From positions 124,001 through 188,000 of the forward strand of contig KV918826.1 of NCBI GenBank assembly GCA_002049455.2: a DNA stretch of 64,000 nucleotides. Direction: 5' to 3'. Shown in pieces: positions 1-64,000 of the stretch. Below the pieces are notes generated by a model that saw only the letters and a program-made list of their open reading frames with translations, was not told the DNA's origin and did no database searches. The number at the start of each line of letters is the position of its first letter. Position 1 is the first letter of the stretch. The position numbers and the translations under genes were made by a program. The stretch is from Porphyra umbilicalis (Eukaryota > Rhodophyta > Bangiophyceae > Bangiales > Bangiaceae).

Positions 1-768
1 AAACAAAAACGCACCGCCACCGACGGTGCACGGCCTTGATATGCCTCAGGACACCCACCGGCGCGGACTGGCTCCGACACGCTCCGCCGAGTAAGCATTA
101 TTGGGGCACGACCGCGCAAAGGCGAGCGCGCACTGCTCAAGAAAGGCGCGACCGCACAAACCGAGAAAGCGGGTGCACCAGTGATCCAGTTCAAGTGCGC
201 CCTTTCAATACAGTTAATATGCTGTCAACTCTTTTCTGAGGGGTGTCTTTGATCTTGAGATCCTACTTATGCAGCAGCAAACCGTGAATCGTCCTCAGCA
301 GTGCCGTCAGAAGAATCCCACCCACCCGGCCCCTCATGTTTGCTAGCAGAGACTGAATCGACCTCCGAACATGCATGACTTTTGAGAAGTTCTTGCAATT
401 CTCTTCTGTCCGTTCGGGCCGTTCATTGGCCCTCCAAACACGTGAGCTCCGTGATCAGTAGATCGCCACTGCTCATTGACATCAAGACGGGTCACTGACA
501 TTCTATTGACCAATGAACATTAATGAAGGGTACAGCAGTGACTGGATCCAGCCCAACTGCGTTTTCTGGGGCACCAGATGGCACAGGTCCGCAGTCTCTG
601 TATTGTGGACGATAGAGAGCCGGCTCAAATAATGTGACACTAGAGCACCTGACTTAGCCAAGGGCACGTCATCACATTCGTTGAACCGGTGCTGTCCTTG
701 ACGCAATTCTGGATCAAGAACACCCCTCTAGAGGATAGAGTCCATGAATCTTAACGGAGAAAATAACT

Positions 769-2405
769 GAAGACAGATCTGAGGCCCATTCGCAGTTGCA
801 GTCCGTGTGACGGTATACCGACGTAACGTTAATTTGATTGGCCAAGCCCGTCACGTGACGGTATCCCGGTACAGACATACGCGGGATACTCGCGTATGTT
901 TATACCGCGGTATCGTCTGAGAACGGGGAGTTTCACGTCTCGAGTGTTTACAATTCCTCTTTTGCAAGAACTGTCAAACGAATTGTCGACAATCTGGAAG
1001 CTCCTCGCCGGTGTGGCGACACACGCCGCTGCGAACATGCCTGAGAAGTCGACCCCGCAGCCCACTTAAGACGCACCGCGCTGGATGACACTGTTTGCTG
1101 CAACCCTTCCCACCCAAACTGCACACTGTTCCCCCCCAGTCCCCCTCCGTTGGCCACGATGCGCATGTCAACGTAGCTGCCGCCATTCATGTATCGCAGG
1201 GCCAGAGCTGTGCGGACCTCGGCGGAGAGACCGGGGCGAGGTAAGCGAGGACGCAAAATGCCCAGAAAGGCATGAAACGCGCCGTCAGACATGCGCACTG
1301 CGCGCTCATAGTGGGAACGTAACGCGCCCGCTCATGGGAAAAAGAAACGCGAGTGGTTGTGTATTGAGTGGGTGATAAAAAGATACTCGTACTAGAGTGC
1401 ACTTCCTCCGCCAGTGACGTCACGAAGGCGCCCGCGCGTGGGACATGGAAAGGGTCCATGTCGGCTGTCGCTGTGCGTTGACAAGCTGCATGGCGGTCAT
1501 GGCTGGTTCGACGGTCGGTCTTGTTCGCGCCTGATGGCGATGAAAATCCTGCGTCTCTGATGAAAATAATTGTGCACTTGATTTCATGTGCGAGACGGTA
1601 CGCTAAGGGTCTTTAGCAGATATACCGCCGTCACGTCGGTATGCCTTCACGCGGTTTGCACCTGCGAACGGGCCTGAGAAGGCGCTGAGGAGAGATTTCT
1701 TTTGTCTCCGGCATGTGGTCCCTTTGTTCGTTCTTCTTGTCGTTCTTGTAGCTTGAAGCTGTGTTTCATTTACGAACTCTCGTGACACGGGCGACGCAAT
1801 TGTATATCACGGCCAATCGGATTGATTTTGCAGGATACTTCGGAACTGTGGCCGATGATGAATGGAAGCAGGCGATCGTGTGCAATGCGTTGGTCGGTCG
1901 TGCTCGCCTCGCCATGCCTCAGCACACAGGACGCGTTGCGGGGTGGAAGAAAAAGTGAGCAGGGGGCAAGGGCGGGTCGTCGTGGTGCAGTGGTGACGAG
2001 ATGGTGGGTGACAGATGAGTCGTGGCCGTCGAGCGACGTTGCTACCGGTTATGAAGGGCATAAGAAGGCCCTTGACAGCAAAAGATGCGCCTTCCTCGGC
2101 ACTTTCTAGTGATATGTTTTCTCCACTTCCGCTGTTGTACGTTTGTGGCAGCGCCGAAATGGAGAGAGAAAGCCATAAAAAGACTGGTAAGTGAGCTGGA
2201 ATCGACGATTCCGGTGATCCAGCTTTGCGTCGCTGATCCAGAACTGCCTCAGGGACAGTATTCTGACAGGGTTTGGGCAACGTTTTTCACGTTGGCCTAG
2301 CTGACGTCAAAACCAAATTCAGGCCCTCCCGTTTTTAGACTGTTGGCCCGGGCCCAGGTCAGGGCCCAGGCCTCGCTCGAAGGTCATATGACAGTCCTCT
2401 GATCA
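769..2405. repeat. Possible decayed relative of the 49.9-kb inverted-repeat element, itself interrupted
   Basis: GAAGACAGATCTGAG at 769-783 matches the left terminus of the element at 49,882-50,759. CTCTGATC near 2395 could be the worn right terminus. The internal part at 1690-2300 is only loosely similar to 49,900-50,300. Extra sequence between about 805 and 1650 is bounded by imperfect inverted copies of a roughly 20-bp motif (GACGGTATACCGACGT near 811, and its inverse near 1633). This suggests a second element nested inside the first. The reading rests on comparison by eye. Confidence 0.25.
811..913. repeat. Cluster of four short palindromes
   Basis: The palindromes are CGGTATACCG (811-820), CCGTCACGTGACGG (848-861, with a central CACGTG), a hairpin with 8-bp arms CATACGCG/CGCGTATG and a 7-base loop (876-898), and ATACCGCGGTAT (902-913). 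They lie near the proposed end of a nested element and may be its subterminal repeats. Confidence 0.6.
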
Positions 2406-2559
2406 TTTTACAGATAGGCGTTTCGCCACTGAGGCACCTCGAGGTCCTGGCCGGTAGTGGACTTGTCGCATGACGTCCGGTCCTTGACCTAGCTCTTCCA
2501 TGATCCGTTCCCTAATCCGCACATGTACTGTTACTATATTAACTAGCCACGAGCGCCCC

Positions 2560-3800
2560 CATTCGAGGCAGGCCCGCCTGGCCGACGCCGCGCCGCCTGT
2601 GCCATTCACCGCCGCTGGCCGCAGCCCCCCCCTCCCCCCTGCCCAGCTGGCTGCCGCCCCGCCGCTCGCTACCGTCCATCCCGCAGGCTGCCGCCTCGTG
2701 GCGGCCACCGCTCGTGCCGAAGGCTGCCACGCTGCCGCCACTCGTGGCCGCCCACCTGCTTGCAACTTCCTGTTCGTCCCCCGGCGCCGCCCACCCTGCC
2801 AGCCGCCCGCGCTTCTGGCAACCTTCCCGCCACCACTTGCTGCCCCCCATGCGGACTGCCTCCCTGACACTGGCCGCCGACCGCGGCGCAGGCCGCCGCC
2901 CCGCCGACGCTTTCCGCCGCCCACGCGACGAGCAGCCGCCGCCCCCGTCGCTGGCTGCCGCCACCGCCGGTCGCCGACTCTGGTAGTGGTTTCTGCCCCA
3001 TCTCTGCCCGCCACCCCCCAGACTGGCAGCCGCCCCCTCCGCTGGCTGGTGGCAGCCAGGCCTCGGTCGCGCTTCGCCGCCAATGCTTGTTTCCACCCCG
3101 CCGCTGACAGCGGCCCCAGCCGCTGGCTGCCACCCTTCCGCCGCTCGGCGCCGCCCCCGCCGCTGGCTGCTGCCGCCCCCGCCGCTGGCTGCCGCCGCCC
3201 CCGCCCCTGGCTGACGCCGCCTCCGCCGCTGGCTGCCGCCGCCCCCGCCTCTGGATGCCGCCGTGTTACTTGTGGCCGTTGCTCCAGCTGCTTATCCCTT
3301 CTTGACCGTAGCCGTTCACGCTGGTCGCCGCCTCTTCCGCGGGCAATCGGCGCTGCTGGTTGCTGCCCTCCGGTCTCTCGCCTCTGTCTACACTGGCTGC
3401 CACCCTTTTACTGGCCACTGACGGCGCCATTACCTGCCGCCTTTCCGCTAGCCGCTCATCACCCCGCTTGCTGTCGCGCCGCCGCTCTCCTTCGCCCATA
3501 CCGATAGCTGTCCCCTGCTCGTCGCTCGGCGCCGCCCACATTGGCGGCCGCCCCCGCCATTGCCTGCCGCGCCTACCGCTGCCCGCCGCTGCCCGCCGCG
3601 CGCCACCGCCCAGACTGCTGGCTGCTGCCACCCCCGCCGCTGGCTACCGGCGTCGCCGCTCGCTGCGCCTATTGTGGCTGTCGCCGCCCTGTTGTCTGCG
3701 GCGGCCCACTTTTGCTGCCACCCGCGCCGCTGGACATGGTCCCCGCCAGTGGGTGCCACCTCACTGCTGGTCGCCTCCCTCTTTTGGCCGCCCTAGTGTG
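2560..3800. repeat. GC-rich minisatellite array (CTGGCTGCCGCCGCC-type unit)
   Basis: Degenerate tandem copies of a unit containing CTGGCTGCCGCC fill this stretch. In the cleanest part the CTGG start recurs at 3163, 3185, 3207, 3229 and 3251, a period of exactly 22 bp. Because 22 is not divisible by 3, the long Ala/Pro/Arg-rich frames on both strands are artefacts of the repeat and not genes. The same kind of unit, with a 19-bp period, forms the arrays at 60.97-61.88 and 62.83-63.81 kb. Confidence 0.8.
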
Positions 3801-5750
3801 CCGGTGACGGTGTGCCGGACGGGTGGTGGTGGTGAACGGGGGAGAGCGAGAGTAGTACTCGGGGGGTCATGTTGTCGAGACGGAAGGAAAAGAGAAACAC
3901 AAAACAGGGTCGGGACTCGTGGAGGGAGGCTGGCAGGCGACCAGTGACCATTTCGGGGGCGGGGGTGAAGGTGCAGATACACTGAGCAGGACGGATGCCG
4001 CGCCCCCTCACGGATTGATGACCCCATTGTAAACTGCACATCGCTGATTACACTGGCCAACCCCACGAATCTCGTTCACATCTGACACTGCGCATTTCAG
4101 CTGAATACACGTTTGCGCTTCCCATTCCGCCTACGGCAGATCCAATCGTTTGTTCCCGGAAAAAAACCATGGCACCAGTGTCCTACTGGGTACTCCATCC
4201 CTTCCGAGTATGCTTGGCCAGATTTGAAACTACCCATGTAAACTCCTATCCCGGTCTGTACAGGTCTTCTGTAGAGTCCCATTTGGGGGTGCGTTAGGCA
4301 CTTCCGGATGAAACAGGTGCAAAACGACTGCAAAACACATTTTCTGGAGAGGAGCATACATAGTGCATTCAAGTGGGCTGATCATGGTGGTATGCGTCGT
4401 TTCGCGTATAAAAGCATTCTCCATTCTTTTTTTGGGCCCAGAAAGGTACTTGCAGTATGAGGCAGCCGCCGCCACCCCATCCCGACCAACCTACCCATTG
4501 ACCAACATTCTATACGCGCTGCCCTTTAGAAGCACGGAGAATTGTGTCGAGCAGAAAACGCCGTCTCTGATACATCTGCGAAAAGCGTAGAGAACACGGC
4601 GTGCTGAACCAGCCCCCAACCGGCAATTTTGTGGTGTGCACCAGCCGTACAGAAGCGTGGTATGTTGCTAGACCCCTCTGTGAATCACATACAATGGTGG
4701 ATGCCCAAGCAGACGGCGGTGCGGGGCAGACGCTCTCTTCGCCCAGATATAGCACCCGTGCACTGAGGACTGCAAGGGAGACTGGGGGACGCCGAGTTTT
4801 CAGGCGGTGAACTGCTCCACTTGAAGACGACATCAATAATACAGAGAAGCACCCGGTGTCCATCTCTGACTCACACACGGGAAACAAAAAGATAATAGCT
4901 GACACCTCCCCGCAACCTCGCGCGCACTCCACTACCCCACAGCTGCCCCAACAAAGCGCAATGCGCGAGCAGCACGGCAGCCGCCAGCGACAGTCTCAGT
5001 ACCATGGGCCTGGTGGCAGCATGCCGCGGGGGTGCGCGGGAGCCGCTCACGCGGGGCGGCACAGGGCGACGAGGAGACAGCGGCCAACGGCGGGCGACGG
5101 GGAGGAAGGAGACACACAGGTGGGGCGGCGACCGGCGGCTGGGCGAAAGTCATAGACGGGGGAGGTGCCCTGCTGTGGGGTCGGCAGCCAGAGTGGCGGC
5201 AGCGGGCTGCGGGGAGGCAGAGATCTCCGGTGGAAGATGGGGGGGCTGCGGACAGCTGCGGGGCGGTTCTCGTGGCTGGGTGCTTTTGCCGGTGATGCTG
5301 GTTCTTTAAACGGGGTGCCGAATAGCCTTAGGTTAAGCACAAGGGGCGTTCTGGATTGGTAAGTATATGAGCCCTCGGACACTCCACTGCTCTAGCAGCT
5401 GTAACCAACCCCCTCCCGCTTGACACTAGGCTGTTTCACGATCGCAAGAATTCATTGGTGATTCTGGCCATCACCAGCGATTCTACGAACACTCCTCCTC
5501 GCGAACGTACTTTCGATTATAATCTCAGAACCATTGTCTGCGACTTCCAGACTCACACACGCCGCGCGAGAGTCACTCGTTTCTGGACCCCCCAGTTCTC
5601 ACTCTTTCTGGGGACACAGGCGATTATCAGCTTCATGACACGACCGAACCGTGGGTTTTCGCCGCCTGATCTGGACACATCGGCCCCAGCCCCACCTCTT
5701 TGCCCCCCTCCCTGTTCCTTCCTCCCCTGACCCCCTTCGTACGACGCCGT
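3801..5750. other. Intergenic; no gene seen
   Basis: The sequence is mixed and of lower GC, with a G-rich patch at about 5000-5300 that resembles the minisatellite read on the opposite strand. None of the open frames has a recognisable domain or codon pattern unlike its surroundings. Confidence 0.5.
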
Positions 5751-5901
5751 GATGGGTCGCCAGGAGCGCAAGGTAGGTTTGTCTTCGCTTCGTAAACGCC
5801 TTCTTTTTCTATCCATCATACTTGCTGCCATGGACGTACGCCTCGTGGACGTGGGTGATGTTCTTCCAGGTGAAAAGCAGCTGGGCAAGGTGTGAGTCCA
5901 C

Positions 5902-7131
5902 TTGTCCTGGGCTTTGACGTGGGAGGCCCCTCGCAAGACGCAAGCACGGAGGTACCTGGAGCGCAACCGTGGCGTCACGTTCAAGTCGGCGGCCTGGTTT
6001 CACGCTGTTCGGGATCGTGCCTCCGAGCAACGCTTTCGCACCCACTTTCAAGTAAGCCGCTCAACATTTTCAAAGCTCCGGGACGTCCTATGGGCTCACG
6101 CGCGTCCCATAATTCGTCGGCGGCGTGGGGGGGCCCAGCTGGCTCTCGACCTGCAACTCGCCATCACGTTGTACCGGCTTGGCCATTACGGCAATGCATG
6201 TTCGGTGGACGCTGTGGCGGAACTATTTGGCGTTTCGGTCGGTGCCGTTATCAAGTCTATTCGACGCGTCGTGAAGGCGCTGTCTATGATTGCTCCCGAG
6301 CACATCAAATGGCCAAGCAGGTCGTGTCGGGCGGCGTCGTCGCGTTTCGCCGCAGACGGATACGGGTTTCAAGGATGCATCGGGGCCACTGACGGTACAA
6401 CTTTTACGCTAGCCGACCAACCTGCTCTTCGCCCTTGGTCGTCCTTCGACCGAAAATCGATGTACAGCCTCAATGGCATCATCAAGTGTGACTGGAACTA
6501 CAATGTTATCAATTTCACGCTGTGGTGTACCGGCGCCGCCCCGGATACATTTGTACAGAGCACCGCGGATTGGCACCAGCATCCAGCTATCTACTTCAGC
6601 GCGGGTGAGTATTTGTTGGGAGACAAGGGCATGCTGTACACGAGCCGCGTTATCGGTCCTTTCAAAGAACCAGATTGTACCTCTCCGGCGGAGCGCAACT
6701 TCAACTACCAACTAGCTCGTCTGCGGGACAAGTCGGAGCATACGATTAGTATACTCAAGGGCCGCTGGAGCAGCCTGAAAGAGGTGCAAGTCGCTTTGGC
6801 GACGGACAAGCAGTTCTCCTTTGCAATGGGATGGGTCGTAGCCTGCTGCGTGCTACACAACTTCTGTGTCAAAGAAGGAGACGCCTTCCCTGAGGAAGCT
6901 CTTTCGGACGAGTCCCCCTGCATCGGTGATGCAGCCGGAGGTCGGTGCACGTGTGCGCCGCAGAGAGGTACAGGAGCGCGTGTGTGCATTTATGAGGCGA
7001 AATGGGACGTACAGAGCGAATGTATGAGCAAGAGAGAAGCCGTAGATATCATTTCATGGACAACATTGTACAAACAAATGAACACACGCAACGCTACTGC
7101 GCCCCAGAAGTTGGCTCCATGGCTCTCATAA
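5902..7131 (+). CDS. PIF/Harbinger transposase (HARBI1-like DDE nuclease)
   Basis: This is the catalytic protein of a PIF/Harbinger DNA transposon, which cuts and pastes the element through an RNase H-fold DDE nuclease. The frame codes 409 residues. An N-terminal helical region (AWFHAVRDRASEQRFRTHF, then VSRSTFSKL) and a helix-turn-helix-like stretch around residues 95-125 precede the nuclease core. The first catalytic Asp is in GCIGATDGT (about residue 160), the second in GEYLLGDKG (about 240), and the Glu in RDKSEHTISILKGRW (about 280), followed by the family's typical VLHNF. The frame is unbroken over the domain. An ATG at 5830 is in the same frame, but one stop at about 5893 separates it from this start, so a short intron or a lost upstream exon is possible. 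The residues before about codon 12 are therefore uncertain. Confidence 0.93.
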   Translation: MSWALTWEAPRKTQARRYLERNRGVTFKSAAWFHAVRDRASEQRFRTHFQVSRSTFSKLRDVLWAHARPIIRRRRGGAQLALDLQLAITLYRLGHYGNACSVDAVAELFGVSVGAVIKSIRRVVKALSMIAPEHIKWPSRSCRAASSRFAADGYGFQGCIGATDGTTFTLADQPALRPWSSFDRKSMYSLNGIIKCDWNYNVINFTLWCTGAAPDTFVQSTADWHQHPAIYFSAGEYLLGDKGMLYTSRVIGPFKEPDCTSPAERNFNYQLARLRDKSEHTISILKGRWSSLKEVQVALATDKQFSFAMGWVVACCVLHNFCVKEGDAFPEEALSDESPCIGDAAGGRCTCAPQRGTGARVCIYEAKWDVQSECMSKREAVDIISWTTLYKQMNTRNATAPQKLAPWLS

Positions 7132-8366
7132 GCATATCTTGGAATGCAGGATTGTCTGGGTGCTTCTCCACTAAGGCAGCCAGCACCTCAATCCGGCGCG
7201 TCCGCTCAGCCGCAGCGGCAGCCAGCCGCTTTGTCCGCTGCTTCTCATCAAACCGGCGGGAACTATCAGCCAACGAGGCCGCCAGAGATCGCATCAGGTC
7301 GCCGCCACCGGGAGACGCTGCATCCATCGCCGCATCCGCCTGGGCAGCCCTCTTAGACCGCCCACTTGCCCCTCCAGCGTCCGAATCCAAATGAGATGTG
7401 GGCGCACGTGCGGTGGCACCAGCTGGAACCCCACTAGTCGCAACTGGCGAAATGGATGAACCGGACTCCTCCAAATTGCTCCCACGGCCCCCATCGTCGT
7501 GCCCCCCCACCACGGGTGACGGCTCCGCGGCCACAATCCCCCCGCCCGCCCGACCGCCCCCAATCGGGCCAACGGCATCCTCGCGGGCAGCCGACCCGAC
7601 CGAGCTTGCTTCCTCTTCATCAGGCTGCAGGCGTGCCGCCGTTGGGGAAACCGTTGACGACAGCGCTTCGCTCCCGGCGACGGCAGATCCCAGTCTCGGG
7701 ATGGCCATACCTGGGACCGTCCCCGAGGGTGCCGCCGGTGGAGCGTCGTCCGGCGGCGACCCACCAAAGGGAGGTGCGGAGCGTCGCACGCCGCCAACGA
7801 GAGGTTGAGTGTCGGACGCCAACTCCAGGATCTCTCGTGCTTCGGCCAACGAGATACGCCAGGCCTTGTGCTTGCGGTCAACCAACTCTCCTGTCAGTTG
7901 TGCGACACGATCTTCCGCCCCGCCGGTATTCTCCAACTTGATCGCATTCGCCTCGTTCAGAAAACGTAACGGCCATCCCGATGACTCGCGAGAGCACGCC
8001 CTTGTCCACTGGCTTGCCGGCAACCCGCAGCCGCTTCACCCACGTGTCGTTGGATAGTAGAGATTTCGCTACGGCGGCCGCCTGGAGGCACTTGGTCTTG
8101 CCCCGCTTCTGATGACGTTGGGCCCGGGCGAAAACAGTTTGGCTCCACCGCTTGACGATGCCCAGACGCACATGACCGAAAAAGTTGTTGGAACTTGATT
8201 TTGCTTCTATGGTTCCGCCCGACGAGTCGCCGCCATTGCCGTCGGGGCTCATGCCCGGCACCGACCGCTCACCAACAGCCGCCGCAGGCGCAGAAACCCG
8301 CCGCACAACGGAGGATGCCGCGGACGCCGTCGGCAGCACCGTGACGCGATCACCCGCCGCCGACAT
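7094..8366 (-). CDS. Second ORF of the Harbinger element, convergent with the transposase; one frame break
   Basis: Two minus-strand frames read as one protein of roughly 420 residues, from the ATG at 8366 to a stop at 7094. The upstream frame (to about 7985) has a basic helical region (FGHVRLGIVKRWSQTVFAR, then AAAVAKSLLSNDTWVKRLR). The downstream frame has a coiled-coil-like stretch (EDRVAQLTGELVDRKHKAW), an Ala/Gly/Pro linker, and a C-terminal helix (RRIEVLAALVEKHPDNPAF). The change of frame near 7985 is a one-base slip or a short intron. Harbinger elements usually carry a second gene for a Myb/SANT-like DNA-binding protein that helps the transposase. Position supports that role, but I see no clear Myb repeat with spaced tryptophans. 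Its last 38 bases overlap the end of the transposase tail to tail. Confidence 0.6.
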
Positions 8367-10192
8367 GGGGATGATGCCACAAAAATCCGACGCGAGTTGG
8401 ATCGGATGGGGGTGGGAAGGGAGGATGGGACGGCCACAGAATCGGGGGGGGCAAGGTGGGGTGGACACGACGCGAGACAGCACGTGCAACGAATAGCCAC
8501 AGCAAGAGATCCAGTGTGGCCAGTGGGGATTAGAGGTGATGGTTGGTTCCAGCCCTTGTGCAGGGAGATCCGCACGCGCAGCGCGAAGCGTCTCAGTTCG
8601 AAGTGGCGGGCGGCACCGCGCGGTCACGGGACCCCGGCAACTGGACGAGGCAACGAGGGTGGGCGCGCGGCGGCGAGGTGTCTGCACCTGCTTTTTGGGT
8701 GAACCCACACCGTGCCCCCCCGTTACTCGGGCATCATTTGCGCCTCCGATCAGCCAAGTAACAGTCCTCATTGCAACGACGTGCTGATAATTAACTTACG
8801 ATCGGCGAACACTCATAAAATCGCTTGTGGTATTCTATCTGTGAGTCAACCTACTGTTGAACAGTGGTCAGAGGAGGGCGGTCATGCAACCAAGCACAGT
8901 CGTTATGCGTTTTCATGGCAGGGGTGCGCCACAAAAGTAGCACCCTCTTTCAGTCCGAGATCGCGAGAGATCGCGGTCCTGAGGCTCTAGGGGCCATTCA
9001 CTTGTAGAGCATGCTCTCCAAGTGAATGGCACATAAGCGAATAATGACTGCACTGAACCGGGCCATTCTCCGGCGGATGGCCCGAATGAGGTGTCTCCAG
9101 CCGCCCGGGCCACAGCAGCCACGTGGGTGCGCTATGTACAGGCCTTCCTGCCATCCTTCCCTCCTAGCCCCCCCACCTGCCACTTTTTCTGGCAAGCATG
9201 GATAGATGTCAATTACCGGGGGTGCGTCGAAAGATGTGTCATTTGGATTTTCAAGAATACGAACAGCTATGATTGTGACGCGCCCATACCTTGAGTGGCA
9301 CATGGAAAAAACAAACAGCACCTCTTCCATTTGTTTCTCCAATGATATTTTTAGTGACACAACGATGCACACCCCGCTCTGATGATTTTCTTGAAATCCC
9401 TCCGAACGCGTGCAATCGTGATCACTGTAATCGCCTCTGTCAGGGCCCAGCGCTGCCCTGATCGGCAGCCGCCGCGACCGACTTGACGCCATCTTTATGT
9501 TTCAGGGCAGCCAGCCGGGCGGCGTGCGCAGCAGTGGGTGAAGATGGTGGGGGACTGTTTAACGCAGACTGAAGAAGAAGAAGCTGCTGGTAGTCGGGAG
9601 ACTGCGAGCTGTGTAGAGGATGCTGCAGTGGGGGTATGGCAAGCAGCCCTGTGGCTACGGGGTATCTTCGCGAGGCTCTGGGAGGGGGGCGGCATCGCCA
9701 GTCTTGCTTTTTTCCTGTGAGGCTCATTCTGTGGGTGCGCAGGATATCGGACGAGCCTATCATGACTTGCCGGATATGACGAGGAGACCTTTCTCTTCGG
9801 GGAGAGGTACGGCGGCGTCACACCACAGGCGACCGAATGCAGCTGATACAACTCCTCAGGCTACAGAAAGCACATGATCAGAACCGCCAGCTCATGCGCT
9901 TCGTGATGATGCCTTTGCTTTCGTGCGCACGCGTCGCGATCGTTATGTTTCAGACAGTACAGAGCGGGATAGGGCCGAGTTGTTTTTCTTGCAGGTGCCT
10001 GGAAAATCTCTCTGGAGGCCTTGGTATTATAATAGTCAAATTGATGCCTCTGAGGGTACTGCCTCCCCGCCGCCGTCGACGCCACTGCGACGGGCGCCCG
10101 CCCCCCCCACTGCCGCGCGTTGCCCTCCCCCACCCCCCCCCGCCCCCCCCTCCGACGTGCCAGTGCCCCCCCCCCCCCCCCCCTCCCCAACC
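8367..10192. other. Intergenic, mainly non-coding
   Basis: This holds the 3' side of the Harbinger region, a 38-bp palindrome and unremarkable sequence. A minus-strand frame at 9440-9763 ends in a plausible helical peptide (HAARLAALKHKDGV) but has no recognisable domain; I do not call it a gene. Harbinger terminal repeats were looked for and not found with confidence. Confidence 0.45.
8993..9030. repeat. 38-bp near-perfect palindrome
   Basis: The arms GCCATTCACTTG and CAAGTGAATGGC enclose AGAGCATGCTCT, itself a perfect palindrome. The only mispair across the whole 38 bp is one T/C position. It would extrude as a long hairpin and could mark a transposon end. Confidence 0.85.
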
Positions 10193-12733
10193 ATGCCGCC
10201 CGCGTTTACCCCCCCCCCCCCCTCTCTCGCGCCGCCGCCCCCGCCACCGCCCTCGGCCGCCGGCTGCGGCGGCGCCTCGGGCGGCGCCCCCCCCCCCTCG
10301 CGCTCGCGCGGCGGCGCCCCCCCCCCCCCCCACCCTCCCCCCCCCCCGCTGCCCCCCCCGGCATCCCCCCCCCGGCGCCATCCCCCCCTCCCCCCCACCC
10401 CCTCCATCGCCATTGTCGGCGGGGGCATGGCCGGCGTTGCGACGGCGGCGGCGCTCCTCGCCGCCGCCCCGACCGCGACCGTCACGGTCTATGACGAGCA
10501 CCTCGGGCCGGGGCTCGGCGGCGCGTCGGCGGCCGCCGCGGGGCTCCTCCACCCGTACGGGCCGCGGGGGCGGCGGGAGGCGTGGCGGGGGGGGAGGCGC
10601 TCGCGGCCGCCCTCGCGCTCGTCGACGCCGTCGAGGCGGCCGCGGCCGCGGCGGCGGGCGGGCAGGGGGGCGGGCCGCCGCCCCCCGCCGCCCCGCCGCC
10701 CCGCATTGCGGTGCGGTCGGGCGTGCGGCGGGTGGCGCGGACGCCGAAAAATGTGGCCGACTATGCCGCCGCGCTCGCGGCCGACGGCGGCGCGGGGGAG
10801 GTGGTGCCGTGGGGGGACCCCCGGGGGGGGGGGAGGGGGGGATTGAGCTCCGCCGGGGGGTGGTGGTGGACGTGCCGGCGCTGCTGAGGGGGGTGTGGGG
10901 GGGGTGCCTGGGGGGGGGGCGCGCCACCTGGGTCCACCGCCGCGTCGAGAGGTACGTGGGGCGGGGGGGGGGGGGGGGTGGGGGGGGGGGGCCTCTGTGG
11001 GCAAACGTGCGCCGGCATGGCGGGGGCGCGGGGGGGGAACGTGGTGGGGTGATGGACCGGGCGGGATGGTCGGCGCGGCGGTGGCGGGCGCCCCGCGCCG
11101 CCGGCAGCGTCGTGGCGGTGGTCTGACAACGTCTGGTCTGGGTGTGTGCGTGCGTCGCTCCGCGGTGCGGCGCGTCGCGGCGCGGTGGCCGCGTCGTGGG
11201 TGGTCGTCTTCCCTGCGTGGTGCGCTCGTCCCTCTCCCCCTCCCCCCCCCCCCTTCCCCCCCCCCGCGACGGTCGCCGCCCCCAGCATCCCCGCCCTGCT
11301 CACCACCCACGACGCGCTCATCATCACGGCGGGCGCGGCCGCCGGCGCCATCCTCGGCTTGGGCGCCCTCCCCCTCAAGCCCGTGCGCGGCCAAAACGTC
11401 TACTATGCGCGGGCGCCGGCGGCGGCCGCCGCCGCGGGCACTGCCCCCGACGGCGCCGCCGCCCCCGACGCGGTGCCGCCCCCCCCCCTGCCGCTGCTGT
11501 GCAAAAAGTATGTGGTGCCGCAGGGGGCGACCGGGCAAGTGCTCGTCGGCGCCACCTTTGAGCACCCGGGGCCGGGGGTGGAGCTGGCGGCGCCGCCAGA
11601 TGTGGCGGCGGCGGCGGCGGCGCTCGCCGACGACGTGGCGCCCCTGTGGGCGGGGGCGGGGGGGGGGGGGGGTGGACCCCAGTGCGCGCGGTGGTACGTT
11701 GGCGTGTGGGGGTGAGGGGGGGGGGGGGCGCCGCCGACGGCGGTGGCGTTCCAACGGTGGGGGAGGGGGGTACGGTGGTCGGCGCCGCCGACCGGGGGTG
11801 GCGCCGGCGGCGCGCGTCGACGGTGCGTCGGTCGCGGGCGGCGTCGGCAGCGTCGTGTGGCGGGCGGGGGGCCGTGGCGGGGTCGAGGCGCGCCTGCGGG
11901 CGGCGCGCCGGCGGTTGCACCGCCCGGCGGGCGCGTGTGGGGCCGCCGCCGCGTGTGGGTGAGCGGCCGTGCACCGAAACGGCTCCATCCGCTGACGCGC
12001 TCCGCTTGCTGTGTCTGTTGCGTCGGTGGCATGCGTCCCCCGCGCCTGGTGCTCCCCCCCCGCCGCGGGCGCGCCGCCCGTGTCGCGCACCCCGCAGGCG
12101 GGGGTGCGGGGGATGGCCCCCCGTGGCCCGCTGGGTGCGCTGCCGCTCGCCAACATCCTCACCACCCCGACGGGGGAGGTGGCGTATGGCGGGCGCGCGT
12201 GGGCGTTTGTGGGTAGGTTGGCAGAGGCGTGCCTGGGGGGGAAGGGTTGGGGGGGGGGGGGGCGGTGCTTCGCGTCGGCGGCGGCGGGGGGTGGCCGCCC
12301 CGCCGCGTCGACCGCGCCGCGTGTCGCGCGCACGCGCGCGCCGCGGGGCGGGCGGTGACGGGCTTTTCTCACAGGGCCCCCACGGGCGGGCGGTGGGGAG
12401 CCCGCCGGGGCGGCGCAGGCTGCTGACCATGGGGTGTGTGGATGGATGGCCCGGCGCTCGCTTCTTTTTTGTGGTATTGGTCCCCTCTCCCCGCGTGGTC
12501 GTGGTCGCGTCTGGTCGGTGTCCCCGCGTCGACCCCGCGTCGCGTCGCGCCGCGCGTGCCGCCTCTTGCGCGCAGGCCTCGGCTCCCGCGGCATCCTCTA
12601 CGCGCCGCTCCTCGCCGCCGAAGTCGCGGCGGCGGTCACGACCGCCGACGTGACGGCGCTGTGCCCAGAGGTGCGGCGGCTGCCGCTGGTCGCGTCCCCC
12701 AGCGGCGGCGGCACGGGTGGGGAGCGGCGGTAA
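10193..12733 (+). CDS. FAD-dependent oxidoreductase (DAO fold, plant/cyanobacterial type), four exons
   Basis: A flavoprotein of the D-amino-acid-oxidase fold. The dinucleotide-binding motif AIVGGGMAGVATAAALL is followed by an acidic strand end (VTVYDE), then GLLHPYGPRGR, a typical FAD-anchoring segment. Later come PLKPVRGQ, KYVVP, LVGATFEHPG, GVRGMAPRGPLGALPL and GLGSRGILYAPLL. This order matches plant and cyanobacterial FAD-dependent oxidoreductases related to the C-terminal half of MnmC; substrate unknown. Introns fit GT-AG and keep phase: 10,952-11,285, 11,704-12,097 and 12,213-12,575; the last joins WAFV to GLGSRG exactly. The start at 10,193 (CAACCATGCC) is followed by about 70 Pro/Ala-rich residues, perhaps an organelle-targeting leader. 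Exon 1 changes frame at the G runs 10,587-10,594 and 10,823-10,841. The conserved sequence on both sides suggests homopolymer miscounts more than decay. Confidence 0.85.
10952..11285 (+). other. Intron 1 of the FAD oxidoreductase gene
   Basis: The donor is GTACGT, after the codons for VHRRVE. The acceptor CGCCCCCAG is preceded by a long C/T tract. Splicing completes a Ser codon and opens the frame IPALLTTHDALIITAGA, which fits the family. The intron body has 10-15-base G runs. Confidence 0.75.
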
Positions 12734-13087
12734 CACGGCAGCGCGCGCGCACGCGTCCCGGTCTCTGTCGTGCGCGCCATTTTCACTCTTCTTTTTTCTC
12801 CCGCTGCATGCCCTCCCGTGTCGTTTTGTGTGCTTGACGCCTCGGCGTCTTGCCGCGCGACGCCCCAGACGTGCCCGCGCCCCACACGCGACCGGTGCCG
12901 GTGCGCGCCGACCGCGGGGGGGGGGCCGACGCGCGGGCGCGACGGGGCCCGCGTGCGTGGCCGCACGCACCGACCGGCGGCCGCAAGGGGGCGACCGCGC
13001 CGCGCGCTCCGCCGCCCACGCGCAGTGGCGGGCGGCTGGCGGGGGCACGCGCGCGCGGCGGCCCGGCCGCCGACCCCGCGCGCGGTC

Positions 13088-13120
<33 letters not shown>

Positions 13121-13536
13121 CCTCGGCCGTCGCTGCCGCCACCGCCGCGGGGCGGCGGGTCCGCGTCGGCCCCTCGCCACAGCCGGCGGGCGGCGGTCAC
13201 GCCCGGCGCACCCACACCCTGTGTCCTTGCGCCATGCACGGCACCGCCGGCGCGAGCGCCACCCCCGGCACCCGCGCCACGGCGCCACCGCCGCCGCCAC
13301 CCCCACCGCCACCACCGTGGGCCGTGGGCCGACCGCCGCCGCCGCTGCCGCCGCCGGTAGCCGTGGCACCCCCCCCCCCCGCGGCCAGCGTGGCCGCCCA
13401 TCCCCCCCACGCCGCCAAAGAAAAACGGCCACACAAAGGCACACGACAAAAGAAAGAAACAGCTGGCGGGGGGCATCCGGCGCCCACGGCGCGGGGCACA
13501 TGGCCCCCCCCCCCCCCACCCCCCCCCCCCAGCTCC
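12734..13536. other. Convergent intergenic region
   Basis: This lies between the stop of the FAD oxidoreductase (+) and the stop of the kinase (-). Very GC-rich open frames run both ways, but they are Ala/Arg/Pro soup without a domain. Both 3' untranslated regions should lie here; I see no canonical AATAAA. Confidence 0.5.
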
Positions 13537-15225
13537 CTAGGCCGCGCCCCGAAAAAAGGGGTGCTCGAGCGCCTCGGCCACCCCCGCCCGCCGCCGCGGA
13601 TCCACCGCCGTGCAGCGTTCGAGCAAGTCGGCAAGGTGCGCCGCCTCTGCCCCCCCCACCCCCCCCCCCCCCCGGCATCCGCCTCGGCCGCCGCGGCCGC
13701 GGCAATCGCCGGCGCAATCCCTCCCCCCCGCCCCCCCCCCCCCCCCCCCCCCAACCGCCGCCGCGCACCACCCCCCCCCCGCGGGCTCGCGCGGCGGAGC
13801 CGCGGGGGAATCCCCCCCCCTTTCAGCGCCCCGACGCGGGCGACCAAGTCTGCATTGTCGGCCGACGGCACGAGCAGGCGCCCCGTGTAGAGCTCGTAGA
13901 GCACCGCCGCGACCGCCCACACGTCCGCGGGGGGCCCCCGCGGCAGCCGCAGCGCAATTTCGGGCGCGCGGTAAAAGCGGGAGACGAGGTAGGGGGTGGT
14001 CGGGGAGGCGGCGCCGGCGGCGGCGCCGGCCGGCACGCCGGGCACTGGGGGAGGCGCGGGGGGGGGCGCCCCCGCCGCTTGGGGGCTCCCGCCGCGGCGC
14101 CCGTCGGCGCCGCCGCCACCGCCACCCCCACCGCCACCCCCACCGCCACCGCCGCCGTGCGCGTCGCCCCCGGCGAGGGCGCCCCCCCCCCCCCCCCCCC
14201 CAGGGGCGGCGCCTCCACCCACGCCGACCCGAAATCCGTGAGCGTCACCGTCTGCCGATCCGCCGACAACAACACATTGTCCGGCTTGATGTCCCCGTGG
14301 ACGACGCGCGCGGCGCGGAGCGTGCCGAGCGCCGTAAACAGCTGGCGCCCATACACGCGGGTGGCGGCGAGGGCCAACCCCACCCCCGCCCCGTACGCCT
14401 CGAGGGCGTCGCGGAGGGAGCGGTCGGCGAGGGGAAAGACGAGCGCCAGGTGGCCCCGGTGGGTAAAAACGTCGAGCAGCACCGCGCAGTGGCCGACGTG
14501 GTCGGGGGGGGGGGGGGGGGGGGGACGCCGTCGCACCCGCCGCCGCCCCGGGGGGGGCCACCGCCGCCGCCGCCGCCGCAACGGCACGGAGGGCGGCGAC
14601 CTCCGACGCCCCCGCCCGCCGCATCGCGTCGTTGGCGCGGAGGAGTTTGATGGCGACGGCCCGGGGGGGGGTCACCCCCGCGTCGGTCGCCCGCACGACC
14701 GTCGCAAAGACGCCGCGGCCGGCGACGGAGTGGGGGGTGTAGCGCCCGCCGCCGCCGAGGCGGTCCCCGGGGTGCAGCGTGTAGTGGCCCGACTCGGCGG
14801 TGGTGCCGTCGGCGCCGGGCGGGCGTACGGCCTGTGGGTGGTGCGGCAGGGGGGGGGGGGGGGAAGCGCGCCGGGGATGCCATGGCAGGGAAGGAGAGCG
14901 GTTTAGGCAAGAGCAGACACAAAAAAAAACAAAAAAACGGAAAAAACACGCACAGAACAGGCGCGAACCGACGTCCAGACAGAGCAGCAGCGGCCCCCAC
15001 TATCGAGCGTGAGTCCTCGACGCACACTGGGGCGGCTCGGCCGACGGGCCGGCGCGGCACCACCAGGGCAGTCGGCCACCCACCGCGCGCGCGGCGGCAT
15101 CTCCTCTCCCCCACACCACAGACGCCCCCCCAGCCCCCTATCCATACCCCTGCGCCGCCGCCATGCAACAACGCCGCCGCTTGGGCGACCGACGCGAGCG
15201 GGGCGCCGTCAAACATGTCAAACAT
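13537..15225 (-). CDS. PRP4-type serine/threonine protein kinase (PRPF4B/Prp4 family)
   Basis: The kinase is closest to PRP4, which phosphorylates spliceosomal proteins of the U4/U6.U5 tri-snRNP and acts in the nucleus. Glycine loop: AGRGVFATVVRA; lysine: AVAIKLLR; catalytic loop: VHGDIKPDNVLL (PRP4 members have HADIKPDN); magnesium motif: TDFGSAW; then TPYLVSRFYRAPEI, the PRP4 signature, ADVWAVAAVLYELYTGRLL, and a C-terminal ERCTAVDPRRRAGVAEALEHPFF. A first exon (from Met 15,225, DMFDMFDGAPLASVAQ) joins the kinase in phase through a GT-AG intron at 14,832-15,147; more 5' exons may exist. Frame changes sit at a 21-G run (14,504-14,524), a 20-C run (14,182-14,201) and a 22-C run (13,731-13,752). 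Between DFG and APE lie about 70 extra Gly/Ala/Pro residues, or an unspliced intron. Confidence 0.85.
14832..15147 (-). other. Intron of the PRP4-type kinase gene
   Basis: On the minus strand the donor is GGG|GTATGG and the acceptor is CACCCACAG|GCC. Both joins are phase 0, linking ALLHGGGAG to AVRPPGADGTTAESGHY just ahead of the kinase domain. The intron body is T-rich near 14,920, unlike the flanking exons. Confidence 0.65.
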
Positions 15226-15726
15226 GTCCCCCGCGGCGGCGGCGGGAGCCGCCGCCGCCGCCGCCGCCCCAACCCCGGGCGTCGCCTCTGCCGCCGCCGT
15301 CGCCGGCGCGTCGTCCCCCCCCCTTCCGCCACGCCATTGCCGTTGCCGGCGGCGGCCGCTGGCGGCACGTGGCGACAATCGTTTCGGCCCGCCGGGCGGC
15401 GCGGGCGCTTGCCGCCCGCCCCCCCGCGGCCGCCTCCCCCGCCGCCGCCCGCTTGTCGCCCGCCGCCGCCACGGCGGGCACCTGCATTGCACGCCGGTCC
15501 GGTCCAGTCAGCGGGGGAGAGTCACGGGGGGGGGGCACGACCACACGCACAGCAGGCACGCCGGGGGCGTCCATCACGGGGGCAGCCGGTTCAACATCAT
15601 CGCACGTGGCGGGGGGGGGGGGCGGGGGGGGGGGGGGTCGTCGTCACCCGGTGGGGGGGGCGGGGGGGGGGGGGGGACCCCACCACCCCCGCCCCCGCCG
15701 CCTCCCGTGGCCCCGCCGACACGGTC

Positions 15727-15783
<57 letters not shown>

Positions 15784-16327
15784 GCGCGGCGGCGGTGGGC
15801 CAGACGGGACTGCAAAAGAGAAGCGGGACGTACGAGCACGACGCGTGCGGGGGGCGGGGGGCGCGGGGGGGGCCTCGGCGTTGCCGCCGCGCCGCCCGCC
15901 GGCGCGGGCGGGGGGGGTGGCACTGCTGCCGCGGGCGCCGGCGGTGGCGGCGGCGGCGGCCGCTGCCGCCCCGCCGCGGGCGCCCCAAAGGTGCCGCCCT
16001 CCCCGTCAGAGGACGACGAGGCGGCGGCGGCGGCGGCCGCCGCCGCCGCCGCCGCCGCCGCAAACCCGCGTCGCAGGCGCGGCGGCGGCCGCCGCGGCGG
16101 CGGCGCCATGCCGCCGAGCGACCGGCAGGCGGGGCGGCGCGCGTTGGGGGGGGGGGGGGGGGGCACGGAGGGGGGGCACACCGAGGGGGGTGACGTGCAA
16201 GCCGCCACGCCCGTGGGCGGTGTGAGATGGGATGGAGAGACCAAATGGGGGGGGGGGGGATCGCCGCCGTCGACGCCGCGGCGGTGCGCGGGCGTCGGCG
16301 ATTTTGGCGGGGGGCGCGTGGACGCGG

Positions 16328-16362
<35 letters not shown>

Positions 16363-16598
16363 GCAGCGCCGCGGATCGCGCGCGCACGGCGGCGCGGGCG
16401 GCGTCAAGTAGCCCCGCGGCGGATGACGTGGCGTCGCCGGCCGTGCCGCGCACACGCGTGGCGGGGCGTGCGCGGCCGCGCACGCTGCGGCGCGCGCGCT
16501 CGCCGCCCGCGGGTGCGTGGCTGGTCCGCCGCGTCGCGCGGCCGCCCCGTCGGGCCCCCCCCCCATTGGATCGTTCCGCGGCCGCCCAATAGCTTTTA
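15226..16598. other. GC-extreme intergenic region upstream of the kinase
   Basis: Long frames exist on both strands but consist of Ala, Gly, Pro and Arg runs. The stretch holds a (GGC)n microsatellite and G tracts of 10-18 bases (for example 15,610-15,680). Part may encode upstream exons of the PRP4-type kinase, which in other organisms has a long charged N-terminus; I cannot delimit them. Confidence 0.5.
15730..15783. repeat. (GGC)n trinucleotide microsatellite, about 17-18 copies
   Basis: An uninterrupted GGC run ends in GGGCGC. Depending on strand and frame it would code poly-Gly, poly-Ala or poly-Arg, which explains the homopolymeric peptides predicted here. Confidence 0.95.
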
Positions 16599-16600
16599 TT
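16595..16600 (-). promoter_or_regulatory. AATAAA polyadenylation signal of the subtilase gene
   Basis: On the minus strand the sequence CCATAATAAAAGC holds both the proposed TAA stop and a canonical AATAAA. It is a rare AT patch in very GC-rich surroundings, and it supports this as the 3' end of the gene. Confidence 0.5.
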
Positions 16601-18287
16601 ATGGAATCCCGCCCGCCCCGCCGCTCCGCACCGCCAGCCCCGCCTCGGCGACTCCCCCCCGCCCCCCGCCGCCACCGCCTCCGTCCCGTTCCCGCGCAGC
16701 GCCTCCCAATCGCACGTCGTCGGGTCGACCCAGGCGAGGGGCAGCCCCGCGGCGGTGACCCCCCCCGCGTTCAACGCGGGGAGGAGGCGCGCGAGCGGCA
16801 GCCGCCGGCCGACCTCCCCGAGCACCAGCGCCGCCAACCCCGACACGTGCGGCGCGGCCATGGACGTGCCCGTCATGGCGACGAGGCCCCGCCCGTCGGC
16901 CGACGCGGCGTCTGCGCTGACAATCCGCGTGCCGGGCGCGATGAGCGTCACGCACGCGCCCCGGTTGGACGTGCCCGCGAGCGTGTCGTCGACCGCCCCG
17001 TTGGCAACCGTCACCACCGACGGCTCGACGGCGGGGGTGTAGGCACACGCGTCGTCGCCCTCGTTGCCCGCCGAGGCGACAAAGACGACGCCCGCCGCGG
17101 CGACGCGACCGGCGGCGGCGGCGAGCATATCCGCCCCGCCCGCGCGGCGGCGGCCCCCAAACGACGCGGAGAGGACGGCGGGGACGGCGGGGTGGGCGGC
17201 CGCCCATGTGACGACGGCGTCGAGGGCGGCGAGGACGTCGAGGGAGGAGCCCGTGTTGTCCGCCTTGAGCACCTTGATGCACGTGAGGTTGACGCGCGGC
17301 GCCACGCCCGTGACGGCGCCGGCAATGGTCGCCGCCACGTGCGTGCCGTGGCGCCCATTGTCGACGCCCGAGGGGAAGGCCGAGCCGGGCGCCGCGCGGA
17401 TGGTCAGGCGGTCGCCCAGGTGGGAAAACTGCTCGTGTGACGGGTCGCAGCCCGTGTCGAGGACAAAGACGTGGACGCCGGCGCCGGCGGCGGGGTAGCA
17501 GCGCGCAGTGGAGGTGCGACGGTCGAGGGGCAGCCGCGGCTGATTGATGCGGTCCTTGCCCCACAAGTAGGGGCGTGATAGGTTGCTCACTGAGGGCGGT
17601 GCGGAGGAAAAGTACGGGAGACGAGTGTCGGTGGGAGCCCAAGCCGGTCGAGGAACAAAAAAAAAAACACAGAGAGCCGATGGAGAAAGCACGCGTCAGT
17701 CGCGGGAGCTGAAGGGTGCCAACCGACGGCAAAAAACATTCAGGCCCCGCGCGCCCGTTCCCCTCCTCGTCGGTCAACAGACCACGAGTGGTCTACGTAC
17801 CAAGTGGGTTGGGCAGGGGCAAAGGAGCTCCGCCGTGCACCTCCCCATCCGGCGCCCACGCCTCCACGCCTGGAATGGCCGCTAAGTCGTCTAGGTTCGC
17901 AGTCGCTGCATCACGGGCGGCGGAGGCCACGGCGCCCGCCCCTTTTCGCCGCGCGGACACCCCACCCTCATGCCCCGCAACCACCCGCGACGGGACCCGC
18001 GCGGACACCATGCGGAGGCTGCCAAAGACGCGCACGTCCGTCGCGCCGAGCGCCTCCAAGCGCGCCCGCACCCCGCCCGCGCACGCCGCGTCGCAGGACG
18101 GGGAGAGGGACAGAATCTCGACGGCTTCGGGCGCCGCCGGCAGTGTTTGGGAGGCGAGGACGGTGGGGGAGCCGGGGAGAGAGGCGGCGGACGCCACGTC
18201 GGCGGCGGCGATGGTCGCCGCAGCCGCGCTTGCCACAGTGGCCGTCACGGCGAGGGCCCACCACCGACGGTTGCGCGTGGCGGTCAT
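16599..18287 (-). CDS. Secreted proteinase K-like subtilisin (peptidase S8), two exons
   Basis: Subtilisin-family serine endopeptidase. From ATG 18,287 the protein starts MTATRNRRWWALAVTATVAS, a signal peptide with basic start and Ala-rich core. An I9-type propeptide follows (VEILSLSPSC, RLEALGATDVRVFGSLRMV, LAAIPGVEAWAPDGEV), which normally folds and inhibits the enzyme before cleavage. The intron (17,590-17,800; GTACGT to CCCTCAG) keeps phase. The catalytic exon has Asp in VFVLDTGCDPSHEQF, His in NGRHGTHVAATIAG, oxyanion Asn in VASAGNEGDD and Ser in GTSMAAPHVSGLAAL, so all catalytic residues are present. It probably acts outside the cell or in a vacuole. The C-terminus is ambiguous: the catalytic frame runs on with no stop, whereas a one-base shift at the C run 16,653-16,660 gives ...RSGGAGGIP and TAA at 16,599, overlapping an AATAAA. 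I prefer that end. Confidence 0.9.
17590..17800 (-). other. Intron of the subtilase gene (211 bases)
   Basis: The donor is CTTG|GTACGT and the acceptor is GCCCTCAG|TG. There is a run of at least ten T (minus strand) inside. Splicing joins PNPL to VSNLSRPYLWGKDRINQ, the usual bridge between propeptide and catalytic domain. Confidence 0.85.
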
Positions 18288-19360
18288 GGCGGGAGCAAGG
18301 GGTGGTGGTGAGGGCGACACTGGGCGGGGCACTCGATGCGCGTGCGGCGCGGGTGTGCGGGTGGGAGAGGTGGGCTCGACGACGGGCAAAGTGACGGCTC
18401 CTAACAGCATGCCACACGACAAGCGAGAGGGGCGATTTGCGGCGGGTGCGGAGAACCAGACGTCACCTCTGGCTGGGCGCACGGCGGTCCGGACGAGCTG
18501 CGCGCGGCGTCCAACCGGCCAGCGGCGGGCCCAAGTCCGCCTCCCATGGGGGACGGAAGTGGGGGCTCGTGGAGAACCACTTGCGGGGCAGGAGCCAGGA
18601 GAAACCCGTCCCACCAAGCACCAAGTGTCGCTTCCACGGCTCGGTTCTGGTGGCAGGCTGTCAATATGGATATGGGCCGGCACGCAGACACAGGTAAGAC
18701 CGTCGTCGCGTGAAAACGACAGCCCTGGTGGAGTGAGGCCTGTCGACGGCAGGCGCCCAATCGGCCCCCTGACAGCTGCGCTGGATCGAGCGGCATTGGT
18801 GCACCAGAGCACCACCAGCGATGTGCGACTGCTTTCAAAGAAACGCAACCACTCGACAGGTGGCCCCGCGCTAGACTCACACCGCTGTCCGCAGGCTGTT
18901 GCTGGGGAGGTTGGAAACAGCGCTGCAGTCCACTTGTCAAACCGGGCTCTCCAGCAGGCCAGCAGGCTGCCGCACAGCCTGCCATGCGGTGGTGACAGTT
19001 CGGAGATCGATGGTTCTTGTCGACGGGCGAGTGACCCGGGCATGGTCATGCAGTTTCCCGCTTTCGAAACAAAGCGAGATGGCGAAAAGCCACGTGGCTA
19101 ATTCGCGCGTCCCCCGGTTACCCACAGTCAACTGCGATGGCAACCTCGACGAAGAGACACCCCACATGCATGTGCGCGCCCCTCCTTGGTCACTCCCAAC
19201 GAGGCACACACGCTGGCTGCTCCTACATGTCTATCATGGGCCATCCCCTAGGTGGTCTCCGCCTCGCTGTCTGCCAGGGGAGGTTCCAAGAGTCGGGATT
19301 GCTTTCTGGGCCGCCCGCCACCGCCTCCGTCCCCACCCGCTCGACAACCCCCATCCCCGC
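18288..19360. other. Intergenic; upstream region of the subtilase gene
   Basis: This lies between the subtilase start and the acylphosphatase stop, both minus strand. The frames crossing it (for example an upstream extension of the subtilase frame to 19,049) lack domains, and the ATG at 18,287 with its signal peptide is the better start. I see nothing else. Confidence 0.5.
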
Positions 19361-19678
19361 TCACATGCTGGGGCCGACGACCATGGAGCCGGGTGTGACC
19401 TCTCTAGGCGGTACCAACTCCACTTCCACCCCCTGCACGGTCGCCAGCGGGGGCCCACGATGCGCCCACGCGACAAACGCGTCGACGGCGTCGGGCGGCC
19501 CCGCGATGGTCGCCTCGACCGACCCGTCGCGCCGGTTGGCGACCGTCCCAGAGAGGCCGAGGCGGCGCCCCACCCCTACCGCCGACGCGCGGTAAAAGAC
19601 ACCTTGCACCGTGCCCGTGATGCGCAGGCGGACGGCAATCGTGGCGAGACGGGGGTCCTCGGCCGGTGGCGCTGGCAT
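19361..19678 (-). CDS. Acylphosphatase
   Basis: Small cytosolic-type enzyme that hydrolyses acyl phosphates such as 1,3-bisphosphoglycerate and carbamoyl phosphate. The frame codes 105 residues; family members are about 90-100, so it is complete with a short Pro-rich N-terminus. The phosphate-binding loop carries the signature GTVQGVFYRASA, with the catalytic Arg after Tyr. The second signature, GTVANRRDGSVEATIAG, supplies the catalytic Asn. The order beta (TIAVRLRITG), loop and helix (RASAVGVGRRLGL), beta, helix (PPDAVDAFVAWA) and beta (GVEVELV) is that of the ferredoxin-like acylphosphatase fold. No intron is needed. A purine-rich tract (pyrimidine-rich on the coding strand) lies directly upstream. 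Confidence 0.95.
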   Translation of the reverse strand: MPAPPAEDPRLATIAVRLRITGTVQGVFYRASAVGVGRRLGLSGTVANRRDGSVEATIAGPPDAVDAFVAWAHRGPPLATVQGVEVELVPPREVTPGSMVVGPSM

Positions 19679-19689
19679 GGCGCGGGGAG

Positions 19690-19885
19690 CAGGGGGGGGG
19701 GGAGGGGAAGAAGAGGTTGGGAGAAAATGTCACGGGGGAGAGCAAGTCGAGCGATTGAGAGGAACAGGGGGAGGAGAGGGAAAGAGGGTGTGGGGAGGGA
19801 CGGGAGGAGGGAAAAAAGACGGGGGGAGAGTGATAGCAACAGCGTCTTGGACCCAGGAGAGACCAGGAAGGATGGAAGGAATGAA
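19690..19885. repeat. Long purine-rich tract upstream of the acylphosphatase
   Basis: The plus strand is almost entirely A/G for nearly 200 bases, hence C/T on the gene's coding strand. It sits within 15 bases of the start codon, so it is probably 5' untranslated or promoter sequence. Such tracts can be nucleosome-free or form triplexes; this is inference. Confidence 0.6.
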
Positions 19886-21082
19886 AGAGATGCAGCACAG
19901 GGTGGTTGTCGCCGCGAGGCTGGCCGACCCTCGACGTTTGGCTGGCCGGAAGACCATTCACGGTTTCCGAATCCTGTGTGAGGGAAATCGCCTTCCGAAC
20001 CTATTCCAGTCGCATCTAACACTCTAGATTAGAGTTGTGCATCACGCCCCTTTTTGGGTGGCGGGGTGGGCGATGCACGCCTAATCATGCCCTTCTGCTC
20101 GCTCGCAACATTGGCACGCCCATCTTCACGGCCCTAATGTAGCCCCCGTGTTTGGACACTTACTTGATAGGCGATTCAAAGTACCCAATATTCTTGCAAT
20201 TTGGATGGTTCAAAGGACCACAAAAATGCCAGAAAACATGGAGGAAATAGCTGCATGCGACACACTCTCTTGGCCTCTGCCACTCTGCGTCAAAGACGCT
20301 TTGCAGCTTCACGGGACGTCGGCTCGCCTGGCCTCCACCGGCCGCCCCACCAGCCGCAGTCCCACCCATCTCACCGCGCACAAAGCCAGAGCAGATGATC
20401 ATCAAATCATTCTCGGTCATGGCCGCGGGGGCGTCCTCGTCGCCGGGACGAACCACGTCCTGTCCAGGAGCGCCCGCGCCGGCCGTGGCTCATCGGATGA
20501 CCTCCTCGTTCTGGAGGCACGTAGCTCGCAGCTGGCGTCCCTTTCATCTCTGCCATCGACCTGGTCGTTGCCAGCGCGCGATGCGTCGCATTCAACGTCC
20601 TCAAGGGTGAGGGGCCCGATGGCATCCCGACAGGGCGGAGGGGAGCGTGTCTGGCACGGACAGAGGTGAGGAGGGGGGCGCCGGAAGCCGCGCTGTGGTG
20701 CGTCGCCTGTCGAGGGGCGCACGTCGAATGCACTCAGCGAAAAGTTTTCAGCGATGACACGATACAGTGGAAATGGTCTTGAACTTTGTACCTTCCAATC
20801 ACTCAGATTCGCTTGTCTGCTTCGTTGATCCATGGTTCACAAACACCAGCAACTCCAATCCTTGCCGACCAGTTGATCTCCAACGGACGACGTTCGTCGA
20901 CACTCCTGTGCGTCGTGCTCCTCCTTTCTAGGGCGGAGCAGCACGCGCCTGCTCTCTCCGTCGTGGGCCCCACCGTCTGCTGCGTTCCATTCGTTCGTGT
21001 CCACCACTTACTGCTGGCTCACCCGCAATAACCCACGTGCGCCCTTTGACAGAGTGTGCATCTTCCCCCTTTGCGGCTGCCG
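19886..21082. other. Divergent intergenic region between acylphosphatase and RsmH
   Basis: Composition drops towards 50% GC. Minus-strand frames at 20,160-20,456 and 20,417-20,833 have no recognisable domain. Both flanking genes start outward, so promoters for both should lie here; no specific element can be named. Confidence 0.5.
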
Positions 21083-22516
21083 ATGCTCCGCTCCTGCGTG
21101 TTGGGTGGCGCCGGCCGGGCGGCGGCGGCGGTGCCCGCCGGCTTCCTCCCCCCCCGCCATGGCCGTCGGCGGCGGCAGCCGCGGTGGCGCCAAGCCGGCT
21201 GCGGCGGCCGCCCCGTCACCCGTGCGGTGGCCCCCCTTCCCCCCCACGGCGCTCGCGTGCGTGCGTCCGTACCGCCCACACCGCGTCTGCCGGCGACGGC
21301 GTCGGCGTCCCCCCCCCCCGGCACCCGCGTCCGCCGCCGTGTCCCCCCCTCCTGCCGCCGCCGCCCCCCCTGCTGCTGCCGCCACCCCCCGCCCTGCCGG
21401 GGCCACCCCCCCTCCCCCCCCCCCACACCCCCGTCCTGGTATCGGAAATCGTCGGCCACTTTACCGGCCGCCACCTACCGACCTTCCTCGACGGCACCGT
21501 CGGCGCGGGCGGCCACGCGGCCGCCCTCATGGCCGCCGCGTCCATCGACCATTACGTGGGCATTGATCGGGACGCGGCGGCGCTGGCAGTCGCGCGCGAC
21601 GCCCTCACGCCCGTTGCCGCCGCGACGGGCACGCGCCTCACGCTCTTACACGGCAACTTTGCCGACGCGGCGGCGCTGCTCGCGTCTGCCGGCGTGCCGC
21701 CCGTCGACGGCCTACTCCTCGACTACGGGGTGAGCTCCATGCAGCTCGACACCCCCGACCGGGGTTTTTCCTTCCTCCGCGACGGCCCCCTGGACATGCG
21801 CATGGACGCGGCGGCCACGGGCCCGACCGCCGCCGACATTGTCAATGGGTGGTCCGAGGCGCACCTCGGCGCCGCCCTCCGCGAGTTGGGGGAGGAGCGC
21901 CACTGGCGGGGCATTGCCGCGTCGATTGTGGCCGCGCGCGACGCGGCGGCGGCGGCGGGGCGGGGCGGCTTGACGACGACCGCCGAGTTGGCGGCCGCCG
22001 TCGCGGGCGGCCGCCGCCTCAATGAGCGGCGGGTGCACCCGGCGACGCTCACCTTCCAGGCGCTGCGGATGGTCGTCAATGCGGAAGCGGCGGCGGTGGC
22101 GGCGCTGCCGCGGGTGCTCGGCGCGCTCGCGCCGGGCGGCGTGGCCGCCGTCATCTCGTTTCACTCGTTGGAGGATCGGGTGGTCAAGCGCGTGTTTCGC
22201 GACGCGGGCGCGCGGGGCAAGGTGCTGGGGGGGGGGGGGAGGGGGGGGAGGGGGGTGACGGGGGGGCGGGTGGGCGTCGCCGGCTGGGGGGGACGGGGGG
22301 AGGGTGCCCGCCGACGGCGACGGTGGGGGTGGTGGTGGCGGCGGCGGCGGCGGTGGGGACGCGCTCCGCATGGAGGTGCTGACCAAGCGCCCGCTCGTCG
22401 CCTCGGCGGCAGAGGTGAAGCGCAACCCGCGGTCGCGGTCGGCCAAACTCCGCGTCGGCCGGTTGCTCGGGCCGGACGAGGTCGTGCGCGGCAAGGTCAA
22501 CAAGTACCGGCCGTGA
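21083..22516 (+). CDS. rsmH: 16S rRNA (cytosine-1402-N4)-methyltransferase, RsmH/MraW family
   Basis: Bacterial-type methyltransferase that N4-methylates C1402 of small-subunit rRNA using S-adenosylmethionine. In eukaryotes its homologues work in mitochondria or plastids. HTPVLVSEIV opens the domain. Motif I is FLDGTVGAGGHAAALM, then VGIDRDAAAL, DGLLLDYGVSSMQLD and GFSFLRDGPLDMRMD, NGWSEAHL and INAEA-like VVNAEAAAVAALP, VISFHSLEDRVVKRVF and, at the C-terminus, LTKRPLVASAAEVKRNPRSRSAKLRV, all hallmark RsmH blocks in order. The sequence before HTPVL is Ala/Pro/Arg-rich and fits a transit peptide. The ATG at 21,083 (MLRSCVLGGAGRAAAAVP) is one frame off, with an 11-C run at 21,309-21,319 between. 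A second shift falls in the G runs at 22,227-22,250, inside a Gly-rich insertion before LTKRP. No intron is evident. Confidence 0.93.
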
Positions 22517-23286
22517 GGGGCGGCGGGGGGAGTGCCGGGGAGGGCGTGCGGGCGGGTGGGACCGGCGGTGGGCGGGTGGTGGTGTGTGGGCTGTCACTTA
22601 AGGTGGGGGAGCAATGAAGAGATGGCGGCGCCGCTCTTTTTCTTCCGGGCCGTTGACGTGGCACCGGCTGCTGCTGTTTGCTCTTGTGGTGTGTTTGTGT
22701 GGTGGCGAGCAGCAATCTTTGGAGCGCAGCCCTGCACTCTCCTTCACTGGAAACCAGAGACCGTGACGTGCCTCTCGGTTCGACCTAACGCCTCGTTTGT
22801 GCCGCGCACCATGGACATGGCATCTTGAGCTGGCCAGATCAAGCATGAGCGCGCGACGCGGGGGTGCAACGCCTACCACCCTGCCACAGCACGTCTGCAC
22901 CTATCGTCGTCCCGCTCCTGATGCTGTGAGCGGACCCTCTGACCTTGTCCAACCCCTCCTGGCCCATCGTCCAACGTACACGAGACTCTTCCTGTCAAGC
23001 TCACATACAGGCGTCGGTAAGAGACCCTGTGCACTCAGTGCAACCCTCTATTGGTGTTCTCCACGGATGCGACAACCCTCGATTGATAATCTCCACAGAT
23101 GCGACAACCCTCATAGTGTTTATGTGCAAGCAGCTCTTGCGCGCCGCGGCAAAGGCCCGTCCCAAGCATGCCAATGCCTGCCCCGCAAGCAAAACCACAT
23201 CCACGTCCCAGCAAAAAACAGAAATCACGGTAGAAAGTGCCGATGCCACGAGAGCCATGCAACGGTGGCCTCGCGGGGACCCCACC
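22517..23286. other. Convergent intergenic region, with a 30-bp tandem duplication
   Basis: This lies between the RsmH stop (+) and the EF-hand stop (-). At about 23,057-23,115 a unit of about 30 bp ending TCCAC(A/G)GATGCGACAACCCTC occurs twice. No gene is seen. Confidence 0.55.
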
Positions 23287-23775
23287 TCACGGCCGCGCGG
23301 TGCCCAGCGGCAGCCGAGACCCAAGCAGCTGCACCGCCGACCCGAGGACCGTCCCCCAAACGCCCTTGGGCACCCGCTTCAGCAGCGGGTTTTGCTGCCG
23401 CATCAGCTGCATCGCCTCGGGCAGCACAAAGAACTTGACCGCCGCCGTCGCCACGAGCTTGACGAGGTTGACGACCTTGACGTTGCGGTGAAAGTAGGCC
23501 GACGCAAACTCGTGAAACTGGACCGACGTGAGTGTCTTGTCGCCCTCCGTGTCAAACTCGGCAATCGCCTTGGAGATCTCGCGGCGGCTCGGCGGGGAGC
23601 CGACGCCGGGGACGCGGCGGCGAATCTTCGAGTGGAGGTCCTGCATCGCATAGTAGAGCTCGTGCGTGTCGAGCTTGCCATCGTTGTCCCCGTCGACGCG
23701 GGCAAAGATGGCCGCGCAGATGAGCTTAAACGCGTTTGTGCGCGCAAACGACCAGGAGAAGAAGGGGAAGCCCAT
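23287..23775 (-). CDS. EF-hand calcium-binding protein
   Basis: Compact 162-residue protein from ATG 23,775 (MGFPFFSWSFARTNAFKL) to a TGA. The first EF-hand loop, DGDNDGKLDTHEL, is complete (Asp 1, 3 and 5, Gly 6, hydrophobic 8, Glu 12), preceded by helix FKLICAAIFARV and followed by YYAMQDLHSKI. A second, degenerate loop is DTEGDKTLTSVQFHEF; it keeps the first Asp and a bulky hydrophobic but has a shifted acidic end, so it may bind weakly or not at all. The C-terminal half (VKVVNLVKLVATAAVKFFVL and VPKGVWGTVLGSAVQLLG) is amphipathic and hydrophobic and could touch a membrane or a target. The partner is unknown. It is intronless and divergent from the karyopherin gene 1.5 kb away. Confidence 0.85.
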   Translation of the reverse strand: MGFPFFSWSFARTNAFKLICAAIFARVDGDNDGKLDTHELYYAMQDLHSKIRRRVPGVGSPPSRREISKAIAEFDTEGDKTLTSVQFHEFASAYFHRNVKVVNLVKLVATAAVKFFVLPEAMQLMRQQNPLLKRVPKGVWGTVLGSAVQLLGSRLPLGTARP

Positions 23776-25248
23776 GGTGGCGGCGGTCGGGGGGCGGTGC
23801 GTGTGGGGGGGGAGGGGGAAGCAGCGGCGCACGGGGGGGTGGGGGGGGTAGGGGGGGTAGGAGTGGGGGTTGTGGGGGTGCGGCGAGGATCAGCGGTGCA
23901 GCAAAACGAGGGGCGCGTTGCGGGGCTGCACGTCGTGCGCCCCGTCCCACATCTCGGCGAGCGCCTTAAGAGCTGTGGGTGGCGCTCCGGGGGGGAATGC
24001 GCGGTGGCGGTTGCGCCCAAGCGCCGCGCACCCAATTCCCTGGATCAGCCGCTCGCCGCCGAGGCACGGTGAGCGGGTGCCCCTGCCTCTGCAGAGCGGC
24101 GCGGCGGCCGCGGCGGGGCGCCGGCGGCGGCGGACGCCACTGCAGGCCCCTTCGCGTCGAAAGAGCCGACCGGCAACGTCGGGATCCCGCCAGCGGGTGT
24201 CGCGCGCACGCCCGCCCGGCCAACCCGGGCGGGTTGGCATCCCATCGAGCAGCACCCGACGCGGGTGCAAAAAAAGCACACGCGCATACGGCAGTGCGCG
24301 GGCGGCGTTTGGGGTCCGCCGCGGCGGCGCGGATTGGGGGTGGTTGCGTGCAAAGGCTTTGGGAGATTGTGGCAGCACAGCGGTCAGGGTTGCTGGCCAC
24401 GCCGAGCAGTGTGCAAACCTGTAGGTCTCGCGACGCTTCAACGTTTCTCTCGTGCTCCATTTGCCGACGCTGGACAGACAATGCTTGGATCGATTGAAGC
24501 AATCCCTGGGACCTGTCTGGTGCGTGCGGGGGCCAGTGACGGACAGAGCCCCGCGTGGCGCAAGGAACCCCGCGAGCGCGTCGGGTTCTGACAAGGCCCC
24601 TGTACCGCCCAACGTCTCTCCTCACCCCTCCTACTGGTGGTGGTGTCTCACCGTTGACCACGTCGGCGGCCAAACCATCGGGTCAAGTCGCCGCCCCCCC
24701 CACAGGTCAGTCTGCTCCACGCTTGCGGACGTCCGACATCCGTCGCTCGGGGTGCCTCAGGTCGAGCTGTCGGCCGCCAGCTCACGCAGCGACTGTCGGT
24801 ACTCACCGCCGTGCAGACCGACAGCGGCGGACCATTAGGTGAAGGGTAAAGTCTGCCCGGATCCTGCCATTCTCCAATCGCGCCACCCAGATAGCGGGTG
24901 GTCGCTATCAGCTTGTGTGGCGGTCGTTGCCAGTCGCCGGCGGCGGCGCGGGGCGCCTTGCCATCCATGGAAGCGACCGCCCTTTGGGATTGTGGTCCAG
25001 TACTGTACCGTGTATGAATACGATACCTCCCCAATCATGGTGTAGGACACGAGATCGAATCAAGGAACTGAATCCAGCATTGATCCAATCTGATCCTAGC
25101 TTTCAGATCTCTGTTTCGACCGCGGTGTGTCTTCCGGCGTGGTCGCCAAGCAGACGACGGCGAATGACGCCGCCGATTCGGCTCGCCCGCCCACGTCATC
25201 CGCCGTGAACCCCCCCCCCCACCTCCCCTCGTACTCCCTTTGGCAGCC
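23776..25248. other. Divergent intergenic region
   Basis: This lies between the EF-hand start (-) and the karyopherin start (+). Minus-strand frames to 240 codons (23,890-24,612) have no domain and are rich in Arg/Pro/Ala. Short inverted GGGCGGG/CCCGCCC sequences occur near 24,210-24,240. Promoters of both genes are expected here. Confidence 0.5.
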
Positions 25249-28200
25249 ATGAACGGCTCCTCTGGGGCGCCTGGCGCTCATCCCGGCGATGGCACCCCCC
25301 CCCCCCCCCCCCTCGAATCCCTCCTCGCGGCGCTGCTACAACCGTCCTCTGCCGTCATCCGGTCCGCCGAAGCTGCCCTCCGCGTGCGCGCGCGCGCCCC
25401 GACCATCCTCCCCGCCCTCCTCGACATCCTAACGGGCGGCGCCCCCCCCGCCATCCGCCAAACCGCCGGCGTGCTCCTCCGTCGGTATGCGCGCAAGCAT
25501 GCGCCGGGCCTGCCGCCCGCTGACGTGCGGGCGCTGATGCGCTCGCTGCTCGGCGTGCTCACCACGCCGCCGCGCGGCGACGGCGGGTCGGACGGGGCGC
25601 CCCGCCGGGCGGCCGCCGCCGCCGTCTCGTCACTGCTCCCCGATGCGCCGTCTGACTGTGAGCCCGAGGTGCTGGTGGTGGCGGCCCAGCTGGCGGCGGC
25701 GGCGGGGGCGTCGGCGGCGGCGGCCACGTTGCGGGGGGCGGCCCAGACGCTCGCGCGGGGCGTTGCCGAGTTGGAGGACCCGACGCACGCAGAGGAGGTG
25801 GCCGCCATTGTGGCGGTGGGCCTCCGCGACGACGCTGGGGCCGTGCGGCTGGCCGCCGTCAAGGGCGTCGGCGCGCTGCTCGCGGCAGACTGGGGGGGGG
25901 GGCGCCGGGGGGGGCGCCGCCGGCGGAGCTGGCGTTGCGTGTGTTGCAGCCGCTGCTGGGGGCGACGCTCGCGCTGGTCGACGGCCCCGTGGGGGGTGCC
26001 CCCGTGCGCGACGCGCCCGCGGGCGCCGCCGCCCCCGCCGACGCGGGCGGGGCCGACGTCGCCGTTGCCGTCTTTGGGCTCCTCCAAGAGCTCCTCGACG
26101 TGCACGCGCCGGCGGTGCGCCCGCATTTTGCGGCCGCCGCGGCGGCGGCGCTGCGGGTGTTGGCAAACGTTGGCAGCGACGCGACGGCGCGGTCGGCGGC
26201 GGGGGAGCTCGTGGCCACCTGTGCGGGGGGGCGCCCAAAGACGTTTCGGCGGCTTGGGTGCGTTGACGCGGCCGTCGACGTGGCGTTTGAGCTGCTGGCC
26301 GAGGCGGCGGCGGGTGGGGAGGATGGCGGTGGCGACGGGTCGCAGGACGGGGCGTCTGCGTCCATGGGCGACGGCGACGACGACGGGGAGGAGGGCGACG
26401 ACCAGGATGCCGATGGGGAGTGGCGGCCGGGGGTGCTCGCCGCCCGCCTGCTCGATGCGCTCGCTTCCGAGGAGCTGCTGGTCAACGGCGCCTTTGCCCG
26501 CTCCGCCGCCGTCGCGCAGCGGGTGTTGGCCGAGACGGCGGACGCGGCGGCGGCCGCTGCGGCGGCCTCCCCCACCGCCACGACCCCGAGTGTGGCCGCC
26601 CGCCGAGCGGTGGCCTACCGTGGCCTCTCCATTGTCTGTTCGAGCGCGGGCCCGTCGCTCGCGTGGGCGGCGGCGGCGACGCCGATTGGCGTGACGGGTT
26701 TGATGGGCGCCCTCTCGGCGGGCCCCGCCCGCGAGGCGCACCCCCGCCCCCGCGCGGCGGCGGTGCGGGCGCTGGCGTCGGCGGCGGGTGCCTTGGCTAA
26801 CGGCGGCCTCGCCGACGCGGACCATGATGCAGACGCGGCGGCGGGCGCCGCCGCCCTCGCCATCATCCGTGACGCGGCGTTGCGGGCGGCGCTGGCGGCG
26901 CTGCGCGACGGCGCCGCGCGGGTGCGCATCGCCGGCTGCGTCGCCGTCGAGTGTGTGCTGCCCCTCTACGAGGAGGATGACGAGGAGGGGGCGGAGGACG
27001 AGGGGCAAGCGACCGACACCCCGTCGGCGGCGGGCGGCAGTGGCCACCGCCCGCTCGCCGCCTGGGTCGACGAAATCGCGTCGGCGCTGTCGGCGGTCGG
27101 CGACGGAGGCGGCGAGGCGGCGGTCGCGGCGGCCGCGGCGCTCGCCGATGTGGCGGGCACGTCGCTGGCCGCCTCTGCTGCCTTTCCGGGCCTCGTCACG
27201 GGGGTGGCGGCGCTCATGGCGCGCCGCGGGCCAGAGTCGCTGGCCATGCGGTCGGCGGCGGTGGCGGCGGCCGGCTCCCTCGTCGCCGCCTGTGTCGGTG
27301 AGGGTGGCGCCGGCGCCGGCGCCGGCGCTCGCACGACGGTCGTGGCGCCGCTCGTCGAGGCGGCCTTTGCCGGCGCGGCCGACGAGTGGGAGGAGCCGAC
27401 GTTTAAGGAGGCCACGTACGTGTTTTTTGTGCGGCTGATCGATTCGTACGGGGTGGTAGCGGCATCGTCGGTGGCCGGGCGACTCCTGCCGCTCGTCGCC
27501 GAGACGCTCGGCCGGGATGATGGGGTTTTGGCCAAGGAGGGGGGGGGGGGGGTCCCCGGCGGCGACGACGACGTGGGTGGCGACGACGGTGTCGGCAGCG
27601 GTGGGGACGGGAGCGACGGGGACAGCGACGACACGGACAGTGACGGCGGGGGGCTGGTGTTTACCGTCCGCACGGCGGCGCTGGACGAAAAGGCGGCGGC
27701 GCTCGAGGTGCTCGGCGCCGTCGCCGACGCGCTCGCGCCCGCCGCCGACCTCCCCGCCGCCGCCTATGCCGACCCGTCGTGGGCGCCGCCGCCCGACTAT
27801 GCGCCCGCGGGCGTGCGGTCGGCGGTGGCGGCGGCGGCCGCCCCCCTGACCGACCTCCACGGCTACTTTCACGAGGAGGTCCGCGCCGGCGCGTTGCGCG
27901 CGTCGGCCCGCCTCGCCGCCGCCGCCTTTTGCCCGGCGGGCACCACCCCCGCGGCGGCGGCAGAGGCGGTGGCGGCCGTGCTGCTCGCCGCCGCCGAGGC
28001 GGTCGACGGCGACGACGACGCGCGGGTGGCCGCCGCGGGGCTGGTGGCGATGGCGACCGTGTGTGAGAGCGCCCACGTTGCGGGCCCCGCGGCGGTGGCC
28101 GTGGCGCGCCTGCTGCCGCGCCTCACCGCCGCCTTTGGCGCCCTCCTCCGCGGCGAGGCGTTGTGCCAACAGTCCGGCCTCGACGACTCGGACGAGGAGA

Positions 28201-29342
28201 GTGGGGGGGACGCTGCCGGCGGGGACGGGGCGGGCGGCGGCGCCACGGGCGGGGGCGTGGCCGTGTGGCACTGCAACAGCGTCGCGCGACAGGCGCTCGT
28301 CGACGAGCTGTCGGTCGCGCTGCCGGCGGTGGCCAAGGTCGCCCCGCCCGCGTGGGCGGTCGACGCGCTGGCGCTCGCGGGCGGGCTGTCGGCCGCGTTT
28401 TGCACGCCGTCGTCGACGCCGGGGGACCACGCGCAGGTGGTCGGCGCCATGGCCGAGACGCTCTCCCGCCTGGGCGGCGGGGGTGGCACGGCGGCCGCCG
28501 CCGCCGCCGCCGTGCCTCTCGTGCCGACCGACGGGGCGCCGCCGCCGCCGTCGCCTGCCGCCATTGCCGACGCGTTTGACGCCCTCTGTCGCGGGTGCCT
28601 GCCCCTGGCCACGACCGCGGCGTCGTCGTCCGTTTCGTCGTCCCTCCGCCGCAACGGGTTGTACCTCCTCGGCGTTGTGTACGCGCGTGTGCGCCCGCAC
28701 TCGCCGGCCGGCGTCGCCGTCTGGGCGTCTGCCACCGACGTGCTGCGGGTGCTGCAGGCGTGCCTCGACCCCGCCACCGAAGCCGCCGCGGCGGTGCGCG
28801 ACAATGCGGCGGGCGCGCTCGGGCGGGTGGCGGCGGCGGCGGCCGCCGCGGCGGCCGCCGACCCCGCCGCCCCGCCGCTGCTGTCGCCGTCCACCGCGCG
28901 CTCGGCGGCGCTGCTGCTCGTGGCGGCGTTGCCCCTCTCGGCCGACCCAGACGAGCTGCTGCCCGTCGCGGCGGGCCTCGGCGCGCTGGCCGTTGCCACC
29001 GACAGCGCCGCCGACCTCGTGCACGTGCCGGCGGTGGCGGCGCCGGCGGCCGAGGCGCTCGTCCGCGCGCTCCTGGTCGTGGGGGGGACGCCACCGGGGG
29101 ATGGCGCCGTGCCGGCGGTGGGCGCTGCGCCGTCGGTGCCGCGGGGCTGGGCGTCGCCGCCGCCGGGTGCCGGCGCGGCCGCGTCGAACGCGCTCCGGGA
29201 GGGGGACGTGCCGCGCATGGTGTCGGCGTTGCGGCGGATTGTCGGCGCCTGCGGGGTGGAGGTGGTGACCCGCCTGGGGCTGAGGGCAGACGAGCAACGG
29301 GTCGTGGAGGCGTGGCTGGGTGGGCCCCAAGAGTGCAAGTAG
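25249..29342 (+). CDS. Importin-beta family karyopherin, importin-4/Kap123-like (HEAT repeats)
   Basis: Large nuclear transport receptor of about 1,365 codons, somewhat longer than animal importin-4 (about 1,080) because of acidic and Ala/Gly insertions. The N-terminus (LESLLAALLQPSSAVIRSAE, AEAALRV, IRQTAGVLLRRYARKHA) matches the importin N-terminal HEAT repeats that bind RanGTP. Further HEAT pairs follow (AAAVRALASAAGALAN; VRIAGCVAVECVLPLYEEDDEE; FKEATYVFFVRLIDSYG). VRTAALDEKAAALEVLGAVA and LTDLHGYFHEEVRAGALRAS are characteristic of importin-4. Acidic linkers (DGDDDGEEGDDQD; GDGSDGDSDDTDSDGG) may contact histone-like or ribosomal cargo. It would act at the nuclear pore and in the cytoplasm. 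The ATG at 25,249 is preceded by TTGGCAGCC. One frame change lies at the G run 25,892-25,902, between GVGALLAADW and ALRVLQPLLG; the rest is one frame to TAG. Confidence 0.88.
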
Positions 29343-30395
29343 GGGGGACCCGCGCTGCCGCCCAGAGCGCACGCAAGCCGACCGGTGCCGATCGTAGGGA
29401 AGAAAAGAGACTTTATTGTGCTTCTCACAAAAACTGGACCTCGGTGCATCAGCTTCCGTTGCAAAATCACTGTTTCATTGGCTCAGGCGGCGGTTCATGA
29501 TGCTGAAGCGGATGTTGCGGATCCAGTTTTTGTGGGAAGCACAATAGGCAGTACGATCTTTCTCCATTCTTGTCTTCTTCCCTTGATGTAAAGCCCGCGG
29601 TGGGCCACATGTCTGTATGTATGTCTGTATGTCTGTGAAGCCCACCAATGGGACCGCCGCGATCGGGTTTCGCACACGGGCTATTTCTTGTTATTGCATA
29701 TTCGGGGCCGTTAAGCCCGATTCTCAAAGTCGAGGGGAAATATACAAGAGTGCATGTCACAATCAGTTTTTTATATTCGTTCAGATTGAAGTGGAGATAA
29801 ATGGCATCATTGGACAGATCTCGATCAGATGAGTCAAACGGTGTGTCGAACTCAAAAGCGACGTATGCTGAAAAACCGAAGATATTATCAGAAATGGCGC
29901 CACAAGTAAGACTCCACTGTGCCCATGGTCATTGACGCGCCGTTGCGCGATGGCTCAGGCCCACCCGCCTCGCGCGCCCCACTGGGGCGCCCGCGCACCC
30001 AATCCAGGGCTCTTGTCCGCCCCGCGAGAGGCGCGAGACAGGCGGCACGCCACGTCGCCGTGCCACCCCCACTGTGCGCATGCTGACGCAACGTCAACGC
30101 TCTGGTCGTGCGTTTGCGCTCCTGAGAGATCCGCCCGCCCGCTCTGCCGCCGCCGCGGCGCCGCGGTCCGCTGCGGCGGCCGCCCCCCCTCCCAGCGCCC
30201 TCCTTCCCGTCGACGGCGCGGCACCGCGCGGTGCGCGTCGACCATGGCGCGGCCGGCCCCCCCCCCTCCCCCTTTGCGCATCTGCTCCCCCCCCCGCTCC
30301 CCCTCGGGGTCGGGGACGGGGCCGGCTCGGCGCGCCCGCCGCCCCCCCCCTCGCGCTGCGGTCCCCCCCCTCGACGGCCTCGTCGTCCTCTGCCT
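29343..30395. other. Intergenic, with a small inverted-repeat element and a TG microsatellite
   Basis: AT-rich relative to its surroundings. It contains the inverted repeat at 29,415-29,546 and a (TGTATGTC)-type run at about 29,611-29,638. From 29,940 on it becomes GC-rich and leads into the F-box gene. No gene is seen. Confidence 0.5.
29415..29546. mobile_element. MITE-like or fold-back element with 25-bp inverted ends
   Basis: 29,415-29,439 and 29,522-29,546 are inverted copies of a 25-bp sequence starting TATTGTGCTTC, with one mismatch. They enclose 82 bp that are themselves partly self-complementary (GCATCAGCTTCC against TGCTGAAGC). The short matches flanking both ends (GATCGTA) suggest the inverted repeat may extend further. 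There is no coding capacity, and the mobilising transposase is unknown. Confidence 0.65.
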
Positions 30396-32298
30396 ATGTG
30401 CCTGGCTCCCCCCCCCCCCCCACCCCCCCCCGGCGCCACGGCACGCCTGCTCGACTTGCCCGACGAGCTCCTCGCCATCGTTGCGTCGCGGCTGTTTGCC
30501 GAGCGCGCGCACGGCGGCTTTTTTGGCGCCTGCACCCGCACGGCGGTTGTTGGCCACGGCGCCATAGAGTGGCTGACGCTCCCGTGGTATGTGTCGTGTT
30601 CGGCGCCGACGCGACGGCGGCGGCGGCGGCGGCGGGTGGCGCGGGGGGGGGGGGGGACCCCACCGACGGCACGGTCGGCGGCGGTAGCGGCAGCGGCAGC
30701 GGCAGCGGCGGTGGCGGCGGTGGCGGTGGCGGTGGCGGTGGCGGCGACGCCGCCGCCGGCGACCGCGGTGTCTGCGGCGGCGTGGCGCTCCCCGACCGCT
30801 TGGCGTCGGTCGTGGCGTTCCTCGGTCGCCTCCCAAACTGCCACGACGTGGAGCTCGTGCACGGCGGCTGCCGCGGGCGGGCGACGGGCGCCGCCGCGGG
30901 CGGCGTCGCCCCCCCGGCGCCGACGCACTGCGGCGTCGCCCCCGCCGTCGCCGCCGCGTCGTGGCGGGCGGTCGGCGCGGCGCTGGGGGGCCTCCCACGC
31001 CTCGCCGCGATTGCCGTCGACGGGGCGGCGGCAGAGGCGCTGGGCGGGTGGCCCGCCGCGCCCGCGGCGCCGCTGCGGCGCCTCACGCTGCGACGGCTGC
31101 CGCCGACGGCGGCGGCGGCGGCGGGCGGCGGCGGGGGGGGGGCTGGCTCGCCGCCGCCCTGCGGCGCGCCTCCCCCGCGCTGACCGAGTTGGACGTGGAG
31201 GTCGTTGGCGCCTGGCCCGCCGGCGGCGTGGCGGATCTGTTGACTGCCGCGGCGCCGCTGGCGGGCGTCGAGCGCCTCGCCTTGACGCTCGGCGGGGCGG
31301 GGGTGTGGGATGGGGCGCTCGCCGCCGCCGTGGCGGCGTCGTGCCCGCGCCTCGCGCGCCTCGCCGTGGCCGGCGAGGCGGGCGTCGGCTGGGGCCCGCC
31401 ACTGTCCGCGTCGGCGGGGCGCCTGCCGCGCCTCGCCGACGTGCAGCTGACGGTCGGCGTCGGCGCCGCGGCGCCGCTGGCGGGGGAGCTCGCCGCCGCC
31501 CTGGCGGGCCGCCACCTCGACCGCCTCGCGCTCATTGCCGACGCGGACGGCGCCGACGGGGGCGGGGGCGGGGGGCTGGCGGGCACCGCGGCTGCCATTG
31601 CGGCGGGCGTGGGGCTGCCGTCGAGCCTCGAGCTCGCGGCGACGCCCCTCCCCGAAGGGGAGTGCCTCGCCCTCGCCGCCGACCCGCGCGCCGCGTCGTG
31701 CGTGACGCGCCTGACGCTCGGCCTGCCGACGGCACCCGGCGCGACGCTCGGCCGCCTCGGGCCGCTGCCGCGGGTGACCGCCCTCGGGGTGCGGGTGGAG
31801 GTGGGGTCCCTCGACGGGCCCTCGGCGCTGGCCGTGGTGCCGTGGGCGGGCCTCCCGGCGCTCGCCCGCCTCGACGTGCACGTCGTGTCGGACGGGGGGG
31901 AGGACAAGGAGGGGGAGGGGGGGCGCCACGGCGGCGCCGCCGCCGCCGTGTCGGCGGTGGTGGGGTGGCTCCTCGCCGCCCTCCTCGCGTCGCCGTGCCG
32001 CAAGGCGCTCGCCGAGGTGAGCGTGCGGGGGGATTGGTCGCTCGACGGGGGGGGGGCGGGGCGGTTTGGGGTGCTCGCCGCGCTCCCGGCGCTGCGCCGC
32101 GTCGCGCTCTCGTGCCGCCCGGAGGTCGTCGACGCGTCGCCCGTGGGGGGGGGGGGGGGGGGGTTGGGGGGGGCGGGGCACCTCCCCCACTCCCTCACGC
32201 CGGCGGACCGGGCGCGGCTGCGGGGGCAGCTGGCCGCCGCGCTGCCGGGCGTGAACACGTCCATGCGCTTCTCCTACTCGCGCCACGGGGTGGTGTAG
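30396..32298 (+). CDS. F-box protein with Leu/Ala-rich repeat C-terminus
   Basis: Probable substrate-recognition subunit of an SCF ubiquitin ligase. ATG 30,396 opens MCLAPPPP, then an F-box-like stretch LLDLPDELLAIVASRLF (Leu-Pro-Asp-Glu-Leu-Leu core), which would bind SKP1. The rest resembles irregular leucine-rich repeats: ALPDRLASVVAFLGRLPNC, LTELDVEVVGAWP, LARLAVAGEAG, LPRLADVQLTVG, VTRLTLGLPTAPG, LARLDVHVV and LPALRRVALSCRP recur about every 25-50 residues. Three frames are needed. The first junction fits an intron with donor GTATGT at 30,587 and an acceptor in the AGCGGC repeat near 30,690; the second is at the G run 31,133-31,142. The final 430 codons are one clean frame to TAG. A fold-back LRR solenoid is inferred from spacing alone. 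Confidence 0.65.
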
Positions 32299-32970
32299 CT
32301 AGCGGTGGGGCGTGGGCGGCGGGGGTACCGCGAGGCCCTTTTTTTGATTTTTTTTTTTTTTTTTGCGCCACCGAGGGGGGAGCGGCGCCCTCGCCCGGGG
32401 GTGTGCGTTGGAGTCGGCCGCCGCCCGCCCGGTGCAGTGCGGCAGCGGCGGGCGGCAGGCAGCCACCCGCCGCGGGTGGGTGATTGGTCTGGCACGAGCG
32501 CGTTTCTCGCGTGAAATCCCGACGACGAGCCGCGGCGTCGGCGCGTGGCGCGACCCCGCGTTTGAAAAAAAACGAAACGGGCAAAGATGGCACCCTCATA
32601 CCGCCCTTTGTCGCGGCGGAGGGGCGCGCGCAACGGCCCCCAGCCCTCCCGGCGGTGACGTCCTGGCGAGACGGTCCGTCCGCTCGGCCCGCCCACACAT
32701 CAACCAGTCCCTGGCGCAACGGAGATGCCTCCCGTGGTCGACTCGCGACGCTGGCGGGCCGCCATCGCTGCGGTGGCGGTGGCGGCATCCCTTTCCCCGC
32801 CCCACGCCACCCCCGCCACGGCAACGTGTCGTCGACCGGCGGGCGAGCGCGCCCGCCGCCGCCCCGCCCGCCGCCGCCCGCCGCCGCCCCCGCGCTCCCC
32901 GCGCGTCACGCCCGACGCACGCGCCGCCGCCCCCTTGCGGCCGACTAGCACCCACCCGCCGCCGCCTCAA
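32299..32970. other. Convergent intergenic region with a poly-T tract
   Basis: This lies between the F-box gene stop and the hydrolase-fold gene stop. A run of T broken once (about 32,338-32,364) stands out from the GC-rich surroundings; a retroposed poly-A tail or a 3'-end element are possible readings. No gene is seen. Confidence 0.5.
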
Positions 32971-34250
32971 TCACCCTGGCCCTCCGCGTGGCCCGGCGCG
33001 GCCGTCTGCGGCGCGCCGACGGCCGACGCCCCCCCCCGCACGCCCCCCCCCCCCCCCCACCCCCCCTACAAACGCCGCCAGGCGCTCGACAAACCACTCG
33101 GGCGCCTCGAGGGGCGCCAAGTGGGTGGCACCGCGCACGACCCCCCCCCCTCCCCCCACCGCGTCGCGGATAAAGTCGGCCGCCCGCCGCCAATCGTCGG
33201 GCGCGCCGCGGCGGCGGCGGCGGCGGGTGGTCTCCCCCCCCCTCGCCGCGTCGGCGCCCCCGCCGCCGCCGCCGCCGCCGCCACCGTCGTCGTCGATCCC
33301 GGCGCCGACCCACACCTCGACAGGCAGGCGGCCGGCGAGCTCCCCGAGCCGCCCCACCGCCGGCACGGGCGGCCGCGCGTGCCACCGGTCGCCAAACACC
33401 AGGTGGTACCCACTGTACGCGGCGAGCATGGCGACGACCGCGTCGGCGGCGGCGCCGCCCGCCGCCACCGTGGCGGCGAGGGGGGGGCGGCCCGCCCACG
33501 CGGCCTTGGCGCCCTCCACGTTGCGGATGATGGGGTCGGTGCCGACGCGCGTGTGGGCGCCGCGGGACCACCCAAAGCCGTCGACAGACGGGGAGCAGAG
33601 GAAGAGGGAGGCGATCCGCGGCGTGTGCGGGGGGGGGGGGGGGAGCGCGCCGCCCCGCCGGCCGCGTCGGCCGCGCCAGACGCGCCCGTCGCCGCCGCAT
33701 CGGCCGCCGCCGCGTCGGCCGCCGCCGCCCGCGCCGCGTCGACATCCCACAGCGCCGCGTTGAGGGCGACGGCCCCCCCCGCGCCGACGCCGACGAGGTG
33801 CACCGGCGCGGCGGGCGACAGCGCCGCCGCGAGGGACAGCACGTCCCCCGCGTGGGTGTACGGGTGCTCCCGCAGGGGCAGCGACGACGCGCCGTGGCCC
33901 CGCAAGTCGAGCCGCGCCACCCGGAACGCGGCGAGCGGCCGGGGCGCCGGTGGCGCCACGGCGCCGTACACCCGCCGGTCGAGCATAAAGCCGTGGATGC
34001 ACAGGATGAGGGGCGCGTCGGCCGCGCCACAAACGTCGTAGGAGAGGTGGCCTTGGCCGTCGGGGAGGGGGTGGAGCGCCGCCTGAGGGGGGGAGGGGGG
34101 GAGGGGGGGGGGGGGGCGCGCCGCCGCCGGGGGGGAGGGGGGGGAGGGGGGGGGGGGGGCGCCGCGCGCGACGCGGCGGCATCCGGCGGGCACGCCCCGC
34201 CGGGGCAGGGGGAGGAGGGGCACAAACGCGGGGGGGGGGGGTGTCGACAT
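32971..34250 (-). CDS. Alpha/beta-hydrolase-fold protein lacking the nucleophile serine
   Basis: The fold is clear. After a Pro-rich N-terminus (ATG 34,250) come APLILCIHGFMLDRRVYG (oxyanion HG motif), FRVARLDLRGHGASSLP (strand and G-H-G turn), VHLVGVGAGGAVALNAAL at the nucleophile elbow, FLCSPSVDGFGWSRGA, and near the C-terminus GATHLAPLEAPEWFVERLAAF, carrying the catalytic-type His. The elbow is normally G-x-S-x-G, but here it reads G-V-G-A-G, with a GGC codon where Ser (for example AGC) is expected. Non-enzymatic NDRG proteins share that GVGAG change, though the rest is more like ordinary hydrolases. It is therefore probably a pseudoenzyme, or it uses another nucleophile. The N- and C-terminal halves are in different frames, joined at a 15-G run (33,629-33,643). 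Pro/Gly leaders and poly-G tracts fill 34,080-34,240. Confidence 0.75.
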
Positions 34251-35085
34251 GGCGACCGTGGTGTTCCACGCGAGGGGGGAGGGGGGGGAAGCAGAGGTGG
34301 GGGGGGGGGGGGGCGTCTGCACCCGGCGCGGCGGCGCGCGGCCGACGGCGGAGGACGCGGCGCAGCTCAACAGACGAGGTCCGTGGGCGAAACACACTGA
34401 AGACACGCGTGTCCGAGCTCAAACGTTTCAAAGCCAAATCTCATGCGCACGTTGGTACAGTGCGTTCTCGTTATCAGAGAATCGTTTCAAAAGAAGATGG
34501 GTCGCGAGTCTTCCTTTCTAATCCGTGAAGGCCACTTTATATTGTTGAACTGAATCAGCTGTCTCTTGCATTCCCTGGCCTTTAGGACAGGGTGCTCTCA
34601 AAGTGTAGTGATGCACACATATACTTAGATCAAGGGACTTGCTCTCCGTTTCAGAGGTGGCAGTCTGCATTCGTGTCCTCAGGGATCTCCCTGAGGGTCG
34701 GTCCGCACCACGAGCGTTTGCCCGAACGCCGAATGCGGACGCCCGTCCCATTGGTCAATACCTGCTACGTGGTCCACGTGGAACGTAGCGCGTTCGGGCT
34801 TCCTGTCTCAATGTCCAGCCTGCCGAAACAAGCTGGACGGTGCAATATAGATCCTTGCATGACATTCAGTTGAAATGAATAGGTGGGGCCATGTAGTCTC
34901 CATCGGGCCCGACCAATACGCAATGGAATACAAAAATTCACAGCCTCAGCCCGCCACCGATGGCGGGCAGACAAACCCTCGCCGCATCCCTGGCCTCACC
35001 TGCCCCAGCCCGTCGACTGGTGACACACACATACGAGCCAGCTGTACCGACTCCCACTTGACGCTCCCACCCAACGGCAGCTACC
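34251..35085. other. Intergenic; boundary between the gene block and the transposon-rich half
   Basis: G tracts near 34,280-34,310 give way to roughly 50% GC sequence from 34,400. No open frame shows a domain. Regulatory sequence for the divergent hydrolase-fold gene should lie at the left end. Confidence 0.5.
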
Positions 35086-35095
35086 ATGGCGGAGA

Positions 35096-35305
35096 TCTCC
35101 ATCGCCGCCCGCCCGACGCAGGGACCGTCGCAAGGCGACCCCCGGTCCCAGACAGTACCTAAGGTGTCTGGTGGGTCGACCGTGCCACCCGTGGCCACCT
35201 CCATCGCCGCCCGCCCGACGCAGGGACCGTCGCAAGGCAACCCCCGGCCCCAGACAGTACCTGAGGTGTCTGGTGGGTCGACCGTGCCACCCATGGCCAC
35301 CGAAT
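35096..35305 (+). repeat. 105-bp tandem duplication (two copies)
   Basis: CTCCATCGCCGCCCGCCCGA begins at 35,096 and again at 35,201. The two 105-bp units differ at only a few positions. The length is divisible by 3, so the duplication keeps frame (SIAARPTQGPSQG twice). Confidence 0.9.
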
Positions 35306-35624
35306 CCACTGGATCAGGACAAGCCCCACCACAGAGCGAGGTGGTTCGGCCACCGGCGGCGACGGGCGAGTCGGAGGAGATGCTCAAGAAGGCGCTCGAG
35401 TTGCGCTTCAACAAGGCCCAAATGCAGGCCATTTCAGGGTTGAGAGGGGATAATTATAGTCGGATTAATACACCTGAAATTTTCACTGTATTAATGCAAA
35501 CCATGGATCGGCAGACTATAATTATGCAACGTGTGCACCACGTGTTGGTAGTTGCTTTCCATTTACTCATGTAAAGGTTCCTTTAAATACTGTAATTGAA
35601 AATCGGCTCAAGCCACAACGCGCT

Positions 35625-35778
35625 CTGGCGACACAGCCAGTGCCGCCGCCCCCCGCGAAATGGCTGCCTTGCATTGCCCGCAGCGCCGCCCCCCCCAGCG
35701 AAATGGCTGCCTGGCATTGCCTGCAGCTCCCCCCCCCCGCGAAACGGCTGCCTGGCATTGCCCCCAGCGCCACCGTAA
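35625..35778. repeat. Minisatellite, about three copies of a roughly 48-bp unit
   Basis: The unit contains CGAAATGGCTGCC(T/G)GCATTGCC and a C tract of 7-10 bases. Copies begin near 35,643, 35,693 and 35,740. It lies in the proposed intron of the element remnant. Confidence 0.75.
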
Positions 35779-36849
35779 GCTCGCGCCATTGCCGGTGACA
35801 AGGTAGATCGCCAGGCGAAACTGTCGGAATAAAGTTTTATATATGTTGGAACGTGGAACGCATAAATCTTTCATAAATGCTTACTAAAACTATGCTGTCA
35901 GCCTTTCTATAATTATACTGAAATGAAACCTTCAGCGGATGAGTACACCGTAAACTTGCAACCCTGGGCCATTTGCAAGGAGGCCGGCATCACTGTCGGC
36001 GGCATCAAGTCCGTCGTGGCTGATAGGCTGCTGCGCGACGTGGCGCCCGCCGAGCTGTGCCTCAAGATATCTAAGCTCTGCGCCGAAAGTGCTGACAAGA
36101 CATTCCCTTCGTGCCCTTTTTACTTCATGGGGGGGGAATTGCACATCATCCCCAACACCAGTGGCCTGCTGCGGGCGCCACCGGCGTCGCGCCAGCCACA
36201 GACCCCGATTTCACTCGACGAGTATGCCCGCTTGTTCCATGCCATGTCAAGGCCGACGGTGTTTGCCGCCCTCGTTTCGGCCAAGCAGCACAAGTCTCGA
36301 GACGAACTGGAGGTCAACCCCTTCACCCTCGTCGCCGAGGTATTTAACGACCTCACCTGGGAGCCGGACGCGCCCGCACCGCTGCCGGCGCAACTTGCTA
36401 TCGTCGATGCGGGCGAGCGCCCCTAAGAGCGGACGCCGGACTTCCTGCGGACGAAGTGGGCGGACGTGCGGCGGGTGTGGTCCAATGCCCGCATCCTGTA
36501 CACGGCTAGTGGCCAACACGTGGTCGCCCTGGGAGCAGATTTGCACCTGTACAAGACATTTATCGCAGACGACGTGTCAGTGCTATTTAAGGTGGCTGTG
36601 CTGTACGCATGGTCCTTATTTTCGTGCTCACCTACTTTCCTGCAATTCTCCATCCGGTCGTTGGCGCCAGCCGACGCCCATGAGGGTGGCTACCGCGGGT
36701 CGCTCTCATCGGGCGCGGGTGGAACGCCCGCGCCCTCCATGCAGCGTACTCGTGGTCGCAAGTGTGGGGCGCAAGAGGAGCTGTTTGAGAACTTTGACAA
36801 GCGCATGGAAGCCATGGCCCCTCCACCGCGCTCTGTCGCGCTGAACTAA

Positions 36850-39328
36850 GCCGAAGAGCTGGAGGCGCTCGCCCGTGCATCGAAAGCCGTATAGGCACTC
36901 GACCAGACGTCAGTGCGCACGCGTCTTATGCGCAAGATGGCGGACAGGTAGGCGGAGGACATGGCTGCAGCCAGGAACGTGAAGATTGACCTCACCGAAT
37001 AGAGCATCCTGTCAAAGGAGTCGGGTTGCGTGCGGGCCCAGGCCCGCAGAGAACACGCCGTTTTTTCTGTTTTTGTATTTGCCTGTACGCCCTCAGCCAC
37101 CTGTTGTACCTCCCCGCCCCCCCATGCCCTCACCCCCCCCACCCCATGTGTACAGCTTCCTTGGCCAAGGCATTCAACCACCACTGCCCCGACCCGCCGC
37201 ATGAACTGTTCCTGCACACTTGGTCTAGCACAACGACGTATCAAGTCTCCCACTGTGCTTCCAGTTGTATCAAGCAAAGGGCAATGTACTCTGTTCAATC
37301 CGTGAAAGCAACCGGTGCAGTACGCGGTGCGCACATAAGAAGGGCGTCATGGACGAATACGAGAAGGCGCGCTGGCATTTGCGAGGAAAGATGGCGCAAC
37401 ACTGGCGAACGCGTTGGAAAACTGCCTGTTCGGCACTGTCCCACGTTATCCTGGGCGAGAACTGTGTACAGTAATCGCCAAAGAACGAGAAAAAAAATGT
37501 AAAAGAAGGCAACAGAAAAACCAACGACAGAGAAACCGATTACAGGCGGTGGATGGAACACAGAGGACATCAAACAGCGATGAAAACAAGTACGGTTGGC
37601 TCATACAACCACAAAAAAGGGTCACTAAAAGGCACTCCAACATCCTATTGACACGCAACAGAGTTGACCCTGCAGCACACGACGCAACACCGAAGGTCAC
37701 AACCCTCTTCCTGTAACTGCACATAAACGTGCTCAGCAGCACTGCCATAGCGTCCTCCTGGTTGGAAAAGACACAGCGACCGCCGCCTGCGATGATGGGA
37801 CGCAAGGTCAGCCACTGCCAGAGATAAGCAGGCAAGGAAAACGATGCAAAGTAGAAGCAAGACACAGAGAGAAGAGAAACAATGCAGGCGGGGGGGGGTG
37901 AGACACTGGGCAGCTTTGTGGCTCCAGCACAGGCCCGGGGCGACGGAGCACCAGGTGACGTCGGAAAACCGACACTGAAGAGCACCCTCACAGTTGGGCA
38001 CGCAAGTGGGCAGGGCGGGCGGGTGCATGCGTAAAGGAGAACGCGGGCAAGCGGGGGCATGCGGGGGTGGGCGACTAAATACTCGGGCGGGCGGGCACGC
38101 GCCGGAGCGGGTGGGCGGGTGCGTGCACGGGCTGGTGGGTGCGTACGAGCGGGGAGGTGCGTGGATACATACCGCGGGGTAGGGTACTCGGACTCATAGA
38201 GAAACACCTGGTGACAACTGGCAGCGGAAGGGTATGTCCAAAAGCAGCCGTGGGGAGGAGCACCCGCGGGGGACACCCGAGGGAGCTGCTCGTCGTCGGG
38301 TGGTGGGGGGGTTGAGGGTGGGAATAGCGGGACACAGCGCGCGCGGCGTGGGACTTCGAATGTGGCAGGGACTGCGAGGGCGCCTGTGGGACGGGGTGGT
38401 GGCCACATTGCGGCGCACGGGTCCGGGACACACAGCTCACGATGCGGGCGCGCCGATTTGTGCGGGCACGCGCTGCCGTGTGGCGGGGTGACGGATCCCA
38501 ATGGCCGCCGCACGTCGAACGCACCGAAACTGGCGGCGCACAGCCGTCTCGAGCAATGCGACGTGTGGTGACGATTGGAATTTGATCCGACCGTTGTGAA
38601 ATCGTATTTACAATTTTCGTTTCCTGTGGGGATTTATTATTCGCTGCAAGGGTGCACGGCCACCATCTTCTTCCCTTCTGGCAACCCCATCTACTGCCCA
38701 AGTGTGCCACAGCCTGCCCCATCGCCCCCAACACCGCCGCGACTACCGTCCTCGCACCCCCCCCCCCCACCGCTCTCCTTGCCCCTGTGTCGTCTCCCCC
38801 CCCCCCCCCCCCCCATCTTCCAGTTTTTTGTTTTTTGCGCTGCCCACCGACGAGACGGCCATCGCGTCGCTAGTCGCCACCATCGCCTCCGCCATAGTCG
38901 ATCGCCGGACCGCCTCCCGCCCCCCGTGCTTCCAGGTTTGCACCGGTGTGTTCGCTCGCCTCCTCGCCGACAATGCCTTGGCGTTCTCTGAGTCCTTCCG
39001 CCACACCCGCGCACTCTCAGTGGTACCCAACGGCGTGCTGACTCGCTCGTCCATGTCCGCTATGCCCCCCGTGCGCGCCCTCTCCCCCTTGTGCGCTCGC
39101 GCCCCGTCCCCCTTGTCTTGGCCGTGTGTCTCGTTGCCGTCATGTGCACTTTGCGTCAACATCATGGCTTGCAGCATTGCACCTCTCTCAGGGCCACCAT
39201 CAGGACTAGGTCGGCGATACCTAAAGCAAGGACGTACAATGAAACATACACCTACAAGATAGCAACGAACAAGGCGGCCAAGACGAGGGGAGCAGGAGGA
39301 GGGCGCACGAGAGGGGGAGAGAGCGCAA
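36850..39328. other. No supported gene; mixed repeat-like sequence
   Basis: A minus-strand frame at 37,446-38,513 (355 codons) is Pro/Arg/Ser/Cys-rich with a hydrophobic end. I see no domain or splice logic and leave it out. A patch of short GGGCGGGC-type G-rich repeats occupies 37,990-38,180. C-rich pyrimidine stretches with runs up to about 17 C lie at 38,700-38,815. Confidence 0.4.
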
Positions 39329-39359
39329 ACCCTTACCCCTAACCCTAACCCCTAACCCA
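39329..39359. repeat. Interstitial telomere-like repeat (C3-4TAA units)
   Basis: Five consecutive units of the forms CCCTTA, CCCCTAA and CCCTAA occur. This corresponds to TTAGGG/TTAGGGG on the other strand, the common eukaryotic telomere type. Sequence continues on both sides, so this is not a chromosome end in this assembly. It may mark an old end fusion, a break healed with telomerase, or a misjoin. Confidence 0.8.
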
Positions 39360-40857
39360 CCAGGTTCTTGACTACGCCGTCCTTTATCATGACCCACACG
39401 AAGTCCGACGCGTGGAGATTGCGCTTACATGTCTTGCGGAGCAGCCCCCCGTTCCTCAGCTGCCAGCGGTCCAGCGCATACGTCTGCATGCCGTACTGGT
39501 ACCCCAGCCGACCGGGAAAAGAGAGAACACACACCAGCAGACACCGTCCGTGGCCTAAGGAGACATTGTGAGCACTCTGCCACGGCTTGAGAAGTGGCGT
39601 ATACGGCAGAGTGAACTGTCGCGCCACGCCAACGAGACAGCCGCATGCTGTATTCACAGTTATCACAAGGGGCCTTTATCGCCATCTGCACATCTCCATG
39701 TCGGCGTATTCCCCTCAGCCTCCTCAGAACATTAATGTGTGGCCCAGGGCGCATCATAGCCCCTCCCTAGCGCCTGGAGACGTGACCCACGGTGCCCCTC
39801 ACCCCCACGGTGCATCTCCGCAGCTGTTTATTGTCAAAACAAAGCCTTCCAAAGTGCCACACGATGGCACGGCACGACGGTGTGGGGCCCCTTCAGCCAC
39901 TGTTTGGCAGGTATCGCCACAAAATAGGAAGCGGTGGTGTGGCAAATATGCAACGTCACTGAGCAACCTATACCTGGGGGACGGCGGTATGGGGCCGCAC
40001 TTGGCCAGCACGACCTGCAACCAGTGCCGCTGCGGGTGCAATGCAGAGTCTGCCGACATCAATAGCGGAGCCGCTCAGGCCACCATCATCCCTGCACGGC
40101 GCCAAGTAGACGATGGACACGGAGGAGGCAGCAGGGAACCACACATGCTCCCGCGATGGAGAACAGCCGCTGCGTGGGATGTAGAGAGCCCCATGGGTTG
40201 CACGACGGATGTGCGCAAAGCAGACGGATGAGAGCCTCTCCGCGGCTAAATATGAACGCCACCGCCCGGTCGGCAGACCGGGGGGGAATGCTCCTACCTC
40301 GCGATGCGCTGCCAGGAGGGTTGTGAGCGGGCGGGTGCGGCAGGTGCGCCAAAGCCGGTAGGGAGACCGGCGGGGACGGCTCTCACCCTGCGATTTGCGG
40401 AAAGGAGGGTCGTAGGCGTGCGGCTTGGGCTGCTGCGCCAAAACTGCTCGTAGAGATGACCCCTGTCGCAGACCAAGAAGCGTGCCGCTGGACGAGGAAC
40501 AGAGACTGATAGTGCTCGCGATCCTGGAATTTTGTTGGCTCTCGCACTCTCTCAGCTCGCGCCATTCACTCTGGATATAGTGGTCCATATCGGGTTGAGG
40601 CAAACGTTGACCACATCTGAAGTTGCATTTTTTAGAAAAGCACCGTATGCATAGAAAATTAACCCTTACGTTCCGGAATATGTGATTGGTTGCAAGGAAA
40701 TTGATCCACCAATGAGAGACCGGCTCTACGCCATCATCGCGCCGTCAATGTGAGGTGGCCTCACAGACCTCAGTGTGGCGAAATTCTGACTGGCAGATGA
40801 CACGGTCGGTTCCGACGTGGAGCACACGCCCCTACGTTGTCCTAACGAGAGGCACGC
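39360..40857. other. Repeat-like region; two diverged copies of a ~105-bp unit
   Basis: 40,258-40,352 and 40,349-40,440 resemble each other (GCCACCGCCCGGTCGGCAGA against GCCAAAGCCGGTAGGGAGA, then a CC-TGCGAT-TGCG core). A minus-strand frame at 39,352-39,666 ends in a peptide that looks protein-like (YALDRWQLRNGGLLRKTCKR), possibly a transposon fragment, unidentified. No host gene is seen. Confidence 0.4.
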
Positions 40858-40862
40858 CTGGC
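40858..40862. repeat. Target-site duplication, left (CTGGC)
   Basis: The five bases before the left LTR are repeated exactly after the right LTR (49,598-49,602). A 5-bp duplication is usual for Ty3/gypsy integration and shows the element went in as one unit. Confidence 0.85.
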
Positions 40863-41357
40863 TGTGGCGGTTCTAGGCACCACCACGTTGGTTCTCGTCC
40901 TGCCGAAGTGACCTCTTGATCAGCTCGGTCCGTCGAAAGAACTGTCCCGGAAATCGCCCCCAGCCCAGCCTTCCCCCAACGGGAGGGGAGGGTCACGGCA
41001 AAGCCCAGGGGGTAATCGTAGTCCAAATCACAGTTGGTTTTATCAAACGGCGACGGGGACGGCGTCCCCACGGACAATACCCCCCCCCAAACCCAAATGC
41101 CGGCGGCCAAAGTAGCCGCCCCAAATGCGCCGAACAGATAAATCCCTCCAAAGCGAAAAGCTCAAACGAGTAATAGGGGGGCTGGGAAAAGCACAGGGGA
41201 AAAGCCCCGCCCTCGACCGAATCTGATTTCCCCGAGATCTGGACCGGTCATTCCCTTGCTGGCCCGGATCGGGATATTTTGGGACGGCCCCCGGGATTGT
41301 GCTGTCCACAGCTGAGGGGCCACGCCCCGTCCAACTGTGGGACCCCCGATTGGCACA
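40863..41357 (-). repeat. Left LTR (3' LTR) of the Ty3/gypsy element
   Basis: This is a direct copy of 49,102-49,597. It begins TGTGGCGGTTCTAGGC and ends TTGGCACA on the plus strand. Confidence 0.93.
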
Positions 41358-41929
41358 CAGCCCCCTCGTCGCGTGACGTGGCGTCTCTGCCCGTCCCGCG
41401 ACGACCCCTGAGGAGGGGGGTCCGGCCCGACCCCCTGGCCAGATGCCGGCCGCAACCGCCACCCCCCCCCCCCGATCCTCGCCCCAGAGCGGTTGTCGAG
41501 GTCGGTTCGCGGACTGGATCGGCCCCACGCCACACCGGTGTGGCGTGGCGTGCGGCCTGCACCGGTGTCTCGCGGCCCGCACACCCCCCGTGACGCACGT
41601 TGGCCCGACCCCTCCCCGTAGGCCCACACGCACACCCCGGTCTAGCCCCCCACGCGCAACTCCACGACTCCTCCGCGCCACCCTGCGACGTTACCCATCC
41701 GCTATCGCTGCGACGCGGTGTTTGCCGACTCGTTCCTTCTCCCACCCCTCGACGTGCCGTTCACTTCCCCCCCCCCGTGGCGCCCGCCGCTTCTTGCTTC
41801 TGTTGGCCCTCGGGGGTCCCCCCCTCCCCCCCTCCTCCACCACGCTGCTACCTTCGCCTCCCCCTCGTCGGACCGAGGACCCGGCGGCCGCCCGACTACG
41901 AGGTGCCCGCGTCTGCGTCGTCCTCCGCG

Positions 41930-43310
41930 ATGGCCTACGAGGAGATGCGGTACTCCAACGCCGTGGGCCCCCTGCCTGTGTTGTCCAACCCGTCGACGTG
42001 GGCGCCCGCGTGAAAGCGTGAGAAGGCTCGCATGGGAGTGGCGGACACGCTGGCCCACGCGACGTTCCGGGGCATCGACTCGATGCGCCCCGCCAACCCG
42101 TTCGCCAAGCACATTGCGGCCATGCCGCATGCCCCCGTACGTTCCCTCGACGACCGAGCTTCGTAGATCCCCGTGGTGCGGCGTAGTCGCGAGGTGGGGT
42201 ACCGCCGTTCCTACGTCGGCTTCATGAACGACCCCCCGGTGAACCCGCCGTTTGTGCCGACCTTCGGCAACATCCTCACGTGCCCGCCCTTCATCGACGT
42301 GTCGGACCCGGAAGGCCCCACGACGGTTCAGCTGACGACGGCCCGCAACCACCGGGCCGGCTTCACCGGACACCTCGTGGCTTGGCACCAGGCGGAGTAC
42401 TCGAGCTGCGCCACGGCGACCCGCTCGCGCTTGTACCTGCCGACTCCCGCGTGGTCGTCCGGGGTCGAGGTCCCGTACGGTTGCGTGGTAGAACTCCCGT
42501 GGGTACACGCCTGCGCCGCAGACGACCTCTACGCGGGACGGCCCACCCCGTGGGCCATCTTCCGCAGCGAGTGGGCTCTTGCGGCGGCCGTCGTCCTCCT
42601 CGAGACCTTCCGCACCCGTCGGGTCTTGTGGCGCTACCCCCCGCGACTCTTCGATTGGATCCGCTCCGTCGGGCCGTCCAACATCTGCGTCAACGCCGCG
42701 GGTCCCGACGCGGAGGCGACCGCCATCCTCGAGGCGCTGTTGGAACTCGCGGACCAACTCCTTGACACGGAAGTCTTCCGTCAGCACCTCCGCGCCCGTA
42801 CCACCGACCGTCGGGACCGAAAGGGTTGGATCTGGGCGTCCCTCGAGGTGGATGACGACGGGACCCGCGCCAATGTCGCCAAGGATCTTCGCCCCTTCTA
42901 CTTGCCCTACACCGTGGACATCCTCGAGGCGCGTGGGTACGTCCCTGCTTGAGGGGGTTGAGCCGCCGCCGTCTCGGCCGCCCGCAGGCCACGTTACCCC
43001 GGGGCTGGGACCGAGCCGCCCCCTCCGTGGGTAACTCCGGGGGTAGCCTCATCGTCTCGTTCGACCACGTGGAACACCGTGACATCCCCGACGTGGTGTT
43101 TGACCAACTCGAACACATCGCATCGGACCGCGTCCCGCAGGGGTTGGCGCGCGCGGTGGCTTGCGACCCCAGGGAATTCCGCGGCTACACCACAGGGACC
43201 TTGGTAACCGGCTTATGTCACACCGTGGTGTCTCTTGGCGACTCGATCGCCCAGTGCGCCCGCGACCACCCTGGGGTTCTGCCTCGCCACTTGGAGGAGT
43301 TGCTTTAATT
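41930..43310 (+). other. Antisense open frames inside the Ty3/gypsy element
   Basis: Plus-strand frames, opposite to gag-pol, lie between the integrase region and the 3' LTR. The largest is 42,173-42,952 (259 codons) and has balanced amino-acid use (FIDVSDPEGPTTVQL, GFTGHLVAWHQAEYSS, DLRPFYLPYTVDILEARG). The minus-strand shadow of the same stretch is a Gly/Arg-rich artefact. Some plant Ty3/gypsy families carry an antisense gene at this place. The product is unrecognised, and the region shares the element's broken state. Confidence 0.5.
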
Positions 43311-44063
43311 TGTGGGTCGGTGTAGCACCTGCGCTGTTCTCCTTCGCGAGGTCGGCATGGCCGCCGGTGAGGCCAACCACCGCCAGAAGCATCCCCGCGA
43401 CCGCGACGTCTACCACGAGGAGCCGCCGGCGTAGCGCCCCCGCAGTCTGCCCGAACCCGGCTGGGGTGAGCCATCATCGGGCCGCCGTTGACCGAGGGGG
43501 TGGCAAATGACAGGATGGGGGGGCATCACTCTCGAGAGTCGTAGCTGTCGCGCGTAGTAGTGTAGTGGGTCTCGTAGTATCGACGGTGCCGTACGGCGCG
43601 TCAGCGAACAATAAACGCCACGCGAGTCGCTTGCGTGTCACCCTTGGGAAAGCCTCTTGCTTGTCAGGCCGAATCCTGATCTCCCCTAGTGGCCCAAGGT
43701 TCGACAGGTCCACGCCGGTCAGCCGTCGCGTACCACCGCCTACCCTCCGAGACCGTCCATGCGATCCGATCGCCCTGGCTCGCCCCCGGGTCGCGGGGAA
43801 GGCCGCCGTCCTGCCACGCGGTAGAGACGGTCGCCACCACGGCCGCGTGGCTCCGACCAGGACACGTGTTGTAACCGAAGATCGGCCACGATTCGCAACT
43901 TGAAAACCACGTGTCCCGCATGGGAATTGTCTTCGGCGGGGAAGTCGACGACCGACCCGGCCTCTTCGACTCGTAGGACCACCCGTCGCATGTACTGCTG
44001 CACCTTAAGCAGGTCCTACCGACTGGCAAACTGAAGGGTGTCCTCCTTGTGGTGGTACCCTCA

Positions 44064-45206
44064 CTAGCGGGGCCACAGGCGTAGCGTACCATCATCAGCG
44101 ACTTCATGTCCCACGAAGGCCTCCCATACGAACTCTTGGCCCGTGCGTTGATGCCCCTTGGGTACCACGATGTCTCGGGGTACCCGGAAGTTTTGCAGGA
44201 GCGTCTGTGGATCCCCCGGCGGGCCCGGTGCTGCCGTCACGTGGTCGCTACTCACCGTCTCCGGGTACCCAGCGATGTCCAACGAGAACGTGCCTTCTCC
44301 GCGGGACAGCACCTCGAACAGTCCGGCCGCGCGGGTCCCCAGCTTGAAGTTGGTCCGCGTGTGGCCATCGACGATCGCCCAGTCCTCCGCGTGGATGTTC
44401 CTGTTGACCGGCCGCACGCGGGCATCGTAGTGTCCCTTGTACCGCCGCTGTGCCAGCGTAAGGGACCGCCGTACCTTGTGGATCATGTTACGCAACCGCG
44501 TCCGGATGACCTCGCGGATAGCTCGTGGACTTCCGTCCGTCTCTTCTGGTGTCGAAGAGCCTACCATTCGTTCCACGGGGAGGCTCCGTACCCGCTCGGG
44601 TGTGACGAACTCGAGAGGAGCCACCCCGGTGCTCTGCTGCGGCCGACTGTTGTAGGCCAACGTCAGCATCGACACCAGCTCGTCCAATTGGTCTCGGTGG
44701 TCCTCGACGTATGTCGGAAGCTGCCTCACGATGGTCCGGTTGTACCGCTCCACTTGGTCGTTCGTCTGCGGGTGATACGTCGTGGAGTACCGGTTAGAAA
44801 CCTCGAGGAGCGAGCAGACCCCTTGGAAGAAAGTGGAACGGAACTGCGGGCCATTGTCGGATAACACCGTCGCCGGGGGTCCGTATGCCGCTACCCAGTT
44901 GTCCAAAAAGACTGCCGCAATGTTCTCCGCGTCGATCCGCTGAAGCGGGATGGATTGCGTCATCTTGGAGAAGCGATCCACGATGACCAACAGGTGTTCG
45001 TTCCCCGCCGCCGTCCGGGGGAGGAACCCTAGCAGGTCCATACACATATCCGTCAGCGGTTCCGTCGGGGGGAAGGTCTTGAGGTTGTTTTTCTTGCGTC
45101 TCTGGCCGACGCGGCTCCTTGCGCACTGAGTGCAGTTGGCCACGAAGGCGTAAACGTCCACCACCATAGACTCCCAATAAAACCACAGTCGCATCGACGT
45201 GTACAT
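44064..45206 (-). mobile_element. Integrase part of the Ty3/gypsy fossil
   Basis: Recognised by a zinc-binding end (CTQCARSRVGQRR), the DDE-type core (VIVDRFSKM, TVLSDNGPQF, NDQVERYNR) and a C-terminal region, in the order typical of Ty3/gypsy integrases. Confidence 0.93.
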
Positions 45207-45429
45207 CTTGTTCGCCTCGGGTTCCCGGCTTGCGGCGGGTAGTGTTCCCGCATCGTCACCACGTAGCGCATGTGGGTCGGCACGTAGACTTGCGCGGCCA
45301 GTCCAACGGCGCCGCGCGCACCAACAGGCCGTTCGGGTCCTTGTGGAACCAATACTTGTCGTTGCCGTCCATCGCCGCGCGGACCTCCTTGCACCGTCCG
45401 TCCTCCGCTTGCCCCCCGAGGAGCTCGGC

Positions 45430-47060
45430 GAGCGTCAGGGGGGATAGGAGCCCCCCCCTTGATCTCCGACGGTAATTGCCACGCGGCCGACGAGTTGGAC
45501 AAAGCCAAACAACGTGCCGCGTCGTGTATCGCCCCCTAGTCTCTCGTGGGTGTTGCGATGCGTGACATCGTGCCCGCCGCGTGCTGTGACTCCTCCTGCC
45601 GCGTCTGCACCACATAGTCCAACTCCGCCAACCGCAACCGCCACCGCGTCAGCCTCCCGTGCGCACCGTCCATGTGTAACATCCATTTGAGCGCCGCGTG
45701 GTCCGTGCGTACCGTGAAGCTAGTCCCATCGACGTAGGGACGAAGGAGGAGGGATGCCCACACCACCGCGAGGCACTCGCGCTCCGTCGTACTCTAGTTC
45801 CGCTCCGTCGCGTTGGGAGAGCGGCTCCAATAGCTCACGGGCCGCGTGGATTGGTCGGGTTGTTCCTGCAGTAGGACCGCGCCAACTTGTTCCGCGCTTG
45901 CGTCCGTGTCCAACGTGTTTGTCCCTTGGCGCCGCAAGAGGGCGATGATGGGGGCCTCCGTGAGCCGCCTCTTGAGCTCCTCGAATGCCCCCAAGGCCTC
46001 GTCAGACAACGTCCCTCACCGATCGGGCCTCTTAGAACTCGTCATCGCGGCCAACGGCCGCACCACTTGGACGTAGTCCTTGAAAAACCTCCGATAGACG
46101 TTACACATCCCGAGGAAGCTACGTAGGTCCTTCTTGCACCGCGGGGGAGCCGCCTCCCTGAGTCTGCAGATGTTCTTGTCTTGTACCTTCAGCCCCCCTC
46201 GGCCCACGATATGGCCCAAATATTCTCTTCCTGTTGGAACAAGTGGCACTCCCTTGCCTTGAGGGAGACACCCGCGCCACGCAGCGCCGTGAAGACCTCC
46301 CGGAAGTGTTCCACGTGTTTCCCCGCCGACTGCGAGAAGATGATGATGTCCTCGAGGTACGCGAGGCAGCTCTTCCACTTAAATCCACCGAGAATCATGT
46401 AGATAGCCCGTTGGAAGGTCGCCGGGGCATTAGAAAGACCGAAAGGAAGGCGAATGTAACGATAGACCCCCTCATGACAAACGAAGGTCGTCTTGTCCCG
46501 GTCCTCGTCCGCCACGGAGATCTGCCAGTACCCCGAGTTGCAGTCGAGCGTCGAAAACACCTTGGCGTCCCGAGGAAGTCAATGCAATAGTCTATACGTG
46601 GCAACGGGTACACGTCCCGCACCGTTACCACGTTAAGTTGGCGGTAATCCACGCAGAACCGCATCGTCCCGTCGGGTTTCGGGACCAGGATCACAGGGAA
46701 GGCCCACTCGGCACTCGAGGGCTCGATGACCCCGAAGTCCCGTTTTTCGTTGCACCTCCTTGGAGATGATGTCCTTGAAGTATGGCTCGCCCGATAGGGT
46801 TGGGCCTGCCGTGGCCGTGCCCCGGAGGTCACCTCGATCCGATGCGGGGTGACATCGACCTTGCCGAGTTCCTTCCGCCCACAGCGCTTTGTACTCCTCG
46901 AGGAGGTCGTCCACGGCCCCGCGGAGCGTACAGGGAACACCGTCCCAGTGGACCTCCGGCTTGGGATACGTCTTGTCCAACGGGTGATTCGGGGGTTTTC
47001 CCTCGTAGATCCCCTCCCCGGCTTGCCTGCTCGTCTTGACCTCCTCGTCGGGCTTGTCAC
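45430..47060 (-). mobile_element. Reverse transcriptase and RNase H part of the Ty3/gypsy fossil
   Basis: Recognised by [20 protein letters not shown], the palm segments [19 protein letters not shown] and LAYLEDIIIFS, and RNase H segments (TLDTDASAEQVGAVL; TDHAALKWML). The reading is spread over several frames. Confidence 0.93.
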
Positions 47061-49069
47061 GGGGGTCCACCCCCATCGTTAGGACCGCCCTCGGTTCCTC
47101 CTCCTCCTCGCCGACGTGCAGCGGTCCATTGTTGGCCGTCGCGGTTCCGATGACGTACCCCTTCGTTAGGTGCACCGGCACGTCCCCGATGTTCGTGAGG
47201 TAGAGGGACCCCGGGGTGTTTGGGGAGAACTCCGCGACGGCGTTGTGCAACAGTACCTTCTGTCGGCTCATTTTGACGGGGCGTTCCCGTACCAGGTGGA
47301 CCCCCTTGACTTCGCAGCACACTTGGAAAGCCTGGATGCACCGTGGGCCCACGGTTACCTCTTGCCGAAGCCGGATAGCCCAGTGCCGACCACCTCCCTC
47401 GTGCGGATAGGGATCCGGGTCGGCGCCCGCCCCCGCGTTTATCTGTCGAAGGAAGGTGCTCCGCGCGGCTTTCACGAGGTCCCGCTCCTTGTCCGTCAGA
47501 TTTTTGCAATCAGGGACTCGGTGTCCGTGCGTCCAACACATGTAGCACAACAGGTGACCCGTCGGGGCCTCCCGCCGAGGGTACGGCGCTGCTCCGGCCG
47601 TACGGAACCCCGGGGTACCCGATGGCAGCACCGCGACCGTGTCGTGCGTCGGGTGTTGTCCTCCTCGCACGGGGAGTTGAGGTAGTTGACCGAGAGGCCT
47701 CGGGGCCCCGTCGACGTCTGTCCCTTCCGCGATGATCCCCCGGGGGACCCCCGTTTAGCCAACGCCATGACATCCTTGGCGGCCCGGTTCTTCCCGCCAC
47801 GTAGGCTGACAACTGCTGGTAGCTTCGATGTGGCGTGTGGTACACGAATGCATCCGCCCGTAGGTACTCTGGTACGCCTTGAATCAGCTGCTGTCTCATC
47901 GTCCCCTCGGTGTGGATGTTGCCGCAAAGCTCGGCGAGGCTCCGTAGGCATACCGCAAAGGCGTCCACCCCCTCGTTGTCCAAGAGCGCTGCCCGACTAA
48001 ACTTGTCCTGCGCCAGCCCCAAAGCGTGCGGTTCCGCGTAGGTCGACAACAACCAATTGACCGCCGCGGGGAAGCATCCAAGCGACCCCTGTCCGCCCGC
48101 AATATCCGACCGCGGTAGGTTCCGAGTGAACCGCGCATCAGTGTCGCCCGCGAGGAAGTTGGAAATTAGGTACAAACCCATATTCTCCCACACGTCATTA
48201 TCACCGCAGGCCTTGACGAACCTTCGAAGCCACGAGAAGACCTCGACGGGTTCCTTCCCGTAGAACATCGAGGTACCCCGGAAAGAGAACTTCATGTTAT
48301 TGGCCGTCCGTCCCATCTTGCGGGCCTGCGACGCCCCGTAGGTCGAGTGACGGTTCCGTAGGCGGTACGATCAGTAGTCCAGGACGCCTGCGAAGCGATA
48401 GTCCGGGCACTCGAGGACCGCCAACCTGCCGAGCCCCACCTTGCACCCCACGCGGTCATCCTCGTTGTCGGTTGTCGCCGGTGACGGCGAGGAAGATGTA
48501 GACGACGATGACGACGAAAGACTACGGTGACGCCGTGACTTCCCTTTGCTGCGGCTCTTCCGCGTCTCCACGGGTGAATCTCGGCGGAGGGCATCTTGAG
48601 CAGAGCCCGCGGGGCTTGCCGCGATGACCTGAGAAACGTCGGCCAATAACGACTCGCGGAACGTCGACAGCGCCGTGTCCAGTTCTGCCATCACCAGAGG
48701 CGACGCCGAACCTTTATCTTGACCCACCAGTCCCGTCCGTTCGTCGTGACGTCGAGAAAGAAAGGCATCGGCCCCCGGCGGGACCCGCCGTACCGTTTCG
48801 CCCACGAGGTCCGCCAATGGCCGGAGCGGAGTGACGGGATTCCCTGATCCAGCCGCGTATCTTCCTGTTGCAGCGACCGCTGGGGTCACCGCGGATGTAC
48901 CCGCCGGCATGCCGCTAGCGATCGCGTCCAACTTGGGGAGGTCGGGCGGCGACGCCATCGTATCGGCAGGGCGGTAGTCGACGACAGACCGACGCGGAGA
49001 TCCACGTCGCCTTGAATTCACAAACCAACAGACTATCGGGGAACCGGCTACCCGGTACGGGCGTGGCAA
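47060..49069 (-). mobile_element. gag and protease part of the Ty3/gypsy fossil
   Basis: A capsid-like domain (FYGKEPVEVFSWLRRFVKAC; YAEPHALGLAQDKF) is followed by a zinc knuckle (CYMCWTHGHRVPDC). The upstream part (48,371-49,069) is Ser/Arg-rich. This order is typical of Ty3/gypsy gag. Confidence 0.8.
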
Positions 49070-49101
49070 CCGCCGGAATTCCTTGCTGCTCCACCAGAAA
49101 T

Positions 49102-49597
49102 TGTAGCGGTTCTAGGCACCACCACGTTGGTTCGTCGTCATGCCGAAGTGACCTCTTGATCAGCTCGGTCCGTCAAAGGAACTGCCCCGGAAATCGACCC
49201 ACAGCCGAGCCTTCCCCCAACGGGAGGGGAGGGTCACGGCAAAGCCCAGGGGGTAATCGTAGTCCAAAGCACAGTTGGTTTGATCAAACGGCGACGGGGA
49301 CGGCGTCCCCACGGTCAATAACTCCTCCCAAACCCGAACGCCGGCGGCCAAAGTAGCCACCCCAAATGCGCCGAACAGATAAATCCCTCCAAAACGAAAA
49401 GCTCAAACGAGTAATAGGGGGGCTGGGAAAAGCACAGGGGAAAAGCCTCGCCCTCGACCGAATATGATTTTCCCGAGATCTGGACCGGTCATTCCCTTGC
49501 TGGCCCGGATCGGGATATTTTGGGACGGCCCCGGGGGTGTGCTGTCCACAGCTAAGCGGCCGCGCCCCTTTCAACTGTGGGACCCCCGACCGCCACA
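49102..49597 (-). repeat. Right LTR (5' LTR) of the Ty3/gypsy element
   Basis: Partner of 40,863-41,357. On the minus strand its inner edge is followed within a few bases by TGGTGGAGCAGC, a TGG-starting stretch in the place of a tRNA primer site; the tRNA is not identified. Confidence 0.93.
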
Positions 49598-49602
49598 CTG
49601 GC
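49598..49602. repeat. Target-site duplication, right (CTGGC)
   Basis: Exact copy of 40,858-40,862, directly after the terminal CA of the right LTR. Confidence 0.85.
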
Positions 49603-49881
49603 CACTCGCGCATCCTCAGCCGCGCGCTTACCATTCGCTGGTGGGTCCCCCATGAGTACGGGAGCGTATACATTGGCCGAAAGACCGCGGCTGTGGCGCC
49701 GGCGCCTGGCGCGTCAAGCACAGCGTGTCCGCGCGAATTTGGCCTCGGTGCACGGCGCACGGCGGTGCTATAGTAGGATAGGGGGCTTCGCGTAATCTAA
49801 ATGGGTCCTGGTATTGTCCCTGACGCGTGTTTGGATCATCTTTCTCGTTCTGGAGCATAGTGTCGTGGGATGTCGTCAGAA

Positions 49882-50759
49882 ATGAGGTCTGAAGACAGAT
49901 CTGAGGAGGCCGTGAGGATATCGTCCTGTTGTTTGTGGCATGTGCAGCCTCTTTCTTTGTTCTTCGTGCCTTTTCTGTGGGCCGAAGTTGTGTTTCATTG
50001 ACGTCTTTTTGTTACTCTAGCGACGCGAAGATGGATCACTCGAAATTGGATTTACTAAACGGGCGGGCGAGGCCGCGGCGACGGGGAGCAAGGGGTTGTT
50101 GGCGACATGGAGCCTGCCAGTCTTGGCGAAGCGTATGGGAAAGCTGGTGAGGTAGGAAAGGTAGGCGGGGGGCACATGGTTTGGGGGGGGGGGTCGCTGG
50201 TCGAAGAGGAGGTCAGGTAGTGATGTGACGAGAAGGTTGTTGCGGGCTGTGGGTGGTGGTGTGCTGGCGCCTGCAAGCAACATATGCTTATTTTAAGTTG
50301 GGCGAGGTGGCCGACTCGGTCGAAAAGCGTGACCGGGTGAGCGCCCATGTGCCACGAGGTGTCTGTCACAGGTGGTGCTGGGGGGGGAAGGCTAGCGCAA
50401 TGCCTGCGCGGGCATCTGGCGGCCTTTAGAGTGCAGGCTCGGGCGAGAATGCGCGCGCGCTCGCAGACTTCCGCCACCTGCGCACGCCTAGTTAAGACCG
50501 CCTCCAGCGGCTCTTTTGGATTTCAGGGCCCAGGAAGCCACCTGATTGGATCGGTTCAACAATTTTGGCTTTCTATTGGTGGTTGCGGTGGCCGGCAGTG
50601 GGGTTGGAAAACATAGCACTTACTGCCTCCACGTCCTCAGCTTTTTCCTGAGGAAGTGGATGTGGGCCAATCAGCTCATGACACCTACTCAACAGGCGAC
50701 ATGCCCTTGAGTCCTCTACCAGTGTAAAGGCAAGTCTCTGATCTGTCTTCGGCTCTCAT
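49882..50759. mobile_element. Non-autonomous element with 24-bp terminal inverted repeats
   Basis: Left end ATGAGGTCTGAAGACAGATC(TGAG) at 49,882-49,905; the right end at 50,736-50,759 is its inverse with four mismatches. The 878-bp interior has no convincing protein. The left terminus and parts of the interior recur at 769-2405, which suggests a family. Superfamily unknown. Confidence 0.5.
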
Positions 50760-52584
50760 GCGCAAGACATGACATCCGACGAGCCCAGTTCGAAGAAGAT
50801 GCAGTTTACTGCTCGAGCCGATAGCGGTCGGATGGATTCTTTTCATACCGGTTCAAAATCAGAGCACTGATCACGATGATGTCAAAAACATACGGTCCAC
50901 CCAAGACTATCAGCAAACGAACCCAAAGTAATTGGGTTGCGTTCGTTGACGGCAGAGCTTGTGTTGTCCGGTCCTGCTGACCGCACATCATGGTTGTATG
51001 AGGACCCTCTTTTACCATATAGTTGTTGACGTCCAGGGCCGGCCCTCAAGGTGCTTGGAAACATAAGGGGCGAAAGAAGAGGCAGCAGGATGGCGGCATA
51101 GCGATCAAAATCACGGTGCGGGATGATCCGGCGACGGGCGGTCATGGCGACGAGGAAGACAGGCTGCCTAATCGCCGCTCCGAAACGAGAGTGTCAAGCA
51201 GAGCCACACGAGGCCACACCAGAATCGCGGAGCTTTCAGGCAACTTCTGTAATGGCATCTGGCTTTTCCAATCCAAAAGAGCCACCTTGACTACGCGTGT
51301 GCGAGAAAGGGCGACCGGACACGCAAGTGCAAGCTTGATCCCGACTGATCGACTTAATCCGTAATGTTTCGGGCACTTCGACGCTGAGAAGCGCTTTGTG
51401 CGCTCAACCCATCGATCACTGCCCGTTTTTTCGAGCCTACGAGCGCAACTGGCGCCAAAAGAAGCATCTTCCCTGGAGCTTCCTGCATGTATGTTTATTC
51501 CTTGTTCCGCCATATATTGATGCAACAAGGTTCGTGGGGAGAAACAACAACTGGCAAACAAGCTGGAATAAACGAATCTGGTGATCCACTTTGGGCGTCG
51601 TTGATCCAGAATCGCGTCACGGACAATACCAAAGGGGTCCTGGCGGACTTAGGGGGTCTCAGGGGGCCTGACTGGGAGCCTCGCCCGAATTTGACTTTTG
51701 CGCGGCATCGCCACGCTGGCCAATTGTCTGATGTTAGTTCCGACTCCAACCAAGTCATATATCGCTCGCCCCCGGGCGCTCAAGTTGTTCAAGTCGTGTA
51801 GTGCACTTAAACGCAGTGCTCACGATTGCTCGACACAGGCCGCTCAAGCTCGCCTCCTTCACAAAGTCAAGAGCTATACGTCGTCGTCGAGCCACCCCGT
51901 GCACATTATGTGGAGGATTTCCATAGCGCTCTCATTGAGGCGCAACATCGAAAAATGTCCCCAAGCTCTCCACACAGCGTCCACTGCTCGAATCGAGCTG
52001 TGATGGTATAGTATGCATCCGAGACAATACGCATATGAGCCTGTATCGCTCCGCTCAGGTCACTTCATATAATAACCGACGTTCGTGTTGCACGTATGAC
52101 AAGAGGGACGCCAATGGTTGGCTATCTTAGACCCATTCTGTGTTCAGAAGGAGAGTGTTTCATCGAGAGGAGCCATGCGCGTTGTACGGGGCTCCACGGC
52201 TCAATTCTCCGTGGCTGACTGATGTTCCGCCGACATAAGCGAAATCGGACTTACCTGTCTCACAGTTCAGCATGATTTGTATTTTCCGGCTTTGCACTGC
52301 CTTACGATCAAATCCTGTATACCACCTTGTGCCTAATACCTGTGGAAGCATTGTTGATGGACAACGTTGCGGTGGTATTGAGATTGATGATTGACAGGTC
52401 CTTCCGTGTAGGATCTCAAGAGAAACGGACCCACGTTCTATTCTAGAGATTGAACCTTCAGAATCGATCGCGGGGGCCGTTTCCAACGCCTGAGAGGGGG
52501 TAGAGTAGCCAACGATTTAGATCCAAATCCCCCTCCTGACGCCATTGCGATGGGGCCACTTTCCGCGCCTTGTGCTGCTCATGT
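50760..52584. other. Intergenic; no gene seen
   Basis: Composition is near 50% GC. The motif TTGATCCAGAATCGCGTC (about 51,601) echoes GATCCAGAACTG near 2237 and GATCCAGAACTGG near 55,006, hinting at a dispersed repeat. The minus-strand frame 52,160-52,486 has no recognisable domain. Confidence 0.4.
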
Positions 52585-54004
52585 TCAATTTTTCACCCCA
52601 TTTGAAGCCATTGTAGCCTCCTCATTGCTCGGGGGGACGTCGCATTCACGCGATAAAACGGTCACACATGCCATGTGGCGGGGCGGGGGGCAGCAAACGG
52701 CGGCGCCTATACTGGGTGCCGGCTGCCGGTCTACCGCTGCCGGCATGCCCATGAGCGACCGCGCCGCTGGCGCCGCCCCACCGGCAGCCCAGGCGGCCAT
52801 CGTGGTGGCCGCGGCTGCGCGCGCCGCGGCCGAAAGGCACGGGGACGTGGCGTTGTCCGCGACCTTGTCGACAGCCGAGCGGGCGGGGAGCGCCTTCGCC
52901 GCCGCCGCCGCCACCACCGCCGCCGTCGGCTGCCAAGCCGCGTCACGCGGGGCGGTGCCGGAGGGGGCCGCCCCGTCGGTCGCGGAGGGGGGGAAAGACG
53001 TAGCGTCGGCACCCCCCCCGCAAGCACCCGATGGCCACCGACACAGGGCGCCGCGACCAGTGGTGCTCGGCGCAGCGGTGGCAGAGTGGAGTGTGTCACG
53101 CCGCGGTACCCCCCCCCCCACCAGCAAGGGCCGCCACGCGGTCGCCGTCGGCGGCGGCGGAGATCGCGGCGGCCGCTGCCACTACCTCCCCAGCCACCGA
53201 CCACCGCGCCGCGCGCTGCGCCGTGCCGCAGAGGGGAGATAACTGGCAGGCAGTGACAAGGCTGGACGTCGCAGCGTCGCTAGCACCGCGCCCGCTGGTG
53301 GCCCCAGCGGGTGGCAGCATGATCGTCGCCCCCGTTGCGGGCGCCGCGGCGATACCCGCCTCCACCGAAGCCGGGGACCGCCACGCCGCCGGTGCCTCCG
53401 TGCTGGAGCTTACGGGCGCTGGTGCAGCAGCGGCGGCTTTTTCCGCGTGTGTAAACGGGTGAAAATATGCCTCGTCACCGTCGGCGGCAGTGGCGGCGGT
53501 CCAGTCTACGGGGATTGCTGCACCGCCGCCGCCCCCTTCGTGGTACCAAGCACGGATTAAACATGCCTGGCCCACCTCTTGGGGTGGCCGCCCAGAAGGC
53601 GGAAGCCGGGCAGGGTGACCCAGGGGCGGTCGCCGCCGCTCCGCGAAGCCCCCGCTGAGGTGCTGTGTTCCCGCGCAGTGCTGGTGCCGGTGAGGGGGCG
53701 GCAGGGAAAGGTACGTTCCCTGACGCCTCCCACGCATCCGCCCCCACCGGTGCCGTGGTGCTGACAGCAGCGGTGGCGGCCGGACCGCTCGCTGCATCGC
53801 GGCCTTCGACGCCGCGTGCAGAGGCGCATGTTCCCGCGCCGCCGTCGCCGCACCGACGTAGGCCGTAGTTGCCGGCAGGACAATGCGCGGCTGTGATGGC
53901 AGCAGCAGCGGGCACCGCAGCCACGCCGCGGCAGCGGTTCTCACGCAATGCTCGCATGTGCGGAAAAGCACTGTTGCTGGATACATATCGGTGCAAAACA
54001 GCAT
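52585..54004 (-). CDS. Possible hypothetical gene in a GC-rich island
   Basis: A GC-rich island (about 52,680-53,980) in ~50% GC surroundings looks compositionally like the host genes. The minus frame from ATG 54,004 (MLFCTDMYPATVLFRTCEHC) runs about 300 codons to 53,096, with segments of ordinary composition (EVGQACLIRAWYHEGGGG; TAADGDEAYFHPFTHAEK). A second minus frame, 53,127-52,585, continues with Ala-rich helices and could join it across an 11-C run (53,109-53,119), the kind of place where other genes here shift frame. I recognise no domain, and chance open frames in GC-rich DNA remain possible. Confidence 0.3.
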
Positions 54005-56159
54005 GTTGGTGTGAGTTTCAGTTCATTCTGACTGTAAAGGCGTGATCCGGGACGTCACTTTACCCAGAGGAAATGATGAAGTCAAGCGCCGCACGACTTT
54101 TGTTTTTGACACCCTTCTGTCCCGAGACGCGTTGCCCTGGCCCACTCGGCATGTCCATGGCATCCTCCGTGCTTTAGCAGACGTCCGACCCTAAATTAAC
54201 ACCACGTCCTAATCAACCGAACAGCTCAAGTAAGATGGAGGACAATCCCTGGTCACGTCGGTGTGCTCAGAATAGTACCACAAGAGCTCCTTCATGCTCA
54301 TATGACACCCTACCTGCTGCCCTTCACGCGTGCCCCGCGACCGATGTGAGCTTGAAACGAAGTTGGTCTGAGTGAATCTTGTAGAATACTCTAACCAGGT
54401 CCAGTGGTCAAAAGTTTTCTATTCAACGTCGAGACGATGTGCAGCCTGAGTACAGCAGGACACAACCGCAGCTCCTTGCATGCAACTACCATTGAGAGGC
54501 CTCAGAATGCTTGACGCCTGACCGACACGGCTCCCAAGGCAGTGACCGTGCCAACAGACTTCAGTAACATACGTTCAGTGAAAGCTGTCATCTGGACAGT
54601 ATCTGATTGTCTGTTGATGGTCGCTTTTCGGCCGATTAGCTACAACCTCTGGCGCACGATCTTCCCATGGGCCCCGTCGATCCGAGACGAGGGTCACTGC
54701 CCGCACGCCGCCATGGTCTCACAGCTCCCCCCTCCCGATCCTCGTATACGAGCAAGTGATATCTCATACGTTCCCACAATGGGGGAAGGACCTGAAGGTC
54801 TATTCCATGCATTTAGGCGCATGAGGAAAGGGATTTCTCTGCTGTTCTTGACTTTTTTTAACCATGAGAAGTAAATAGGACTGGTCTCCGTGGCATGGGT
54901 ACTCAAGGAAAAAAGACTAGGCGCTCAAAGGATCTTGTAGCGCTGAGATACACCTCGGTGTTTCTCTGCCCCTCCAGAATCGCGCCGTTTTCTTCGTCTC
55001 TGCCGATCCAGAACTGGCTCTGACCAATTTCTGATGCAAGACACGTATTGATCCGATCTGGCATCCCATGGAAATGCACTTTCTCTCGGCCAGCTACGAG
55101 CATCACCTGCCCCCCACCACCACCGCCCATGTTCACCAACGGCCCCACATGTCGTCCAGACTTCCACGAAGCACCGATGACACGCATTTTGTTGCCTAGC
55201 CACGTCGAGTTACCGCCTGCAGCGTGATCAGTGGGCCATTTTGTTCCACCAAAAGGCGTTCAAGACAACGGTGGGATGCAAGGAGAAACGTCTGTCTCTG
55301 AAGCCTATTGTCGTAGCCGCTTGAAAGTGCGTCATAAAAAAGCTGATGAAGTAGGCTCTAGGATGCGTCCATGCGGAGCGTCAACGCTCGTTCCATTGCC
55401 GAGTTCTGTGCGCGCCAATATGAGTCGCGCTCATGCGCCTTAATGCGTGGAATCGACCTTTAGGTGGGGTACACACGTGAGTGGAAGTAGCATGAGGTCA
55501 CCGTTATCGTGCCCGTCGTTGCGGCGGTAGCCAGCCATGGGGGATGTATTTGGCCACCTGCTGTGGAATGCTCCTGTGGACCGGACCACCGCTGTGCGCG
55601 TGCCAGCGAGAATAAACTAGGAGCTCATTGCTGGAGTGTCCCGGATTGTACGTCAAAGCAGTGCCAACACTGGCCAGTCCAATAGATCACGTGCGTTTTT
55701 CTGGCACTGCCTCATCTTGTGGATACCGAATGTGCCTTCTGTTCCTGCCTATAGCGATTCCCATTGCTTTTTGTTGGAAACAGCACTGCGGCCGGTCTCT
55801 CATACTGTACTCTGTTCTTCCTGACCAGCTGGAAACAATACGGGAATTCTATCTTCGCGCGTCTCTTCTTGTCCAGCAGGACGTCCTTGGCAGATGACAC
55901 GTCGGCAGCGGCTGGGTGGGCGGCCAGGCAGGAAAACACACAAAACGAGAAACACTTGTAGTGGCGACGGGCTGCCAGTGGGGAGAAGGGCAGGGACGGC
56001 CGCGGTAGCCGAGGAGTGGGGTGCGGTGAGGCACTGACACAGCACTGGTGGGGCGGTGGTATCGGCCAAGTCAGCTCCTCTGCACGTGTCAGGCCAGTGT
56101 GCGTCGAAATTGACGACCCGCCCACAATGCCAATTTGCGCCCCCGAGCCCCCCTAGCAC
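54005..56159. other. Intergenic; no gene seen
   Basis: AT-richer, with no frame above about 140 codons and no domain. A GATCCAGAACTGG motif near 55,006 matches the dispersed motif noted at 2237 and 51,601. Confidence 0.5.
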
Positions 56160-56310
56160 GCCGCTCAGCTCCCCCCGACCCCCCTCCAAACCCCCCCAAA
56201 CCCCCCCAACCCGGCCTCCTATCCCCCCCCAACACCCCCCCCAGCACCCCCCCCAGCACCCCCCTAATCCCTCGAATCCCCCCCCCCCCCCCCCACACCC
56301 CCCCAAAGAG
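56160..56310. repeat. Poly-C minisatellite; strong G-quadruplex potential on the minus strand
   Basis: Runs of 5-17 C are separated by A, AA, AGCA or ACA (for example CCCCCCCCAGCACCCCCC). The opposite strand therefore has many closely spaced G tracts of four or more. A two-copy CACGATCTCTTGTAGCCC duplication follows at about 56,319-56,357. Confidence 0.8.
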
Positions 56311-56477
56311 CCCCCACGATCTCTTGTAGCCCCACCCACGATCTCTTGTAGCCCACGTGTCATCGTGGGTCGTTTTTTTCGCGATACGACCCCGGTCCTT
56401 CGTTCGGAGGGGGGTCTGGGTCCTGGCGGCTTCGTGAACAGTTCGGCGGCAGCCTTGCGTCGCGGGAGGGTAGGAAG

Positions 56478-56577
56478 ACACTCGATTTCTCGCACCTCTT
56501 TTCGACAGTGTGAAGGCGGGGGAGGTGCGAGTATCTCATCTGGCTCAAATCGGCCTTTTTTCTCACCCTCTAATGGG
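56478..56577 (+). repeat. Left terminal inverted repeat of the 7.4-kb element
   Basis: Contains CTCGCACCTCTTTTCGACAG, AAGGCGGGGGAGGTGCGAG and, at the inner edge, CTCACCCTCTAATGGG. The first and second parts can fold into a hairpin. Confidence 0.8.
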
Positions 56578-57733
56578 ACGCCGAGTTAATACACTGTGGA
56601 GCGGCTCTTAGTGCAAATCTGGCCAGCCGTTGGTATAGAAGCACAATTTTCGCCATCTATTGGCTCTCTTTTGTGCTGTCAGTTTGATGTTGAATATGAA
56701 GGGATTTCGAGCCAGATCTGGCGGCGAAAACAACGTGGCCGCCCGTTTGCGCGCTTTTTCCAGGACACGGCCAGTGTGCACGACGCGATGGCCCCAGCTT
56801 GGTGGGACACAGCTGCAACCGTTCGACTCACAACGCACGAGGCGATTGCTCGGTGCTTGCCGAGGCGCCATGAGCACACTTGAGTTCACGTCGCCCGCGC
56901 CATGGTTTACATTGATTCAACATGGTGTGCACGCCATCGCGGCCACCTCCTATTGCGCACTGCGGCAGACGGCCACCCAAGTGCGTTGCCCGCCTATTGT
57001 CTGAGCGTCCGCCCCGAGCTGCTTCGTTGTCAGGCGAGCTGGCGTACCCTCTCGACGATGATTGAGCACTTCTCGGTTTCTCACACCACATCCTCGCCAT
57101 TGACTCTCTGCATGTTGCCTCCTCCTCCACGCCCCGCCCGCCCCCGGATGCCGTGCCACCTGTATTGATTGGACCTGTTGCCTCCTTGATGCTTGTTCTC
57201 CTGGTCAGCATTGGTTCTATCTCTTTTCTCTGTCCCACCCCAGGCTCTGGCTCGATGTCGTCCTGTGCCGGCTGGACCAGGCGACTCCATCCGTTCCTCT
57301 CTCTTTTCTCTTCCTCGTCGGGGTGCACGCGCGGCGGTTGACAACGGCACGTGGAGTGTGGAGGGTATGTGTGCGTCGGCGGTGGGTGGTGGTTGGCGCC
57401 ACGCCCGCTCCTCTTTGTGTCTTATGCGATGGTAAATGCTGCTTCCTGTGGGAACTGTGTGTGTGTGCAAGTGGGTTGGCGGCACATCTGTGGGGGGGTG
57501 GCGCTCGGCAAGACGCAAGTGAGTGTGAGACGCGGCTCGTGGAGTGTGCGGTGGGTCTTATCGGTCGGATGCGCTCGCGACTCACTTTCCTGCCACTGCC
57601 CCATCGTCTTCCACCAGCTGCTGCACCGCCCGCCCGACATTTCGATTGATATTTTTTTGTTTGACCTGCCATACACGTCAGGCTGGTTGTGTGTCACCAG
57701 TTGTTCGCGCGTGTAGCTCAACCCCTCAGCCCT

Positions 57734-60378
57734 TTACCTTTTCCGTGCTCTCTTGTTTTCTCTCCGCACTTGTGCACGCATGGTGTCAGCTGCCTTCGCA
57801 TGCAAATCATCCGCCCACTTCTCACGGTCCCTCGTAGCCTTGTCTTCTTTGGCTGCACTAACCGGTACTACGTCCCGGTTCTCCCACCTCCGCTTGTCGC
57901 CCGCGCTCGTAGCATTGCGCGCTGCACGCGCCGCCGACTTGCGCGTCGGCCCGTACCGCGCCAGGTCCGACTCACTGGCGTCCCGCGCCAGCGCCATTGC
58001 GCGCATAAAGGCCGCCGCCGACGCCAGCTCAGAGCTAAAGCAATACTTGCGCGTGCTCTGACCGTAGCGCCCGTGCCATGCTTCGATAGCCTGGTCCCCA
58101 TACAAGCCGATGCTCCCATAGCGCTGCATGAATTCGGCGGCGTGGCAAAGCAGCAGGTGAAGCTTCGGTGAAACGCTCAGCCACGGAAACGCCCGCTTCA
58201 GGTGCGTGACAAAAGCCGTGGTGTCTTCTCGGAGCTGGCGGACCTCCTCGGCAGTCGCAACGGCAGCCCGGTTCAATGGCTTTCGGACCCGGTTCCAGAG
58301 CAGCCACGCGTGCTTGTAAGCTGTGTGGTACTTTTCCGTCAGGTCGGGCAACAGCAGCTGGGAGATGGCATCACTCCTGTCACCAATGCGGTGGCAGTCG
58401 CGGCCCATGAACCCCCCCCCGTGCTAGGGAACTGGCTTCACGCCCACGTTGTTCCGTAGCAACGCCGCCAAGCGGTGCGCGAAGCGCAGCCCGGTCTCGT
58501 CTCCGTTGCACTTAATTACGCATTCGGTGGCGAGTACGAGTAATCGTCCGGTCACACAGAGGGTAATGTGCAATGGAATTACAACGATCTGCCGCGGATC
58601 AGCAGGCTGGAGAGGTCGCCGCTCGACGGACAGATGAGCCAATTGGCGTTCAGAGGCAGTGTCGTCGCCGGTACAACGGCCTCCGCTGCCTTGCCCCGGC
58701 CATTCCATGTTGCAGTACTGCGTCGCCAACCGCAGGGTCCTCTCGCCGACGACGTCTTGGAGCGTCAGGTACTGGGCGTCCAATGTGGCGTGCTCGACGC
58801 TGGGTGCTCGAGTGCTCAGGCACTTTAGACACGGCATGGTCGCGCTCGCACCCTTGTGCCCAAGCACGGTACACAGGGCATCAAAGTCGCCCGTGGGGAA
58901 CAATCGCACGGCGCGTCTCTCCCCTCCGACCAGCAGACCGCCCAAGAGCACCTCTGTGACTTGCGGGACCAGCGTTTTGAGCATCGAGTCAATGCCGTCG
59001 TAGTTGTCCTTGTCGCATGGACAAACAGCAGCAAGAATTGTGTTGTTGGGGTCGTTCGGGCGCTCCTGATTAATGAGCCCGACAACAACTTTGACCGACA
59101 GCGGGCTGCCGCCCTTGTCCAAACCTAAAGTAACGTGGACGTCCTTCATCTCAGGCGGGGGGCAACGGGACAGCACGCCCAATTTGCTCGAGTCGGCGTC
59201 TGTAAAGAGGGTAGTCTTGGGCACAGGCCTGCCATTGTCGTCGAAGATGTGCCGCTCAATGAATTGTTCGGCTCCACAGAGAGACGAAACGTGCTCCTGC
59301 ACCGCCAAGGAGAGGTTTGCGATGTAGGCACCAGCAGTGTTGACTGTGACCTTCTTCGCCGGCAGCACCTGCATCCTCTTGCGAGCCCCGCGCAGCTCGG
59401 CAACGCTGGCCATGCCAAGGCGAGCCCCCCGAAAAAACCGCCGGATTAGAGCAAACCCTCGCTGGCTCAGTCCTGCAACCTCCAGTAGCCCCACTTGCTC
59501 CTCCGCCGACGGCGCGCCCCGCGACGGTGCCTCGGCCACGCCCTCCACCTCCTCGTCAGGGGGCGCTCGCGTGAGAGCAGCGCCTGAGCATGTCGCCCGC
59601 AGCTCTTTTCGCGCAGCCGCCAGTCGTTTGTTCGTCTGGCTCTTCTTGACACGCACCAGACGGGGCGTCACCCTCCGCGTGTAGACGGCAATGGTGCCGT
59701 TGCCACACGTTAATTTCAGCACGTTAGGCGTGCCATGGAGCAGGACGGCGCTTGCAATCCTCCCCAAGTACGCCTGGTCCTCTGCCCCGGTGAATTGTCC
59801 AGCCAGTAGCGTCTCCATAAACTGCTTGCAGGTCTGAGCAGCCGGGTGATGGGGCGTGGGGGGGGGGGGCTTGGCATGACACTCGGATGCTCAATGGGGA
59901 TACCGGGGGGGTTGTGGGCAGCTTTTACAAGAGAATCAGGCAGGTGGGCTGGCGGCCGGCGCGCAGGCTCCGGACAGGCATCTTGGTAGGCGATTGCCTG
60001 AGGTGGCGGCAACGTAGGAGGGGGGGCAACAGGCTGCGTTGGCTCCAGCACCTGTGAGGGGGATACGCTCGAGCAAAATTCAGGAGCGGCGTACGATGCT
60101 ACAGGGGGAGGGGGGCGCGTCAAGGCAGCTTGCTGGGCGGATGAGCGCCCCTTGGATCGTTGCCCCTTGCTAGAGCAGGAGTTGCAGGTGCCCCTGTGGC
60201 ACTGGGATTCGGGCAACGCCGCGACGGCTCGCGCCAGGTCGTCGTCCGCCTTGCGCGCCACACCCTCTCTCCAGGCCGCCATGCCTGCTGTTGGCTTCAG
60301 GAAGAGGTGGTGGCACGTCGAGCACTCGTACGCCCACACCCTGCCGGGAAACACCTGCCGCAAGTCGGCTGCCGTCAA
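57734..60378 (-). CDS. Transposase-like protein of unassigned superfamily; one in-frame stop and one frame shift
   Basis: Minus-strand frames form one protein of about 880 codons. N-terminus (60,378-59,870): zinc-binding-like YECSTCHHLF ... SQCHRGTCNSC, then a Pro-rich linker. Core (59,818-58,424): LFTDADSSKLGVL, VKVVVGLINQERPNDPNN, RLFPTGDFDALCTVLGHKG and MPCLKCLS, then IVVIPLHITLCVTGRLLVLA. C-terminal part (58,408-57,734): SVSPKLHLLLCHAAEFMQRY and LYGDQAIEAWHGRYGQSTRKY. Acidic residues in the TDAD, TGDFD and QAIEAWH segments could form an RNase H-type DDE triad, and CxxC/HxxxxH elements resemble zinc sites inserted in such folds. I recall similar GD...GH.G....C..C and KLH..H..E..H proteins in animal repeats, but cannot name the family. 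The core and C-terminal parts share a frame with a single TAG between (58,423). The N-terminal frame meets the core at a 12-G run (59,858-59,869). Confidence 0.6.
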
Positions 60379-60940
60379 TCTGTATCACTCAACAGACGAT
60401 TGTACGGTTGGAAATCACACAATCCAGAGCAAAACACAGTTAGCCTTGCCTCCCGAGGTGGATCCAGGGACGGCCCAGTGGTATGGAGACAGCTTCAGGT
60501 GCATTATCGCATCAGCAGCTCTCTCGCCACCCGCCGCACTGCCAACGTACTTCTTGTCGCCGTTCATCAGGTCCACCTCTGGTTGGTCCTCCTCGGGTTC
60601 ACGGCTCGTTCTCAGCACACCGCGTCGCAGCCAGGCCCCACCGCCCGTTCGCGACGCGTGCAGTGGGTGGTTGACCGGCAAGCGGGTTGCGGCGAGATGA
60701 AAAGCCGAGGGGGTTATAGCGGCAAGACCCCGGTCTTGATCAAGTCGAGGCCGCACCGCTCCCCCCCCCTCTGCATTGCCCTGTTCAGGCAGGATGAAAA
60801 TTGTGTCGCGACACAATTTCCTCTCGGCCACCCAGCTTTCTGCACGTCGCAGATCCATTTTCGTAGGTCATATGTAAAGCGCCGAGGTCTGAGAGCCACC
60901 TTCACTGGGCGTGGTCTGGGCGTAGGCCCAGACAAAGTCC

Positions 60941-60994
60941 GGACCTTGTCTGGGCCGAAGGACCCATATGGGTGCTTCGGCCCAGACAAGGTCC
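60941..60994. repeat. 54-bp near-perfect palindrome
   Basis: The arms GGACCTTGTCTGGGCCGAAG and CTTCGGCCCAGACAAGGTCC flank GACCCATATGGGTG. Only one pair (G/G) fails to match. It sits exactly at the outer edge of the first inverted minisatellite array and resembles a hairpin junction. Confidence 0.9.
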
Positions 60995-61883
60995 ACGCCC
61001 GAGAGCCTGTCTGGCTGTGGAGTTGTCACCCCTTCATTTACTTGCTGCGCGGGTTTGGCCAGTGTCCTTATCGCCAGCGGCCCTATTCCTGCCCCTTCCG
61101 TTGGGATTGCCCATCCCCCAGACCAGCTGCCCGGCACCAGCGCCCCCGCCACCGCCCGCCGCCCCCGCCGCCGGCCGCCGCCCCCGCCGCCGGCCGCCGC
61201 CCCCGCCGCCGGCCGCCGGCCGCCGCCCTCGCCGCCGGCCGCCGCCCCCGGTGCTGGCACCAGCGGCGGCGCCGCCCCCGCTGCCTGCCGCCGCCCCCCT
61301 GGCTGGCAGCGGCGGCAGCGCCCCCGCCGCCAGCCGCCGCGCCCGCTCCTGGCGGCGGCGGCGACGCTCCCGCTGCCTGCCGCCGCCCCCGCTGCCTGCC
61401 GCCGCCCCCGCTGCCTGCCGCCGCCCCCCCTGCTGGCGACGGCGGCGCCACCGCCCCCGCTGCCTGCCGTGGCCCCCCCTGCTGGCGGTGGCTGCGGCGC
61501 CGCCCTCGCCGCCTCCCTGCTGGCGCCGCCCCCGCCCGTGCCGCCTGCCGCCGCCCCACCTGCTGGCGACGGCGGCGGCGCCGCCCCTGCCGGCTGCCGC
61601 CGCCCCCTCCGCCCGCCTCTGCCCCCGCTGCCGGCCACCGCTCCCGCCCTTGGTGGCCTCCCCGGCCGCTTGCCGCCCCGCCTGCCGCTGGTGCCGCCCT
61701 CGCCGGTGGTCGGTGGCGGCGACGACCCCGGCGCGTGTGCGGCCGGCAGGAGGGCGGGCCGTCGGTGGCGGGTGGCGCGGGTGGCGGGTATTGTGGTGGA
61801 CGGTCGGCGGCCGTCGGGTGTGGGTGGGGCGACTGGTGGTCGTGGCTGGCGGTGGGAGTAGCCGGTGGCGCTTGAGGCCGGCG
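60966..61883. repeat. Minisatellite array, left arm of a large inverted repeat
   Basis: A 918-bp block that reappears in reverse at 62,826-63,814. Unique edges (CCCAGACAAGGTCCACGCCC at the outer end, GGTGGGAGTAGCCGGTGGCG at the inner) flank a core of 19-bp units (GGCCGCCGCCCCCGCCGCC; GCTGCCTGCCGCCGCCCCC). Units at 61,173, 61,192 and 61,211 are 19 bp apart. Long frames on both strands are artefacts of the repeat. Confidence 0.9.
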
Positions 61884-62825
61884 CCGGTGGCGCACACCCT
61901 TGGCAGTAGGGGGGTTCCTGCGGCGGCGAAGGGGATCGATCCTGGTGGGGGGATAGGAACAGCGAAGGTCGGTGCTGACTACGGCAGTTGTAGCAGTTCT
62001 GGCAAACAGCTGAGGGGGGCACGGAGGCAGAGGATACTAGAGATGCCTCCACCAAGCAGTTTGAATGGACCCCCTCTGACAAGGTTTCAGATCCAGTGTG
62101 CTCGGCACATCGAGACTGACACTGTCCAGTCCAGTGGATTATGGATTGCCTCTGACACTGCTCAATCCAGTGGGTGGCGACCTTGCGCTTCTCTTGCTTT
62201 CTACAACAGGTTTGCATGTCTTCTTGCAAGAAAATAAGGCACTACATACCTCCTACAGTACCCTTGCCCGTTCTGGTCAAGTTTTGTGGGAGACAGTGTG
62301 GTCGAGTCACCGCCGTGTTTCCCACTTGCATCTTGTCAAACAAGAAGAGAAGCATACGGCACGTCTGGGGCGAACTCGACAAAAACATCACTTTTTCATA
62401 AAGAACCGTTCGTGGTGCATTGAAGGGTCCTGGGAACGGAAAAGTAGGTCGCTAAGTGTACCGACGTCTCCTTCATACTTTTCTTGCTCTTCCAAGTTCA
62501 TACCGACCAGATATGCCGCTACCTCCCTATGGTTCCCTGCCAGTCTGCTGGCCAACTTGGTGTGTCCATTGGCCTTTGTACATCCCATACACTCAATAGA
62601 GGCAACAAAGAAACACAAGGAAGGTCGTAGCATGCTCACAACGCGTGGTCTGCACTCAGCCAACTCACCCACCTCCATATCATACATACGAGTTCCTTGC
62701 GGAGGCGGAGTGCAGCCAAAGCACTATAGGCCCGTGCTAAAAGTCCCGTAAGACCCTGCAAGCAGGTTGCCATGACTCACAAAAAGATATGGGCGGGTGC
62801 GATACCAGCATACTCCACCGACGAC
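61884..62825. other. Spacer between the inverted minisatellite arms
   Basis: About 940 bp of ordinary composition. The plus frame 62,098-62,751 (217 codons) has no recognisable domain, though parts read protein-like (KKHKEGRSMLTTRGLHSANS). It may be element cargo or chance. Confidence 0.4.
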
Positions 62826-63814
62826 GGCCTCCAGCGCCACCGGCTACTCCCACCGCCAGCCACGACCACCAGTCGCCCCACCCACACCCGACGGCCGCCG
62901 ACCGTCCACCACAATACCCGCCACCCGCGCCACCCGCCACCGACGGCCCGCCCTCCTGCCGGCCGCACACGCGCCGGGGTCGTCGCCGCCACCGACCACC
63001 GGCCAGGGCGGCACCAGCGGCGGGCGGGGCGGCAAGCGGCGGGGGAAGCCACCAAGGGCGGGAGCGGTCGCCGGCAGCGGGGGCAGAGGCCGGCGGAGGG
63101 GGCGGCGGCAGCCGGCAGGGGCGGCGCCGCCGCCGTCGCCAGCAGGTGGGGCGGCGGCAGGCGGCACGGGCGGGGGCGGCGCCAGCAGGGAGGCGGCGAG
63201 GGCGGCGCCGCAGCCACCGCCAGCAGGGGGGGCCACGGCAGGCAGCGGGAGCGGCGGCACCGGCGTCGCCAGCAGGGGGGGCGGCGGCAGGCAGAGGGGG
63301 CGGCGGCAGGCAGCGGGGGCGGCGGCAGGCCGCGAAGGCGTCGCCGCCGCCGCCAGGAGCGGGCGCGCCGGCTGGCGGCGGGGGCGGTGCCGCCGCTGCC
63401 AGCCAGGGGGGCGGCGGCAGGCAGCCGGGGCGGCGCCGCCGCTGGTGCCAGCACCGGGGGCGGCGGCCGGCGGCGGGGGCGGCGGCCGGCGGCCGGCGGC
63501 GGGGGCGGCGGCCGGCGGCGGGGGCGGCGGCCGGCGGCGGGGGCGGCGGCCGGCCGCGGGGGCGGCGGCCGGTGGCGGGGGCGGCGGCCGGCGGCGGGGG
63601 CGGCGGCCGGCGGCGGGGGCGGCGGGCGGTGGCGGGGGCGCTGGTGCCGGGCAGCTGTTCTGGGGTATGGGCAATCCCAACGGAAGGGGCAGGAATAGGG
63701 CCGCTGGCGATACGGACACTGGCCAAACCCGCGCAGCAAGTAAATGGAGGGGTGACAACTCCACAGCCAGACAGGCTCTCGGGCGTGGACCTTGTCTGGG
63801 CCGAAGGACCCATT
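62826..63814. repeat. Minisatellite array, right arm of the large inverted repeat
   Basis: Reverse complement of 60,966-61,883, about 70 bp longer through differences in 19-bp unit number (for example the GGGGCGGCGGCCGGCGGC run at 63,470-63,640). Its outer edge abuts the right terminal repeat at CTAATGGGTCC. Confidence 0.9.
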
Positions 63815-63918
63815 AGAGGGTGAGAGAAACGTCGATTGGAGCCAGCTGAGGCACTCGCACCTCCCCCGCCTTCACACTGTCGAAAAGAGGTGCGAGATTT
63901 TTGTCAGGACCGGAGTGT
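63808..63918 (-). repeat. Right terminal inverted repeat of the 7.4-kb element
   Basis: Inverse of 56,478-56,577: GAGGTGCGAG/CTCGCACCTC hairpin arms, CGCCTTCACACTGTCGAAAA core and CCCATTAGAGGGTGAG inner edge. Beyond 63,918 the last 82 bp of the window are GC-rich and unassigned. Confidence 0.8.
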
Positions 63919-64000
63919 CTTTCTATATACGTATAGTCGCGGGGAGGACGGGGGTGCGCCCCGGCGCGTGGCGCGCGCGGGCGTACAAGACGCAGCCGCT

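Follow-up and report, generated by a model that had tools for sequence, protein, structure and literature searches.

The element described here, which spans 56471-63925 (~7.45 kb) of the 64,000-nucleotide stretch of DNA that was analysed (the window), is very probably (at roughly 88%) an autonomous DNA transposon of the cut-and-paste type, now degenerate, that belongs to the CMC/CMCT group (CACTA-Mirage-Chapaev-Transib-RAG1) and whose transposase stands nearest to Chapaev. We place it there because of the zinc ligands of the transposase, their spacing, a match to the Pfam family DUF1280 and a collinear alignment with RAG1. Terminal inverted repeats flank the RAG1-homologous frame, in agreement with an earlier note on this DNA, which had recognised a DNA transposon with a transposase-like protein. 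The same note had proposed an undescribed or poorly described superfamily, but the transposase fits the described CMC/CMCT group by its motifs, its DUF1280 match and its RAG1 alignment; judged by its sequence, the element is a divergent member of that group and not a new superfamily.

The coding part lies on the minus strand and comprises the following features.

57737-59818, minus strand: transposase frame of 694 codons, counted from the ATG at 59818, with one in-frame TAG (Pfam DUF1280; RAG1 alignment)
58424-58426, minus strand: in-frame TAG at codon 465, interrupting the transposase (frame inspection)
59834-59928, minus strand: putative 95-nt phase-0 intron, GTAAAA...CTCAG (frame analysis)
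59929-60384, minus strand: upstream exon or exons encoding a Cys/His-rich N-terminal region, YECSTCHHLF ... CHRGTCNSC (frame analysis)

The frame from 59818 to 57737 contains a single stop, against 19 in each of the other two minus-strand frames, and the two open reading frames P0001 and P0002 are one frame, parted solely by the TAG. Since the alignment to RAG1 runs unbroken across this codon (KPVP*HGGGF against KPIMRMNGNF), we take the TAG at 58426-58424 for a nonsense mutation, or else a sequencing error, rather than for an intron. With a stop in the middle of its transposase, this copy is therefore probably dead, and immobile unless aided by another copy. The protein had been described as split in two places; one of them is this in-frame stop, while the other, upstream, is a frame change at a C/G run for which a plausible intron (59928-59834), enclosing the run, probably accounts. 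The Cys/His-rich region encoded at 59929-60384 had no Pfam match, and it shares its frame with a still earlier segment that lies past two stops, where a further short intron is possible.

The earlier note could fit the protein to no nameable family. The profile search has since supplied one: residues 225-288 match DUF1280 (PF06918) just below its curated cut-off (E=4.8e-5 to 2.2e-4; 21.4-23.5 bits against 25), and homology to RAG1 was found besides. DUF1280 was the one credible family in the Pfam search of the transposase, in which no family reached its curated cut-off and neither the other CMC models nor the RAG1 model (PF12940) were matched. DUF1280 has been equated with Chapaev transposases, which belong to the same clade as RAG1 (PMC3985635). 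The RAG1 core itself has no match to DUF1280, so that the match in our transposase points to Chapaev in particular rather than to the group at large. At the C-terminus Pfam also gave a Mu-like protease (E=0.0035, under the cut-off), which we discounted as probably a product of biased composition.

Compared directly with RAG1 (sequence letters verified against PDB 4wwx), the transposase gave a BLASTP match at E=2e-5 with a collinear segment that is 25% identical, and a Smith-Waterman score of 74 (2000 shuffles: mean 34.5, sd 4.9, maximum 59). The match was weak when the two single sequences were compared by hhalign (E=0.016), and a phmmer search of the PDB sequences with the transposase returned neither RAG1 nor Transib. 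Scans of IMG/VR for close relatives of P0001, for two degenerate protein motifs and for the terminal repeats gave chance matches or none, and the 13 matches to the motif pattern in GTDB genomes were likewise due to chance, all lacking a long frame and a tblastn match.

The residues that carry the assignment, numbered on the transposase (P0003) from the ATG at 59818, are these.

59117-59119, minus strand: D234 in LGLDKGG, probable first catalytic acid (within the DUF1280 match; on a predicted strand of a low-confidence model)
58886-58888, minus strand: D311 of TGDFD, putative second catalytic acid, equivalent to RAG1 D708 (MAFFT)
58820-58831, minus strand: C330-x2-C333, putative zinc ligands, equivalent to RAG1 C727/C730 (MAFFT)
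58568-58570, minus strand: H417 of PLH, the LH motif, equivalent to RAG1 H795 (MAFFT; published Chapaev motif)
58142-58159, minus strand: H554-x4-H559, putative zinc ligands, equivalent to RAG1 H937/H942 (MAFFT; published Chapaev motif)
58082-58084, minus strand: E579, putative third catalytic acid, equivalent to RAG1 E962, 20 residues past H559 (MAFFT)

MAFFT places D311, C330, C333, H417, H554, H559 and E579 on RAG1 D708, C727, C730, H795, H937, H942 and E962, with identical D-to-C and H-to-E spacings in the two proteins, and the pattern D-18-C-2-C ... H-4-H-19-E arose in none of 20,000 shuffles. C(2)C and H(3-4)H motifs between the second D and the final E are typical of the CMCT group (PMC12730594), and here C330/C333 and H554/H559 lie between D311 and E579. 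The motifs C(2)C, LH and H(4)H have been described for Chapaev (PMC4079192), and all three are present in the transposase. Because MAFFT does not align D234 with RAG1 D600, we infer its role from its position; it is probably the first catalytic acid and a better candidate than TDAD. All the motifs quoted in the earlier note (TDAD, TGDFD...GHKG...MPCLKC, KLHLLLCH...EAWH) do occur in the protein, but the choice of TDAD as the first acid had to be abandoned: it precedes the DUF1280 segment without being part of it, with D234 following some 25 residues later, and for that reason is probably not catalytic.

An RNase H-fold nuclease with inserted zinc ligands had also been suggested. The residues and their spacing, aligned to RAG1, are in line with this idea, whereas structure prediction gave no confident fold: two single-sequence AlphaFold runs reached a mean pLDDT of 35 and 46, and fold searches with both models returned noise alone. 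The order of strands and helices predicted in these low-confidence models is consistent with RNase H. Could the element still belong to an undescribed superfamily unrelated to CMC and RAG1? The lack of a Pfam family at the curated cut-off, the PDB sequence search without a match and the absence of relatives in IMG/VR would be in keeping with it, but the RAG1 homology, the seven aligned key residues and the DUF1280 match count strongly against it, and we regard it as highly improbable.

The ends of the element bear on where within the CMC/CMCT group it belongs.

56471-56577, plus strand: left terminal inverted repeat, beginning TAGGAAGACACTC (alignment, core count, folding)
56489-56498 and 56522-56531: hairpin in the left repeat, a 10-bp stem of CTCGCACCTC and GAGGTGCGAG (folding)
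63809-63925, minus strand: right terminal inverted repeat, beginning (as reverse complement) TAGAAAGACACTC, with an 11-bp insertion relative to the left repeat
56471-56472, no strand: possible 2-bp TA target duplication, left, paired with the TA at 63924-63925, perhaps by chance
63924-63925, no strand: possible 2-bp TA target duplication, right, paired with the TA at 56471-56472

The two imperfect repeats, of 107 bp and 117 bp, face each other. Their local alignment (56471-56577 against 63925-63809) scores 148, while the best of 200 shuffled pairs reached 31, and in the window their 28-bp core is found at two places only, against an expectation of 0. In the same alignment the right repeat shares the bases of the left-arm hairpin, CTCGCACCTC/GAGGTGCGAG. 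The inverted terminal repeats of about 100 bp with internal hairpins, as originally proposed, are thus borne out by this score and by the hairpin stem. The outer edge common to both repeats is TAG[G/A]AAGACACTC; the repeats reach outward past CACTC, the apparent ends of the element being TAGRAAGACACTC, and in this one copy CAC and GTG sit a few bases inside these ends. No direct repeat adjoins CACTC (56479) and GAGTG (63917), so there is no 3-4-bp duplication at the CAC/GTG positions, and none of 5 bp abutting the element ends was found in the flanks. A cut just outside GRAAGACACTC would leave a TA on either side, although a 2-bp match in a single copy is weak and could easily arise by chance. 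An 8-bp direct repeat, GTCGCGGG (56459-56466 and 63936-63943), was rejected as a target duplication because its copies stand 4 and 10 bases off the shared ends.

Members of the CMC/CMCT group have 5'-CA..TG-3' ends in most cases and target duplications of 2-5 bp, and Chapaev elements end in CAC/GTG flanked by a 3-4-bp duplication (PMC4079192). The element does not show the latter arrangement, and we therefore refrain from calling it simply a Chapaev. We could speculate that within CMCT it belongs not to Chapaev proper but to a different or unnamed lineage that duplicates TA at its target (ESTA-like, Mirage-like or new), a tentative reading to which we give clearly less than even odds and which would refine the CMC/CMCT explanation without excluding it. 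ESTA, an EnSpm-like element of rust fungi, combines TA duplications with a RAG1-like CMCT transposase (PMC12730594), and the repeats that extend past CACTC to TAGRAAGACACTC, the TA at both outer edges and the missing Chapaev-type duplication all argue in this direction; however, a TA pair in one copy may well be fortuitous, DUF1280, the Chapaev family, is the sole Pfam model that recognised the transposase, and H(4)H and LH are in keeping with Chapaev.

Compared with known systems, our element, a CMC/CMCT transposon nearest to Chapaev, resembles Chapaev in the DUF1280-like segment around the probable first acid, in the C(2)C, LH and H(4)H motifs and in its terminal inverted repeats. It differs in a DUF1280 score just below cut-off, in its apparent ends, which lie a few bases further out than CAC/GTG and lack the 3-4-bp duplication, in its size of 7.45 kb with an internal palindrome, and in its GC-rich genome, the Chapaev families of the cited literature being from animals. 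With RAG1, RAG-like and Transib proteins it shares the D-19-C-x2-C and H-x4-H-20-E spacing, an LH equivalent to H795 and the collinear 25%-identical segment; in contrast, it has no match to the RAG1 model (PF12940), no recognised RAG2-like gene and no 5-bp duplication abutting its ends. ESTA, compared by description only, is similar in its RAG1-like CMCT transposase and in the possible TA at both ends, but no TET/JBP gene was recognised in our element.

The terminal repeats, the homology and the residues with their spacing, all directly observed, suggest how such an element would move. By analogy with the RAG1/Transib family, the transposase would bind the hairpin-bearing inverted repeats and bring both ends together, and cleavage would be performed by an RNase H-type active site composed of D234, D311 and E579. 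A putative zinc ion, coordinated by C330/C333 and H554/H559, would pin the inserted domain. After its predicted excision, the element would be joined to a new site, and this integration would be expected to produce a short target duplication.

The right half of the element is occupied by a GC-rich palindrome of 2.8 kb, which the earlier note had not mentioned.

60968-61890, plus strand: left arm, about 82% G+C (sequence comparison)
61891-62814, no strand: spacer of 924 bp, 53% G+C, with no recognised gene (Pfam; composition)
62815-63813, minus strand: right arm, abutting the right terminal repeat (sequence comparison)

The arms are 97% identical outside gaps and have 82-83% G+C, compared with 63% in the coding part. 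It is tempting to speculate that a separate fold-back element, the palindrome of 60.9-63.8 kb, inserted into a CMC transposon made up of 56.47-60.9 kb and the right terminal repeat. This nested structure, which concerns the right half alone and is compatible with a CMC/Chapaev-like element, is not far short of an even chance in our estimation. The near-identity of the 0.92-1.0-kb arms, their composition and the small nested palindromes at the inner border (60906-60995) favour it, but the right arm continues straight into the right terminal repeat, with ATGGG common to both, no border duplication was seen, and the palindrome could just as well have arisen by inverted duplication inside the element. 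The palindromes at 60906-60995 are overlapping and near-perfect, with arms of up to 27 bp, and the 27-bp unit of this cluster recurs at 63787-63813. A perfect 22-bp palindrome, AAATTGTGTCGCGACACAATTT, lies at 60798-60819 in the upstream part of the transposase region.

Most known members of the CMC/Chapaev-Transib-RAG1 group, from which the vertebrate V(D)J (antibody-gene) recombinase arose, come from animals, plants and fungi. If a further GC-rich eukaryote carries a divergent Chapaev-like member, this would give one more branch with which to relate Chapaev, CACTA and Transib/RAG1 and to understand how target choice changed across the group, although a single broken copy settles nothing by itself about these relationships. 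A bolder proposal, which we consider unlikely, is that the element represents a separate CMCT lineage of a GC-rich non-animal eukaryote that combines a Chapaev-type transposase, TA-targeting ends outside CACTC and a kilobase-scale palindrome, and so links Chapaev, ESTA and Transib/RAG1.

The window has 66.6% G+C and looks eukaryotic. It also contains a PIF/Harbinger-type transposase at 5896-7128 (plus strand), a 411-codon open frame with a DDE_Tnp_4 domain (E=1.3e-18). The earlier note had rightly set the two transposases apart, as DDE_Tnp_4 is absent from the frame at 57737-59818. A Gypsy-type LTR retroelement occupies 40863-49608 (minus strand), with direct repeats of about 508 bp that are 93% identical (40863-41368 and 49102-49608) and an integrase core with an H2C2 zinc domain at 44067-45434. 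Two probable host genes encode an FAD-dependent oxidoreductase (9878-10843, plus strand; DAO, E=4.6e-10) and a protein kinase split over frames (13200-14999, minus strand; Pkinase, E=4.7e-11).
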